Shown piece by piece: positions 1 through 52,008 of a DNA stretch of 52,008 bases. The translations under genes and the position numbers were made by a program. The notes under the pieces were generated by a model. The model saw only the letters and a program-made list of their open reading frames with translations, was not told the DNA's origin and searched no databases. Every line of letters starts with the position of its first letter. Within the stretch, counting starts at the first letter, position 1. The DNA lies in assembly GCA_028818385.1 (NCBI GenBank), contig JAPPNY010000006.1:1-52008 (forward strand), read 5' to 3'. Source of the stretch: Spirochaetaceae bacterium. GTDB taxonomy: Bacteria > Spirochaetota > Spirochaetia > SZUA-6 > Bin103.

Positions 1-165
1 TATCGACTCATTCACAGGATCACCAGTCCTCTGTCAGCGTGGGATCGCCCTGCGGTCCACGCGACGCCAGCCGCTGTTTCGTATGCTATGATCCAGCATG
101 AGGAGTCACGGCGCTCGAATTCGTCGACCAACAGTGTCTCGTGACCGCCAGCACAGGAGACCGTC
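1..165 (+). other. Upstream region of the ATPase-TOPRIM cassette
   Basis: No convincing gene lies here. A TATGAT hexamer at 87-92 could be a -10 element, but I see no good -35 at the proper distance, so no promoter is claimed. An AGGAG Shine-Dalgarno element lies about six bases before the ATG at 166 and fixes that start. A 24-codon ORF from 98 runs over this start and shows no sign of being real. Confidence 0.5.
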
Positions 166-1617
166 ATGCTGACCCGTATTGAAGTCGATGGCTTCAAGAA
201 CCTGGTCGATTTCTCGCTGGATCTTGGACCCTATACCTGCATTGCCGGTGTCAACGGCGTCGGCAAGTCCAACATTTTCGACGCCATCCGCTTTCTCTCG
301 CTGTTGACAGACCACACCATCAATCAATCCGCACTGCTGATTCGCAGTTCCGGACAGGACACGGGAGAAACTGGAAACCTGTTCTTCTCCGCTGATGGTG
401 ACACGATGAGCCGCATCGCGTTCGCAGCCGAGATGATCGTAGATAGACGAGTTGTGGATGACTTTGGACGACCAGGGGATCCTTCATCGACGTTCTTGCG
501 GTACGAAGTTGCGTTTCGACGGGAACCTCCATCCCCCTCTGCCGGTCCGCTCGGCGGACTTGTCCTAGAACGGGAGGAGCTTCGCCACATCCCCTCCGGA
601 CAAGCTGGGGAGAGGTTGCGTTTTCCGCATGCCAAACGTGATTTTCTGAGCAGCGTGATCTACAACAAGCGGCGCGGTTCCGGGTATATTTCTACAGTCG
701 GTGACGGAAAATCACAACCGGCGACCATCGTCATCCATCAGGATGGCGGCTCCTCAGGGCGCGCCCGTTCAGCCGCCCCTGCGGAACGCGCCCCTCGCAC
801 CATCATCGGCACCGAGAATACCGCGGCGACCCCCACGATTCTCGCAGCTCGTCGAGAAATGCAGCGGTGGCGGATACTGTCACTGGAACCCTCTGCGATG
901 CGCCGGCCTGACAAGTTCACTGAGGAACCCGGCATTACCGCCGACGGCGGACACATCCCCGTCACCCTGCACCATCTGGCCAAGCAAGCGTCGACCTCCG
1001 AGACCGCCGATGACCTCCCAGACGACATCCTGAGCAGGATTGCCAGCACGCTTTCCGGCCTCGTGCCGGTACGAGCGGTTCGGGCAGTGAGCGACGATGT
1101 CCGCCAGCTCTTTTCGCTGGAACTCGAAGAACCCGGCGGCGTACGCCTCCGCGCCAACTCCATTTCCGACGGCACGCTTCGATTCTTGGCTTTGACCGCT
1201 ATCGCGGAAGCCGCCGACGCCGGGGTGTACTGCATGGAGGAACCGGAAAACGGCATCCACCCGGAGAGGCTGGAGGCAATGAATCGACTCCTTCACGACA
1301 TCGCAGTCGACCCTGACGAACCTGTCGCCACCGACAATCCACTACGACAAGTCATCGTCGCTACCCATTCTCCTTATTTCGTGCAGCTACAGAATCCGGG
1401 GGAAATCGTGCTCGCAAAGAATCCCGCTGTCAGATCGCCTTCCGGAAAAGCCGTGTGGCCGTTGAAGTGTTATGCATTACAGGGCTCGTGGCGGGATCAC
1501 AATGGTCTGGAAGATGCTGCACGTAACGGCGGTCTAGGCACACTCGAACTGCAATCCTATTTGGTACCTCCGGAGGGTGCGCAGCTAGTATTGCCTGGTG
1601 ATTTCTGGCACCAATAG
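166..1617 (+). CDS. AAA family ATPase (AAA_15/AAA_21, OLD/SMC-like), putative defence ATPase
   Basis: This 483-residue protein is an ABC/SMC-type ATPase of the kind paired with TOPRIM nucleases. The Walker A motif GVNGVGKS is at residues 28-35, just after the typical N-terminal strand-turn (IEVDGFKNL). An ABC-like signature SISDGT is at 332-337, Walker B with the catalytic acidic pair (MEEPE) at 357-361, and the switch histidine in ATHSP at H401. The middle (about 90-320) is the variable insertion usual for this group. The gene is followed after 11 bp by a small TOPRIM-like gene on the same strand, so the two probably form one operon. Base composition is visibly lower in G+C than the transporter operons that follow, suggesting acquisition. 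Known relatives act in anti-phage systems (OLD, Gabija GajA, PARIS AriA); the role here is inferred from architecture only. Confidence 0.85.
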   Translation: MLTRIEVDGFKNLVDFSLDLGPYTCIAGVNGVGKSNIFDAIRFLSLLTDHTINQSALLIRSSGQDTGETGNLFFSADGDTMSRIAFAAEMIVDRRVVDDFGRPGDPSSTFLRYEVAFRREPPSPSAGPLGGLVLEREELRHIPSGQAGERLRFPHAKRDFLSSVIYNKRRGSGYISTVGDGKSQPATIVIHQDGGSSGRARSAAPAERAPRTIIGTENTAATPTILAARREMQRWRILSLEPSAMRRPDKFTEEPGITADGGHIPVTLHHLAKQASTSETADDLPDDILSRIASTLSGLVPVRAVRAVSDDVRQLFSLELEEPGGVRLRANSISDGTLRFLALTAIAEAADAGVYCMEEPENGIHPERLEAMNRLLHDIAVDPDEPVATDNPLRQVIVATHSPYFVQLQNPGEIVLAKNPAVRSPSGKAVWPLKCYALQGSWRDHNGLEDAARNGGLGTLELQSYLVPPEGAQLVLPGDFWHQ

Positions 1618-1628
1618 TCCGTCCGAAA

Positions 1629-2252
1629 ATGAGAATACTATTTCTCTTGATCTGTGAAGGTTCATCGGACGCTGCGCTAGTGTCCTACATTCAGGCCCTT
1701 CTCATCGAGAATGGCGCATCCGAGGCCGATGGAACCGCATCGTACCATGGCCGTCTCGTAAGCGACAAGGTGCGTAATGGCCTGCAGTATTGTGGCGATA
1801 CCGACTTGTTGTTCGTCCACCGGGATGCCGACACGGCGGGATCCGTTGCCAGATATGAGGAGATCGGACGCGGCGTGTCGGCTGCGGGGTACGGCGGTCG
1901 TTGGGTCGGGATGGTCCCGGTACGGATGATGGAGGCTTGGCTACTGGCTGATGAAGCGGCGATCCGCCGGGTCGCGGGACGCCCGCGTGGCACAGAAGCG
2001 CTCGACCTGCCCAAACCGGACCAACTTGAGAACCTCTCGAATCCCAAGCAAACGCTACGGGAGGTATTGTTGAAAGCGGGAGCACCTCGAGGAGTTCGCC
2101 GCACGAAGAGGTTCAAGGCTGACTTCGGCAGTTTTCTAAAACAGCTTGCGGAGAACCTGCCGGTGGGCAGACCCCTGGAGCAGATATCCGCTTGGATGAG
2201 ATTTCGCGATGACGTTGCAGCCGCCATGGGAAAGCAACTGCAGACGGATTGA
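1629..2252 (+). CDS. TOPRIM-like DUF4276-type protein, partner of the ATPase
   Basis: The 207-residue protein has the hallmarks of a small TOPRIM domain: an N-terminal hydrophobic strand ending in the acidic motif CEGSSD (E10) and, after a second hydrophobic strand, a DxD motif in HRDAD (D66, D68). A further conserved-looking stretch VPVRMMEAWLLAD (E102) resembles the DUF4276 family, which I name from pattern memory and not from a search. TOPRIM proteins beside AAA ATPases serve as nuclease or toxin effectors in OLD-like and PARIS systems. The gene ends one base before the end of the convergent GH106-like gene, with no terminator between them, which fits an insertion at this point. A catalytic nuclease role is inference; it could also be an ATPase-regulated toxin with another target. 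Confidence 0.7.
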   Translation: MRILFLLICEGSSDAALVSYIQALLIENGASEADGTASYHGRLVSDKVRNGLQYCGDTDLLFVHRDADTAGSVARYEEIGRGVSAAGYGGRWVGMVPVRMMEAWLLADEAAIRRVAGRPRGTEALDLPKPDQLENLSNPKQTLREVLLKAGAPRGVRRTKRFKADFGSFLKQLAENLPVGRPLEQISAWMRFRDDVAAAMGKQLQTD

Positions 2253-2253
2253 A

Positions 2254-5200
2254 TCAGAGCTCTACCACCGGGCGGGCGGTGATGCTGACAGGTCGCCGGA
2301 ACCGGACCGTCACCGGGCCGGTCAGGCCGCCGCCCTGCTGCTCCTTCGGAGCGTGTGAGGACGGGGGGAATCCGACGCTGAAGTGATTGGCCAGCGTGTT
2401 GTACACCTCGACCGTGAGATCGTTGTCACCGATACGAACGTGTTCGGTGATGCGCAGCCGATACGGCGGCCGCAGCGCGACCCCAATCCGCTCGCCGTTG
2501 AGGGTGACCTCCGCCGTGGTGTGGACCAGGCCGAGATCCAGCTCGATCTCCGTGTCGAGATGCTCCTGCTCCAGCCGGAAGCGGGTGCGGTAGTGCGCCC
2601 CGCCCGAGTAGCTGCCGAGCGCCAGCTCGCTCCAGTCCGCCAGCTCGACCGCACACGGCTCGCAGGTGAACGCCACCGGCTCCGGCATCGCCGCGCCGGC
2701 ATAGCCGCCGGGGTGCTGCTCAATCCGCACCGCCACCTGAGCGACCGCCGTGGTGGGCTCGGCCAGCGTCACGCCTCCGGCGTCGATGGAGACTTCAGCG
2801 CCGTCGACCCACACCCGCGCACCCGCGGCCTGCACGGGGAGCCGCATCTCCCTGGTGCCGGGAGGCGCCTCGAACCGTAGCCAGCCCACGCGCGGGTGAT
2901 CGGCTTCGTGCACGTCCCACACCAGCTCGCCGCCCGGCTGGAACCACGGCAACGACGGCAGGGGATGGCCGCCGGTGGCTGCCACCGCCTCCTCGGGAGC
3001 CAGCAAGGCAGCGTACATGCGGATCGGGCGGTCACCCACGTGAGCGAGCTTGAGCAGCAGCTCGTTCGGCCCGGCAGCCAGGCTCACGGTCGCCCTGCAG
3101 CGCTCGCCGGGACCGGTCGACAGCGCGAGCGCCGAGCCGTTCAGCCGCACGGCGACGGCCGCGCCGTCGACCCCGCCGATGAGCAGGTCCCACTCGCCCG
3201 CCGCAGGCGCGACGACCCTGGCCAGCAGGTAGCGAACGTGGCCGCCGGCGGCGTCCCCGTGCTCCACGCTCGGCGGGAAGACGATGTACTCCTCCGGGAC
3301 GCCCTCGAAGCTGCGGCGATCGGGATCGCCGGGCGTGGAGTGCCGGTGGCCGTAGCGGAGCGAGAAGGCGAACGGCTGCCAGCGATGCGTCCGGCCATCG
3401 ACGACGTGGTCGGCGTCCAGCCGAACGGCGCCGTTCTTGAGCTCCGCAGGTTCCGAGCCGGGCCAGAACGGTCCCAAGCTGTACGCGAAGGGACCCTCCG
3501 AGTAGAGGTAGTCCTGCCAGTGGCTGTCATCGAGTCCGGCGGTGTGCCAGCCCAGATCGGTTCCGGCCGTGCCCTGCTCTTCACGGTACCGGAACCGGCG
3601 CGCCTCCGGCCCGATGAGTCGCTCGGTAGCCGGCAGGCGGAAGTCCCCCCAGCGGTTGTCCAGTGTCGGGATCAGGGTCAGGCGCCACTCCCCGCCGACG
3701 GTCAGCGGCGCCGGGGGCGGCTCCACCTTCAGGACGCCACGAAACCCGGCCGGGCCGACCCCACCTGCGACCGCCACGTGCTTCCGTCCCCCGGAGTCCG
3801 CCAACCCTGCGACGACCGCGTCGCCGCCGACGCCGTCGAGCCGAACCACTTCGTCGAGGTTGTCATCGACCACCCGCAGCGACGTTCCCGGCCGCGAGCC
3901 CGCCGCATCGTCCCCGGCATGGAACACGACGATGAGGCCCGCGTAGCGCTCCATGTCGATCCGGACCCTGGTGCCGCCCCGCGCCGGCCGCCAGCGGAGC
4001 AGCGGGCGGGTCGATCCGGTGGCCGCGTCCCAGAGCTCCGGCTTTCCCACGCAGCGGAACGTCACTTCCACCTCGCGGCGCTCGGCGCTCTGGTTGAACA
4101 GGAAGTAGACGTCGCTCCGCCTGCCCGCCGCCCGCGTACGCCGATGGGTGTGGTACACGTCGGCGACGCTGCAGCGGACGTCGAGGTCGATGGTGCGCTC
4201 GATCATGGCGGCGACGCGCGGCCCCTCGTTGTACGGCGTGCCGTGCATCTGCATCACCGGCAGGTAGATCGCGCTGCCGCCGCGCTCGTTGCTGTTCACG
4301 TGCACGCTGTCGAGCGCCTGGCTGTAGAGCGGAAGCTGATCCATGGCGCGCTTGCCGGCGACGTGGGCGTACGCCCGGTCGGGAGCCACCTGGAAGATCG
4401 CCTGCACCAGCTCGCGCACCCGCGGATCGCCGCGTCCGTGCTCCTGCGACGCGGTCGGCAGGCGGCGGTAGCCGATCACGGTGCCGCCGGCGTCGTAGAA
4501 GCGCTTCAGGGTCTCCAGTGTGGCTGTCTTGATGGTCGTCATCGGCGGCACGACGACGCAGCGGAACTCGATCCCGGCGATGGTGAGCACCCCGTCGCCG
4601 ACCTCCGCACCGTTCAGGGAGTGATCGTCGACGAAGTCGAAGTCGATGCCGCTGCGATAGATGTGCTGCGCCAGCGCGAAGCACTCGTTGCCCGCCTCGT
4701 ACGCCAGACTGGTGAAGTGCTCGCCGCGCAGCCAGTGCGCGTGCACGGTCGTGAGCGGGTAGAGCAGCGCCACGTCGGCGCAGTGCGTGCCCTGGCTCAT
4801 GACCGCGCAGAGCGGGGAGACGTGCTGCACGAAGGCCGGCCAGTGCCGGGCGTACGGCTGCCGGAAATAGATCAGCGGCGGCTCCCACTCGTACCAGCCG
4901 CCCATGGAGCCGTAGAGCCCGCCGTGGCCGTTGTACAGGTTGAGGCCGTAGGCGAGGTTCTCGTGGGTCCAGGCGAGGTTCCGGTCCTGGCTCATGCCCC
5001 AGCCCGAGCGCCAGTAGGCGCACACCGCCGACCGCTCGCGCCGGTAGATGTGCGCGATGGAGCTGGACATCTTGGCGTCGATCAGGCAGCGGTTGCCCGG
5101 CTCGGCGCCGAGCGGGTCCTCGTTGCCGGTGATGTGGAAGTGGCGGAGGTAGCGGAAGTAGTCGACGTAGTGCCAGGTCTGGCCCAGGACGCTCTGCCGG

Positions 5201-6171
5201 CCCCAGGTGGCGATGGTCGCGAAGCGCAGGCCGCGCTCCTCGTACCAGCGGCTGAAGGGCCGGTAGAAGTGCTCCTCCAGCAGGATGGCCACCGCCTCGT
5301 AGTAGTCGCAGCGGATCTTGTCGGTGCGCGGGCCGATGTCCCGGAACAGCGCCGCGATCTCGGGCAGCGGATCGTAGCCGTGGTCGGCCCTGATGCGATC
5401 CAGCAGCGACTGCGAATAGATGATGTCCCCGCGCAGCACCCACAGCTCGTCGTGCAGGAAGACGTCCAGGGTGTCGCCGAACAGGTCGCCGAGCTCCCGC
5501 TCGTGCACCTCCGAGTACAGCTCCAGCCAGCGCGCGACGACCGCGGGATTCAGGTAGTCGAGGTCGTGGCTCTCGCTGGTGACGACGATGACGCGCCATG
5601 CGCCCGCCGGCGCGCTCCAGGTGAGCGTGCCTCCGGTGAGGCGATCGGCAAGGTCGATCCGGCTGTCTCCGTCCAGGCGGTCGCCGGCGCCTTGCGCGAC
5701 GCGGAAGGCCGCCGCGCTGACGACGGACTCGGCAGCCGGGACGGGCATCTCGAGCGCAGGTCCTCCGCCGGCCGCGGCCGCCTCGTGGCAGAGCAGGCGC
5801 CGGCCGACCAGTTCGGGCCGCGTGCGGCCCTCCTCCCGCAGGCGCTCCTGCCAGTAGCCGCGTCCTGTCCAGTCGGAGAAACCCGCCTTCATGCCGAGCC
5901 GGCGATGCTCGGCTACCGAGTGGTTGAAGAGCTCCCGCCACTCGTCGCTCCAGTAAGGAGGGTCGGGAGCGAGCGGTTCGGTGCCGACGAAGCGGGGGTA
6001 GTACCACGTCCCGCTCACCCCGGCCGCCTTCATCTGTTCGAGCTGCCAGGTGATCCGCTCCCTGGTCAGGGTGCCGGTCTCCCAGAACCAGGTGGCGAAA
6101 TCGCCGTATTCGGCCGGCGGATCCCGGAACAGGGCCAGGAGATCGGCCATCGAACGGTCCGTCGTGCTCAC
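2254..6171 (-). CDS. Large GH106-like (alpha-L-rhamnosidase-type) glycoside hydrolase
   Basis: About 1305 residues, in the usual size range for GH106. The N-terminal third reads as a TIM barrel beginning around the WFWETGTLTRERITWQLEQM region, with many Trp/Tyr/His-rich loops. Beta-rich parts follow. The C-terminus is a galactose-binding-like sandwich with the pattern 'AEVTLNGERIG...PPYRLRIT...NDLTVEVYN', typical of the accessory domains of GH106 and GH2 enzymes. No signal peptide is seen, so it may act in the cytoplasm on imported oligosaccharides. I take the GTG at 6171, which overlaps the upstream nitrilase stop as GTGA; an ATG at 6150 is an alternative. It is the last gene of the transporter-1 operon. 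Rhamnosidase specificity is not proven; other galactoside- or uronide-active relatives are possible. Confidence 0.7.
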   Translation of the reverse strand: MSTTDRSMADLLALFRDPPAEYGDFATWFWETGTLTRERITWQLEQMKAAGVSGTWYYPRFVGTEPLAPDPPYWSDEWRELFNHSVAEHRRLGMKAGFSDWTGRGYWQERLREEGRTRPELVGRRLLCHEAAAAGGGPALEMPVPAAESVVSAAAFRVAQGAGDRLDGDSRIDLADRLTGGTLTWSAPAGAWRVIVVTSESHDLDYLNPAVVARWLELYSEVHERELGDLFGDTLDVFLHDELWVLRGDIIYSQSLLDRIRADHGYDPLPEIAALFRDIGPRTDKIRCDYYEAVAILLEEHFYRPFSRWYEERGLRFATIATWGRQSVLGQTWHYVDYFRYLRHFHITGNEDPLGAEPGNRCLIDAKMSSSIAHIYRRERSAVCAYWRSGWGMSQDRNLAWTHENLAYGLNLYNGHGGLYGSMGGWYEWEPPLIYFRQPYARHWPAFVQHVSPLCAVMSQGTHCADVALLYPLTTVHAHWLRGEHFTSLAYEAGNECFALAQHIYRSGIDFDFVDDHSLNGAEVGDGVLTIAGIEFRCVVVPPMTTIKTATLETLKRFYDAGGTVIGYRRLPTASQEHGRGDPRVRELVQAIFQVAPDRAYAHVAGKRAMDQLPLYSQALDSVHVNSNERGGSAIYLPVMQMHGTPYNEGPRVAAMIERTIDLDVRCSVADVYHTHRRTRAAGRRSDVYFLFNQSAERREVEVTFRCVGKPELWDAATGSTRPLLRWRPARGGTRVRIDMERYAGLIVVFHAGDDAAGSRPGTSLRVVDDNLDEVVRLDGVGGDAVVAGLADSGGRKHVAVAGGVGPAGFRGVLKVEPPPAPLTVGGEWRLTLIPTLDNRWGDFRLPATERLIGPEARRFRYREEQGTAGTDLGWHTAGLDDSHWQDYLYSEGPFAYSLGPFWPGSEPAELKNGAVRLDADHVVDGRTHRWQPFAFSLRYGHRHSTPGDPDRRSFEGVPEEYIVFPPSVEHGDAAGGHVRYLLARVVAPAAGEWDLLIGGVDGAAVAVRLNGSALALSTGPGERCRATVSLAAGPNELLLKLAHVGDRPIRMYAALLAPEEAVAATGGHPLPSLPWFQPGGELVWDVHEADHPRVGWLRFEAPPGTREMRLPVQAAGARVWVDGAEVSIDAGGVTLAEPTTAVAQVAVRIEQHPGGYAGAAMPEPVAFTCEPCAVELADWSELALGSYSGGAHYRTRFRLEQEHLDTEIELDLGLVHTTAEVTLNGERIGVALRPPYRLRITEHVRIGDNDLTVEVYNTLANHFSVGFPPSSHAPKEQQGGGLTGPVTVRFRRPVSITARPVVEL

Positions 6172-6968
6172 GAAGCGGACAGCACCGCGTAGAGCTCGGG
6201 CCGGCGGACCCGCTGCTCGTTCCAGTGGACGGCGCGCGCCTCTCGCATCGCGGCCATGTCCAGCTCGGCGCGGATAATCGATTCGCCAGCTCCGGCCTCC
6301 GCGACCACGTTCCCTTTCCAGTCGAAGATCGCGCTGTGTCCGCCACGGGCATGGCCCTGGGCGCGATTGGCGACCGCGACTGCCGCGCAGTTGCTGGCCG
6401 CGTGGTAGGCCGCCGATCCGCGCTTCACGCCGGGGCGGTTGGTGAGCCACAGAATGATCTCCGCCCCCTTGACGGCGAGGATCCGCGGCACCTCCGGGTA
6501 GTCGCCGTCCTTGCAGATCATGATGCCGACCCTGGCGAACGGGGTATCGAACACGGGCATGTCGTCACCCGGCACCAGAACGTCCGCTTCCCGCGCGATC
6601 GCCGGGTCGTAGTGGTTCAGGGAGAGGTGGGTCTTCCGACACATGCCGGCCAGCGCTCCATCGGGGTCGATGAGGACGACCGTATTGTGCAGACCGCGAG
6701 GGGACTTCTCGATCAGACCCGCGGCGACGAAGACCCCGCAACGCGCGGCCGCCCGCGCCAGCACCGTGGACTGCTCGCCCGGCACGGAACTCGCCAGCGA
6801 AGCGAAGTCCGTCCCGAAGTAGTCCGACACGGCTACCTCCGGGAACGCGACGAGCTCCGCTCCCCGCGCTGCCGCGTCGTCGATGAGCTGCACCATGCGG
6901 CGAAGATTCGCGTCGACGTGGCCCGGCAGCCCGTCGAACTGGACGCTTGCGACGGTGACGCTGTTCAT
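6168..6968 (-). CDS. Carbon-nitrogen hydrolase (nitrilase superfamily)
   Basis: A 266-residue protein of normal length for a single-domain nitrilase/amidase. The catalytic triad is visible: Glu44 in FPEVAVSDY, Lys112 in CRKTHLSLN and the nucleophile Cys152 in IMICKDGDYPE. It should hydrolyse a C-N bond of an amide or carbamoyl substrate in the cytoplasm; substrate unknown. It sits between a BNR protein gene and the GH106-like gene in the transporter-1 operon and overlaps the latter by four bases, so translation is probably coupled. In that setting it may remove N-acyl or amide groups from an amino sugar or aglycone, which is inference. Confidence 0.85.
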   Translation of the reverse strand: MNSVTVASVQFDGLPGHVDANLRRMVQLIDDAAARGAELVAFPEVAVSDYFGTDFASLASSVPGEQSTVLARAAARCGVFVAAGLIEKSPRGLHNTVVLIDPDGALAGMCRKTHLSLNHYDPAIAREADVLVPGDDMPVFDTPFARVGIMICKDGDYPEVPRILAVKGAEIILWLTNRPGVKRGSAAYHAASNCAAVAVANRAQGHARGGHSAIFDWKGNVVAEAGAGESIIRAELDMAAMREARAVHWNEQRVRRPELYAVLSAS

Positions 6969-6993
6969 CGTCCGAGACGGCTCCGGGTGCGCG

Positions 6994-7911
6994 TCAGCCC
7001 AGGCCCACCTGGGCGAGGTAAATGCACGCCTTGCCTTCGTGCGACGAGTAGTAGCTGACCCACAGCCGCTCCTCGTGCCAGACCAGGCCGGGGTAGGAGC
7101 TGTCGCCGCCGCTCGGCAGCACCAGCGCCACGTCGAAGGCGTCGCGGCTCATCCTAGCCAGCGCGGTGACCGGCGCCCCCTCGGCATCGCTTACGCGGGC
7201 GCCGGCCCAGAGCTCGCCGTTCGGGAGGCGGATGAAGTTGGGGCCGCCCAGGCTCTGCGTCAGGTGCGCGTACGACCACTCGGTGTAGGGCGGCCGGCTG
7301 CTGCCGATCCAGTCGGGCCGGATCAGCGCGATCATCTCGCCGTCGGGCATGATGCGCAGGGTGGTCTCGCTGACCGTCCAGCTCCCATCCGGTGGGCGCA
7401 ACTCCGTCACCCACTGCCAGTCCAGGCCGTCACGGGTCGTGTAGAGGAAGCCGCGGCGCGGATTGCTGCCTTCACCCAGCTTCGAGACGGAGTAGCCGAT
7501 TCCGTCGTGCCACGTCACCCGCCACAGCCAGTGGTCCTCGGCCAGCACGCGGGCGGGCGCACTCCAGGTGGTGCCGTCCTCGGAGAACGACACGCGGGGC
7601 GAGCGCGAGAGGTACGTCGTGCCCCGGAAGACCGAGCCGCCGGCCAGCAGCAGCATGCGTCCGTCCGGCATGACCGACAGCTTGGGATCGCGCAGGTCGA
7701 TCCCCTCCTCCGTGACCTCGGCGGCGCTCGTCCATGCCACGCCGTCATCGGACACCAGCACCCGGAGCGTGCCGATGCTCTCGCCGTGATCCTGAGCCTC
7801 CCGGAACGTGCACCACCAGCGGCCGCGGTGGCGCAGCAGGTCGGTGAAGGCGCTGTGCGGCGCCCGGTCCCATATTCGCTCGACTGAGATCAAGCGCGCT
7901 TCGGCACCCAT
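6994..7911 (-). CDS. BNR/Asp-box repeat protein, sialidase-fold
   Basis: This 305-residue protein carries recurring Asp-box-like turns (VSDDGVAW, SEDGTTWSAP, TRDGLDW), each expected to cap a blade of a beta-propeller. This is the fold of sialidases and of many other glycan-active or glycan-binding proteins. No signal peptide is evident and I do not see the FRIP/YRIP arginine motif of true sialidases, so neuraminidase activity is doubtful. It follows the oppF-type ATPase gene with a one-base gap and precedes the nitrilase gene, so it belongs to the transporter-1 operon. It is one of four intact BNR proteins in the window. Confidence 0.75.
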   Translation of the reverse strand: MGAEARLISVERIWDRAPHSAFTDLLRHRGRWWCTFREAQDHGESIGTLRVLVSDDGVAWTSAAEVTEEGIDLRDPKLSVMPDGRMLLLAGGSVFRGTTYLSRSPRVSFSEDGTTWSAPARVLAEDHWLWRVTWHDGIGYSVSKLGEGSNPRRGFLYTTRDGLDWQWVTELRPPDGSWTVSETTLRIMPDGEMIALIRPDWIGSSRPPYTEWSYAHLTQSLGGPNFIRLPNGELWAGARVSDAEGAPVTALARMSRDAFDVALVLPSGGDSSYPGLVWHEERLWVSYYSSHEGKACIYLAQVGLG

Positions 7912-7912
7912 C

Positions 7913-8989
7913 TCAGCCTCCGGATCCGGCGGAAGCGGACGGCCCGCCGGCCTCCGCGCCTGCCCACGGCGGCTTGGTGATGACGCGCCCCTGCAGCGTC
8001 AGTTCGCTCGCGCGTATGCACGCGCTCATCTGTTCCACGGCAACCTCCTCGAGGTGCGGCACGTCCTGACGGCAGGCGTCGACCGCATACGGACAGCGGG
8101 TATGAAATGCGCAGCCGGCCGGCGGGTTGGCCGCGCTCGGCACATCGCCTTCCAGGACGATGCGCTCGTCGGTATCGTCCGGATCCGGGGCCGGGAACGC
8201 CGAAAGCAGCGCCTCCGTATACGGATGCCGGGGATTGCGGAACACCGCCTCCGACGCTCCGGTCTCGACGATGCGCCCCAGGTACATCACGGCGACGCGG
8301 TCGCTGATGTAGCGGACCACGCTCAGATCATGGGCGATGAACAGATAGCTCAGGGCGAACCGGCGCTGCAGCTCGATCATCAGATTGAGGATCTGCGCCT
8401 GCACCGACACGTCGAGGGCCGACACCGGCTCGTCGGCGACGACCAGTTCCGGCTTCAGCGCCAGCGCGCGGGCAAGGCTGATCCGCTGACGCTGGCCGCC
8501 CGAGAACTCGTGCGGGAACCGGTCCGCGTACGCCGGCCGCAACCCCACCGCCTCCAGCAGGGGCTCCACCTCCCTGCGCAGCGCCGGCCCGCGAATCCCT
8601 TCCTGCACCTCCAGCGGCTCGCCGACGATCTCGATCACGCGCAGGTAGGGGTTGAGCGAGGAATAGGGATCCTGGAACACCACCTGCACGTGGCGCCGGA
8701 ACGCCCTGAGCTCCTGGCGGCTCAGGGCGTGCACGTCGATGCGCTCTCCGTTGGAGTGAAAGATCACCGAGCCTCCGGACGGCCTGGCGAGGCCCGCGGC
8801 CACCCTGCCGGCGGTGGTCTTGCCGCAGCCGCTCTCGCCGACCAGTCCCAGGGTCTCACCCTTCCGCACGGAGAAGCTCACGCCGTCCACGGCCTTGACC
8901 TGTCCGACGGTGCGGCGCAGCAGCCCCTTCTCGATCGGGAAATGCTTCCGCAGGTTCTCGACGGTCAGCAGATCGGGTGGTTCCGCCAC
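7913..8989 (-). CDS. Opp/Dpp-type ABC transporter ATP-binding protein, OppF/DppF subfamily (transporter 1)
   Basis: 358 residues. The Walker A motif GESGCGKT is at 51-58, the signature FSGGQRQR and Walker B ELVVADEP follow, and the H-loop is in FIAHD. The C-terminal extension carries the conserved cysteine cluster [14 protein letters not shown] seen in Opp/Dpp ATPases. It energises import together with the DppD-type partner encoded just upstream. The start is GTG. Substrate type cannot be read from the ATPase; the surrounding glycosidase genes favour oligosaccharides over peptides. Confidence 0.92.
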
Positions 8990-8991
8990 GC

Positions 8992-9993
8992 CTACTCCTC
9001 GCCTGACCCCTCATAGAGCCAGCACGCCACCGTGTGCCCCGCTCCGACCTCGAACTCCGGCGGCTTCTGCGCGCACCGGTCGGTGGCGTGATCGCAGCGG
9101 GGCGCAAAGGGGCAGCCGGTGCTGTGCGTCAACGGATGCGGAACCGAGCCCTGGATGACCGCCAGCCGTTGCTTCGGTTCCTCCGCCATGGAGGGAATCG
9201 AGCGGAACAGCGCCTGCGTGTAGGGGTGCCGCGGATCGTGGAAGAGGCCGCGGACCGGCGCGCGCTCCATCACCTGGCCCAGGTACATCACCATCACCGC
9301 GTCGGCCATCTTCGCGATCACCCCCAGGTCGTGGGTGATGAACAGGATGGCCATGTGGAACTGCTCCTGCAGCCGCTTCAGCAGCGCCAGGATCTGCGCC
9401 TCGATGGTGACGTCGAGAGCGGTGGTCGGCTCGTCGGCGATCAGCAGCCTCGGCCGGCAGACCAGCGCCATGGCGATCATGACCCGCTGCCGCATGCCGC
9501 CCGAGAGCTGGTGCGGGTAGGTGTTCATGCGCTGCTCCGGGTCCGGCATGCCCACCGCGCGCAACATCTCGACCGCCGTGGAGGCCGCCTCCTCGGCGCT
9601 CACGGACGTGTGCTCCTGCAGGGCCTCCCTGATCTGGAAGCCGATGGTGTACACCGGGGTCAGCGCCCGCATCGGCTCCTGAAAGATCATGGACACGTCC
9701 CGGCCGCGGATGGCACGGATCCGCCGGCCGCGCTGCGGCAGCCTGACCAGGTCGACCGGGCCCCGGTCGGTCTCCAGCATCATGGAGCCGCTCTCCAGCT
9801 TGCCGGGCGGGCTCTTGACCAGCCGCAACACGCTCAGCGCGGTGACGCTCTTGCCGCAGCCGCTCTCTCCCACCACCCCCAGCGTCTGGTTCGGCGCTAC
9901 GCTGAAGCTCACGCCGTCCACCGCGCGCACGACGCCGTCGTCGGTGTGGAAGTAGGTCCGCAGGTCGCTCACCCGGAGCAGCGCGCCGCTCAT
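8992..9993 (-). CDS. Opp/Dpp-type ABC transporter ATP-binding protein, OppD/DppD subfamily (transporter 1)
   Basis: 333 residues from the ATG at 9993, which overlaps the upstream permease stop as ATGA. An open frame continues further upstream but only reads through the permease gene in the wrong frame. Walker A GESGCGKS is at 42-49, the signature LSGGMRQR and Walker B LLIADEP follow, then the cysteine-rich tail (CPFAPRC...C). It pairs with the OppF-type ATPase two bases downstream. Confidence 0.92.
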
Positions 9994-11111
9994 GTGGCAA
10001 ATGGATCGGCGGCGTCGCGGACGCCGTCGCCCAGGAAGTTGAAGGCCAGCACGATGACGATGATGAAGATCGCCGGCAGGCCGAGCCAGGGCTGGTGCAG
10101 CAACGCCTGCACGCTCTGCGCCCCCTGCAGCAGGATGCCCCAGCTCGTCATGGGCGGCGTGACGCCGACGCCCAGGAAGCTCAGGCTGCTCTCCGCCAGG
10201 ATCAGCTCGGGCACGGACAGCGTCGCCACGACGATGATGTGGCTGAGCGAGCCCGGCAGCAGGTGCTTGGTGATGATGCGCCAGTTGCCGGCGCCGACGC
10301 CCTCGGCGGCCAGGACGTACTCCTCGTTGCGATACGCCAGCACCTTCCCGCGCACGACCCGTGCCAGGCCGCCCCAGCCGATGAGCGAAATCGCCACGAC
10401 GATCCCCATGTACACCCACCCGGAAGGCCAGGTGGCGGGAATGGCGGCCGAGAACGCCAGCCACAGCGGCACCCTGGGGAACGAGATCAGCACCTCGATG
10501 AACCGCTGCAGCGCGTGGTCGATCATGCGGCCGAAGTAGCCGGAGGCGATGCCGAGAATGGTGCCGATGATGATCGTCACCAGGGTGCCTACCAGCGGTA
10601 CGCTCAGGCTCACCTGCGATCCGATCAGGATGCGGGACAGCAGGTCCCGGCCCAGGGTGTCCGTCCCGAACAGGAAGATCGAGCCGCCCTCTTCGACCCC
10701 GAACAGGTGGCGCTCCATCGGGAAGATGCCGAGCCACCGGTACGGCTCTCCCTGCACGAAGAACCGCACGTAGTACTTGGTGTCCTTCTGCTCCTGGTAG
10801 GTGAGCGCGAAGGTCTCCAGGTCCAGCTCCTGCTTGAGCGCGTACGTGAAGGGCCGGCCCAGACGGCCGTCCTCGTCGAAGAAGTGGACCCGCTGCGGCG
10901 GGGCGAAGCGCAGCTTGGTGAACTTCTCGTCGTGGTGATAGGGGCTCAGGAACTCCGCGAAGAGCGCCATCAGGTAGAACAGCGCGACCACGACCGCGCT
11001 CGCGACCGCCAGTCGGTTCTTGCGGAATCTCCTCCAGGCAAGCTGGCGCGGCGTCCGGCGTTCCGTTTCCAGAGCATCGGCAGCTTCGAAACCGACCTCG
11101 TGGGTGCTCAC
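9990..11111 (-). CDS. Opp/Dpp-type ABC transporter permease, DppC/OppC subfamily (transporter 1)
   Basis: 373 residues with one N-terminal membrane helix (about 33-55), a long soluble segment (about 70-150) and a C-terminal five-helix BPD_transp_1 core. The coupling loop lies in the region of ARVVRGKVLAYRNEEYVLAA. The unusually long soluble segment between helix 1 and the core is shared with the paralogue at 16993-18111, so it is a trait of this transporter subfamily. The start is GTG. It lies 9 bp after the dppB-type gene. Confidence 0.9.
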   Translation of the reverse strand: MSTHEVGFEAADALETERRTPRQLAWRRFRKNRLAVASAVVVALFYLMALFAEFLSPYHHDEKFTKLRFAPPQRVHFFDEDGRLGRPFTYALKQELDLETFALTYQEQKDTKYYVRFFVQGEPYRWLGIFPMERHLFGVEEGGSIFLFGTDTLGRDLLSRILIGSQVSLSVPLVGTLVTIIIGTILGIASGYFGRMIDHALQRFIEVLISFPRVPLWLAFSAAIPATWPSGWVYMGIVVAISLIGWGGLARVVRGKVLAYRNEEYVLAAEGVGAGNWRIITKHLLPGSLSHIIVVATLSVPELILAESSLSFLGVGVTPPMTSWGILLQGAQSVQALLHQPWLGLPAIFIIVIVLAFNFLGDGVRDAADPFAT

Positions 11112-11120
11112 TTCGGGTCC

Positions 11121-12119
11121 TCAGTCATAGCGGATCCGCGGGTCGAGCCACGCCAGCGCGATGTCGGCGATGAGATTGCCGAGCAGGAGGAAGATCCCGA
11201 AGAACTGCAGGATGCTCCCCGCCAGGTACACGTCCTCCTGCAGGAGAGCCCTGAACAGCAGCGGTCCGGCGGTGGGCAGGTTCAGCACGATCGAGGTGAT
11301 CGTCTCTCCCGACAGCATGGCCGGCAACGACAGGCCGAGGGCGCTGATGAACGGGTTGAACGCGATGCGGACGCTGTGGCGCCTGATGACCACCGGCTCG
11401 GCCATGCCCTTGGAGCGCGCGGTGGTCACGTGCGGCTGCTCCAGCACCTCCAGCAGGTTGCCGCGCATGATGCGGATGGTGCTGGCCGTGCCGGCGGTGC
11501 CGATGACGATGATCGGAATCCACAGGTTCTTCGCCAGGTCCCACAGTTTCGCGAGGCTCCACGGCGCATCCTCGTACTCCGCGGAGAGCAGCCTCCCCAC
11601 CGGGAGGTCGAGCGCAAACAGCGCGAACACCATCAGGACCAGGGCCAGGAAGAAGTTCGGGATGGACAGGCCGATGAAGCCGGCCAGAGTCGCGGCGTGA
11701 TCGCCCAGGGTGTTCTTGTGCGTGGCGGTGTAGATGCCGATCGGAATGCCGATCGCCCAGGTGAACAGCAGCGTGATGAGCGACAGGCCGAAACTGATCA
11801 GGAGCCGGTCCTCCAGCATCTCCCGGACCGGCAGAAACGTCTCCAGCGACAAGCCGAAGTCGCCGCGCATGAAGTTGCCGATCCAGAGCAGGTATTGCTG
11901 CCACTGCGGCCTGTCCAGACCGAAGCGTGCCCTGATGTTCTGCGCCAGTTCCTCGGCCGCCTGAGCGTTGATCACCCGCGCGTCGGTGCCGGCGGCGAGC
12001 GCGATCAGATTCGACGCGTAGTCGCCCGGCGGCAACTGGATGGTGATGAAGACCACGATCGAGATCAGGAAGAACGACACGATCATGGTCAGCACCCGGC
12101 GGATGATGAACGTCGTCAT
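11121..12119 (-). CDS. Opp/Dpp-type ABC transporter permease, DppB/OppB subfamily (transporter 1)
   Basis: 332 residues, six predicted membrane helices, beginning with the TTFIIRRVLTMIVSFFLI N-terminus typical of DppB-like permeases. The coupling loop is near LLEVLEQPHVTTARSKG. It forms the membrane channel with the DppC-type permease. It is separated from its binding-protein gene upstream by a strong terminator-like hairpin, so its transcription probably depends on read-through. Confidence 0.92.
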   Translation of the reverse strand: MTTFIIRRVLTMIVSFFLISIVVFITIQLPPGDYASNLIALAAGTDARVINAQAAEELAQNIRARFGLDRPQWQQYLLWIGNFMRGDFGLSLETFLPVREMLEDRLLISFGLSLITLLFTWAIGIPIGIYTATHKNTLGDHAATLAGFIGLSIPNFFLALVLMVFALFALDLPVGRLLSAEYEDAPWSLAKLWDLAKNLWIPIIVIGTAGTASTIRIMRGNLLEVLEQPHVTTARSKGMAEPVVIRRHSVRIAFNPFISALGLSLPAMLSGETITSIVLNLPTAGPLLFRALLQEDVYLAGSILQFFGIFLLLGNLIADIALAWLDPRIRYD

Positions 12120-12141
12120 GAGGGCTCAAATGGGGCCGAAT

Positions 12142-12175
12142 CAAAAAGGGACTGACGGGAGATCCCGCCAGTCCC
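12142..12175 (-). terminator. Intra-operon hairpin with T-run after the transporter-1 SBP gene
   Basis: On the minus strand a 12-bp stem (one G-T pair) at 12148-12159/12164-12175 with a 4-nt loop is followed by five T residues. This is the form of an intrinsic terminator. It sits between the binding-protein gene and the permease gene of the same operon, so it probably acts as a partial terminator or 3' stabiliser that raises binding-protein output over the membrane components. Confidence 0.8.
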
Positions 12176-12197
12176 TGAACGTCAGCCTTTCAGGATC

Positions 12198-14036
12198 CTA
12201 CTTGAAGTAGAACTGATCCAGATGCGCGGACATGATGCCCTTCAGCTTCACGCCGGTCTCGGGCATGTTGCCGATCTTGTTGCTGCGCAGCACCGGGATC
12301 GGAACCTCGGCGATGTGGGCGATCTGAAACAGCACGTCCTCGCCCATCATGACGTAGAAGTCCTTGACCAGCTCGACGTACCGCTCCGCGTCGAGCTCCG
12401 AGGTGAGCTCCTGCTCCAGCTCCCAGATGTCCTTGTACTCCTGCGGCGGGTCCACCAGGCCGTGCCCGCACATGTGCGACAGCGGGCTGAACTGGCGACC
12501 CAGGAAGGTGTTCGGCAGGTACGGCTCGAACGACGGGCCGACCCACATGATGGCCTCTCCGTCGCCGCCGCAGCGCGCGGCCCAGCCCGAACCGGCCAGG
12601 ACGTCCATGGTGGCGTCGATGCCGATCTCCTTCCAGTAGCCGACGATCAGCTCGGACGGCGGGATCGTGTCGGGTACCCCCGAGTGCACGTCGAGCACCA
12701 TCGTCACGTTGCCGCCCTCCGGATACTCGAGCAAGCCGTCGCCGTTGCTGTCCGTCAGGCCGAGGCCTTCCAGGAGGCTGCGCGCGCGGTCGGGATCGTA
12801 CTCGGCGTACGTGTCCATCCGCGGGTCGTAGAACACCGAGTTCGGCGACACGACCGTGCCCGCGGTCTCACCCAGTCCGAAGAACAGGGTGTCGTTCATC
12901 TCGTCGCGGTTCAGAGCCAGCGACAGCGCCCGGCGGAAGTCGATCTCCCGGATGTACTTGGCCAGCTTCTCATCGGTCGGCTCGACAATGAGGTTGACCC
13001 ACCCCTGCCGGGCGCCGCCCGTCCACATGTCGATGGTGTAGTCACCGCGCGACTGGCCCTCGCGCAGAACCTGCAAGTCGGACAGCGCGATGAGTCCCTG
13101 CTGCGCGGTCACCTCGCCCTGGACCATCGCCAGGATGGCCGCCTCCTTGTTCGCCACCGAGCGCCGCTCGATGCGATCGATATAGGGAAGCTGGTTCCCT
13201 TCCGTGTCGACCACGGGATAGTACGGATTCCTTACCGCGACCAGCTTGGTGGCCGGGTCATAGCTCTCCAGCACCCACGGGCCGAGCCACGGCTGCTGGG
13301 GGTGCTCCTCCCGGTTCATGCGGCGATGCAGGTCCTCGTAGCTCCGGTCGGAGTTCACCTCCGGGTGGTAGTCCTCGAGCCAGTGCTTGGCGTGGGTGCT
13401 CTCGGCCAGGATCCACATGTGCATCAGCGGATGCGGCACCGGCGACGTGAAGCGCACCGTGCGATCGCTGATCGCCTCGACCTGGACCACGTCGTCGCCG
13501 ATCTGGGCGAACCATCGCGGAATCTGGTTCACCTCCGGGTGGATGTGGACCATGTTGTAGACCCAAGCGATGTCCTCGGCGGTGAACGGCTCGCCGTCCG
13601 ACCAGCGCGCGTTCTCCCGGATCGTCCCCTCGAACACGGTGAAGTCGTCGTTGATCGTGTAGCTCTCGAAGTAGAAGGGATTGAGCGTGTCCGCGCCCAG
13701 GTGCATGCCGTCCTCGACCCACTGGTGGACGTCGAACGGTATGTCGAAGGCGATGCCGCCGCCCTCCGTGTTGTAGCCGGCCAGGTTCAGCCAGCCGATG
13801 CTCGGCTTGCCCTGGTCGACGCCGAGAAACGTGCCGCCGTACGTGCCGATCTCGCTGTGGACCTCGCGCACGAACGGGTTGTTCGACACGCGTTCCTCCA
13901 CCGGGGGCAGCTCACCGTTGGCTACCATCTCCGCCAGCATCGGCGATTCCTGATACTGGGCCGCGCCGTGCGTGGCGGCCAGGAGCATCAGCCCCGTGGC
14001 GAGCGTTGCGAGAGACCAGAGTCTGCGTGTTACCAC
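12198..14036 (-). CDS. SBP_bac_5 family extracellular solute-binding protein (transporter 1)
   Basis: 612 residues with an N-terminal signal peptide (positive VTRR, hydrophobic core, cleavage near THGAAQ). The start is GTG, with AAAGGAG six bases before it. The mature N-terminus 'YQESPMLAEMVANGELPPVEER' is closely matched in the SBP at 19192-21072, defining a subfamily. An EF-hand-like loop DSNGDGLLE (about 429-437) suggests a bound calcium ion. The family binds peptides, nickel or, in several bacteria such as Thermotoga, oligosaccharides; the neighbours here point to sugars. No lipobox cysteine is visible. Confidence 0.9.
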   Translation of the reverse strand: MVTRRLWSLATLATGLMLLAATHGAAQYQESPMLAEMVANGELPPVEERVSNNPFVREVHSEIGTYGGTFLGVDQGKPSIGWLNLAGYNTEGGGIAFDIPFDVHQWVEDGMHLGADTLNPFYFESYTINDDFTVFEGTIRENARWSDGEPFTAEDIAWVYNMVHIHPEVNQIPRWFAQIGDDVVQVEAISDRTVRFTSPVPHPLMHMWILAESTHAKHWLEDYHPEVNSDRSYEDLHRRMNREEHPQQPWLGPWVLESYDPATKLVAVRNPYYPVVDTEGNQLPYIDRIERRSVANKEAAILAMVQGEVTAQQGLIALSDLQVLREGQSRGDYTIDMWTGGARQGWVNLIVEPTDEKLAKYIREIDFRRALSLALNRDEMNDTLFFGLGETAGTVVSPNSVFYDPRMDTYAEYDPDRARSLLEGLGLTDSNGDGLLEYPEGGNVTMVLDVHSGVPDTIPPSELIVGYWKEIGIDATMDVLAGSGWAARCGGDGEAIMWVGPSFEPYLPNTFLGRQFSPLSHMCGHGLVDPPQEYKDIWELEQELTSELDAERYVELVKDFYVMMGEDVLFQIAHIAEVPIPVLRSNKIGNMPETGVKLKGIMSAHLDQFYFK

Positions 14037-14209
14037 CGTGTTCTCCTTTTGTGCGCGAGGCGAGCTCGGGGCCCGCGATCGCGGCGGTGCTCTGTTCGGC
14101 GCGCGAATCGCGCCGATAATGAACGGTTGCGCGTGCTGTCGGGCGTGTCAACCAGCAGCCCCGTGCGGCCGGTGCGGGCCGACTCGTACGCTGCCCCCGG
14201 CCGTGGCGA
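14037..14209 (-). promoter_or_regulatory. Probable promoter region of the transporter-1 operon
   Basis: A perfect TTGACA lies on the minus strand at 14151-14146, about 110 bases before the SBP start. No good -10 hexamer is found 16-18 bases downstream of it; an AT-richer CATTAT lies some 24 bases away. The Shine-Dalgarno AAAGGAG next to 14036 is clear. The rest of the gap shows no gene. Confidence 0.35.
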
Positions 14210-15298
14210 CTAGAATCTGACCTCGTGACCCTCCGCCTCGGTATCGATCTCGGCGAGGAAGATGTCGGCGGGGCCGGTCATCCGCAGCGATCTGTCGTCC
14301 AGCTCCGGCAGGAAGCCCGACGTGTTCGTGTCCGCCGGCACCACGCCGCCCAGGTACGCATGCTGTGAGTAGTAGCTCATCACCAGGGTGCGCGGCCCCG
14401 TGGCGATCAGGCCCGGGTAGGCCGCGTCGCCTTCGCTTGCGAGTGCCAGAAACGGCTCGACCTTCCCCTTCTCGAGCACGAATATCGCCGTGTTGCCCGC
14501 CGGCGTCGGCTGAATCTTCCATGGCGTGTCGGTGCTTCTCCTGCCGGCCACGTACAGCACTCCGTCACATTCGCAGATCGCCGGACAGTGGATCCTGGTC
14601 TTCAGATCCACCCAGTCCCACTCTCGATAGGGTGGCCTGGACCAGTAGAAGATCGAGTCGTCCGGATCGCGGTTCGTCCGCGACACGCACCAGAGCTCGC
14701 CATCCGGGCGAAAGACGAAGTCCGTTTCGCTGATGGAGTTGCAGGGCTTGTGCGTCACCGTTCGCGGATCGAATGACGGATCGGTCGGATCCACGACATC
14801 GTCCTCGGCAAGAGGGATACGGCTGACCGTCTTCCAGTTCAGGCAGTCCGAGCTGGTCAGGAGCTCGCCGCCCTTCTCGGCCGAGTAGAAGGCGCCCTGA
14901 TGCTGCCTGATGCTCCACAGCCAATAGTTCGACTTGTGGATCTGCACCGGGGTCGTCCAGCTTACGCCATTGTCGCTTGAGGACAGGTAGGTGTGCCCGA
15001 CCTGCCGCAGCTCGCCGTTCACGGCGCTGAACCGGCAGCCAAGGAAATACACGCAGAGCCTGTCGTCGGTGGCGAGGAGCTTGGGATCACGATCGTCCAG
15101 TCCTGAATCGATGACCGTGACGGTGTGCCACCGCTTCAGGTCGAGCGACCGCATGACGACGATCGTTCCCTCCGGAGAGGCGTGGGCGGCGTTACGCGAG
15201 TACACCAGCCAGTAGCAGTCTCTCCAGAAGCAGAGATTGGTGCCCATGTTGTGCCAGCCGTCTCTGACTACCGTCCTCTGCCAGTTAATGTGAGGCAT
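14210..15298 (-). CDS. BNR/Asp-box repeat protein, sialidase-fold
   Basis: 362 residues from the ATG at 15298, chosen because GGAGG stands five bases before it; a GTG at 15313 is the alternative. Asp-box-like turns such as SSSDNGVSWTTP and TSSDCLNW recur, and the regular spacing indicates a beta-propeller. No signal peptide is seen. It lies just downstream of the TIM-barrel glycosidase-like gene, at the end of the transporter-2 minus-strand operon. Catalytic sialidase residues were not recognised, so the function (glycosidase, lyase or binding) is open. Confidence 0.7.
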   Translation of the reverse strand: MPHINWQRTVVRDGWHNMGTNLCFWRDCYWLVYSRNAAHASPEGTIVVMRSLDLKRWHTVTVIDSGLDDRDPKLLATDDRLCVYFLGCRFSAVNGELRQVGHTYLSSSDNGVSWTTPVQIHKSNYWLWSIRQHQGAFYSAEKGGELLTSSDCLNWKTVSRIPLAEDDVVDPTDPSFDPRTVTHKPCNSISETDFVFRPDGELWCVSRTNRDPDDSIFYWSRPPYREWDWVDLKTRIHCPAICECDGVLYVAGRRSTDTPWKIQPTPAGNTAIFVLEKGKVEPFLALASEGDAAYPGLIATGPRTLVMSYYSQHAYLGGVVPADTNTSGFLPELDDRSLRMTGPADIFLAEIDTEAEGHEVRF

Positions 15299-15319
15299 GC
15301 GGTCCTCCGTCACTGCTCA

Positions 15320-16996
15320 TCATGAGCGAACGCGGGGAACGACATAGACTTCAACCTCCTCGACGACCGCGGCTTCCTGCGCCGCGGGGTCGCTGTGGTC
15401 GAGCCGCAGATCCAGGCTGTTCTCGCCGCGCACGGTCAGATCGGCGGTCAGCGGGAACCAGTAGGTCACGAAGGGACGGGTGTCCGCGCGGCTCGCTTCG
15501 GCGTCCGGGCCCGGTGGCACCTCGCTCGGCCGCAGGTCGATGCGCACCTCGTCGTCACGGCGCCGCAGTCCGCGGTCGGGGACCGGGCGGCCGTTCAGGC
15601 TCACCGCGAGCGTGTCGGCAAGCGACAGGTGGTGCGCGCGGAACAGCAGCATGGCCGCGGCCACGCCGTCCAGGTCCTCGTACAGCCGGAACCGGTACGA
15701 CGCTGAGCCGTCAGGACGGCAGAGCACCGCCCGTTGCGCCTTGACCTTGCCGCTGGCGGCGCGGTCGGGCCCGAACCCGCCCAGGCCGCCCAGGGTGGGG
15801 TCGAACACGTAGTGGCGGCGGCCCCGCAGCGCCAGCTCGGGGGTGCGCAGGTCCTCCATGTCGTGCAGGGCAAATGGGTAGAAGGGAGCGTGGGCGCCGA
15901 CGCCGCGGGAGGTCCAGTCGCCTTCGTCGCCGCCCGACCAGGTCATCACCAGGAAGTGGTTGTACAGGGAGATGCCGTCGGCTCCCTGCGCGTACATGCT
16001 GGTGACCAGGGCGCGGCGCTGGTCCTGGGTGATCGGCTGCTGGCCCATGCGCCTGCGCGCCCGGTGGCTGGCCCAGTTCATCAGCGCCGGGTAGAGCCGG
16101 CACGGTCCCCCTTCGGTCAACTCCCGCCATTCGGGGTAGGGGATGTTGGCCTCCGCGTACATGGTGTCCTGCGGCGCCACGTGGTCCACCAGCCCGTCGC
16201 CGACCCAGGTGGGCAGGTCGAGCCCCATCGCGTGGCACTCGTCGATGGTGGACGGCACGCGGCACCCCAGCAGCAGCCGCTTGCCCGCTCCGCTGCGATC
16301 GAGCAGCGCCCGCACCTGCCGCACCAGCCCGGTCATCAGGTGCTCCCGCTCGGGGCCGGTCCCCGGCGGAAAGTAGCGGTTGTCGCGGAAGCAGAGCTCG
16401 ACGCCGTCCACGGCGAACGACTCCAGGAAGCGCGTCACTACGCTCAGGACGTAGGCGCGCACCTCCGCAAAGCTGAAGTCCAGCGGCTCGCTCAGGCGGT
16501 ACGTCGGGCCCGGAGGTGCGTCCCGCAGCCGGAACTGCGGGTTGTCGACGATGAAGCCGGCGCCGGCGCCGACCCCCTGCCGAACCGAGTCGGTGTGGTT
16601 GTCGTTCATCCGGAACCCGCCCATCACCTCCATGCCGTGCGCCCGGCACTGGTCGAGCAGGACCCCGAACGGCTGCGTGCCGGCATCCAGCAGCGGCAGG
16701 AAGCGGCGGTGCTGCAGCCGCGCGTCGTAGTCGAGCCCGTCGCTGCGCCAGTAGGTCGTCCAGCCCTGCGTGTACACCTCCTGGATGAAGAGGTCGGGGC
16801 CGGCCGCGGCGACATCGTCGATCCAGTCGCGCAGGTGCGCCTCGGTGACCGGGTCGGGCAGGTAGCGGCTGGCGATCAGCGACGGATCGCTGACGTAGAT
16901 CAGCCTCCGCTCGCCGCGCGGGGCCGGCCGCTCCGCGGACGTGTCCGGGGTCAGGAGTGACCGATCCGGGGTCAGGAGTGACCGATCCGCGGTCAG
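15320..16996 (-). CDS. Putative TIM-barrel glycoside-hydrolase-like protein with apparent CTG start
   Basis: About 558 residues. The N-terminal conserved block (LIYVSDPS) and strand-like segments (VMGGFRMNDNH, VDGVELCFRDNRYF, LLLGCRVPSTIDECH, QGADGISLYNHF) look like the beta strands of a TIM-barrel glycosidase of the GHL (hypothetical glycosyl hydrolase) kind. A beta-sandwich tail follows. It is clearly paralogous to the protein at 33007-34620. There is no ATG, GTG or TTG upstream of the conserved block. The only coherent start is a CTG at 16996 that overlaps the permease stop as CTGA, mirroring the ATGA/GTGA overlaps of neighbouring genes. The first residues are encoded by a 21-bp tandem repeat. 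Function is inferred from fold and context. Confidence 0.6.
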   Translation of the reverse strand: MTADRSLLTPDRSLLTPDTSAERPAPRGERRLIYVSDPSLIASRYLPDPVTEAHLRDWIDDVAAAGPDLFIQEVYTQGWTTYWRSDGLDYDARLQHRRFLPLLDAGTQPFGVLLDQCRAHGMEVMGGFRMNDNHTDSVRQGVGAGAGFIVDNPQFRLRDAPPGPTYRLSEPLDFSFAEVRAYVLSVVTRFLESFAVDGVELCFRDNRYFPPGTGPEREHLMTGLVRQVRALLDRSGAGKRLLLGCRVPSTIDECHAMGLDLPTWVGDGLVDHVAPQDTMYAEANIPYPEWRELTEGGPCRLYPALMNWASHRARRRMGQQPITQDQRRALVTSMYAQGADGISLYNHFLVMTWSGGDEGDWTSRGVGAHAPFYPFALHDMEDLRTPELALRGRRHYVFDPTLGGLGGFGPDRAASGKVKAQRAVLCRPDGSASYRFRLYEDLDGVAAAMLLFRAHHLSLADTLAVSLNGRPVPDRGLRRRDDEVRIDLRPSEVPPGPDAEASRADTRPFVTYWFPLTADLTVRGENSLDLRLDHSDPAAQEAAVVEEVEVYVVPRVRS

Positions 16997-17005
16997 GAGT
17001 AGGGA
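16944..17005. repeat. 21-bp tandem repeat at the permease/TIM-barrel gene junction
   Basis: Two perfect 21-bp copies (16944-16964, 16965-16985) are followed by a third, diverged copy (16986-17005). The unit length is a multiple of three, so it adds a seven-residue repeat (LLTPDRS) to the N-terminus of the downstream protein without shifting the frame. The third copy contains the overlapping stop and putative CTG start. Confidence 0.9.
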
Positions 17006-18111
17006 TCCGCGGCGTCGCGCACGCCGTCGCCGAAGAAGTTGAACGCCAGCACGGTGACGACGATGAAGATGCCGGGCAGGACCAGCCAGCGGTGCTGGAT
17101 GAGCACCTCGATCTTCTGCGCGTCCTGCAGCAGCACCCCCCAGCTCGTCAGCGGCGGCGTGATGCCCACGCCCAGGAAGCTCAGCGCGCTCTCGCCCAGG
17201 ATCACCCCGGGGATGGAGAGGCTGGAGACCACGATCAGGTGGCTCAGCGTGCCCGGAACCAGGTGGCGGAAGATGATGCGGCCCAGGCCGGCACCCGACA
17301 TCTGCGCGGCTGCCACGAAGTCCTCGCCGCGATACTGCAGCACCTTGCCGCGCACCACCCGCGCCAGGCCGCCCCAGTCGATGATCGACAGGATGACGAC
17401 GATGAGCAGGTAGCGGTACCCGGAGGGCATGCTCAGCGGCATGGCGGCGGCCAGCGCCAGCCACAGCGGCAGCGACGGCAGCGCGATCAGCACCTCGATG
17501 AAGCGCTGGATGTAGTGGTCCACGCGCCCCGCGAAATAGCCCGAGATCATGCCCATGACGGAGCCGATCAGGATGGTCAGGAAGGTGCCGACGAAGGGCA
17601 CCGACAGGCTCACCTGCGAGCCGCGCAGGATCCGCGAGTAGAGGTCGCGGCCCAGCGAGTCGGTCCCCCAGAAGTTCCAGCGCGCGCCTTCGCCGACGCT
17701 CATGAGCCGCACGCTGCCCGGAATGATCCACAGGATCCGGTACGGCTCGCCGCGCTGGAAGAACAGGATGGGAAAGCGCTGCTCGCGATCCTCCGTGTAG
17801 AAGATCCTGAGGGTTTCCCGGTCGCGCGTCTTGTCCAGGTTGTAGACGTACGGGCGCGTCAGGCGGCCAGTGTCGTGGTCGCGGAAGTAGATGCGCTGCG
17901 GAGGCGCGAACAGGTGCCTGGAGGACTGCTCGGTGTGGTCCATGGTGCTGAGGAACGGAGCCAGCAGCGCCATCACCAGCAGGACCGCGATCACGAGGCC
18001 GGCGGTGCGCGCCAGCCGATTGCGGCGGAACCGGCGCCAGATAAGCTGCCCGACGGTGCGTCCGGTGAGGTGCTGGGGAGCCTCCACGACGATCGCGCTC
18101 TCAGCCGCCAT
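16993..18111 (-). CDS. Opp/Dpp-type ABC transporter permease, DppC/OppC subfamily (transporter 2)
   Basis: 372 residues with the same plan as the transporter-1 homologue: one N-terminal helix (about 33-53), a long soluble stretch containing a charged-aromatic region, and a five-helix core with coupling loop near VVRGKVLQYRGEDFVAAAQ. It is three bases downstream of the dppB-type gene. Its stop overlaps the putative CTG start of the next gene. Confidence 0.9.
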   Translation of the reverse strand: MAAESAIVVEAPQHLTGRTVGQLIWRRFRRNRLARTAGLVIAVLLVMALLAPFLSTMDHTEQSSRHLFAPPQRIYFRDHDTGRLTRPYVYNLDKTRDRETLRIFYTEDREQRFPILFFQRGEPYRILWIIPGSVRLMSVGEGARWNFWGTDSLGRDLYSRILRGSQVSLSVPFVGTFLTILIGSVMGMISGYFAGRVDHYIQRFIEVLIALPSLPLWLALAAAMPLSMPSGYRYLLIVVILSIIDWGGLARVVRGKVLQYRGEDFVAAAQMSGAGLGRIIFRHLVPGTLSHLIVVSSLSIPGVILGESALSFLGVGITPPLTSWGVLLQDAQKIEVLIQHRWLVLPGIFIVVTVLAFNFFGDGVRDAADPYS

Positions 18112-18114
18112 GCG

Positions 18115-19113
18115 TCACTCGTACCGTATGCGCGGATCGAACCAGGCCAGGGCGATGTCGGCCAGCAGGTTGCCGATCAGCAGAAACACGGCCAGCACCA
18201 TGAGGATGCTGCCCGACAGGTAGATGTCCTCGTTGCGCAGCGCCGCGTACAGCAGCGGGCCCGCGGTCGGGATGTTCATGACGATGGAGACGATCGTCTC
18301 CCCCGATACCAGGGTCGGCAGCCACAGCCCCAGGGCGGTGATCACGGGGTTGATGGCGATGCGCACCGCGTGCTTGACCGTGACGGTGCGCTCCGGCAGT
18401 CCCTTGGCGCGCAGCGCGGTGATGTACGGCTCGCCGATCACGTCCAGCAGATTGCCGCGCACGACGCGGATGATTCCCGCGGTGCCCGCGGTGCCGATCA
18501 CGACGACGGCGATCCACACGTGCTTGAGAAAGTCCACCAGCTTCGCCCAGCTCCACGGCGCGCTCCGGAGCTCGGGCGAGAACAGGCCGCCGACCGGAAA
18601 GTCGAGCACGAGCAGCGCGAACACCATCAGGATCAGCGCCAGGAAGAAGTTCGGGATCGACAGCCCGATGAAGCCGGCGAAGGTGGCGATGTGGTCGGAG
18701 ATCTTGTTCTTGTGCAGCGCCGAGTAGATGCCGATCGGCAGGCCCACGGCGTAGACGAACAGCAGCGACATCAGCGCCACCGCAATGCTGTACGGGATGC
18801 GCTTCCACAGGATCTCGTGGACCTCGGTGTTGTAGGCGAACGACTCCCCCATGTCGCCGCGCAGGAAGTTGGTGAACCAGGTGACGTACTTCACCAGGTA
18901 GGGCTTGTCGAGCTGATAGCGCAGGGTGAGCTCCTCCACCATCTGCTTGTACTGCTCGGTCGCGAAGGTGCCGCCCCGGTCCTGGTAGAACTCGAGCACG
19001 AAGCGCTCCACCCAGTTGCTCGGCGGCAACTGGATGACCGCGAACACCAGGAAGGAGACGATCAGGAACGTCGGGATCATGGCGAGCAGGCGCCGCACGA
19101 CGAACGTGGTCAC
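18115..19113 (-). CDS. Opp/Dpp-type ABC transporter permease, DppB/OppB subfamily (transporter 2)
   Basis: 332 residues, the same length as the transporter-1 DppB-type protein and similar throughout, with six membrane helices. The N-terminus TTFVVRRLLAMIPTFLIVS is typical. It is separated from the SBP gene upstream by a perfect long hairpin. Confidence 0.92.
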   Translation of the reverse strand: MTTFVVRRLLAMIPTFLIVSFLVFAVIQLPPSNWVERFVLEFYQDRGGTFATEQYKQMVEELTLRYQLDKPYLVKYVTWFTNFLRGDMGESFAYNTEVHEILWKRIPYSIAVALMSLLFVYAVGLPIGIYSALHKNKISDHIATFAGFIGLSIPNFFLALILMVFALLVLDFPVGGLFSPELRSAPWSWAKLVDFLKHVWIAVVVIGTAGTAGIIRVVRGNLLDVIGEPYITALRAKGLPERTVTVKHAVRIAINPVITALGLWLPTLVSGETIVSIVMNIPTAGPLLYAALRNEDIYLSGSILMVLAVFLLIGNLLADIALAWFDPRIRYE

Positions 19114-19136
19114 CGCTCTTCACTCTCCATGACAAG

Positions 19137-19170
19137 GAGAGTCGGTGGAACCGATGTTCCACCGACTCTC
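19137..19170 (-). terminator. Perfect 15-bp hairpin after the transporter-2 SBP gene
   Basis: Arms 19137-19151 and 19156-19170 are perfectly complementary around a four-base loop. Unlike the transporter-1 element, no T-run follows on the minus strand. It may therefore stabilise the upstream SBP transcript against 3' exonucleases or cause partial Rho-independent pausing, rather than act as a classical terminator. Confidence 0.75.
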
Positions 19171-19191
19171 GCGCTCAGCAACGTCGTGCGG

Positions 19192-21072
19192 CTAGCCGCC
19201 GGGGCGCGGGTAGCTGCAGTCCGAGTGGACGAACCACTGGTCGGTCTTGGCCGTCATCATGAACTTCTGGAACACGCGCACGTCGGGCACGTTGCCCATG
19301 CACTTGTGCCGGATCACCTGCTGCGGCCGCTCGGTGACGAACGCCGGCCAGCTCAACGACTCCGTGGCGATGTGGTTGAAGAACGCCTTGGCCGCCGCCT
19401 GCTGCTCCTCGACCGTGGTCGCGGACGCGTACGCCAACTCCAGCTCGAACGCCTTGTCGTAGCTCTCCGGCTGCTCGATGGGATCTCCCCAGGCGTAGCT
19501 GACGCGGTTGTGCCAGATGCCCAGGTAGTGGAACGGGGAGTAGTCGGGCACGCCGGTACTGACCTGCAACGCGATCTCACCGGCCCGCATCTTGCCGGCG
19601 ATGGTGGACCAGTCGGCAGCCACCAGCGTGGTGGAGACGCCCAGCTTCGTCCACTCGTCGATGAGCGCCTCGACGGTCTCCACGTTGAGCAGACCGTTGG
19701 TCGCCCCCGGCACGAAGATGTGCACGTCGGAGCCGTCCTCGTACTCCAGCATGCCGTCGCCGTCGCTGTCCGTGATGCCGATCTCGGCGAACAGCCTCCA
19801 CGCCTCCTCCCGGTCCGGTCCCAGGAAGGTGTCCTGAATCGGGTCGTAGAGGGCATGGTCACGCGGGATGCCGGTCACCGACGGGACCGCCAGTCCGGCG
19901 AACAGCTTCTCGTTGATCTCCTCGCGGTCGATGCCGATCGACAGCGCCTGGCGGAACTGGTTGGTCATGCCGGCAGCCTGGAAGTTCGGGTCCTGGGTGC
20001 CGGGTGCGGCGCCCTTGAGCTGCTGGCCGGTGGGATAGCGCCAGGAAATCTGCGAGGTCTGCCGCGAGCCCTTCCAGATCAGCGTGTCGTAGTTGCCGCG
20101 GGACTCGTTGTCCTTCAGCACCGCGTGCTTGTTGAGGTCGCCGCAGTCGGCGGCGCAGATGTCCACCTCGCCCTGGATCACGGACAGGTAGCGCGCCTCG
20201 CCGTCCGTCACCCTGCTCACGCGCACGTAGTCGAAGTAGGGAAGCTGCTTGCCATCGGCGTCCACCACCGGGTAGTAGGCATTGCGCTCCCACAGCGTGC
20301 CGGTGCTCTCATCGGTCTCGACGGGGAGCCACGCCTGCAGCGACGGTATCGCCAGGTTGTTGACGCGGGAGCGGGCGGCGCGGAAGTCCTCCCAGGTCTT
20401 GCCGTCGGCGAAGTCCGGGTGGTGCTGCTCCAGGTAGTGCGCGGGCTGCGGATAACCCTCGAAGGTCTCCCGGAGCTGGCCGGCCCACGGGCCCGCCGGC
20501 GAGTGGAAGCGCACCGTCAGGTCGTCCACCTGGGTGACCTCGAAGCGCTCGCCCTTGTAGGTGCTCTGCAGGTTGGTCATGCGCGCCGAGTAGCCGGGAT
20601 TGGTGTACATGTTCTCGAACGGCCAGATGATGTCCACGGCGGTCAACGGATGGCCGTCGGACCACCTGGCGCCCTCGCGGATCTTCACCTCCATGGTGGC
20701 GCCGTCGTCCAGCCACGTGTAGTACTCGGCGTACTTGGGCTCGAACCCGGCGATCGGGCCGCCCATGGCCACGTGCTCTTCGAGCGACATCGGGATCTGG
20801 AACAGGCCCGGCATCTCACCCTGCGTGAAGAAGGTTCCGTAGCCCCACTGGTGCTGCGAGACGACGCGCATGGTGCCGGAGTACTCGCCGATCTCCTCCT
20901 CCACCTGCCGGACGAACGGGTCGGCTGGTATGCGATCTTCGATCGGTGGCAGATCGCCTGCCGCCACCCTTGCCGCAAGCAAGGGGGACTCCTGAAATTG
21001 CGCGAACACGGTCGGTACCCCCAGCAGCAGCAACGCCGCGATGATGGGAGCGAACACGGTTCTTTGTGCCAT
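19192..21072 (-). CDS. SBP_bac_5 family extracellular solute-binding protein (transporter 2)
   Basis: 626 residues with a clear signal peptide (cleavage near TVFAQ). The mature start FQESPLLAARVAAGDLPPIE matches the transporter-1 SBP. It carries the same EF-hand-like loop (DSDGDGMLE) at the corresponding place. Two Cys pairs (the region CAADCGD and near the C-terminus HKC...HSDCSY) may form disulfides in the periplasm. A GAGAGGAGAGG Shine-Dalgarno stretch precedes the ATG. It heads the minus-strand part of the transporter-2 locus; the matching ATPases are on the opposite strand. Confidence 0.9.
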   Translation of the reverse strand: MAQRTVFAPIIAALLLLGVPTVFAQFQESPLLAARVAAGDLPPIEDRIPADPFVRQVEEEIGEYSGTMRVVSQHQWGYGTFFTQGEMPGLFQIPMSLEEHVAMGGPIAGFEPKYAEYYTWLDDGATMEVKIREGARWSDGHPLTAVDIIWPFENMYTNPGYSARMTNLQSTYKGERFEVTQVDDLTVRFHSPAGPWAGQLRETFEGYPQPAHYLEQHHPDFADGKTWEDFRAARSRVNNLAIPSLQAWLPVETDESTGTLWERNAYYPVVDADGKQLPYFDYVRVSRVTDGEARYLSVIQGEVDICAADCGDLNKHAVLKDNESRGNYDTLIWKGSRQTSQISWRYPTGQQLKGAAPGTQDPNFQAAGMTNQFRQALSIGIDREEINEKLFAGLAVPSVTGIPRDHALYDPIQDTFLGPDREEAWRLFAEIGITDSDGDGMLEYEDGSDVHIFVPGATNGLLNVETVEALIDEWTKLGVSTTLVAADWSTIAGKMRAGEIALQVSTGVPDYSPFHYLGIWHNRVSYAWGDPIEQPESYDKAFELELAYASATTVEEQQAAAKAFFNHIATESLSWPAFVTERPQQVIRHKCMGNVPDVRVFQKFMMTAKTDQWFVHSDCSYPRPGG

Positions 21073-21188
21073 CGTTACCTCTCCTCTCGCTTGTGGTAGG
21101 ATCTGATCCTTGAGTTGAGACCTTAACGGCGTGTTGTGTCAAGCTCGTGCTCGCGGGCCCGCAGGGGCGTCCGGAGCGATGTAGACCG
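21073..21188. promoter_or_regulatory. Divergent intergenic region between SBP2 and the oppDF-Gfo/Idh operon
   Basis: This short region must carry the starts for both directions of transporter 2. On the minus strand a perfect TTGACA is at 21142-21137, about 70 bases before the SBP start; the -10 candidates at the right distance are poor. A short mirrored CTTGAG/CTCAAG-like stretch near 21108-21118 could be a regulator site. No regulator gene is nearby. Promoter assignment is tentative. Confidence 0.35.
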
Positions 21189-22242
<1,054 letters not shown>

Positions 22243-22262
<20 letters not shown>

Positions 22263-23283
22263 CGCACTGGTGCGGATCCAGGGCGTCGTCAAGCACTTTC
22301 CGATTCAGCGCGGGATCCTGCGCCACACCGTGGGCTGGATCAAGGCCGTGGACGGCGTCGACCTGGAGCTGGGACGCGGTGAGACCCTCGGCATCGTCGG
22401 CGAGTCGGGCTCCGGCAAGACGACCATCGCCCGCGTCGTCGCCGGCCTGATCGACGCCACCGACGGCAGCGTGCTGTTCGCCGGCGGCGGTCAGGTCGTG
22501 GACATCACCACCCTGGACGCCAAGGGCAAGAAGATCGCCCGGCGCCACATGCAGATGATCTTCCAGGACCCGTACAGCTCCCTCAACCCGCGCATGCCGG
22601 TGCTGGAGATCGTCGGCGAGCCGCTCATCGCCCACCGGCAGGCGGGCGGGGCGGCGTTGAAGGAGCGGGTGGGGGCGCTGCTGGAGTCGGTGGGGCTGCA
22701 GCGCGCCCACATGAACGTCTATCCGCACGAGCTGTCCGGCGGACAGCGGCAGCGCATCGGCCTGGCGCGGGCGCTGGCCCTGGGGCCGGAGCTGATCATC
22801 TGCGACGAACCGGTGTCGGCGCTCGACGTGTCGGTGCAGGCGCAGATCCTCAACCTGCTGCTGCAGATGCAGCAGAGCCGCGGCCTCAGCTACCTGTTCA
22901 TCGCGCACAGCCTGAGCGTCGTCGGCTGGATGAGCGACCGGATCGCGGTCATGTACCTGGGGCGCGTGGTCGAGATCGCCGGCGGCATGGAGCTGTACCG
23001 GCAGCCGCTGCACCCCTATACGGAGGCGCTGCTGTGGAACTACCCCGTTCCCGACCCGGCCGTCTCCCGCCGCCGCCAGGTGCTGGTGGGCGAGATTCCC
23101 AGTCCCGCCAACCCGCCGCCCGGCTGCCCGTTCCACACCCGTTGCCCGCACGCCGAGGAGCGCTGCCGGACGGAGGTGCCGCAGCTCGAGGAGGTCGCCC
23201 CGGGACACTGGAGCGCGTGCCTGCGCTGGCAGGAGATCGAGTTGCGCGGCCGGCCGATCTGGCAGGGCAAGGAGGCCCCGTGA
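22243..23283 (+). CDS. Opp/Dpp-type ABC transporter ATP-binding protein, OppF/DppF subfamily (transporter 2)
   Basis: 346 residues from the ATG at 22243, with an alternative ATG at 22255 that overlaps the upstream stop less. Walker A GESGSGKT is at 53-60, the signature LSGGQRQR and Walker B ELIICDEP follow, and the tail has [14 protein letters not shown]. The stop overlaps the GTG of the dehydrogenase gene as GTGA, so all three plus-strand genes are probably translationally coupled. Confidence 0.92.
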
Positions 23284-24353
23284 CGACCTATCGTGCCGCC
23301 GTGATCGGCTGCGGACGCATCGGCGCGTTCATCGACAACGAGAGCGCCTCACCCCTGGCCTGGTCGCACGCGGCCGGCTACGTGGCCTGTCCGCGCACCG
23401 AGCTCGCGGCGCTGGCCGACCAGCGCGCCGACGTGATGGACCGCGCCGGCGAGCGCTACGGGGTGCCGCCGGAACGCCGCTACCGGGACTACCGCGAGAT
23501 GCTTGCGCGCGAACGGCCCGACATCGTCAGCGTCGCCACCCAACCGGAGCAGCGCGCCGAGCTCGTCATATCCGCCGCCGAGCACGGCGCGCGCGCCATC
23601 TACGCGGAGAAGCCGATGGCCGCCTCGCTCGCGCAGGCGGACGCCATGGTGGCGGCGACCGAGCGCCACGGGGTCGCCTTCAACATGGGCACCAACCGCC
23701 GCTGGGAGGCGCCGTACTCCGTCATGAAAGACCTCATCCACGGCGGCCGCTACGGCCGGCTGCTGTCGATGACCATCCACCAGGGACACGGCCTGTTCAA
23801 CATGGGCAGCCACGTCTTCGACCTCTTCCAGTGGCTGAACGACGACCAGCCGGTGGAGTGGGTGCAGTTCCACCTGACCCGTGGCGGCGACGACCTCGCC
23901 GGCGGCCTGCTGGACGGTGATCCGAACGGCGGCGGGCGCCTGCAGTTCGCCAACGGCGTGACGGCGTTCGCCGCCGACTCCGGCCGGCCGTTCGAGGTCG
24001 AGGTGGTGTGCGAGCAGGCGGTGATAGGCTCCCAGGGCCTGGACGGCGAGTTCCTGCTGCGCGAGCCCGGCGGCGTGAACCACCGCGGTAACCCCGTGCT
24101 GCGCCCCGGCACCTTCCCGCCCTTCACCCGCGACAGCTCGACCGTCAACCTGATCGCCGACCTCGCGCACGCGCTGGACACGGGACAGCCGCCGCGCGGC
24201 GGGGTGCGCGTCGCCCGCGCCAACACGGAACTGATCTTCGCCTGCATCGAGTCGCACCGCCGCGGCGGCGCCCGCGTGGCGCTGCCGCTGGCGGGTTGCG
24301 ACCTGCGCCTGGAGCGGGACTTCGCCCCGCGCCAGCCGCGCTTCGAACGCTGA
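23280..24353 (+). CDS. Gfo/Idh/MocA family NAD(P)-dependent oxidoreductase
   Basis: 357 residues starting with GTG at 23280; a longer open frame upstream only reads through the ATPase gene. The N-terminal Rossmann motif IGCGRIG (about 9-15) and the catalytic AEKPMA motif (EKP at 110-112) are typical of the family, and the C-terminal half is the usual alpha/beta substrate domain. The family oxidises or epimerises sugars and cyclitols, and some members act in glycoside cleavage through keto intermediates. Its place in an operon with oligosaccharide-type transporter ATPases suggests it processes the imported sugar. Substrate unknown. Confidence 0.88.
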   Translation: MTTYRAAVIGCGRIGAFIDNESASPLAWSHAAGYVACPRTELAALADQRADVMDRAGERYGVPPERRYRDYREMLARERPDIVSVATQPEQRAELVISAAEHGARAIYAEKPMAASLAQADAMVAATERHGVAFNMGTNRRWEAPYSVMKDLIHGGRYGRLLSMTIHQGHGLFNMGSHVFDLFQWLNDDQPVEWVQFHLTRGGDDLAGGLLDGDPNGGGRLQFANGVTAFAADSGRPFEVEVVCEQAVIGSQGLDGEFLLREPGGVNHRGNPVLRPGTFPPFTRDSSTVNLIADLAHALDTGQPPRGGVRVARANTELIFACIESHRRGGARVALPLAGCDLRLERDFAPRQPRFER

Positions 24354-24485
24354 GCAGGCGACAGGTCATTTATAGACCGCATGCCGGTGACGTAGGCAGC
24401 GGCCTCCGATGCCAGGCACAGCACCGTACCGGCGCGGTCGCCGGGCCGAGGCGTTAGCGGGGTCGCGCAGCCTCGACGGCTCACC

Positions 24486-24503
24486 TTGACGCTCGGTAGT
24501 CAA
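24486..24503 (+). promoter_or_regulatory. Inverted repeat, candidate operator of the toxin-antitoxin operon
   Basis: TTGAC (24486-24490) and GTCAA (24499-24503) form an inverted repeat with eight bases between, about 90 bases before the annotated toxin start. HigA-type antitoxins repress their own promoter through such sites. The left arm could also serve as a -35 element. No clear -10 hexamer accompanies it. Confidence 0.3.
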
Positions 24504-24588
24504 ATATGACAATGATCAACGCATCGGTTCCGTTACGAGGCCGATTGGATGGGTCCGTGCGGCGAGGAAGGCCTACGGAGAGTTCCCC

Positions 24589-24873
24589 GTGGCCGTCCGT
24601 GATCGTGTCAACACGGCCCTAACGATTGCGGCGGAGGGAAGCAAGGCAGATATCGCCAAGCCTCTGCGGGGCTTGGGACCGGGTGTGATGGAGGTCGCGG
24701 TGCGCTATCGATCCGATGCTTGGCGCGTGGTCTATGTCACGCAGATAGCCGGGACCTTGTGGGTGATCCATGCGCTCCAGAAGAAGTCGAGGACGGGAAT
24801 CAAGACGCCGAAAGCCGAGGTTGAACTCGTGCGGGCGCGGCTGCGGTGGTTGAAGAGGGAGTTGCGGTCATGA
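24589..24873 (+). CDS. HigB/RelE-like toxin of a type II toxin-antitoxin pair
   Basis: At least 94 residues. The core 'AKPLRGLGPGVMEVAVRYRSDAWRVVYV' and the end 'HALQKKSRTGIKTPKAEVELVRARL' match the phage-derived Gp49-like/HigB toxin family, mRNA interferases that cut at the ribosome. Family likeness continues upstream of the GTG at 24589 (residues reading GWVRAARKAYGEFPV, from about 24547), but no ATG, GTG or TTG is available there. An ATT at 24544 or a loss of the original start by mutation are the options. The antitoxin ATG overlaps the stop as ATGA. Confidence 0.8.
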   Translation: MAVRDRVNTALTIAAEGSKADIAKPLRGLGPGVMEVAVRYRSDAWRVVYVTQIAGTLWVIHALQKKSRTGIKTPKAEVELVRARLRWLKRELRS

Positions 24874-25199
24874 GAGAGGACGAGTTTGAGTTGGTAGAGG
24901 GCAGCGGGAACGTGTTTCGCGACCTCGGCGATCCTGACGCTGACTTGAAACAGGCCAAGGCAATCGTTGCGGCCCGGATCATCGCCGTGCTGAATGAGCG
25001 CACGCTGACGGTGCGCAAGGCGCAAGAGATGACCGGCTTCGCCGCAGCGGACTTCTCGCGCATTCGCAACGCGAGTCTCGGTCGGTTCACGCTTGACCGG
25101 CTGATGAAGATTCTTGCCGCTCTCGACGGTCGCATCCGGGTCACTGTCCAGATGGAACCGGAGCGGACCGGGGCGGCCACCGTGTCTCTCCCCGGCTGA
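24870..25199 (+). CDS. HigA-like XRE-family antitoxin
   Basis: 109 residues from the ATG at 24870. The motif 'SGNVFRDLGDPDADLKQAKAI' followed by a helix-turn-helix (ERTLTVRKAQEMTGFAAADFSRIRNASLGRFTLDRL, about 50-85) is the standard make-up of antitoxins paired with Gp49-like toxins. It should neutralise the toxin and repress the operon. The toxin-first gene order is typical of HigBA systems. Confidence 0.85.
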   Translation: MREDEFELVEGSGNVFRDLGDPDADLKQAKAIVAARIIAVLNERTLTVRKAQEMTGFAAADFSRIRNASLGRFTLDRLMKILAALDGRIRVTVQMEPERTGAATVSLPG

Positions 25200-25209
25200 A
25201 GGGAACAGG

Positions 25210-26712
25210 ATGGGCCAAGAGCAGAGCCGTAGGCGAAGGTCTTGGGGCGCTGAGGCGATGCCTCAGCGCCAGTGCTCGCTGACCGGGGCGGTCGAGCGCT
25301 TCCCGGTGGTGACCACCGGCGCGCGCTGGCCCTGCGTGCGCGAGGAGCAGGGCCCCGAGCCCTACTTCCGCACCTTCCCCGAGTGCCGCCGCGACCCGCG
25401 GCGCAATGACTACGGCAGCGTCACGCGGTGGCCGCCGCCGTTCTCGCGCGGCGGCGGGTTCTTCCCGGTGCTGCTGCTGCTCGACGACGGCCGGCTGTGC
25501 TGTGCCCTGCGCACCGGCGCGCCGCACGCGGGCAGCGGCTCAGAGATCAGCATCACCGTCTCCGGCGACCGGGGCGCGACTTGGTCGCCGTACCGCGTGG
25601 CGGTGCGGAGCGATCCGGACCGCTGCATCGACCGCCGCAATCCGGCGCTGGGACAGGCCGCGACAGGCGACCTGGTGATGGCCTACGGCGCCATTCTCGG
25701 CTACGACGCCGCCGGCCGGCGCACCGGTTCCGCCAGCCACGACCAGACGGTGCAGGGCTGGATGGAGGTGGTCCGTTCGAGCGACGGCGGCCTTACCTGG
25801 TCGCCCCCGGCCCGCATCGCGCCGCCGGCCGGCACCCTGCTGCAGCCGCACGGGCAGATGCGCCGGCTGGCCGGTGGCGACCTGGTGTTCAACGCCCGCG
25901 GCTCCTACACGGCCGAGGTCTACCGTCGCACCCCGCAGGCGGCGCAGCGCGTCAGCTTCCTGTTCCGCTCCGCCGACGGCGGCGCGACCTGGAGGCAGCA
26001 CGGCTTCCTGGGCGACGGCTCCTCGGAGACCGGGTTCCTGCCGCTCGACGAGCGCCACTGGGTCGGTCTGGTGCGCCACAACGACCGCCCCAACCGTATC
26101 GCCCACTCCGACGACGGCGGCCTCATCTGGACCCGCTGGCAGGACACGGCCGCTGCCGTCGAGCCCGGAGCGGAGGGCGAGCGGGACGACAGCTTCGGTG
26201 CCGGCGACGTGCGCACCGTGAACACCCGTTCCCAGAAGCCGGCGCCCGGAAGCGTCTGCCGCCTTCCCAACGGTAGCGTGCTGATCACCTGCGGCTACCG
26301 CGCCTACCCGTTCGGAGTCCGTGCCGTGGTCAGCCGTGACGGCGGCGCCGGCTTCGACGTGGCGCGCGAGTACGTCCTCTCCGACAGCGCCTGGTGCCAC
26401 GACTGCGGCTACCCCAGCACGGTCTGCTTCGACGACGGAACCATCGTCACGGTCGACTACTCGCTGCTCGACCTCGATCACCCGGAATGGGGCACCTGCG
26501 CGATCGCCTACCGCTACGACCAGGAACTGTTCGAGCCCGACTCCGGTCTCTGCTGCCCCGCGCGCCGAGCGGGAACCGGCAGCAGTACGGTCCCGCAGCC
26601 AGCTCCCCTCCGGTCGACTCAAGCGCTCGATCGCGACCCGATGCTCCCCACCGTCGCCCGGCCGGGCCGGCATGGGTTCGAATACTACCGGCACCGCATT
26701 TTGGTGCTGTAA
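25210..26712 (+). CDS. BNR/Asp-box repeat protein, sialidase-fold, with altered C-terminus
   Basis: About 500 residues from the ATG at 25210; an internal ATG at 25258 is an alternative. Five Asp-box turns are clear (SGDRGATWSP, SSDGGLTWSP, SADGGATWRQ, SDDGGLIWTR, SRDGGAGF), so the beta-propeller assignment is strong. No signal peptide is seen. The natural end seems to have been lost. A relic at 30760-30859 matches residues DYSLLDLDHPEWGTCAIAYRYDQ and stops right after LFEPDSG, whereas this gene runs on for about 50 further residues of unrelated composition. The tail probably results from the rearrangement that created the downstream island. Confidence 0.75.
   Translation: MGQEQSRRRRSWGAEAMPQRQCSLTGAVERFPVVTTGARWPCVREEQGPEPYFRTFPECRRDPRRNDYGSVTRWPPPFSRGGGFFPVLLLLDDGRLCCALRTGAPHAGSGSEISITVSGDRGATWSPYRVAVRSDPDRCIDRRNPALGQAATGDLVMAYGAILGYDAAGRRTGSASHDQTVQGWMEVVRSSDGGLTWSPPARIAPPAGTLLQPHGQMRRLAGGDLVFNARGSYTAEVYRRTPQAAQRVSFLFRSADGGATWRQHGFLGDGSSETGFLPLDERHWVGLVRHNDRPNRIAHSDDGGLIWTRWQDTAAAVEPGAEGERDDSFGAGDVRTVNTRSQKPAPGSVCRLPNGSVLITCGYRAYPFGVRAVVSRDGGAGFDVAREYVLSDSAWCHDCGYPSTVCFDDGTIVTVDYSLLDLDHPEWGTCAIAYRYDQELFEPDSGLCCPARRAGTGSSTVPQPAPLRSTQALDRDPMLPTVARPGRHGFEYYRHRILVL
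26455..26604. repeat. Left copy of a ~150-bp imperfect direct repeat flanking an island
   Basis: This stretch aligns by eye with 30760-30913. It covers the last part of the BNR coding sequence and, beyond it, DNA matching the reverse-strand 3' end of the membrane-protein gene at 30820-31308. The match fades after the CCCGCAGCCAG block. Differences are frequent enough that the duplication is not recent, or that the two copies come from paralogous loci. Confidence 0.75.
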
Positions 26713-26718
26713 GCGCCG

Positions 26719-26918
26719 TTCAACACGAAGACTGGTGAGGTCCTCGGCAAGGCCCGTCGCGGCACACCTCGGAGCAGTTCGTGGCGTTTCTGCGCGACAT
26801 TCGTGGCGCAAAACCGACTAGTACTAGCCATGAGATTCACCAGATCGCCGATCTGTCGGCATACAAGACGAAGCGAGTGCAGGAGTTTCTGAACGACCAT
26901 CCACAGTGCGGCTATTGA
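26719..26918 (+). pseudogene. Fragment of an IS630-family transposase, frameshifted
   Basis: In two frames the sequence reads FNTKTGEVLGKA, then RHTSEQFVAFLRDI, then ADLSAYKTKRVQEFLNDHPQ before a stop. These are pieces of the DDE region of IS630 transposases (compare NTKTGEV...RHTSEQF..FL..I and D.LSAHKT..V..FL..HP). A frameshift lies between the first two blocks, the DNxSxHK region is altered to DLSAYK, and both ends of the gene are missing. It marks an old insertion at the edge of the island. Confidence 0.75.
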
Positions 26919-26930
26919 CCCCGACCGCGC

Positions 26931-29678
26931 TCAATCAGCGACCTCGAACGTCGGCAAGCACGGCACCTTGGTAACGACAGCGATCAACATGGCTGAAGAC
27001 TGGCTTGCGCTGACCTGATCCTTCGTCTCGCAGTCAACATCCACGTGCACGATCTCCGTGAAGTCGTAGCGGTGTATATTGCCGGCCTTGTCCCGGAGGA
27101 CTATCTCCGATAATCCCCAGACACCCGGGGCCGACCCGCGGGGAAGGATGACTTCATCAGTACAGGTTGTCCAACCTGCTGCATCCTCATCGTTGCACCG
27201 ATACGGATCCGCATAATGATGGTAATCCACCCCCTGAGGATCGCGAAGGTAGTACCAACCTCCTATGCCGTCACCATAGCCGGAATCCTCGTCACGCACA
27301 TGGTAGGTCAACTTAACAACCGTTTCGCCGTCCGGCGCCTGCGGACGGACAGGTCTCGCGCTAATGCTGATTCTGTCGACATCCAGTTCCGGCAGCGTCA
27401 GATCAGGATGATCGGTCACCAGCTCTATCCGCTGTGGCGGCTCGTCTGCGTTGCCGTTCTCGGAGAAATAGACTCCTTGCGTATTCTTTGCTTGATCGGT
27501 CATCTTTATGTAGTTCATCGAATAGACAGAGCTCGGCATGTAGTGCGGCATCACGAACTGCACCTCGCATTGCTCGAGGACAGCATCGTAGTGTCCAAAC
27601 TCCTCCACACGATAAGTTGCATCTATCGTGTCATTCAACGAGGCATAGCAACCCCATGGTTCTGGCATGGCTTTGTCTTCATCCACCTTCCACGTTGCGT
27701 GAATGACCTGCACCCTCTCTCCTTCGCGAGTTGCATTGCTGATTCTAAGCGCAGCCGTGCCTCTGACATACGCGGGCGGAGTCACGTCTTCGAGCGGATT
27801 ATCGATATAGAGCTGCCAACCGAAGTCTTCAATTCCCTCATGCCGCTCGTTTCCGTGTGCATCTCTGAGGCTGATATGACGAGGCGCCCAGTAGCCCGAC
27901 TTGGCGTACTTGCTGATGGTCAGCCGGTCGGACACCAGTATGTTTCCAGACTCACCATGCCGGGTTCGACCGCGCGCGTCGACTGGGTAGAACCAGGTGT
28001 CCACGAAGGTACCGATCTCGCTGTGGATACGCGTGCCTGCGTTGGAGGCGCCCTCCAGTACCGGATTGTCGGCATGCAACTCTATTACTATGTGGATCTG
28101 CTTGTCGTCCTCCGGAGCGCCTTCCACGCGGATGTCCACGCGCCGAATCTTTCCAGGGTACACGTAGTCGGGATAGAGATTGTAGACCTGAAACGTGAGG
28201 TCTTCGCGGATCTTGGACAGATAGACGCTACCCTGCATGATCCGATCCCGGATGAACTCGTACTTCGCCGGCGCGCGAGACCTCAGCTTGTCAGGGTTCA
28301 CCAGGAAATGGGCGATGGACTCGGCCATGTCCTCGTTTGGGTTCTCGCCGTGAGCATAGGCTGAAACGAATTCGGTCTGCTTGGTCGTAGACCAGCCGCT
28401 GTGGGCGCGGTCGTTGCGGTACCAGCCTCCGAGTGCGATCCAATCCTGCTTGAGCTGGGCGTCGAACAGGTGAGCCCAAAGGAAGTGGGCCTTCTCGTGA
28501 ATGATCAGCCGATGGATCTCGCTGTCAGAGGCGGCGCGGAACCCCGACTCCATGAACTCGATGTATCCAGCCGATGGCCACGCCACGGCGGGGGCTTGCG
28601 GGTACAACGGATGGGGAGTGCCGTTCAGCCTTCGGACGAGGAACCGTAAATCGGGAAGCCGGTGCATGCCGCTCGGCATTTCCTCAAGCATGTTGATGAG
28701 GCGGATAATCTCTTCCGGATGGAATTTCTGAAAGCGCGCCCGCGGTTCGCCGCCGGTGGTGCTCGCGGTCAGCGCTCGATAGTCAGGTACAAGGGTCGTA
28801 AGGCCGTAGCGCTCGTGGAGGATTTTCTCGTACGCGGATTCGTCCGTACCGTCGGCGGTAACGAAACGAATCAACGCGTGATGCAGGCGCTGCGAGTAGT
28901 AGCGACTTCTCTTGCCTTCGACCAAGGCAAGTCGAGGTGCGGCGTTCGCGAAGGCCCTGGCCGAGATAGTCACCCGCTGGCGGCCATCGACTCGGTCCAA
29001 GCGGATGTCGTGAGCGACATGCTCCGAGGTAAGAAGCCACTCGCTAGGCGGAAGGCTTTGATCCCGGTAGGGATCGCGCTGGGGCTGTGGTATCGACTTC
29101 AGCGTTTGCAGCAGCCGGTAGGCATGCTCCTGAGTCCATTCGGCTCCTGGTGAGTCCACCAGACGGATGTTGTAGTCTTGCAGGAGCATCACGGGAGAAG
29201 ACCCGTCTGGCAGCCGAATCACGTCGTCCAACAGTTGCACTTCAATAGGCATATTGACATGCGCTGAGTATTCGTATCCGGCGACAGTCTCATCTGCCTC
29301 CCAGTGATACACGAACGACGCCGACTCGTTAGGTACGGACTCAGGTGGCGAGCTGCATAGTGTTCTGATATCAGACTGGGAAAACCCGCCAGACGGCACT
29401 GGTGCCCGCAATAGTCGTCCGTCACGACAGGTTATAGTGGTGTTGTCTTCAGCCATGGCGGTCAAGGCAAGAACGAAAACCCCTACGACAATAGCGCAGC
29501 TCTGGGCGGCGATCTTACAGGTTCGATTCCGCCTGACCTCATTGCAGTGACCACACCGGCGGCCCTTGGGCCAGTAAATGTGCTCGAACCGCTCGCGCAC
29601 GGCATCCTCAGTCGCGAACGCCTTCACCAGGTCGATGAGCGTGATCCCGGCCCGGTACGCCTTGCCCGGGCCAGTCAC
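26931..29678 (-). CDS. Secreted ATLF-like zinc metallopeptidase with IS1595 transposase-derived N-terminus
   Basis: 915 residues. Residues 1-49 (ITLIDLVKAFATEDAVRERF then a CGHC half zinc ribbon) match the start of IS1595-family transposases. A hydrophobic signal-like segment follows (about residues 58-75, ending ALTAMA) and then a large soluble protein. The zinc motif HEKAH is at 394-398, and a glutamate-rich NEDMAES (E449/E453) about 50 residues on supplies the third ligand, as in anthrax-lethal-factor-like peptidases (FVSAYA...NPNEDMAE). Several beta-sandwich domains with '...RDxxGN' turns follow. Scattered cysteines suggest export. No start codon lies between the transposase part and the signal, so the peptidase seems to be expressed from the transposase GTG, which overlaps the upstream stop as GTGA. 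G+C is lower than in flanking genes. Confidence 0.7.
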   Translation of the reverse strand: MTGPGKAYRAGITLIDLVKAFATEDAVRERFEHIYWPKGRRCGHCNEVRRNRTCKIAAQSCAIVVGVFVLALTAMAEDNTTITCRDGRLLRAPVPSGGFSQSDIRTLCSSPPESVPNESASFVYHWEADETVAGYEYSAHVNMPIEVQLLDDVIRLPDGSSPVMLLQDYNIRLVDSPGAEWTQEHAYRLLQTLKSIPQPQRDPYRDQSLPPSEWLLTSEHVAHDIRLDRVDGRQRVTISARAFANAAPRLALVEGKRSRYYSQRLHHALIRFVTADGTDESAYEKILHERYGLTTLVPDYRALTASTTGGEPRARFQKFHPEEIIRLINMLEEMPSGMHRLPDLRFLVRRLNGTPHPLYPQAPAVAWPSAGYIEFMESGFRAASDSEIHRLIIHEKAHFLWAHLFDAQLKQDWIALGGWYRNDRAHSGWSTTKQTEFVSAYAHGENPNEDMAESIAHFLVNPDKLRSRAPAKYEFIRDRIMQGSVYLSKIREDLTFQVYNLYPDYVYPGKIRRVDIRVEGAPEDDKQIHIVIELHADNPVLEGASNAGTRIHSEIGTFVDTWFYPVDARGRTRHGESGNILVSDRLTISKYAKSGYWAPRHISLRDAHGNERHEGIEDFGWQLYIDNPLEDVTPPAYVRGTAALRISNATREGERVQVIHATWKVDEDKAMPEPWGCYASLNDTIDATYRVEEFGHYDAVLEQCEVQFVMPHYMPSSVYSMNYIKMTDQAKNTQGVYFSENGNADEPPQRIELVTDHPDLTLPELDVDRISISARPVRPQAPDGETVVKLTYHVRDEDSGYGDGIGGWYYLRDPQGVDYHHYADPYRCNDEDAAGWTTCTDEVILPRGSAPGVWGLSEIVLRDKAGNIHRYDFTEIVHVDVDCETKDQVSASQSSAMLIAVVTKVPCLPTFEVAD
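29531..29678 (-). mobile_element. 5' fragment of an IS1595-family transposase gene
   Basis: The first ~49 codons of the metallopeptidase frame read as the conserved N-terminus of IS1595 transposases up to the first CxxC of the zinc ribbon. The remaining transposase, including the second zinc knuckle and the catalytic domain, is missing. I did not find terminal inverted repeats. Confidence 0.65.
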
Positions 29679-30064
29679 TCGTCGCCCGCCGCGTCGTCGA
29701 CTGCGTCCATCTCGGACACCACGTCTTGAATGATGCGTCGCAAAGCGTCCACGTCATCCTTCGTTGGCACCTCCCAGACCTCGCCTCCGATGTACTTCAT
29801 GTTCTGAGCACCGATCCGGCCGATGAGTTGACCGTTGGCCATTTGCCGCACATGGACCTCCCGGTCCTTGGAGCCCGACCATTCGTTGATGATCTCCAGG
29901 TCAGGGGCATAGGTGAGCGCCTTGCGGATGCGTTCTCGCTCTGCTTGTGTCGTGAACCCAATCTTGACCCGCCATCCTTGGTGGGGCGGCTGAACGGCCA
30001 AGTAGATGCTCCCCTTCCTCGTCGTCATTTCGTCCCCTTCCGTGTCTCGGAACACGTCGAACAC
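29675..30064 (-). CDS. Small protein with T5orf172/Mug113-like (GIY-YIG-related) domain
   Basis: 129 residues, or 117 from the ATG at 30028 (MTTRKGSIYLAV). The pattern 'GSIYLAVQP...WRVKIGFTTQAERERIRKAL...EIINEWSG...REVHVRQM' resembles the T5orf172/Mug113 group, a branch of GIY-YIG-like domains common in phages and mobile DNA. Catalytic residues cannot be confirmed by eye. The gene overlaps the transposase-derived start of the metallopeptidase gene by four bases (GTGA), so it may have been a passenger gene of the same IS1595-type element. Function unproven. Confidence 0.5.
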   Translation of the reverse strand: MFDVFRDTEGDEMTTRKGSIYLAVQPPHQGWRVKIGFTTQAERERIRKALTYAPDLEIINEWSGSKDREVHVRQMANGQLIGRIGAQNMKYIGGEVWEVPTKDDVDALRRIIQDVVSEMDAVDDAAGDE

Positions 30065-30622
30065 TGAGATACAACATCATACTTGCCTCCCCTTGCAAGG
30101 GGCAGCCGGAGCCGCTATCCTTCCACGTGAGCCGAGCACAAAGGACGCCGGAGGCTGTGGAACAGCCTACCACGTCCGCCATTGGAGCGCTTGCAGAGAC
30201 CGCACGTCAACGCGTGAGTTGACGAGGACGGTTCCTGGACGTGCTAGGTCCCTCCCACGCCCCCTCCGCAAGTCCCGGTGGCGACGCTCAGGCCGAGGAC
30301 GAAAATGGCGTCAGAGATACGCATCGGGAGTGCGTGCGCGCCGCGCAAGCCCTTACACACGACACCGCCGATCTGGCTGGCGCCGATCATTGGATTGCGG
30401 CCACATGCATACATCCCGGCGGCCAGATTGGAGAACGTCTGAGAATGGCACAGAGCCAGACGGAGTATTGGGTCTGCAAGCCGCACACAGCACAAATCAC
30501 TGGCGGTTCCGACCAAGACATTTATCGCATGTGTTCCCGTTCGTATCCGACCTTCGAGGGAGCTGCCGAAGAAGCTATGCGGCAGGCAGCCAGCGGCGTC
30601 CGTTTATCAGAGTTTCGAATCC

Positions 30623-30642
30623 GAGACAGCCATGGCTGTCTC
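30623..30642. repeat. Perfect 20-bp palindrome
   Basis: GAGACAGCCATGGCTGTCTC reads identically on both strands. TATCAG (30605-30610) and CTGATA (30646-30651) add an outer, unequally spaced pair of arms. It could be an extruding cruciform, a regulator site or a fragment of a transposon end. No T-run follows it directly. Confidence 0.85.
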
Positions 30643-30682
30643 CGCCTGATAGACGGTACCCCAAGTCCCAATCGGACACCGT

Positions 30683-30712
30683 GACGACCGACTCCTCAGT
30701 CGTCCCCTTTTG
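30683..30712 (+). terminator. Weak candidate terminator
   Basis: A six-bp stem (30683-30688/30699-30704) with a ten-base loop is followed by CCCCTTTT. It might end a transcript entering from the left, but there is no gene it clearly serves. Confidence 0.3.
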
Positions 30713-30759
30713 ACACAGCGGGACTTGCGAATACGAGCGGCCAGACTCTCGGACGTGCG

Positions 30760-30859
30760 CGACTACTCGCTGCTCGACCTGGAGCACCCGGAGTGGGGCA
30801 CGTGCGCGATCGCCTACCGCTACGACCAGGTGCTGTTCGAGCCCGACTCCGGCCGCTGA
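30760..30859 (+). pseudogene. Relic: 3' end of a BNR protein gene
   Basis: It encodes DYSLLDLEHPEWGTCAIAYR and then YDQVLFEPDSGR followed by a stop, nearly the same as the last conserved part of the protein at 25210-26712. No upstream coding part remains. Together with 26455-26604 it forms the direct repeat around the island and shows what the original BNR stop region looked like. Confidence 0.85.
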
Positions 30860-31308
30860 TCCCCCGCTCGGCGCGCGAGAACCAGCAGGAGAACGATCCC
30901 CGCAGCCAGTTCGGCCAGCGCCAGCGCCAGCCGCGGCCCGCTCCAGGCGGCGGGTCCCAGCGCCGCCGCGAACGCCAGGTGCGCCGCGCCGAAGGCCAGC
31001 AGCGTCACGCCGGCCGCGCCCAGCACCCGGCGGACGAGCCGCCGCTCGGTGATGGCATCGGTGAACCGGTGCTGCGCCACCAGCATCGCGATCAGCACCG
31101 CCAGGCCGGCGACAATCATGAACGCCTTGTCGATCACCGGCACCGCGAAGGGGTAGACCGCCAGCCGTTCCAGCCACGCGAACAGCGCCCCGCGCCAGGT
31201 CATGGCCGCCAGCAGTCCGAGCCCGCCGAGCACCAGCGACAGGGCGAGCCCCGCCGCCTCGGCCCACAGCGGCGCCCGCAGCCCACGCCGCGCGTCCCCC
31301 TCACGCAT
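30820..31308 (-). CDS. Hypothetical membrane protein, four predicted helices
   Basis: 162 residues with hydrophobic stretches near 18-38, 50-75, 95-120 and 123-145. No family was recognised. The last ~13 codons lie antisense to the BNR relic, so the gene end and a BNR gene end overlap. It lies three bases downstream of another small membrane protein and probably forms a pair with it. It could be part of an uncharacterised membrane complex. Confidence 0.6.
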   Translation of the reverse strand: MREGDARRGLRAPLWAEAAGLALSLVLGGLGLLAAMTWRGALFAWLERLAVYPFAVPVIDKAFMIVAGLAVLIAMLVAQHRFTDAITERRLVRRVLGAAGVTLLAFGAAHLAFAAALGPAAWSGPRLALALAELAAGIVLLLVLARRAGDQRPESGSNSTWS

Positions 31309-31311
31309 CGC

Positions 31312-31869
31312 TCAGCGGTCCTGGCGGCGGATCTCGTCGTGCAGCGGCAGGCCGCAGGCGTCCGCGATGGCCTGCGCCGCCTCCACCAGCCGGTGGCCGT
31401 CCGGCCCCTTGACCAGGTCGATGCGCCGCACCCGCCCCCCGACTTCCAGCAGCGACAGGTGCACGGCGCTGCGGCGGAGGTCGAACCGCATGAGCCGCAC
31501 CGGCAGCGGCCTCCGCCCCGCTTCGGCGGGCAGCGTGATCAGCACGCCGCCCAGCCGCAACGACCGCACCCCGGACAGCGGCCAGTATCTGGAGTGGAAC
31601 GCCGGCCCCACGCCGACGCGATGCTCCACCCGTCCCCGCTCCACGTTCCAGCGCCAGCGCTCGTGATAGAGCGCGCCCAGCAGCATAACGGCGGCCATGC
31701 CAAGCGGCACCGCGTTGCGGACGCCGAGGACGGCGACGCCGGCCGGGGTCGTCAGCGCGGTGACGGCGAACAGCGCCGTGCCGGTCACGCCGAGGAACCA
31801 CCGGTAGCCCGATGCCAGCTCCAGGTCGAGCATCGGGCCGCGCTGCCGCAGGCGGAGACGTGGCTGCAC
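31312..31869 (-). CDS. Hypothetical membrane protein with two N-terminal helices
   Basis: 185 residues from a GTG at 31869; an ATG at 31833 may be the true start. Two hydrophobic helices (about 25-45 and 50-67) are followed by a basic beta-rich soluble part (about 70-185), somewhat like bacterial PH-domain membrane proteins. No family was recognised with confidence. It is adjacent to the membrane protein at 30820-31308 and downstream of a BNR gene on the same strand. Confidence 0.6.
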   Translation of the reverse strand: MQPRLRLRQRGPMLDLELASGYRWFLGVTGTALFAVTALTTPAGVAVLGVRNAVPLGMAAVMLLGALYHERWRWNVERGRVEHRVGVGPAFHSRYWPLSGVRSLRLGGVLITLPAEAGRRPLPVRLMRFDLRRSAVHLSLLEVGGRVRRIDLVKGPDGHRLVEAAQAIADACGLPLHDEIRRQDR

Positions 31870-31896
31870 CGGGGTGCATTCCCGTTGGCCCGGGCG

Positions 31897-32979
31897 CTAC
31901 CCGGACTCCGCCAGGATCGAGCCCTCGATGCCGCGGACGCCGTCGGCGTACGTGTAGTAGTAGACCACCAGCACGCGGCCGTCGCGGAGCTCGAGGGCCC
32001 ACGGATAGCCGCAGTCGCTGTCGGCCGAGTCGCTGCGCACCTGAATGTCCGGAGCGTCGTCCAGGTCGCCACCCTCGGGCTCCAGCACCCGCGCCAGGCA
32101 CCCGCGCTGGCCTTCCCAGCGGGTACCGACGGTGGCCAGGATGCGTCCGTCGCGCAGCCCCAGCAGGTGCCCGGGACACCCCTTCATGGAGGTGAAGCGC
32201 CACGGCGACCAGGTGGCGCCGTCGTCGTCGGAGGTCACCAGCGCCAGCCGGCACTGGGTGTCGTGGGGCTGGCGCGGATGGCAGCGCAGCAGGACCAGGA
32301 GGCGGCCCCCCGGCGTGCGGTGGATGGCCGGCTCGCTGAAGTGCGCGACCTCATCCACGGCGACGCGGCCGCCGTACTCCCAGGTCTCCCCGTTGTCGAG
32401 CGAGGTGCGCAGCATGCCGAAGAACGGCTGGCCGCCGTCCGGCTGCTCGGTGGCCTTGCTGGGCAGCAGGATGCGGCCGCCGGGAAGCTCGACGAGCTGG
32501 CTGCGCGACACTCCCGAGTGCTCGGCGGGATGGCCCCAGATCCCTTCCGGCAGCCGCGGGAAGCGCACCGGCTCGCTCCAGGTGCGGCCGTCGTCCCGCG
32601 AACGGATCCAGAACGGGATGCCGGGCCGTGAGGTCCACGCCGTGTGACCGGGCGTGGTCGGCCCCTCCGGCACCAGCTCCGCCGCCGAGGCGTGCAGGAA
32701 GATGCTGCCGTCGCGCAGCGCGTGCGTGCCGAAGTCGATCACCCCGCCGAGCGGATCGCAGGTGACCAGCTCCGCCGGCCCCCAGGTCGCTCCCTCGTCG
32801 TCCGAGCGGCACGCCCGTATGTCGAACAGGGGATGGCCGTGGTGGGCGTGGCCCAGGTCCGGCGAGCGGTGAAACAGGGCCAACAGGTCCCCGGCCGGCG
32901 TGCGGATGACGTTCGGATGCGCTGCGTACCAGCCCGCATGCCGATAGATCGTGACGTGCTCGACGACGCTCCAAGCCAT
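31897..32979 (-). CDS. BNR/Asp-box repeat protein, sialidase-fold
   Basis: 360 residues from the ATG at 32979; an in-frame ATG at 32997 is possible. Asp boxes are well formed (SDDEGATWGP, SRDDGRTWSE, SLDNGETWEY, SDDDGATWSP). The N-terminal NVIRTPAGD resembles the arginine-containing first blade of sialidase-fold proteins (compare FRIP), so glycosidase activity is somewhat more likely than for its paralogues. It follows the TIM-barrel glycosidase-like gene by 27 bp. Confidence 0.78.
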   Translation of the reverse strand: MAWSVVEHVTIYRHAGWYAAHPNVIRTPAGDLLALFHRSPDLGHAHHGHPLFDIRACRSDDEGATWGPAELVTCDPLGGVIDFGTHALRDGSIFLHASAAELVPEGPTTPGHTAWTSRPGIPFWIRSRDDGRTWSEPVRFPRLPEGIWGHPAEHSGVSRSQLVELPGGRILLPSKATEQPDGGQPFFGMLRTSLDNGETWEYGGRVAVDEVAHFSEPAIHRTPGGRLLVLLRCHPRQPHDTQCRLALVTSDDDGATWSPWRFTSMKGCPGHLLGLRDGRILATVGTRWEGQRGCLARVLEPEGGDLDDAPDIQVRSDSADSDCGYPWALELRDGRVLVVYYYTYADGVRGIEGSILAESG

Positions 32980-33006
32980 ACAGGCAGTGTATCGCACAAC
33001 CCGGCG

Positions 33007-34620
33007 TCAGGCCGGGATGACCGTCACCTCCACCTCGTCGATCAGCAGCTCGGCCGGCGGGCCGGCCGGCACGCTGACCGCAAGGCGATTGTCGCCGGCG
33101 ACCGTCGAGCCCGGCTCCAGGTCGAACATGCAGCTCGTGTAGGCGGGCAGCGCCCGCCCATACGGGGCGGCGCGACCGTCTGGGTGCCAGATGCGGCGCA
33201 GGCGCGGGGCGGTGATCGGCGCGTCGTTCAGCGCCACCGCCAGGGGATCGGCGGGAGTCAATCCCGCGACGCGGAAGTGGAGCCGCGCGTGGCCCGCGGC
33301 GGCGACGTCCTCGTACAGGCGGAACAGGTAGCTGCCGGAGGCTTCCTCGGCGCCGCGCTGCAGCAGAACCGCGGAATCGCGCCGCGCCCCGGCGCTGCTG
33401 GTCCCCCGCGGAAGGTACGCGTCGAGGCCGCCCCACATGGAGTGGAACAGGTAGTGGCGGGGGCCCCCCGCCACCCGTTCCAGGTCGGCCAGCTCGCGCA
33501 GGTGGGCGAGCGCCGTCGGGTACATGGTCTCCGACCCGTTGTCGCGCCCGGTGGAGCGGAACCCGTCCCAGTGCATCTGGTAGTTGTAGATGGAGATGCC
33601 GTCGGCGCCCTGCCGCTGCAGGGTGTGCACCAGCGCGCGGTAGTTGTCGAGGCTCAGCGCCGACCCGGAGCGGTCGCGATGCGAGCAGTAGGGGAGCACG
33701 CCGGGATAGAAGCGGCAGGAGGAGCCGGCGGTGAGGGAGCTGAACTCCTCGTAGGCGGGGTTGAAGTCCGAGTACATGGAGTCCATCGGCGCCACGTAGT
33801 CCACCAGTCCGGCGGCGATCCAGGCCGGCACGTCCAGACCCACGTCATGGCACTCGGCGACGGTCTGCGGCACCCGCACGCCCAACTGCAGCCGCCGTCC
33901 ACGGTCGGCGCCGCGCCGGTCCAGCAGCGCCCGCACCCGTTCGATGAGGCCGGTCATGAGCGGCTGCCGGGCGCGTCCGATGCTGCGGTCGCCGCGCGGC
34001 GCGGGGAAGTAGAGGCCCTCGCGAAACGTCAGCTCCAGGCCGTCCACGTCGAAGCGGTCGACCACCTCCTCCATGATCCCGTACACGTAGTCGCGGACGC
34101 CGTCGAAGGTGAAGTCCATCCGGTTGCCGGGCACGAAGGCGGCCCCGTCCGGCATCTCGGTGAGCTTCCACTCCGGATACGTGTGCAGGAACATGCCGCC
34201 CTGGTCGGGCGCGCCGTGGCTGTCGTTCATCCGGAATCCGGCCATGAAGCCCATCCCGCGCTCCCGCGCCCGCTCCAGCAGCACCTGCAGCGGCATGATC
34301 CCCTCGTCCATCAGGGGAATGAAGCGCCGGTGCTGCGGGCGGGCGTCGTACTCGAACCGCTCGGAGCGGAAGAACATGGTCCAGGCCGCGTTGTAGACCT
34401 CCTGGATCAGCGTGTCGGCGCCGCTCAGCGCGATGTTGTCCACCACCCGGCGCAGCTCCTCGACGGTGGTGGGCTGGGTCGTGATCAGCGGTCGCGGGTG
34501 TCCCGGGTCGAAGTCGTAGTTGGTCATGCTCGATGGATCGCTGACGTAGATCAGCCGCCAATCGGTTCGGTCTCCGCTCCGTGCCATGGCATCCACTGTG
34601 ACCGAACCGCTGCGATCCAT
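33007..34620 (-). CDS. Putative TIM-barrel glycoside-hydrolase-like protein (paralogue of 15320-16996)
   Basis: 537 residues from the ATG at 34620, which has AGGG just upstream and lies nine bases after the dehydrogenase stop; the ATG at 34587 is an alternative. It shares with its paralogue the block RLIYVSDPS, strands ending FMAGFRMNDSH, VDGLELTFREGLYF, LGVRVPQTVAECHDVGLDV and QGADGISIYNY, and a C-terminal beta-sandwich. Acidic residues at strand ends (E in LELTFRE, D in VAPMDSMYSD) are candidate catalytic groups. No signal peptide, so probably cytoplasmic. Confidence 0.65.
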   Translation of the reverse strand: MDRSGSVTVDAMARSGDRTDWRLIYVSDPSSMTNYDFDPGHPRPLITTQPTTVEELRRVVDNIALSGADTLIQEVYNAAWTMFFRSERFEYDARPQHRRFIPLMDEGIMPLQVLLERARERGMGFMAGFRMNDSHGAPDQGGMFLHTYPEWKLTEMPDGAAFVPGNRMDFTFDGVRDYVYGIMEEVVDRFDVDGLELTFREGLYFPAPRGDRSIGRARQPLMTGLIERVRALLDRRGADRGRRLQLGVRVPQTVAECHDVGLDVPAWIAAGLVDYVAPMDSMYSDFNPAYEEFSSLTAGSSCRFYPGVLPYCSHRDRSGSALSLDNYRALVHTLQRQGADGISIYNYQMHWDGFRSTGRDNGSETMYPTALAHLRELADLERVAGGPRHYLFHSMWGGLDAYLPRGTSSAGARRDSAVLLQRGAEEASGSYLFRLYEDVAAAGHARLHFRVAGLTPADPLAVALNDAPITAPRLRRIWHPDGRAAPYGRALPAYTSCMFDLEPGSTVAGDNRLAVSVPAGPPAELLIDEVEVTVIPA

Positions 34621-34628
34621 CGACCCTG

Positions 34629-35675
34629 TCAGACCACCGGCACGATGCGGCCGCTGCGGGCCGACTCGTAGGCGGCTGCGGCGATCGCCACGGCGTCGCG
34701 GGCCTGCGCGGCCGGCACCGGCGACGGCCCTCCCGCCAGCAGGCAGTCCACGAACGCGTTCGGCGGCAGGGTCGCGCGCGAGGCCGGCAGCTCGACCTCC
34801 GGGAACTCCCAGGCGCCGGTCGCGTTCCGATACACCTGCAGCGGCGGCGATCCGGGCGCGGGGTTGCGGCTGGTCGCGACGTCCGTGCCGGTCGCCAGGA
34901 TCGTGCCGCCGTCGCCGTAGATCTCGATCGTCGGGCCGCCGGCGACCTCCGTCCAGCCGGTCTGCAGGCTCCCGGTGCAGCCGTCGCCCAGATCCAGCAG
35001 CAGGTGGGCGCTGTCCTCCACCGCCAGGCCGGGCGTGCCGTTGGCCGTCCATGCGGTGACCGCCCGCGGCATCCCGAACATCCACAGGAACCAGAGGAGG
35101 GCGTGGGCGCCCTCGTCCATCAGCGCGCCGCCGCCGGCGAGCGCCGGATCGGTCATCCAGCCCAGCACGCCATCGCGGTCGGCGCGGTCGATCGCGAAGT
35201 GGTGGCTGTGGCGGCGGCGCACCGTGTGCACGCGGCCGATCGCGCCGCCGTCGAGCAAACGCCGGACCTCCAGGTGCAACGCGTCGAAGCGCAGGTTGTA
35301 TGCCTGCATGAAGATGGCGCCGCCGTCGCTCGCGGCGGCCACGATGCGGTCGGCATCGGCCACCGTAGCCGCCATCGGCTTCTGCAGGAGGACGTGCCTG
35401 CCGGAAGCCAGCGCCGGCACGGCCTGATCCGCATGGTGCGCGTTCTCGCCGCACACCGAAACGGCGTCGACGTCGCTCCTGGCCAGGAGGTCATCCAGGC
35501 TGCCGTGCGCCTCCGCACCCAGTCGCGCGGCTTCCCGGCCAGCGCGTTCCGCGTCCGCATCCCAGACCGCCACCACCCGCACCTCCTCGCGCTCGGAGAA
35601 CGCATCGGCCCACGGCCGCTGATGCGGATGCGCGAAGCTCACCAGGCCGATCCCGATCTGCGCCGTTCCTGTCAT
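34629..35675 (-). CDS. Gfo/Idh/MocA family NAD(P)-dependent oxidoreductase
   Basis: 348 residues from the ATG at 35675, preceded by GGAGG. The nucleotide-binding start is degenerate (GIGLVSFAHPH instead of GxGxxG), and the catalytic LQKPMA motif has K99. The substrate domain (GGALMDEGAHALLW) is typical. It heads a run with the TIM-barrel and BNR genes, repeating the gene set found at 14210-24353. Probably oxidises a sugar released from the same glycan. The modified dinucleotide loop might alter cofactor preference. Confidence 0.85.
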   Translation of the reverse strand: MTGTAQIGIGLVSFAHPHQRPWADAFSEREEVRVVAVWDADAERAGREAARLGAEAHGSLDDLLARSDVDAVSVCGENAHHADQAVPALASGRHVLLQKPMAATVADADRIVAAASDGGAIFMQAYNLRFDALHLEVRRLLDGGAIGRVHTVRRRHSHHFAIDRADRDGVLGWMTDPALAGGGALMDEGAHALLWFLWMFGMPRAVTAWTANGTPGLAVEDSAHLLLDLGDGCTGSLQTGWTEVAGGPTIEIYGDGGTILATGTDVATSRNPAPGSPPLQVYRNATGAWEFPEVELPASRATLPPNAFVDCLLAGGPSPVPAAQARDAVAIAAAAYESARSGRIVPVV

Positions 35676-35742
35676 CACACCACCTCCGTGGCCCCACACT
35701 GTCGCAGCCGCGTGTGATTCACAACGGGCGCCTCGCGCTATC

Positions 35743-36411
35743 GTGCGAGGCGTGACCGAGCGTCTCCGCGTCTATGACCTGCTCCTGGAACAGCACGGGC
35801 CGCAGGGCTGGTGGCCGAGCGAGTCGCCGTTCGAGACGATGGTCGGCGCCGTCCTCGTCCAGCGCACCGCCTGGGCCAACGCCGCACGAGCGATCGATTC
35901 CCTGCGGCGAACCGGACTGCTGGCGCCTGCGCGCATGCGCGCGGAACCAGTCGAATCGCTGGCCGAGCACATCCGCGCGAGCGGCTTCTTTCGCACCAAG
36001 GCGCGCAAGCTGCACGCGCTCTGCGCCTGCCTGGAACGCTACGGCGATGATGTCGCCCGCATGCGGGCGGCCGGCGCCGCGCGGCTGCGCTCCGAGCTGC
36101 TGGCCGTGCACGGCATCGGTCCCGAGACCGCCGACGCGATCATGCTGTACGCGGTCGGCATCCCCGCCTTCGTGGTCGACGCCTACGCGCGTCGCATCTT
36201 CTCCCGGCTCGGCGAACCGTCGGCAGAAGAGAGCTACACCCGATTCCAGCGGTGGCTGATCAAGGGGCTCCCGGCCGACGCCGAGTTGCTGGGCGAGTAT
36301 CACGCGCTCCTGGTCCGCCACGGCCGAGAGGTGTGCGCGGCCCATAGGCCGCGCTGTGATGCATGCCATCTGCGCCACAGGTGCGCACACGCAACGCTCA
36401 CGCAGCCGTGA
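35743..36411 (+). CDS. Endonuclease III-like DNA glycosylase (HhH-GPD, MagIII-like)
   Basis: 222 residues from a GTG (a second GTG at 35752 is possible). The helix-hairpin-helix AVHGIGPETADAI (about 121-133) and catalytic Asp146 (FVVDAYARRIF) are clear, and four cysteines (198, 205, 208, 214) form the 4Fe-4S cluster. The lysine that endonuclease III uses for its lyase step is replaced (PE in place of RK), as in MagIII-type 3-methyladenine glycosylases. It is therefore likely a monofunctional base-excision glycosylase. Confidence 0.82.
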   Translation: MRGVTERLRVYDLLLEQHGPQGWWPSESPFETMVGAVLVQRTAWANAARAIDSLRRTGLLAPARMRAEPVESLAEHIRASGFFRTKARKLHALCACLERYGDDVARMRAAGAARLRSELLAVHGIGPETADAIMLYAVGIPAFVVDAYARRIFSRLGEPSAEESYTRFQRWLIKGLPADAELLGEYHALLVRHGREVCAAHRPRCDACHLRHRCAHATLTQP

Positions 36412-36424
36412 CCGGCCACTCACC

Positions 36425-37360
36425 CTAACCCTTGATCGACCCGATCATGATCCCCTTGACGAAGTATCTCTGCAAGAAGGGGTACACCAGAATTATCGGT
36501 ATGATGGTCACCGCCATCGCCGTCGCCTTCACCGACTCCAGCGTAGGCTTGTAGCCCATGATGTTGCCGAACGCCGGATTCTGCAGTGCGAGTTCCTTCG
36601 CGGCGTCCACGTCTCTGATGATCTGAACCAGCTTGAATTGCAGCGTAGCGAGTTCCTTGCCTCCGAAAATCATCGAATCGAACCAGCTATTCCACTGCCA
36701 AACCGCGTTGAACAGGATGATCGCTGCGATTACCGCCTTCGAAACAGGCAAGACTATCACAAAGAAGATCCGCAGATCGTTCGCCCCGTCGATCTTGGCC
36801 GATTCCTCGATCTCAGCCGACAGACCCTTGAAGAACGTCATCATCACGATCGCGTTGAACGCGTTGAACAGAAGCGGGATGATGTAGACCAGGAAGTTAC
36901 GGTACAAACCGATGCTCCGGATCAACAGGAAGAACGGTATCAGACCTCCGTTGAGATACATCGTTATGAGCATGTACGTGAGAATCGTCCTTCTGCCGAC
37001 AAGATGCTTCTTCGATGCGCCGTACGCGAAGCACGCCGTGAAGAACACGCTTGTCAAGGCTCCTATGACCGTTCTGGCCACCGAAATGTAGAACGCCCGA
37101 AACAGCGCCGGATCCCTGAAAAAGAACAGGAAGTTGTCCAACGTGATGACCCTCGGGTAGAAGAAGAGACGCCCGCGAAGCGCGTCAACAGGGTCGTTCA
37201 ACGCCAATACCAGAACAAGATAGCAAGGATAGACACAGACGGCAGCCAGGACGATGAGCACGAAAACGTTGAGGTAGTCAAACGCGGTATTCTTGTCGAG
37301 GGCCCTCTTTTGGTGCTCTGCCGGCAGCGACTCCACTTCCGCACTAGAAAATGCTTTCAC
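36425..37360 (-). CDS. Carbohydrate ABC transporter permease (MalG/LplC/YtcP-like)
   Basis: 311 residues from the GTG at 37360; a longer open frame would read into the upstream gene. Six membrane helices and the EAA coupling loop (EIEESAKIDGANDLRIFF) identify a sugar permease of the CUT1 class, closest in style to YtcP/LplC. The start lies inside the end of the other permease gene (17-base overlap). G+C and codon choice differ from the Opp-type operons. Confidence 0.9.
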   Translation of the reverse strand: MKAFSSAEVESLPAEHQKRALDKNTAFDYLNVFVLIVLAAVCVYPCYLVLVLALNDPVDALRGRLFFYPRVITLDNFLFFFRDPALFRAFYISVARTVIGALTSVFFTACFAYGASKKHLVGRRTILTYMLITMYLNGGLIPFFLLIRSIGLYRNFLVYIIPLLFNAFNAIVMMTFFKGLSAEIEESAKIDGANDLRIFFVIVLPVSKAVIAAIILFNAVWQWNSWFDSMIFGGKELATLQFKLVQIIRDVDAAKELALQNPAFGNIMGYKPTLESVKATAMAVTIIPIILVYPFLQRYFVKGIMIGSIKG

Positions 37361-38297
37361 CCGTATACCACCTCGAGAATCTGTTTGCCGCGAACAGCAG
37401 AATAAACGCCACCAATGACTGAAACAGCCCGACGGCGGTCGAATAGGAGAACCTGGCCTTCTGCAATCCCATCTTGTACGTATACGTCTCCAGTATTTCC
37501 GCGACATCCAGGACCAGGATGTTCTGCATCAGAAAGAGCTGCTCGAAGTTCTGAGTCATCATCCGGCTGATCGCCAGAATCAGCAAGATTATCACGGTCG
37601 CCTTTATGCCGGGAATCGTGATATACCAAGCCCTCTGGAATCGCGATGCGCCGTCCATGTATGCTGCCTCATAGAGGGTCGGGCTGATCGTCGAGATGGC
37701 CGCAAGGTATATGATCGAGCTGAACCCGAAGAACTTCCAGATGTCGCTCAGCACCACGATCGAAAAGAACGAAACCCGGTCGGCGAGGAATGCGTACGGT
37801 TCGCCGACGATGTTCAGCGAAGTCAACAGGTAGTTGATCATGCCCGATTCGGAGAAGAACGTTATCAGGAACGCCGCTACGAATGCCCACGAGAGAAAAT
37901 GGGGCATGTACGTGAGCGTTTGCACGCTCTTCTTGAACAGTTTCATCCCCTTCAGCTCGTTCAACATAAGCGCGAATACGATCGGCACGGGAAAGCCGAT
38001 CACGAGTTTCGCGGCGCTTATCAGAAAGGTGTTTCTCAGCGCGTTGTAAAAGAGCCTGTCCGTGAACAGATCCTGGAAATGGTCGAAACCGCTCCAGGGG
38101 CTCCCCCAGATGCCGATTCCCACGTTATAATCCTTGAACGCTATGATGACCCCATATATCGGCATGTAGGCAAAAATGAACAGCCACACCACTGCGGGCA
38201 TGACCAGCAGCAGCAGGTATTTCTGCTCGGCGACCCTTTTCAGCAGCCGGTTCTTGCCGACAGCCGTGGTCGTGGAGTAGTGGCCCATCCTCACCAT
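37344..38297 (-). CDS. Carbohydrate ABC transporter permease (LplB/YteP-like)
   Basis: 317 residues, six helices, with the N-terminal YLLLLVMPAVVWLFIFAYMP segment and the coupling loop YEAAYMDGASRFQRAW typical of LplB-like permeases. It pairs with the downstream permease. The start at 38297 overlaps the end of the glycosidase-like gene; an ATG at 38288 is an alternative. Confidence 0.9.
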   Translation of the reverse strand: MVRMGHYSTTTAVGKNRLLKRVAEQKYLLLLVMPAVVWLFIFAYMPIYGVIIAFKDYNVGIGIWGSPWSGFDHFQDLFTDRLFYNALRNTFLISAAKLVIGFPVPIVFALMLNELKGMKLFKKSVQTLTYMPHFLSWAFVAAFLITFFSESGMINYLLTSLNIVGEPYAFLADRVSFFSIVVLSDIWKFFGFSSIIYLAAISTISPTLYEAAYMDGASRFQRAWYITIPGIKATVIILLILAISRMMTQNFEQLFLMQNILVLDVAEILETYTYKMGLQKARFSYSTAVGLFQSLVAFILLFAANRFSRWYTGESIF

Positions 38298-40945
38298 TTG
38301 ACCTCTACACGTGCCTCCCCCGAAAAATCGTCGATGAGAATGGTCTCACTGTCCGGGTCGTAGCTGCCGGTACTGACTTTCCTGGCCTTCGCGCCGGTGG
38401 GATGCGGCACATGTACGGTCATCCTGTCCGGCAACGAGCGCTTCAAGTCACTGATCCGTATTGCCACGGTGATCATCCCGTCATCGACGCCGGAGGTCAC
38501 GTGAAGGTCGATGCGTCCAAAGTAGCTTCTCATGCCACTGACGTCTATCGATTTCCCGTGTGTGAGCCACATCCGCGGGACGCCGGGCATGATCGACAGG
38601 TGATCGCCGTCTTCGAGATACAGCATCCACCGGCTTCGCATCAGGAACCACGCCTCTTCGTGCGTCTTGTGCGGACTCACCTGGTAGTAGTGCTCCCAAA
38701 AGGTATAGGTCTCTCTGTCAGCGAGACTGGAGACGTTGTTGTAGTACTCCTTCAAGAATGCACTTCTTTCCCCTCTTCGCAGATGGGCGTACGGATGAGG
38801 GCTGTAGTACGGCTGGCTGAACATCACGTTCCGCTGGAACAACAGCTCGACAGAACTGTTGACGATAAAGTCCCCGTACCGTTCATTGGGGTCGACGACT
38901 TCCTGCAAGAGCAGATACATCGGCCCCGTGTGTCCATCCCTCGCGGTGAAAGTCCCATGAGTAAAAGCCGGGCCTCCGTCCGCATACAGCACTACGGGAC
39001 CACGGTTTTCGGCCCACGGAGGTGCCGCGGGGCACCAGCGTCCGTTCCCAAGCGGGATGACCGGCGATTCTCTCAAGTTCTTCTCCAGGGCGGCTCTGAT
39101 GTTCTTCAGCAGGATCGTCGCCGCGGCCTTGATCTTCTGCGACTCCTCCTCGTCCAGATCCTCCAGGACCTCCGCTGACCGAATCAGCCCGAGGTACGCA
39201 TAACCGTTCAACATGTACGAATGGAACGGGTCCTCCGGGTCTGCCACCTTGCCGTCGATCATTCCATAGTAGCCCTTGGCGCGGTATTCCTCCTTCTCAT
39301 TGCGCTCGATCCACCTGAACAGGTACGTACAAGCCCTCAGGATGCTGTCTTTGATCGATCGGATCCAGCCGACGTCCTTCGTGTACCTGTAGTGCTCACC
39401 AATGTCCCAGAGCACAGCCCCGGTCTCCAGCATGTAGTTGCCGAAGTTCTGCATGAATCCATCGTCGTGCTGCTTCTCGATGAAGTACATGATCGCTCTT
39501 CTGGCAAGGTCGTGGTCGCCGACCGAATCCAGGTACTGGATGATGGGCGAGCTTTCAGAACCGATCGGACTGTAAACGCCTACCACGGGAGCTACCGCTT
39601 CATCCGGCTCGTTGCCATAACAGACGAGATCCAAATGCAGCTTCCCTGCCTGCATCATCTCTTCAATTCTCTTTTCGGGCACGCTCACCGACGCCATGCG
39701 ATCGATCTTGCTTCTCCAAAAGGCCTTGCATGCGTCGTAATGTCTGCGACAGCTCTGCCCCGCGAGCGCATCCGCTCGCTCCCTTGATACCGGCCGGTGG
39801 GGAATCTTGAACAGATATTCGATGGTCTCGCCTGGCGCGAGCAAGACTGCCATTTCCTGCTGCGGTACAGGCCTGCCGTTCAGCGTCGCCACCAGGTAAA
39901 CCCTTTCATCGCTAAAGGACCCGTAGCCCGTCGTGTTGTCGTAGGACAATCCGAGGCGCGATTTTCCTGGGTTGACGAAGACATTCGCCTCGGGAATGCG
40001 CACCCACGAGTACCTCGGTGCGTGGCCGGTGTTGGTCGCATTGATCTTGATATATATGACCGGTTCGTCACCCTTGAAGATCTCCCGATCATGGATCTTC
40101 TCCATCTCCGCCCGTTGGCGGGCCGTCAGCATGCTGGCCTCCGAGTAATGATCGGCGACCAGTATGTTCGTGCCCTCGACTCGATCTTCGCTCAATACGT
40201 CCTTTTCGAGCGTCACGAACGTTTTCGACGCATACACGACGTCCTCGTCCGCGTGCCTGGTATCCAGGATGGGCAATACTCCGTCCTCGAGCCTGCGCTG
40301 CAGGCCCTGTATGCAGCCCAGTCCTCTGCCCGCGAAATAGTTGTATACGATCCCCTCGTCCCCGAGCTCCGGAACCGTGACATCCCGCTTGTGGTATCTT
40401 GGCTTGATCCAATCCCAGGGGTCCGTCGTGCCTGAAGTCAGCCTCGTGCCGATCTCGAACACCCGTATGTCCCGGCTGATGCCCAGCCAGGTCACGCACT
40501 TCAGCTCCCTGGTCTCCTTGGCCGCGCCCTCGAAGGTTTCCTCCTCGGCACATCCATACTCTTCGAGCTTCGAGCGCCGGTTCCCGGAGTCTATCTCCTG
40601 CACGATGTCCTCGAAACTGCGCTCGTCGTCCGCGTCCGTGACTATCGTCTTGTACTCCGGTACGTAAATCGGGTATTCCTTGCTTACGTCTCTCAGAAAG
40701 AAGCTGAAGCCGTCATCGATCGTGTTGACGGTCACGACGGTCGCGAAGGCGCCGGGTTCCAGCGAGTGCTTATCGATCGACACCTTCAATCTGCATTCCA
40801 GGTCTGCGGCAAGGGCGAATTCTCGTCCTTCTCGATCCATGTCTCCGCTACATTCGTCGCACGCTATTGCAGATATCTCACCGTGTCTTATCTGAAGCGT
40901 TCCTTTCAACTCGCGCTCGTTCCGTATGATGGCGATGGTTCTCAC
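38291..40945 (-). CDS. Large six-hairpin-glycosidase-like protein
   Basis: 884 residues, no signal peptide. The N-terminal 400 residues look beta-rich and the middle (about 450-780) is helix-rich, with tracts such as GDHDLARRAIMYFIEKQ, MLETGAVLWDIGEHYRYT and HEEAWFLMRSRWMLYL. These resemble (alpha/alpha)6-barrel glycosidases (GH63/78/95/116-like). A short beta tail follows. I cannot assign a CAZy family or catalytic residues. It sits between the SBP and permease genes of the sugar transporter and probably degrades the imported oligosaccharide in the cytoplasm. Confidence 0.55.
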   Translation of the reverse strand: MRTIAIIRNERELKGTLQIRHGEISAIACDECSGDMDREGREFALAADLECRLKVSIDKHSLEPGAFATVVTVNTIDDGFSFFLRDVSKEYPIYVPEYKTIVTDADDERSFEDIVQEIDSGNRRSKLEEYGCAEEETFEGAAKETRELKCVTWLGISRDIRVFEIGTRLTSGTTDPWDWIKPRYHKRDVTVPELGDEGIVYNYFAGRGLGCIQGLQRRLEDGVLPILDTRHADEDVVYASKTFVTLEKDVLSEDRVEGTNILVADHYSEASMLTARQRAEMEKIHDREIFKGDEPVIYIKINATNTGHAPRYSWVRIPEANVFVNPGKSRLGLSYDNTTGYGSFSDERVYLVATLNGRPVPQQEMAVLLAPGETIEYLFKIPHRPVSRERADALAGQSCRRHYDACKAFWRSKIDRMASVSVPEKRIEEMMQAGKLHLDLVCYGNEPDEAVAPVVGVYSPIGSESSPIIQYLDSVGDHDLARRAIMYFIEKQHDDGFMQNFGNYMLETGAVLWDIGEHYRYTKDVGWIRSIKDSILRACTYLFRWIERNEKEEYRAKGYYGMIDGKVADPEDPFHSYMLNGYAYLGLIRSAEVLEDLDEEESQKIKAAATILLKNIRAALEKNLRESPVIPLGNGRWCPAAPPWAENRGPVVLYADGGPAFTHGTFTARDGHTGPMYLLLQEVVDPNERYGDFIVNSSVELLFQRNVMFSQPYYSPHPYAHLRRGERSAFLKEYYNNVSSLADRETYTFWEHYYQVSPHKTHEEAWFLMRSRWMLYLEDGDHLSIMPGVPRMWLTHGKSIDVSGMRSYFGRIDLHVTSGVDDGMITVAIRISDLKRSLPDRMTVHVPHPTGAKARKVSTGSYDPDSETILIDDFSGEARVEVKW

Positions 40946-41140
40946 ACTCTTGCTCCCTGCTTCATTTCAGGACTCTACCAGGCGCGCCGCCCTTCGTGGT
41001 CTGCACACGTCTCGGTGCGAGCTCACAAAAAGACCTTCAGGCGCGACCGGATCGGGCGCCTGAAGGTCTTTCGTCTCGGTGCGACTGTCTTCGGCCGCGC
41101 CGTGTGCTATACGGCCGAAGAACACATGCACATCCTCAAC
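40946..41140. other. Intergenic region holding the SBP3 hairpin
   Basis: Besides the hairpin at 41029-41071 it repeats the words 'TCTCGGTGCGA' on both sides of the stem (near 41010 and 41074), giving an outer direct repeat. No gene is seen. Confidence 0.6.
41029..41071 (-). terminator. Perfect 16-bp hairpin with T-run after the sugar SBP gene
   Basis: Arms 41029-41044 and 41056-41071 are perfectly complementary around an 11-base loop, and on the minus strand the stem ends in a run of five T. It lies between the SBP gene and the large glycosidase-like gene of the same orientation, so it is a third case of a hairpin directly after a binding-protein gene in this window. Confidence 0.85.
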
Positions 41141-42826
41141 TCACTCTCTGCCGAGCTGCGCCAATTGTCTCCTATGCTCCTCGGTCAAGGCGGTCTCCAC
41201 GTCGCGGGCGCCCAAACGATCGATCTCTTCCAACGCTGCGTCGTAGATCTTCATGAGCTCGTCCGCAGAATCGGCAACCACCATTCTGGATGCGGCGACG
41301 GCCATCGCCTCCTCCACCTGGGTGTGCTTGATGTCAACATCGCTTCCAGGCAACCACGAACTTGCCAGTTCCGCAAATCCGAGATCCCAGGCATCGACCA
41401 CGAAAGGCTTGAGTCTTTGCTCCATCGTCGCCCTGTGTTCCGGCGACGCTCCCAGATAGTCGTCCACGTACAGCGTCCAGTAGTAGGTATCGCAGAACGG
41501 CACCCATCTGCAGAGGACTCCGTACTTGGAGGCGTAATCGACAAAGCTGGCGTTCAGCTCATCCTGCGCTGATTGCTTCATCACTTTCTTGCCATCGACC
41601 CAGTCCCACGTCTCTCCCTCGGCTCCCAGGATCAGCGTGGTTTGCCCCTCCTCGGTGAGCGCCCACTGGAGGAACCTGACCGCTCTGTCGGGCCGTTCGG
41701 CGTTCTTGGTTATTACCAACCCGTTGTAGCCCTTGTTTCTGATCGTCGGTTTCGTGAAATCGACGCCCTGCTTCACGATCGGGCCGATGTCGGTGTACGT
41801 CCTGTCATCGTTGCCGTCGTTCTGCCTGATGGTCGTATTGACCGTGTTGTCGACATTGAAGATGGCACCGACGGTACTCACGTAGCCGGCCGAGTACAGT
41901 CTCTCCTCGGATTGCTGCGTCTGTTCGGTGAATTGGCCCTTCGTGATCAAGCCATCCTGGTACAGGCCATTCAACCATTGCAGGAACTCCAGATACTTGG
42001 GATCTCTGAACAGCAGTTGCACCTCGTCGCCCTGCGGGTAGTATCCGGAGACGTGCATCCCGAACGTACCTCGGAACATGTTGTTGCCGGCCCTTCCGAA
42101 CAGCAGGTCGGACACGCTGCCGCCGAAGTCGATCGGCAGGACATCCGGATAGTTCGCATGAGCGAATCTGAGATAATCGTCGTACTCGCTCAGGGTCGTT
42201 ATGTCGTCCTTGCCGTACGCTTCCAGGATGTCCCGCCTGGTGAACATGATGCCTTCGCCACTCGTGAAGGGCACGTTTATCTGCTCGAAGGCTTCCATCA
42301 CCTCGGCATAGTACATGAACCCTGCCCAGTACCACATCTTGCCGTCGTCCGCCGTATGGTACGTGTGATATGCAGGCGGTACCAGATCCCACGTCTTGGG
42401 AGCGTATTCATCGATCAGGTCACCGATCGCGTGTACCATGCCGGCGTCGATGATCTGCTGGAGCAGGGGACTTGTGTAATTGCCGAAAGCCAGCATTTCC
42501 GGCAGGTCGCCGGACGCGATCATCGGTGCCAGGACCTCGTCCTCTTCACCCTCCAGCACTTCCATGTCGAGCGTGACACCGGTTTGTTGAGTGATGAATT
42601 GGGAAACCAGACCATCATCCCATCGGACTGCCGGCCTGCAACCGCCCCATGTGTTTTGCCAGAACTTGATCGTGATCGGCGACGTATCCGCCATATACTC
42701 CCACTCGAAGTCCCCTGTCGGCATAATCGCGGCAGGTGCTGAGGTATCGCCCTCCTCGCCGGTACCGGTGGCGAAAGCGGAGAATCCCAAGAGCCCGACC
42801 AACAGTAGAAAAGGTATCTTTTTCAT
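41141..42826 (-). CDS. Extracellular sugar-binding protein of a LplA/YtcQ-like ABC transporter
   Basis: 561 residues from the ATG at 42826, five bases after AAAGGAG; a longer frame upstream is not used. The signal peptide KKIPFLLLVGLLGFSAFA is followed by TGTGEEG, the short acidic linker style of many spirochaete and Firmicute SBPs, but no lipobox cysteine is present. Aromatic-rich stretches such as EAWDLV-like 'TWDLVPPAYHTYH' and 'WRWVPF'-like segments fit a large SBP (family 1-like) for oligosaccharides. It heads the sugar-transporter operon. Confidence 0.85.
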   Translation of the reverse strand: MKKIPFLLLVGLLGFSAFATGTGEEGDTSAPAAIMPTGDFEWEYMADTSPITIKFWQNTWGGCRPAVRWDDGLVSQFITQQTGVTLDMEVLEGEEDEVLAPMIASGDLPEMLAFGNYTSPLLQQIIDAGMVHAIGDLIDEYAPKTWDLVPPAYHTYHTADDGKMWYWAGFMYYAEVMEAFEQINVPFTSGEGIMFTRRDILEAYGKDDITTLSEYDDYLRFAHANYPDVLPIDFGGSVSDLLFGRAGNNMFRGTFGMHVSGYYPQGDEVQLLFRDPKYLEFLQWLNGLYQDGLITKGQFTEQTQQSEERLYSAGYVSTVGAIFNVDNTVNTTIRQNDGNDDRTYTDIGPIVKQGVDFTKPTIRNKGYNGLVITKNAERPDRAVRFLQWALTEEGQTTLILGAEGETWDWVDGKKVMKQSAQDELNASFVDYASKYGVLCRWVPFCDTYYWTLYVDDYLGASPEHRATMEQRLKPFVVDAWDLGFAELASSWLPGSDVDIKHTQVEEAMAVAASRMVVADSADELMKIYDAALEEIDRLGARDVETALTEEHRRQLAQLGRE

Positions 42827-42847
42827 CGTTGCTCCTTTTGGTGTTTC

Positions 42848-42900
42848 GGACAAGACAATTGTCCGCGTGTCACTTTGCCACATCGGTATCCGATTGTCAA
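42848..42900 (-). promoter_or_regulatory. Promoter/operator region of the sugar-transporter operon
   Basis: A perfect TTGACA lies on the minus strand at 42900-42895; the hexamer 17 bases on, CAAAGT, is a poor -10. Within the spacer is the inverted repeat ATCGG-TAT-CCGAT (42882-42894). Further downstream is GGACAA-5-TTGTCC (42848-42864), which contains the perfect palindrome GACAATTGTC (42854-42863). One or both could bind a repressor. The regulator is not encoded nearby. Confidence 0.45.
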
Positions 42901-42933
42901 GGTCACCGCCTTTGGCTACACTGCTCGCGAGCA

Positions 42934-43959
42934 ATGGAACCGACGCAGGTCGGCGCGACCGTCGACTACGAGAAGCCCGGCAAGCAGCTCGGCCACCTCG
43001 CAGTTCCGTACTCGCACAACCTGGGCGGCTGGGCCAACCTGCAGGTTCCGGTAGCGGTGCTCGCCGCCGGTGAGGGCCCGACGGTCCTGCTCACGGCGGG
43101 AAACCACGGCGACGAGTATCCGGGACAGGTCGCGATCCTGAAGCTCTGTCGGGAGCTGCCACTCGAGGTTGTCCGGGGCCGGCTCATCATGATTCCGGCG
43201 CTCAACGTGCCCGCGTCGAAGGCCGCCGCACGCCTCTCGCCTCTGGACGGGAAGAACTTCAACCGCTGCTTCCCCGGCGATCCGGCCGGCTCCGTTTCGG
43301 AGATGCTGGCGCACTACCTGACCACCCGCCTCTTCCCCATGGCGGACGTCGTCATCGACCTGCATACCGGTGGGCGCAGCTTCGACTTCTATCCGTGCGC
43401 TCACATGCACCTGGTGCCGGACCGTGATCAACGCCGAAAGATGGTGGCCGCGGCGGAGGCGTACAACACGGATTTCGCCTTGCTCTACACCGACATCGCC
43501 GGAACCGGTCTGCTGCCCGTCGAGGCGGAGCGCCAGGGCAAGGTCGTCGTCACGACGGAGATGGGCGGCGGCGAGGCCGTCCCGGCAAAGGTGCACCGGC
43601 TGAGCCAGGAAGGTCTGCGCAACGTGCTGGTCCACCTCGGCGTCGTGGCAGGCCGGGAGCGCTCGCGAGCCGATCTCGGCCTGCCGCCGACGCGCTGGGT
43701 GCAGTCACTCGACCGCCAGGACTACCGCTTCGCGCCCGAGTCGGGAATCTACGAGAGCGTCGTCGATCTGGGCAGCAGCGTGGCGGCCGGCGAGAAGGTC
43801 GGTCAGGTCCACTTCCTCGAGCGCCCGGACCGGGAGCCGGCTGCCGTCATCGCGCTGACGGCCGGCGTTCTCCTCGGCAGCCGCGGCCCCTCCCTCGTCG
43901 GCCAGGGCGACTGCGTCGCCTGCATCGCCCACGACGTCGATCCGGGCATTCTCGAGTGA
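42934..43959 (+). CDS. Succinylglutamate desuccinylase/aspartoacylase-family deacylase (DoeB-like)
   Basis: 341 residues from the ATG at 42934; the longer open frame overlaps the divergent operon's promoter. Zinc ligands are visible: H58 and E61 in GNHGDEYPG and H144 in IDLHTGG. Arg100 and Asn-Arg (110-111) are the substrate-binding residues of M14-type aspartoacylases. The pattern ARLSPLDGKNFNRCFPG and the C-terminal beta domain resemble DoeB, the N-acetyl-diaminobutyrate deacetylase of ectoine breakdown. No other ectoine genes are present, so the substrate is uncertain. Confidence 0.8.
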   Translation: MEPTQVGATVDYEKPGKQLGHLAVPYSHNLGGWANLQVPVAVLAAGEGPTVLLTAGNHGDEYPGQVAILKLCRELPLEVVRGRLIMIPALNVPASKAAARLSPLDGKNFNRCFPGDPAGSVSEMLAHYLTTRLFPMADVVIDLHTGGRSFDFYPCAHMHLVPDRDQRRKMVAAAEAYNTDFALLYTDIAGTGLLPVEAERQGKVVVTTEMGGGEAVPAKVHRLSQEGLRNVLVHLGVVAGRERSRADLGLPPTRWVQSLDRQDYRFAPESGIYESVVDLGSSVAAGEKVGQVHFLERPDREPAAVIALTAGVLLGSRGPSLVGQGDCVACIAHDVDPGILE

Positions 43960-44022
43960 TGCATACCCGTCCAGCCACGGGCGTGGGTCGGGCTCCCATC
44001 CGGTGGCCCGAGGAGGAACTCC

Positions 44023-44481
44023 ATGCCGCACGCTGAACCGGGTGCCCTGCGGCACGAGTACGAGAGCTTCATCCGCACCACGCCGGAAGCGCTGTGGGAC
44101 GCCATCACCAGCGGCGAGCACACCCGCCGATACTTCCACGGCACGCGCATCGAGTCGGAGTGGCGAGTCGGGGCTGCCGTGATCTACCACAGCAGTCGCG
44201 CCGGTCAGATCGCGGTCGATGGAGAGGTGCGGCATGTCGAGCGGCCGCGCCGGCTTTCCTACACGTGGAACGTTCGCTACGACCCCGACCGCGCGGGAGA
44301 GGCGCCCTCGCAGGTCACGTGGGAGATCGAACCCCTCGGAGAGACCTGCAAGCTCACCCTGACGCACCGGTTCAGCGAACCGTGCAAGACCTTCCGCGAA
44401 GTCAAGTCAGGCTGGAACGCGATCCTGTGCTCGCTGAAGTCGCTGTTGGAGACCGGGGAGCCTCTGTCGATCGGCTCTTGA
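44023..44481 (+). CDS. SRPBCC (AHSA1-like) domain protein
   Basis: 152 residues, preceded by GAGGAGG. The pattern 'YESFIRTTPEALWDAITSGEHTRRYFHGTRIESEWRVG' and '...RLSYTW...SQVTWEIEPLG...LTLTHRF...SGWNAIL' is that of AHSA1/START-like proteins, helix-grip folds that bind hydrophobic ligands. Function unknown. It stands alone between an acylase and a barrel protein. Confidence 0.88.
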   Translation: MPHAEPGALRHEYESFIRTTPEALWDAITSGEHTRRYFHGTRIESEWRVGAAVIYHSSRAGQIAVDGEVRHVERPRRLSYTWNVRYDPDRAGEAPSQVTWEIEPLGETCKLTLTHRFSEPCKTFREVKSGWNAILCSLKSLLETGEPLSIGS

Positions 44482-44629
44482 AGCAGTAACCCCGACGTCA
44501 AACAGGGTTGCGGACACCGCATTCGCCGGTCACGCAGCTCGGATTGCACTCGGTCCGGCAATGCGTGACTCGCGTGGATCTTCCTGACCGGCCATTCATA
44601 CCTCTTCAGCCACTCGCACAATACCGTCA

Positions 44630-45646
44630 ATGGACGCCGTGGCCGCGGGTCGGCTCTTGCTGGCCTGGGCCGCCCTCTCGGCGATACCCGGATCGGCGAC
44701 GGCGACCGGAACGTTGCACCCGGTCCTGAGCGATGCTGTGAGAGCGGGGACCGACGACGGCGGCGCGCCGAGGACAGCCTTCATGCCCGAACCGGTGCTG
44801 AAGGCATGGCTGGTGCGCTTCGGCGGCGCCATCGTCAGCGAGGTGCCGACTTCCGAGAGCGTCTTCAAGGAGACGGACAGGAACCGGGACGACAGCGCTC
44901 TCGTCGTGTGGGGCCGCGGTACGTTCTCCCGCCTCGCCGGCAGCGAGGACGATCTGAAGCTCGACGGTGCCGTGAGCACGGGGATTCTGGGGGCTGATTG
45001 GTCGGACGGTCGCTGGCTCGCCGGACTCGCACTGTCGCTCAGCATCGGGGAGGGCGCGTGGACCCGCGGCGGCACGGCGGGCCAAATCGAGTCCTCGGCC
45101 ACCGGCCTCTATCCTTATACCGGCTACGAGATCACCGATCGGATCGTCGTGTGGGGCACGGCCGGTTACGGCATCGGTGCGCTGACGCTCATCGCGCGTC
45201 CCGGCGAAAGGCTCGGCACCGACGTCGCGCTCCTGATGGCTGCGGCGGGCGCCCGCGGAGACCTCGTCGATCGAGCCGGCGCATCGGGCCCGGCCCTGTC
45301 GGTCGCGGCCGGCGGGCTCTATGCCAGCACCACTTCGCAGGCAACGAGCGCGATGGCCGCCACGGAGGCCGACGCAAGCCGGATGCGGCTCGCGCTCGAA
45401 GGCTCGTGGGGAATCGTCCTGCCGGGCGGCGCGCTGCTCACGCCCACCGCGGAGATAGGGACGCGCCATGACGGAGGCGATGCGGACACGGGTTTCGGAG
45501 CCGGCGTCGGCGGCGGCATCGCCTTGGCGGATGCCTCTGGCACGCTGACCCTCGCGGTCTCCGGGCGGATGTTGCTGTGGCACGAGGCCGGCGATGTCCG
45601 CGACTGGAGCGTCTCGGCGTCGGTGCGCTACACGACGAACTGGTGA
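44630..45646 (+). CDS. Outer-membrane beta-barrel (autotransporter-type barrel domain)
   Basis: 338 residues with a signal-like N-terminus (LLLAWAALSAIPGSATATG). The body has alternating amphipathic strands (GRGTFSRL, LKLDGAVSTGILGADW, WLAGLALSLSIGEG, YPYTGYEITDRIVVWGTAGYGIG) and the last residues VRYTTNW, with an aromatic C-terminal residue, form the beta-signal read by the BAM complex. It looks like the barrel of an autotransporter without a large passenger. No Shine-Dalgarno is evident before 44630, so the start is unsure. Its presence implies a diderm cell. Confidence 0.7.
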   Translation: MDAVAAGRLLLAWAALSAIPGSATATGTLHPVLSDAVRAGTDDGGAPRTAFMPEPVLKAWLVRFGGAIVSEVPTSESVFKETDRNRDDSALVVWGRGTFSRLAGSEDDLKLDGAVSTGILGADWSDGRWLAGLALSLSIGEGAWTRGGTAGQIESSATGLYPYTGYEITDRIVVWGTAGYGIGALTLIARPGERLGTDVALLMAAAGARGDLVDRAGASGPALSVAAGGLYASTTSQATSAMAATEADASRMRLALEGSWGIVLPGGALLTPTAEIGTRHDGGDADTGFGAGVGGGIALADASGTLTLAVSGRMLLWHEAGDVRDWSVSASVRYTTNW

Positions 45647-45738
45647 CGATGCCGGCCGCGTAACGGCCACGATTGACCGGGATGCGCCCCTCACCCACTC
45701 TTGCGCCGAACCGTTCACCCCCGATTGAGATTGAGCAG

Positions 45739-46470
45739 ATGCCCACATTCGACATGAAGCCCGTGGAAGTACCGCAGGAAGTTCTGGATGGACTGAAGTC
45801 GATCCCGACGGTGACCGTGTACGCCGGGGTTTGCAACTTCGGCTCCCGGCTGAACGTCTGCGAGGGATTGACCAGGCTCACGCCCGGCCGGCAGCGATTC
45901 GCCGCGCGGGCGCGGACGCTCAGGTTCCTCCCCGTGCGGCCCGACCTGGCGAGCGAGAGAACCGGCGGCGAGGATGAACTGGAGTTCCTGGCGATGGGAC
46001 GGTGCGGACCGGGAGACGTCCTGGTGGCGGACATCATGGGATCACGCAAGGACGTGGTGGCGGGCGACGTCAAGCTGCTGCAGCTCGCCATGAGCCGCGC
46101 GGACGGCGTGGTGATCGACGGCGCCATCCGCGACCTCGACGTGATCGTCGACGAGGACTACGGGCTGACCGTGTACGCCACGCAGCGCAGCTTCCACGGC
46201 AGCGTGGAGGCGACTCCGGCCGAGGAGAATGGGCAGATCCAGTGCGGCGGCGCGCTGGTGCGCCCCGGTGACGTGATGGTCGGCGACAACGACGGCGTCC
46301 TGGTGGTGCCGTCGTGGATGGCCGTGGCGGTGATGGAGTGGGCGATCGAGCACGAGGAGGCCGAGAACTACGTCAAGCAGAAGATCCGCTCCGAGGGCGT
46401 GTGCCCGGGCCGCTACTATCCGCCGAGCCCGGAGGTGTTCGAGGAGTTGCGCCGCGCCAAGGGCCGTTAG
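45739..46470 (+). CDS. RraA-like / HMG aldolase family protein
   Basis: 243 residues from the ATG at 45739. The core 'CGPGDVLVADIMG...' followed about 20 residues on by DGAIRD (R131, D132) matches the G-x20-R-D signature of the RraA/4-hydroxy-4-methyl-2-oxoglutarate aldolase fold, as does RPGDVMVGDNDGVLVVP. Relatives are aldolases/decarboxylases, or RNase E regulators. With an isomerase-like gene convergent to it, a catabolic aldolase role is more likely. Confidence 0.85.
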   Translation: MPTFDMKPVEVPQEVLDGLKSIPTVTVYAGVCNFGSRLNVCEGLTRLTPGRQRFAARARTLRFLPVRPDLASERTGGEDELEFLAMGRCGPGDVLVADIMGSRKDVVAGDVKLLQLAMSRADGVVIDGAIRDLDVIVDEDYGLTVYATQRSFHGSVEATPAEENGQIQCGGALVRPGDVMVGDNDGVLVVPSWMAVAVMEWAIEHEEAENYVKQKIRSEGVCPGRYYPPSPEVFEELRRAKGR

Positions 46471-46491
46471 CGCTTACCCGCGAGGGGCCGG

Positions 46492-47307
46492 CTACCCCTG
46501 CGACAGGTACTCGCGCAGCTTGCCCGCGTACTGGGACAGGACGCCTTCCGCGTCGTGCTCGGTGCCGCGGCCGTGGATGATCTCCACCGACGCGTAGCCT
46601 TCGAAGCCGGCGTCCGCCAACAGGCGCAGCGGCGGCTCGTGGTCATACAGGCCCTCACCCAGCGCCGCGGCCCGCGAGCGGCCGTCCGGGCCGTACTCGT
46701 AGTCGTGCACGTGCAGGTGCCGGGTCAACGCCGACAGGTTCTGGAACGTCACCTCCGGCCGCTCCATGACCCGCATGGGATGCAGCAGGTCCCAGAGCAC
46801 CGCGCAGCGCGCGTGTCCGACGCGCTCCACCACCGCCCGCACCGGGGCCGACGCGCTCCAGAAGTCGTGCGTCTCCATCAGCACCGTCACCGAGCGGGCT
46901 TCGGCCTCGTCCATCACCGCCCGGTAGCCGTCGGCCACGTAGTCGACGATCGGCAGCAGGTCGCCGGGGGCATGCGCGCCCCCGAAGGTCCGCAGGCAGG
47001 GGGCGCCCAGGTCGCCCGCCAACTCGATGTAGCGGCGCAGGTCGTCGACCTGACCGGCGCGCTCGGCGGCATCGGGGGTCGCCATCTTCACCCCGGTGGC
47101 CAGGCAGCAGAACTCCAGCCCGTCGCCGGCCAGCCGGTCGCGCGCGGCGCGCCGCTCGGCCGGCGTCATCGAAGCTTCTATTCCGGCGGCGTGATCCCAC
47201 TCCACGCGGGGCTCCAGCCCGCGATAGCCGTGGCGCTTCATCGCCGACACGATCTCGTCGAGCGTCCAGTCCGGGCAGACGCTGGTCATGGTTGCCAGAT
47301 GTATCAC
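46492..47307 (-). CDS. Sugar-phosphate isomerase/epimerase (xylose isomerase-like TIM barrel, AP_endonuc_2)
   Basis: 271 residues. Strand ends with metal-ligand type residues are seen: VLMETHDFW, VLWDLLHPM and HLHVHDYEYG, and a late ASVEIIHG. This is the standard TIM barrel of IolE/IolI/TIM-barrel epimerases. It probably handles a keto sugar or inosose. Its start lies 107 bases from nrdR on the opposite strand. Confidence 0.85.
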   Translation of the reverse strand: MIHLATMTSVCPDWTLDEIVSAMKRHGYRGLEPRVEWDHAAGIEASMTPAERRAARDRLAGDGLEFCCLATGVKMATPDAAERAGQVDDLRRYIELAGDLGAPCLRTFGGAHAPGDLLPIVDYVADGYRAVMDEAEARSVTVLMETHDFWSASAPVRAVVERVGHARCAVLWDLLHPMRVMERPEVTFQNLSALTRHLHVHDYEYGPDGRSRAAALGEGLYDHEPPLRLLADAGFEGYASVEIIHGRGTEHDAEGVLSQYAGKLREYLSQG

Positions 47308-47334
47308 GGCGGCATCTTAACGATGTGACAGACG

Positions 47335-47391
47335 GGTGTTGACACCGCCTCATGTAGCGCTCCATTGTGGCCGATACCACTATATGTGGCC
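47335..47391 (+). promoter_or_regulatory. nrdR-nrdJ promoter with candidate NrdR boxes
   Basis: A TTGACA at 47339-47344 has a weak -10 (CATTGT, 47363-47368). Downstream, CCACTATATGTGG (47377-47389) resembles the core of the NrdR-box (ACACTATATATAGTGT). A second dyad, GGTGTTGACACC (47335-47346), overlaps the -35; its centre is about 42 bases away, roughly four helical turns. A strong GGAGG follows at 47404-47408 before the nrdR ATG. Autoregulation by NrdR is therefore likely. Confidence 0.55.
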
Positions 47392-47414
47392 CGAAGGAGG
47401 AAAGGAGGCTCCGT

Positions 47415-47933
47415 ATGCGCTGCCCGGTGTGTGACTCGCATGACAGCCGCGTCATCGAGTCGCGACCGCTCGACGGCGGACGCGCGATCCGGCGGCGGCG
47501 GAGCTGTCGCGCATGCGCGCACCGCTTCACCACCTACGAGCACGTGGAACGGAGCGCGCCGACGGTGGTCAAGGCGAACGGCAGCCGCGAGGCGTTCGAG
47601 CGCGGCAAGGTGATGGCCGGGTTGCAGAAGGCGTGCGCCAAGCGGCCGGTGTCCGCGGCCCGGCTGACCCGTGTCGTCGACGACCTGGAGACGCGGCTGC
47701 GCGCATCGGGCCCGGAGGTCAGCTCGCGGACGATCGGCGAACTGATCGCCGAGCAGCTCCGGCATCTGGACGAGGTCGCCTACGTCCGCTTCGCGTCCGT
47801 CTACGGACGCTTCACCGATACCGGAGCGTTCCGGAACGAGATCGACCGGCTGGAGGGCCGTACGGAGGAACCGGACGGAGGAGCCGTACGAGGAACCGGC
47901 CTCCGTGCAGTAGAGAACCGAGGACATGGCTGA
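47415..47933 (+). CDS. nrdR: Transcriptional repressor NrdR
   Basis: 172 residues from the ATG at 47415, six bases after GGAGG. The N-terminal zinc ribbon MRCPVCDSHDSRVIESRP has C3 and C6, and C31 and C34 are in SCRACAHRFTTYE. The ATP-cone follows (residues about 49-140, with VVKANGSREAFERGKVMAGL and EVAYVRFASVYGRF). It represses ribonucleotide reductase genes when dATP is high. The C-terminus overlaps nrdJ by eight bases, so it directly controls its own target operon. Confidence 0.96.
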   Translation: MRCPVCDSHDSRVIESRPLDGGRAIRRRRSCRACAHRFTTYEHVERSAPTVVKANGSREAFERGKVMAGLQKACAKRPVSAARLTRVVDDLETRLRASGPEVSSRTIGELIAEQLRHLDEVAYVRFASVYGRFTDTGAFRNEIDRLEGRTEEPDGGAVRGTGLRAVENRGHG

Positions 47934-50436
47934 CGACCACGGCGGCGGACAGCCGCCGCTCACCCCCACCGCGGGCCGGGAACTCAACGATCTGGGCGAG
48001 AAGATCTTCCTGGACCGCTACGCGCTGAAGGACGCGAGCAAGGCGACGCTGGCCGCCGGCGACTTGGTGGTGGTCTGCACCGACACCGCCACCGGCCAGC
48101 GCGAGGTGGGCACGGTGCGCACGGTGACCGACGACGACGTGGCGGTCCGCCTGCGCGACGGCACCGAGTTGACGTGCTCGCTGGATGCCGTGGACAAGCC
48201 GCTGGAGACGTCGCCCCAGCAGATGGTGGCGCGCGTGGCGCGCGGCATCGCCGCCGTCGAGCCGGACGCGCAGCGCGCGGCCTGGGAGCAGCGCTTCCGC
48301 TGGCTGCTGTCCGACTGGCGCTTCGTGCCCGGGGGCCGCATCCTCACCGCGGCGGGCACCGACCAGCAGCTCACCTTCTACAACTGCTACGTCGTCCCGT
48401 CGCCGCGCGATTCCCGCCACGGCATCGTCGACACGCTGTCGCAGATGATGGAGATCATGTCCCGCGGCGGCGGCGTGGGCATCAACATCTCCAGCCTGCG
48501 CCCGCGCCACGCCTACGTGCGCGGCGTCAACGGCCGCTCCAGCGGGGCGGTCTCCTGGGGCGCGCTGTACAGCTTCGTCACCGGACTGATCGAGCAGGGC
48601 GGCAGCCGCCGCGGCGCGCTGATGCTGATCTGCGACGTCTGGCACCCCGACGTCCTGGAGTTCATCGGCGCCAAGCGGGAGATGGGCAAGATCACCAACG
48701 CCAACATCAGCGTCGGCGTCACCGACGCGTTCATGGAGGCGGTGCGCGCGGACGGGGAGTGGCAGCTCGCCTTCCCGGACATCGACGACCCCGACTACGA
48801 GGAGCTGTGGAACGGCGACCTCGACGCCTGGAAGGCGCGCGGCAAGCGCACCATCGTTCATCGCACGGTTCGCGCACGGCAGGTCTGGGAGACGCTGATC
48901 GAATCAGCGTGGGCCAGCGCGGAACCGGGGCTGTGGTTCAGGGACCGGGCCAACGCGATGAGCAACTCCGGCTACTACGCGCCGCTGGTCTGCACCAACC
49001 CGTGCGGGGAGCAGCCGCTGCCGGAGTGGTCGGTCTGCAACCTGGGGGCGATCAACCTGGGCCGCTTCGCGCGCGACGGCGGGGTCGGCGAAGAAGGGGT
49101 GGCCTGGGACGAGCTGGCGACCGCCGTGCGCTACGCGGTGCGCTTCCTGGACGACGTGGTCGACGCGACCCCGTACTTCTTCCGGGAGAACGAGGAGCGA
49201 CAGCGCCGCGAGCGGCGCATCGGGCTGGGCACGATGGGCCTGGCGGAGCTGCTGATCCGGCTCGGCCTGCGCTACGGCAGCGACGAGAGCCTGTCCTTCC
49301 TGGACCGGCTCTACCGCACCATCGCCGTCGAGGCGTACCACGCCACCGCCGAGCTGGCCGCCGAGAAGGGCGGCTTCCCGGCCTTCGAAGCGGACGGGTA
49401 CCTGGACTCGGGCTTCATGCGAGGGATGCCTGAGGAGGTGCGCGCCGCCATCCGTACCTGCGGCGCTCGCAACGTCACGCTGCTCACGCAGGCGCCGACC
49501 GGCACGACCGGCACCATGGTCGACACCAGCACCGGCATCGAGCCGTACTTCTCGTGGAGCTACTTCCGCAAGGGCCGGCTGGGCATCCACGAGGAACGCG
49601 CCGCGGTGGCGGCCGACTGGGAGCGCGATCATCCCGGGCAGCCGTTGCCCGACCACTTCGTCACGGCGATGGACCTGACCCCGGAGCAGCACGTGCGCGT
49701 CATGGCCACCATTCAGCGGTGGGTGGACTCCTCCATCTCCAAGACCTGCAACGTGCCGGCCGACTACACCGTGGCGCAGACGCGCGAGCTGTACGAGCTG
49801 ATGTACGACCTGGGCTGCAAGGGGGGCACCATCTACCGCGACCGCTCGCGCGACGAGCAGGTGCTCAACCTGGAGAACCCGGCCGGCGAGGCCGGACAGG
49901 CGGCGCCCGCGGCCTCCACCGGCAACGGCGCCCAGGTGAGACCGCTGCCACAGAAGCGCTTCGGCGCCACCGTCAGCAGTCGCACCCCGGTCGGCACCGC
50001 GCACATCACCATGAACGACGACGAGGACGGCAACCCGCTGGAGGTGTTCGTCGAGATCGGCGGCGGCGGCAGCGAGCTGAAGGCGATGGCGGAGGCGATG
50101 GGGCGGCTGATGTCCGTGCTGCTGCGCATGGTGTCGGCGCTCTCCCCCAAGGAACGGGTGGCGCAGATCGTCGACCAGTTGCGGGGCATCGGCGGCTCGC
50201 GGTCGACCGGTTACGGCAGCCGCAGGGTCCGTTCCCTGCCCGACGCGGTGGCGCAGGTGCTGGCCGAACATTACCGTGCGCCCGAGGTGGAGGATCCGGC
50301 CAGCACGGGCGGCGAGGATCAGCCCGTGACGGACCGACAGCCGGCCGCCGATCTCTGTCCGGAGTGCGGCGAGGCGACCCTCGTGCACGCCGAGGGCTGC
50401 CAGACCTGCGGCAACTGCGGCCACTCCGAGTGCTGA
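47926..50436 (+). CDS. nrdJ: Adenosylcobalamin-dependent (class II) ribonucleotide reductase
   Basis: 836 residues. Active-site motif NPCGE (N358, thiyl Cys360, E362) and the redox pair Cys154 (FYNCYVV) and Cys371 (SVCNLGA) are in place. The C-terminal tail has the CxxC cluster (CPECG...CQTCGNCG) typical of class II enzymes. An extra beta-rich segment at about residues 39-93 (GDLVVVCTD...VRLRDGTEL) interrupts the usual N-terminus. It reduces ribonucleotides to deoxyribonucleotides without oxygen and needs cobalamin. Co-transcribed with nrdR. Confidence 0.95.
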   Translation: MADDHGGGQPPLTPTAGRELNDLGEKIFLDRYALKDASKATLAAGDLVVVCTDTATGQREVGTVRTVTDDDVAVRLRDGTELTCSLDAVDKPLETSPQQMVARVARGIAAVEPDAQRAAWEQRFRWLLSDWRFVPGGRILTAAGTDQQLTFYNCYVVPSPRDSRHGIVDTLSQMMEIMSRGGGVGINISSLRPRHAYVRGVNGRSSGAVSWGALYSFVTGLIEQGGSRRGALMLICDVWHPDVLEFIGAKREMGKITNANISVGVTDAFMEAVRADGEWQLAFPDIDDPDYEELWNGDLDAWKARGKRTIVHRTVRARQVWETLIESAWASAEPGLWFRDRANAMSNSGYYAPLVCTNPCGEQPLPEWSVCNLGAINLGRFARDGGVGEEGVAWDELATAVRYAVRFLDDVVDATPYFFRENEERQRRERRIGLGTMGLAELLIRLGLRYGSDESLSFLDRLYRTIAVEAYHATAELAAEKGGFPAFEADGYLDSGFMRGMPEEVRAAIRTCGARNVTLLTQAPTGTTGTMVDTSTGIEPYFSWSYFRKGRLGIHEERAAVAADWERDHPGQPLPDHFVTAMDLTPEQHVRVMATIQRWVDSSISKTCNVPADYTVAQTRELYELMYDLGCKGGTIYRDRSRDEQVLNLENPAGEAGQAAPAASTGNGAQVRPLPQKRFGATVSSRTPVGTAHITMNDDEDGNPLEVFVEIGGGGSELKAMAEAMGRLMSVLLRMVSALSPKERVAQIVDQLRGIGGSRSTGYGSRRVRSLPDAVAQVLAEHYRAPEVEDPASTGGEDQPVTDRQPAADLCPECGEATLVHAEGCQTCGNCGHSEC

Positions 50437-50440
50437 TGCA

Positions 50441-51151
50441 GTGCTGACCGCCGCCATCGTCGTCGCGGCGCTGGCCGCCTGCCTAGTGGCCGTCCGGCTG
50501 GTGTTCGCCGACGAGATCCGCGCCGCGCGCGAGCGTGATCCGGCGGCGACCAGCAGCCTGTCGATCATCCTCACCTACGCCGGATTCCATGCGCTGGTCG
50601 TGCACCGCGTCGCCCACCCACTGTGGCGGCTGCACCTGCCGATCGTGCCGCGAGCGTTGGCCGCCGTCGCGCGCCTGCTCACCGGCATCGAGATCCATCC
50701 GGGGGCTGACATCGGGCCCGGCCTGTTCATCGACCACGGCATGGGGGTGGTCATCGGCGAGACCTCCGTCATCGGCCGCGACGTGACGCTGTTCCAGGGG
50801 GTGACCCTGGGCGGCACCGGCAGCCGGCAGGGCAAGCGCCACCCGACCCTGGGAGACAACGTCGTGGTCGGCGCCGGCGCCAAGATCCTGGGCAACACCA
50901 CCATCGGCGCCAACGTCACCGTCGGCGCCAACGCGGTGGTGGTGCGCGACGTCCCGCCGGACGCCACCGTGGTGGGCGTGCCCGGCCGCATCTCCCGCCG
51001 GGGCGGGGTGCGCGTGGAGGAGGGAGCCAACCTGGAGCACACCGCGCTGCCCGACCCGCTGCAACTGTCCCTGGAGCGGCTGCAGGGTGAGATCGACCAG
51101 CTCAACGCCCAGATCGCCCGCTACCGCGAGGGCACCGAGCACTCCGGGTAA
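50441..51151 (+). CDS. cysE: Serine O-acetyltransferase (CysE/EpsC type)
   Basis: 236 residues from a GTG at 50441. The ERDPAATSSLSIILTYAGFHALVVHRVAHPLW block and the left-handed beta-helix hexapeptide repeats (with D98, H99 and GET at 106-108) are diagnostic. An unusual hydrophobic stretch (about 3-22) precedes the usual start, suggesting membrane attachment or a mis-set start; no nearer start with a better ribosome site was found. It makes O-acetylserine for CysK, encoded 17 bases downstream. Confidence 0.92.
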   Translation: MLTAAIVVAALAACLVAVRLVFADEIRAARERDPAATSSLSIILTYAGFHALVVHRVAHPLWRLHLPIVPRALAAVARLLTGIEIHPGADIGPGLFIDHGMGVVIGETSVIGRDVTLFQGVTLGGTGSRQGKRHPTLGDNVVVGAGAKILGNTTIGANVTVGANAVVVRDVPPDATVVGVPGRISRRGGVRVEEGANLEHTALPDPLQLSLERLQGEIDQLNAQIARYREGTEHSG

Positions 51152-51168
51152 GGCGGAGAGGCGCGGCG

Positions 51169-52008
<840 letters not shown>

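Follow-up and report, generated by a model that had tools for sequence, protein, structure and literature searches.

The DNA analysed here, hereafter the window, is a stretch of 52,008 nucleotides from a contig of a Spirochaetaceae bacterium (JAPPNY010000006.1). Two codirectional genes lie at its start:

166-1617, + strand: OLD/ABC-type ATPase gene of the HEC-01A type (483 aa, ATG start), proposed sensor and restrainer
1629-2252, + strand: HEC-01B-type partner gene (207 aa, ATG start), proposed TOPRIM nuclease effector

ORF coordinates place the two genes 11 bp apart and the end of a convergent gene at position 2254, one base from the stop codon of the partner, as the first-pass annotation had described. 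The convergent gene encodes a GH106-type glycosidase. Upstream of the ATPase gene, the window offers 165 bp only. The G+C content is 59% over positions 1-2000 versus 67-73% over positions 2001-10000, and GC3 is 63% in the ATPase and partner genes alike versus 89% in the convergent gene. Elsewhere in the window, a low-GC ORF of 915 aa (26931-29678) matched a metallopeptidase only weakly and below the cut-off (E 0.0008), and its start resembles a transposase zinc ribbon. The region 36425-42934, with about 57% G+C against 70% in its surroundings, contains apparent sugar ABC-transporter genes (two permeases and a binding protein), as read from their translations.

The best PADLOC model for the ATPase was HEC-01A (PDLC04184, E 9.1e-91, 303 bits), which far exceeded AriA (E 4e-27, 93.9 bits), mad3 and others. 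The PADLOC model for AbiLi was also matched (E 2e-13), and Pfam assigned AAA_21 (E 8e-25) and AAA_15. Sequence searches with an ATPase profile retrieved OLD (6p74, E 2e-12) and AriA (8ux9, E 9e-6). The nearest folds to the predicted structure (pLDDT 89.6) were, among the matches listed, the heads of SMC, Rad50, PtuA and OLD proteins, and AriA was absent among the best 50 fold matches listed. The motifs from which an OLD-type ATPase had been recognized in the window proved 97-100% conserved in an alignment that retained 78 of the 81 sequences, the window's included:

247-273, + strand: Walker A, residues 28-36 (GVNGVGKSN); G33, K34 and S35 at 99% of 78 sequences
1165-1185, + strand: ABC signature-like motif, residues 334-340 (SDGTLRF); S334, G336, T337 and F340 at 99-100%, R339 at 97% (n=78)
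1237-1242, + strand: Walker B glutamates E358-E359; 100% of 78 sequences
1366-1368, + strand: switch histidine H401; 100% of 78 sequences

For the partner, the best model was PADLOC HEC-01B (PDLC04210, E 1.8e-24). Pfam DUF4276 (PF14103) scored 19 bits, below its gathering cut-off of 30.2, and neither PF14491 (DUF4435) nor PF13707 (RloB) gave a match up to E 10. Conservation was scored across 75 of the 81 sequences, the window's included, namely those over 190 aa:

1656-1670, + strand: E10-G-x-x-D14 at the end of strand 1, TOPRIM acidic motif 1; position 10 is E in 68 and D in 6 sequences, D14 is present in 74/75
1818-1832, + strand: H64-R-D66-A-D68 at the end of strand 3, TOPRIM DxD motif; D66 in 75/75, position 68 is D in 67 and E in 6 of 75
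1932-1940, + strand: E102-A-W104 of an E-x-W-L-L motif after strand 4; E102 in 75/75, W104 in 74/75; aligns with FE-WLLL of RloB
2046-2048, + strand: near-invariant lysine K140; 74/75 sequences

TOPRIM domains are built of alternating strands and helices, with a glutamate after strand 1 and a DxD motif after strand 3. The AlphaFold2 model of the partner (pLDDT 93) runs through strand 2-8, a helix, strand 32-38, a helix, strand 60-64, a helix, strand 91-95 and further helices, with E10 and D14 following strand 1 and D66 and D68 following strand 3. The modelled order of elements and the conserved residues thus agree with the TOPRIM topology.

Furthermore, profile alignments were compared with shuffled controls. 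The profiles comprised 16 sequences from 20 loci for DUF4276, 10 from 14 for DUF4435, 25 from 30 for RloB and 27 from 30 for OLD, three rows of the latter beginning late at contig edges. The partner aligned with DUF4276 at a score of 67.0 versus 18.6 for the best of 100 shuffles (hhalign probability 96%) and with RloB at 34.9 versus 17.6 for the best of 100 (51%), with the EG, DxD and E-x-W-L-L motifs in register. The scores were 18.8 versus 18.0 for the best of 100 shuffles with DUF4435 (0.7%) and 22.5 versus 20.4 for the best of 60 with the OLD TOPRIM (3.4%), the latter alignment spanning 29 columns around the first motif only. These comparisons point to a clear kinship of the partner with DUF4276, a likely one with RloB, and an only suggestive one with AriB and OLD. 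The earlier impression that the partner stands nearer to DUF4276 than to the DUF4435 of AriB was therefore borne out by the profiles (67.0 versus 18.8), though the Pfam DUF4276 score remained below its cut-off.

A search of PDB folds with the partner model returned no match at E <= 0.001. The best-ranked TOPRIM-type fold was the C-terminal region of OLD (6nk8, rank 2, E 0.043), and topoisomerase I (ranks 9 and 11) and primase (rank 27) appeared among unrelated Rossmann-like proteins; the 50 VIA matches listed for the model contained no TOPRIM protein. The proposal of a stand-alone TOPRIM partner hence found backing in topology, motifs and profile alignments, and none in a significant PDB fold match. 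The partner is probably a TOPRIM nuclease. Passages of PMC10440598 relate RloB to OLD_TOPRIM.

Because both proteins and distant relatives (five partners and two ATPases) gave HEC-01A or HEC-01B as their best PADLOC models, the gene pair is, by profile matching, a member of the PADLOC candidate system HEC-01. It is hence already catalogued, and its initial description as a possibly undescribed relative no longer holds. HEC stands for 'Hma embedded candidates' in a table row of PMC10855318, HEC-01 occurs as a mere name in the consulted part of one survey (PMC12724379), and HEC-05 and HEC-06 figure as studied systems in excerpts of PMC11411939. The literature searched, which did not cover the HEC preprint, yielded neither a functional study of HEC-01 nor a mention of DUF4276.

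A co-occurrence check, as the first-pass annotation had advised, revealed a strict association between the two genes. A total of 616 proteins matched the partner at E <= 0.001, and 80 of the 109 partner loci found in genomes were kept. All of these loci (80/80) had a codirectional ATPase gene immediately upstream, and a partner without an ATPase was seen at 0/80; the contigs of two loci (L003 and L059) begin within the ATPase gene. With the window included, the intergenic distance was at most 60 nt in 79 of 81 pairs, the median of -4 nt corresponding to overlapping ends and the exceptions being L027 (-94 nt) and L071 (+188 nt). In 396 Actinomycetota genomes, a sample not selected by the pair and in which only 4 to 7 candidates were scored per genome, the ATPase (E <= 1e-40) and the partner (E <= 1e-10) were each found in five genomes; these were the same five, one of them the source of the query, and the genes were always adjacent. 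ATPase and partner also co-varied strongly across 68 of 72 pairs (Mantel r 0.859; best of 2000 permutations, 0.213), which descent as one shared unit suffices to explain. Across the broader DUF4276 family, 44/46 loci had an ATPase upstream, and at the remaining two (L100 and L282) the contig starts just before the partner. The pair is conserved far beyond chance.

Two departures from the complete pair were observed. At L196 (4165-5445), the ATPase gene is followed by recJ with no partner gene in between, although the other pairs of that clade are complete. In P0099, a protein of 303 residues, the C-terminal part of the ATPase is fused in frame to a partner that lacks the first acidic motif, which looks like the product of a deletion.

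According to record titles, the 80 partner loci span about ten phyla. The window's ATPase and partner share 83% and 71% identity, respectively, with those of a Spirochaetia MAG, 74% and 57% with those of a gammaproteobacterial MAG, and 70% and 60% with those of a Dehalococcoidia chromosome. These identities suggest that the pair was transferred between phyla, binning errors aside.

At one Amycolatopsis locus (L217), the pair occupies a 2.1-kb segment that is missing from L218, where the same flanks stand 23 bp apart. Two related loci carry about 800 bp of other sequence in the slot of the pair (L219, 3264-4063; L221, 4663-5464); this filler contains an ORF of some 265 residues. No repeats were seen at the ends when these were read by eye. 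Among 60 Amycolatopsis genomes, the partner was matched strongly in four and weakly in a fifth. Of the four strongly matched pairs, three were shown to adjoin a convergent CCA/poly(A) nucleotidyltransferase gene, and coordinates put the fourth there too; we draw no mechanism from this neighbor. With these four pairs placed beside the same gene, repeated insertion and an ancient inheritance followed by numerous losses are equally possible.

In Caldilineae, the pair lies between a PD-(D/E)XK nuclease gene and recJ. Inspection of 30 recJ loci showed the pair just upstream at 14, the PD-(D/E)XK gene in its place at another 14, the ATPase gene alone at one and a contig edge at one. A CCA-adding enzyme was considered as the downstream gene in this clade and rejected, the gene being recJ, and no tRNA mechanism was drawn from it. 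Neighboring proteins were common only within clades, the largest group comprising 6 of 434.

Taken together, the empty sites, the GC3 contrast and the patchy presence show that the pair is accessory and acquired, in agreement with what its lower G+C had first suggested; the two genes form a real, accessory and inseparable module.

We then compared the nearest ORFs of the 80 loci with ORFs at a distance of at least about 5.5 kb for matches to PADLOC models at E <= 1e-15. Once the near-duplicates L032 and L077 had been dropped (153 to 149 and 124 to 121 proteins), 42 PADLOC families were hit by the 149 nearest proteins and 42 by the 121 distant ones, these counts being families hit and not a per-protein rate. 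The ORFs came from a home-made, error-prone caller; in L001 an antisense ORF displaced the ATPase. The predicted enrichment near known defense genes thus failed to appear, and the defense-island idea was rejected given equal counts near and far. Furthermore, no relatives were found among 50,697 phage records or encoded by viral contigs. Only 4 of 72,556 plasmid records matched the ATPase; none reached 60% identity, and all four were predicted to be non-mobilizable.

How might such a pair act? As described in PMC12409363, the AriA hexamer of PARIS sequesters three copies of AriB; once released by a phage protein, for example Ocr, AriB dimerizes and cleaves tRNA by means of two metal ions. Sections of PMC10440598 present AAA proteins with TOPRIM_OLD toxins, one of them of the RloB-like node D44, as validated in toxicity neutralization. 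By analogy with PARIS and these AAA/TOPRIM_OLD pairs, we infer that HEC-01A may restrain and release HEC-01B. The ATPase would assemble, bind the nuclease and hold it off; an infection cue would alter the ATPase and free HEC-01B. The freed nuclease could then hold two metal ions through E10, D14, D66 and D68, aided by E102 and K140, and cut nucleic acid, so that the infected cell is stopped. Its substrate would be slightly more likely host RNA, such as tRNA, than DNA, a weak preference suggested by the closest partner families being stand-alone effectors. An immune function is plausible on these analogies, and we consider it rather probable that the HEC-01 module is a PARIS/AbiL-like immune switch in which the ATPase restrains a separate DUF4276/RloB-type TOPRIM nuclease until infection.

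The choice of substrate separates this reading from one in which the same module would cut DNA in the manner of OLD or Gabija, attacking invading DNA directly instead of arresting the cell through RNA. OLD and GajA are described as cutting DNA in excerpts of PMC12409363, the closest folds to the ATPase among the matches listed include SMC and Rad50 heads, OLD 6p74 is among its sequence matches, and the Caldilineae neighbors, a PD-(D/E)XK nuclease and recJ, are DNA-processing. That setting is however limited to one clade, the module has no helicase partner, and the better profile matches of the partner are to the stand-alone effectors RloB and DUF4276, making a DNA-cutting module rather unlikely.

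The absence of any nuclease gene without its ATPase at 80 loci, set beside the single ATPase-alone locus (L196), would also suit a plain toxin-antitoxin or addiction module maintained by selfish stability with no specific antiviral role, as would the compact two-gene layout and the lack of enrichment near defense genes. Yet the ATPase is a large, conserved ABC ATPase of the sensor type seen in PARIS, Septu and OLD, and the lack of relatives among phage records and viral contigs, with only 4 plasmid records matching the ATPase, is unlike common addiction modules; we regard this explanation as improbable. A housekeeping or repair role could account for long retention at one Caldilineae site (14/30 loci), but it is largely refuted by a distribution as patchy as 5/396 Actinomycetota genomes and four strong matches in 60 Amycolatopsis genomes, with neighbors that change between clades, and seems scarcely credible.

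The immune switch favored here would have consequences beyond this locus. HEC-01 entered a widely used catalogue on context alone; the near-perfect pairing, the conserved acidic residues and the kinship with RloB and AriB now supply a concrete mechanism that can be tested and indicate which residues to change. If it holds true, ATPase-plus-TOPRIM alarms would be much commoner than PARIS, as DUF4276 occurred in 39 of 150 genomes of one phylum and DUF4435 in 13 of the same sample. Several genomes (G004, G005, G001, G006, G007 and others) are rich in DUF4276 matches, with a maximum of 8 among 19 genomes of one set and of 7 in the sample of 150, whereas 14 well-known controls had 0; some of the multiple matches may represent fragments of a single gene. 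As a doubtful extension, HEC-01B/DUF4276, RloB and AriB might be branches of one large superfamily of stand-alone TOPRIM effectors, each controlled by a separate OLD-type ATPase, with an RNA target particular to HEC-01B; genomes in which DUF4276 is matched at least five times would then hold a repertoire of parallel PARIS-like alarms differing in triggers or targets.

Compared with catalogued systems, the pair agrees with HEC-01, both models being matched by adjacent genes and nothing differing in the two models. With regard to the 'embedded' of that name, the pair was not seen inside a larger system at the sampled relatives or in the window, where 165 bp are visible upstream. It resembles PARIS in its two chains, an OLD-type ATPase and a TOPRIM-like partner, and its ATPase profile finds AriA; unlike AriB, however, the HEC-01B partner has no DUF4435 match and aligns far more weakly with DUF4435 than with DUF4276. 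AbiL/RloAB (AbiLi with the RloB-like AbiLii) shares the gene order, the AbiLi match and a TOPRIM-like partner with aligned motifs, although the partner here lacks a Pfam RloB match. OLD class 1 and the GajA protein of Gabija join an ABC ATPase to TOPRIM chemistry, as is proposed here, but do so in a single chain, whereas the pair consists of two ORFs. The ATPase is related to MAD3 of MADS (120.6 bits), yet it falls well under the NCBIfam curated cut-off of 420. Finally, Septu and retron PtuA proteins provide some of the nearest ATPase folds in Foldseek among the matches listed, but the partner of PtuA is an HNH nuclease, with which the titles of the fold matches agree, unlike HEC-01B.
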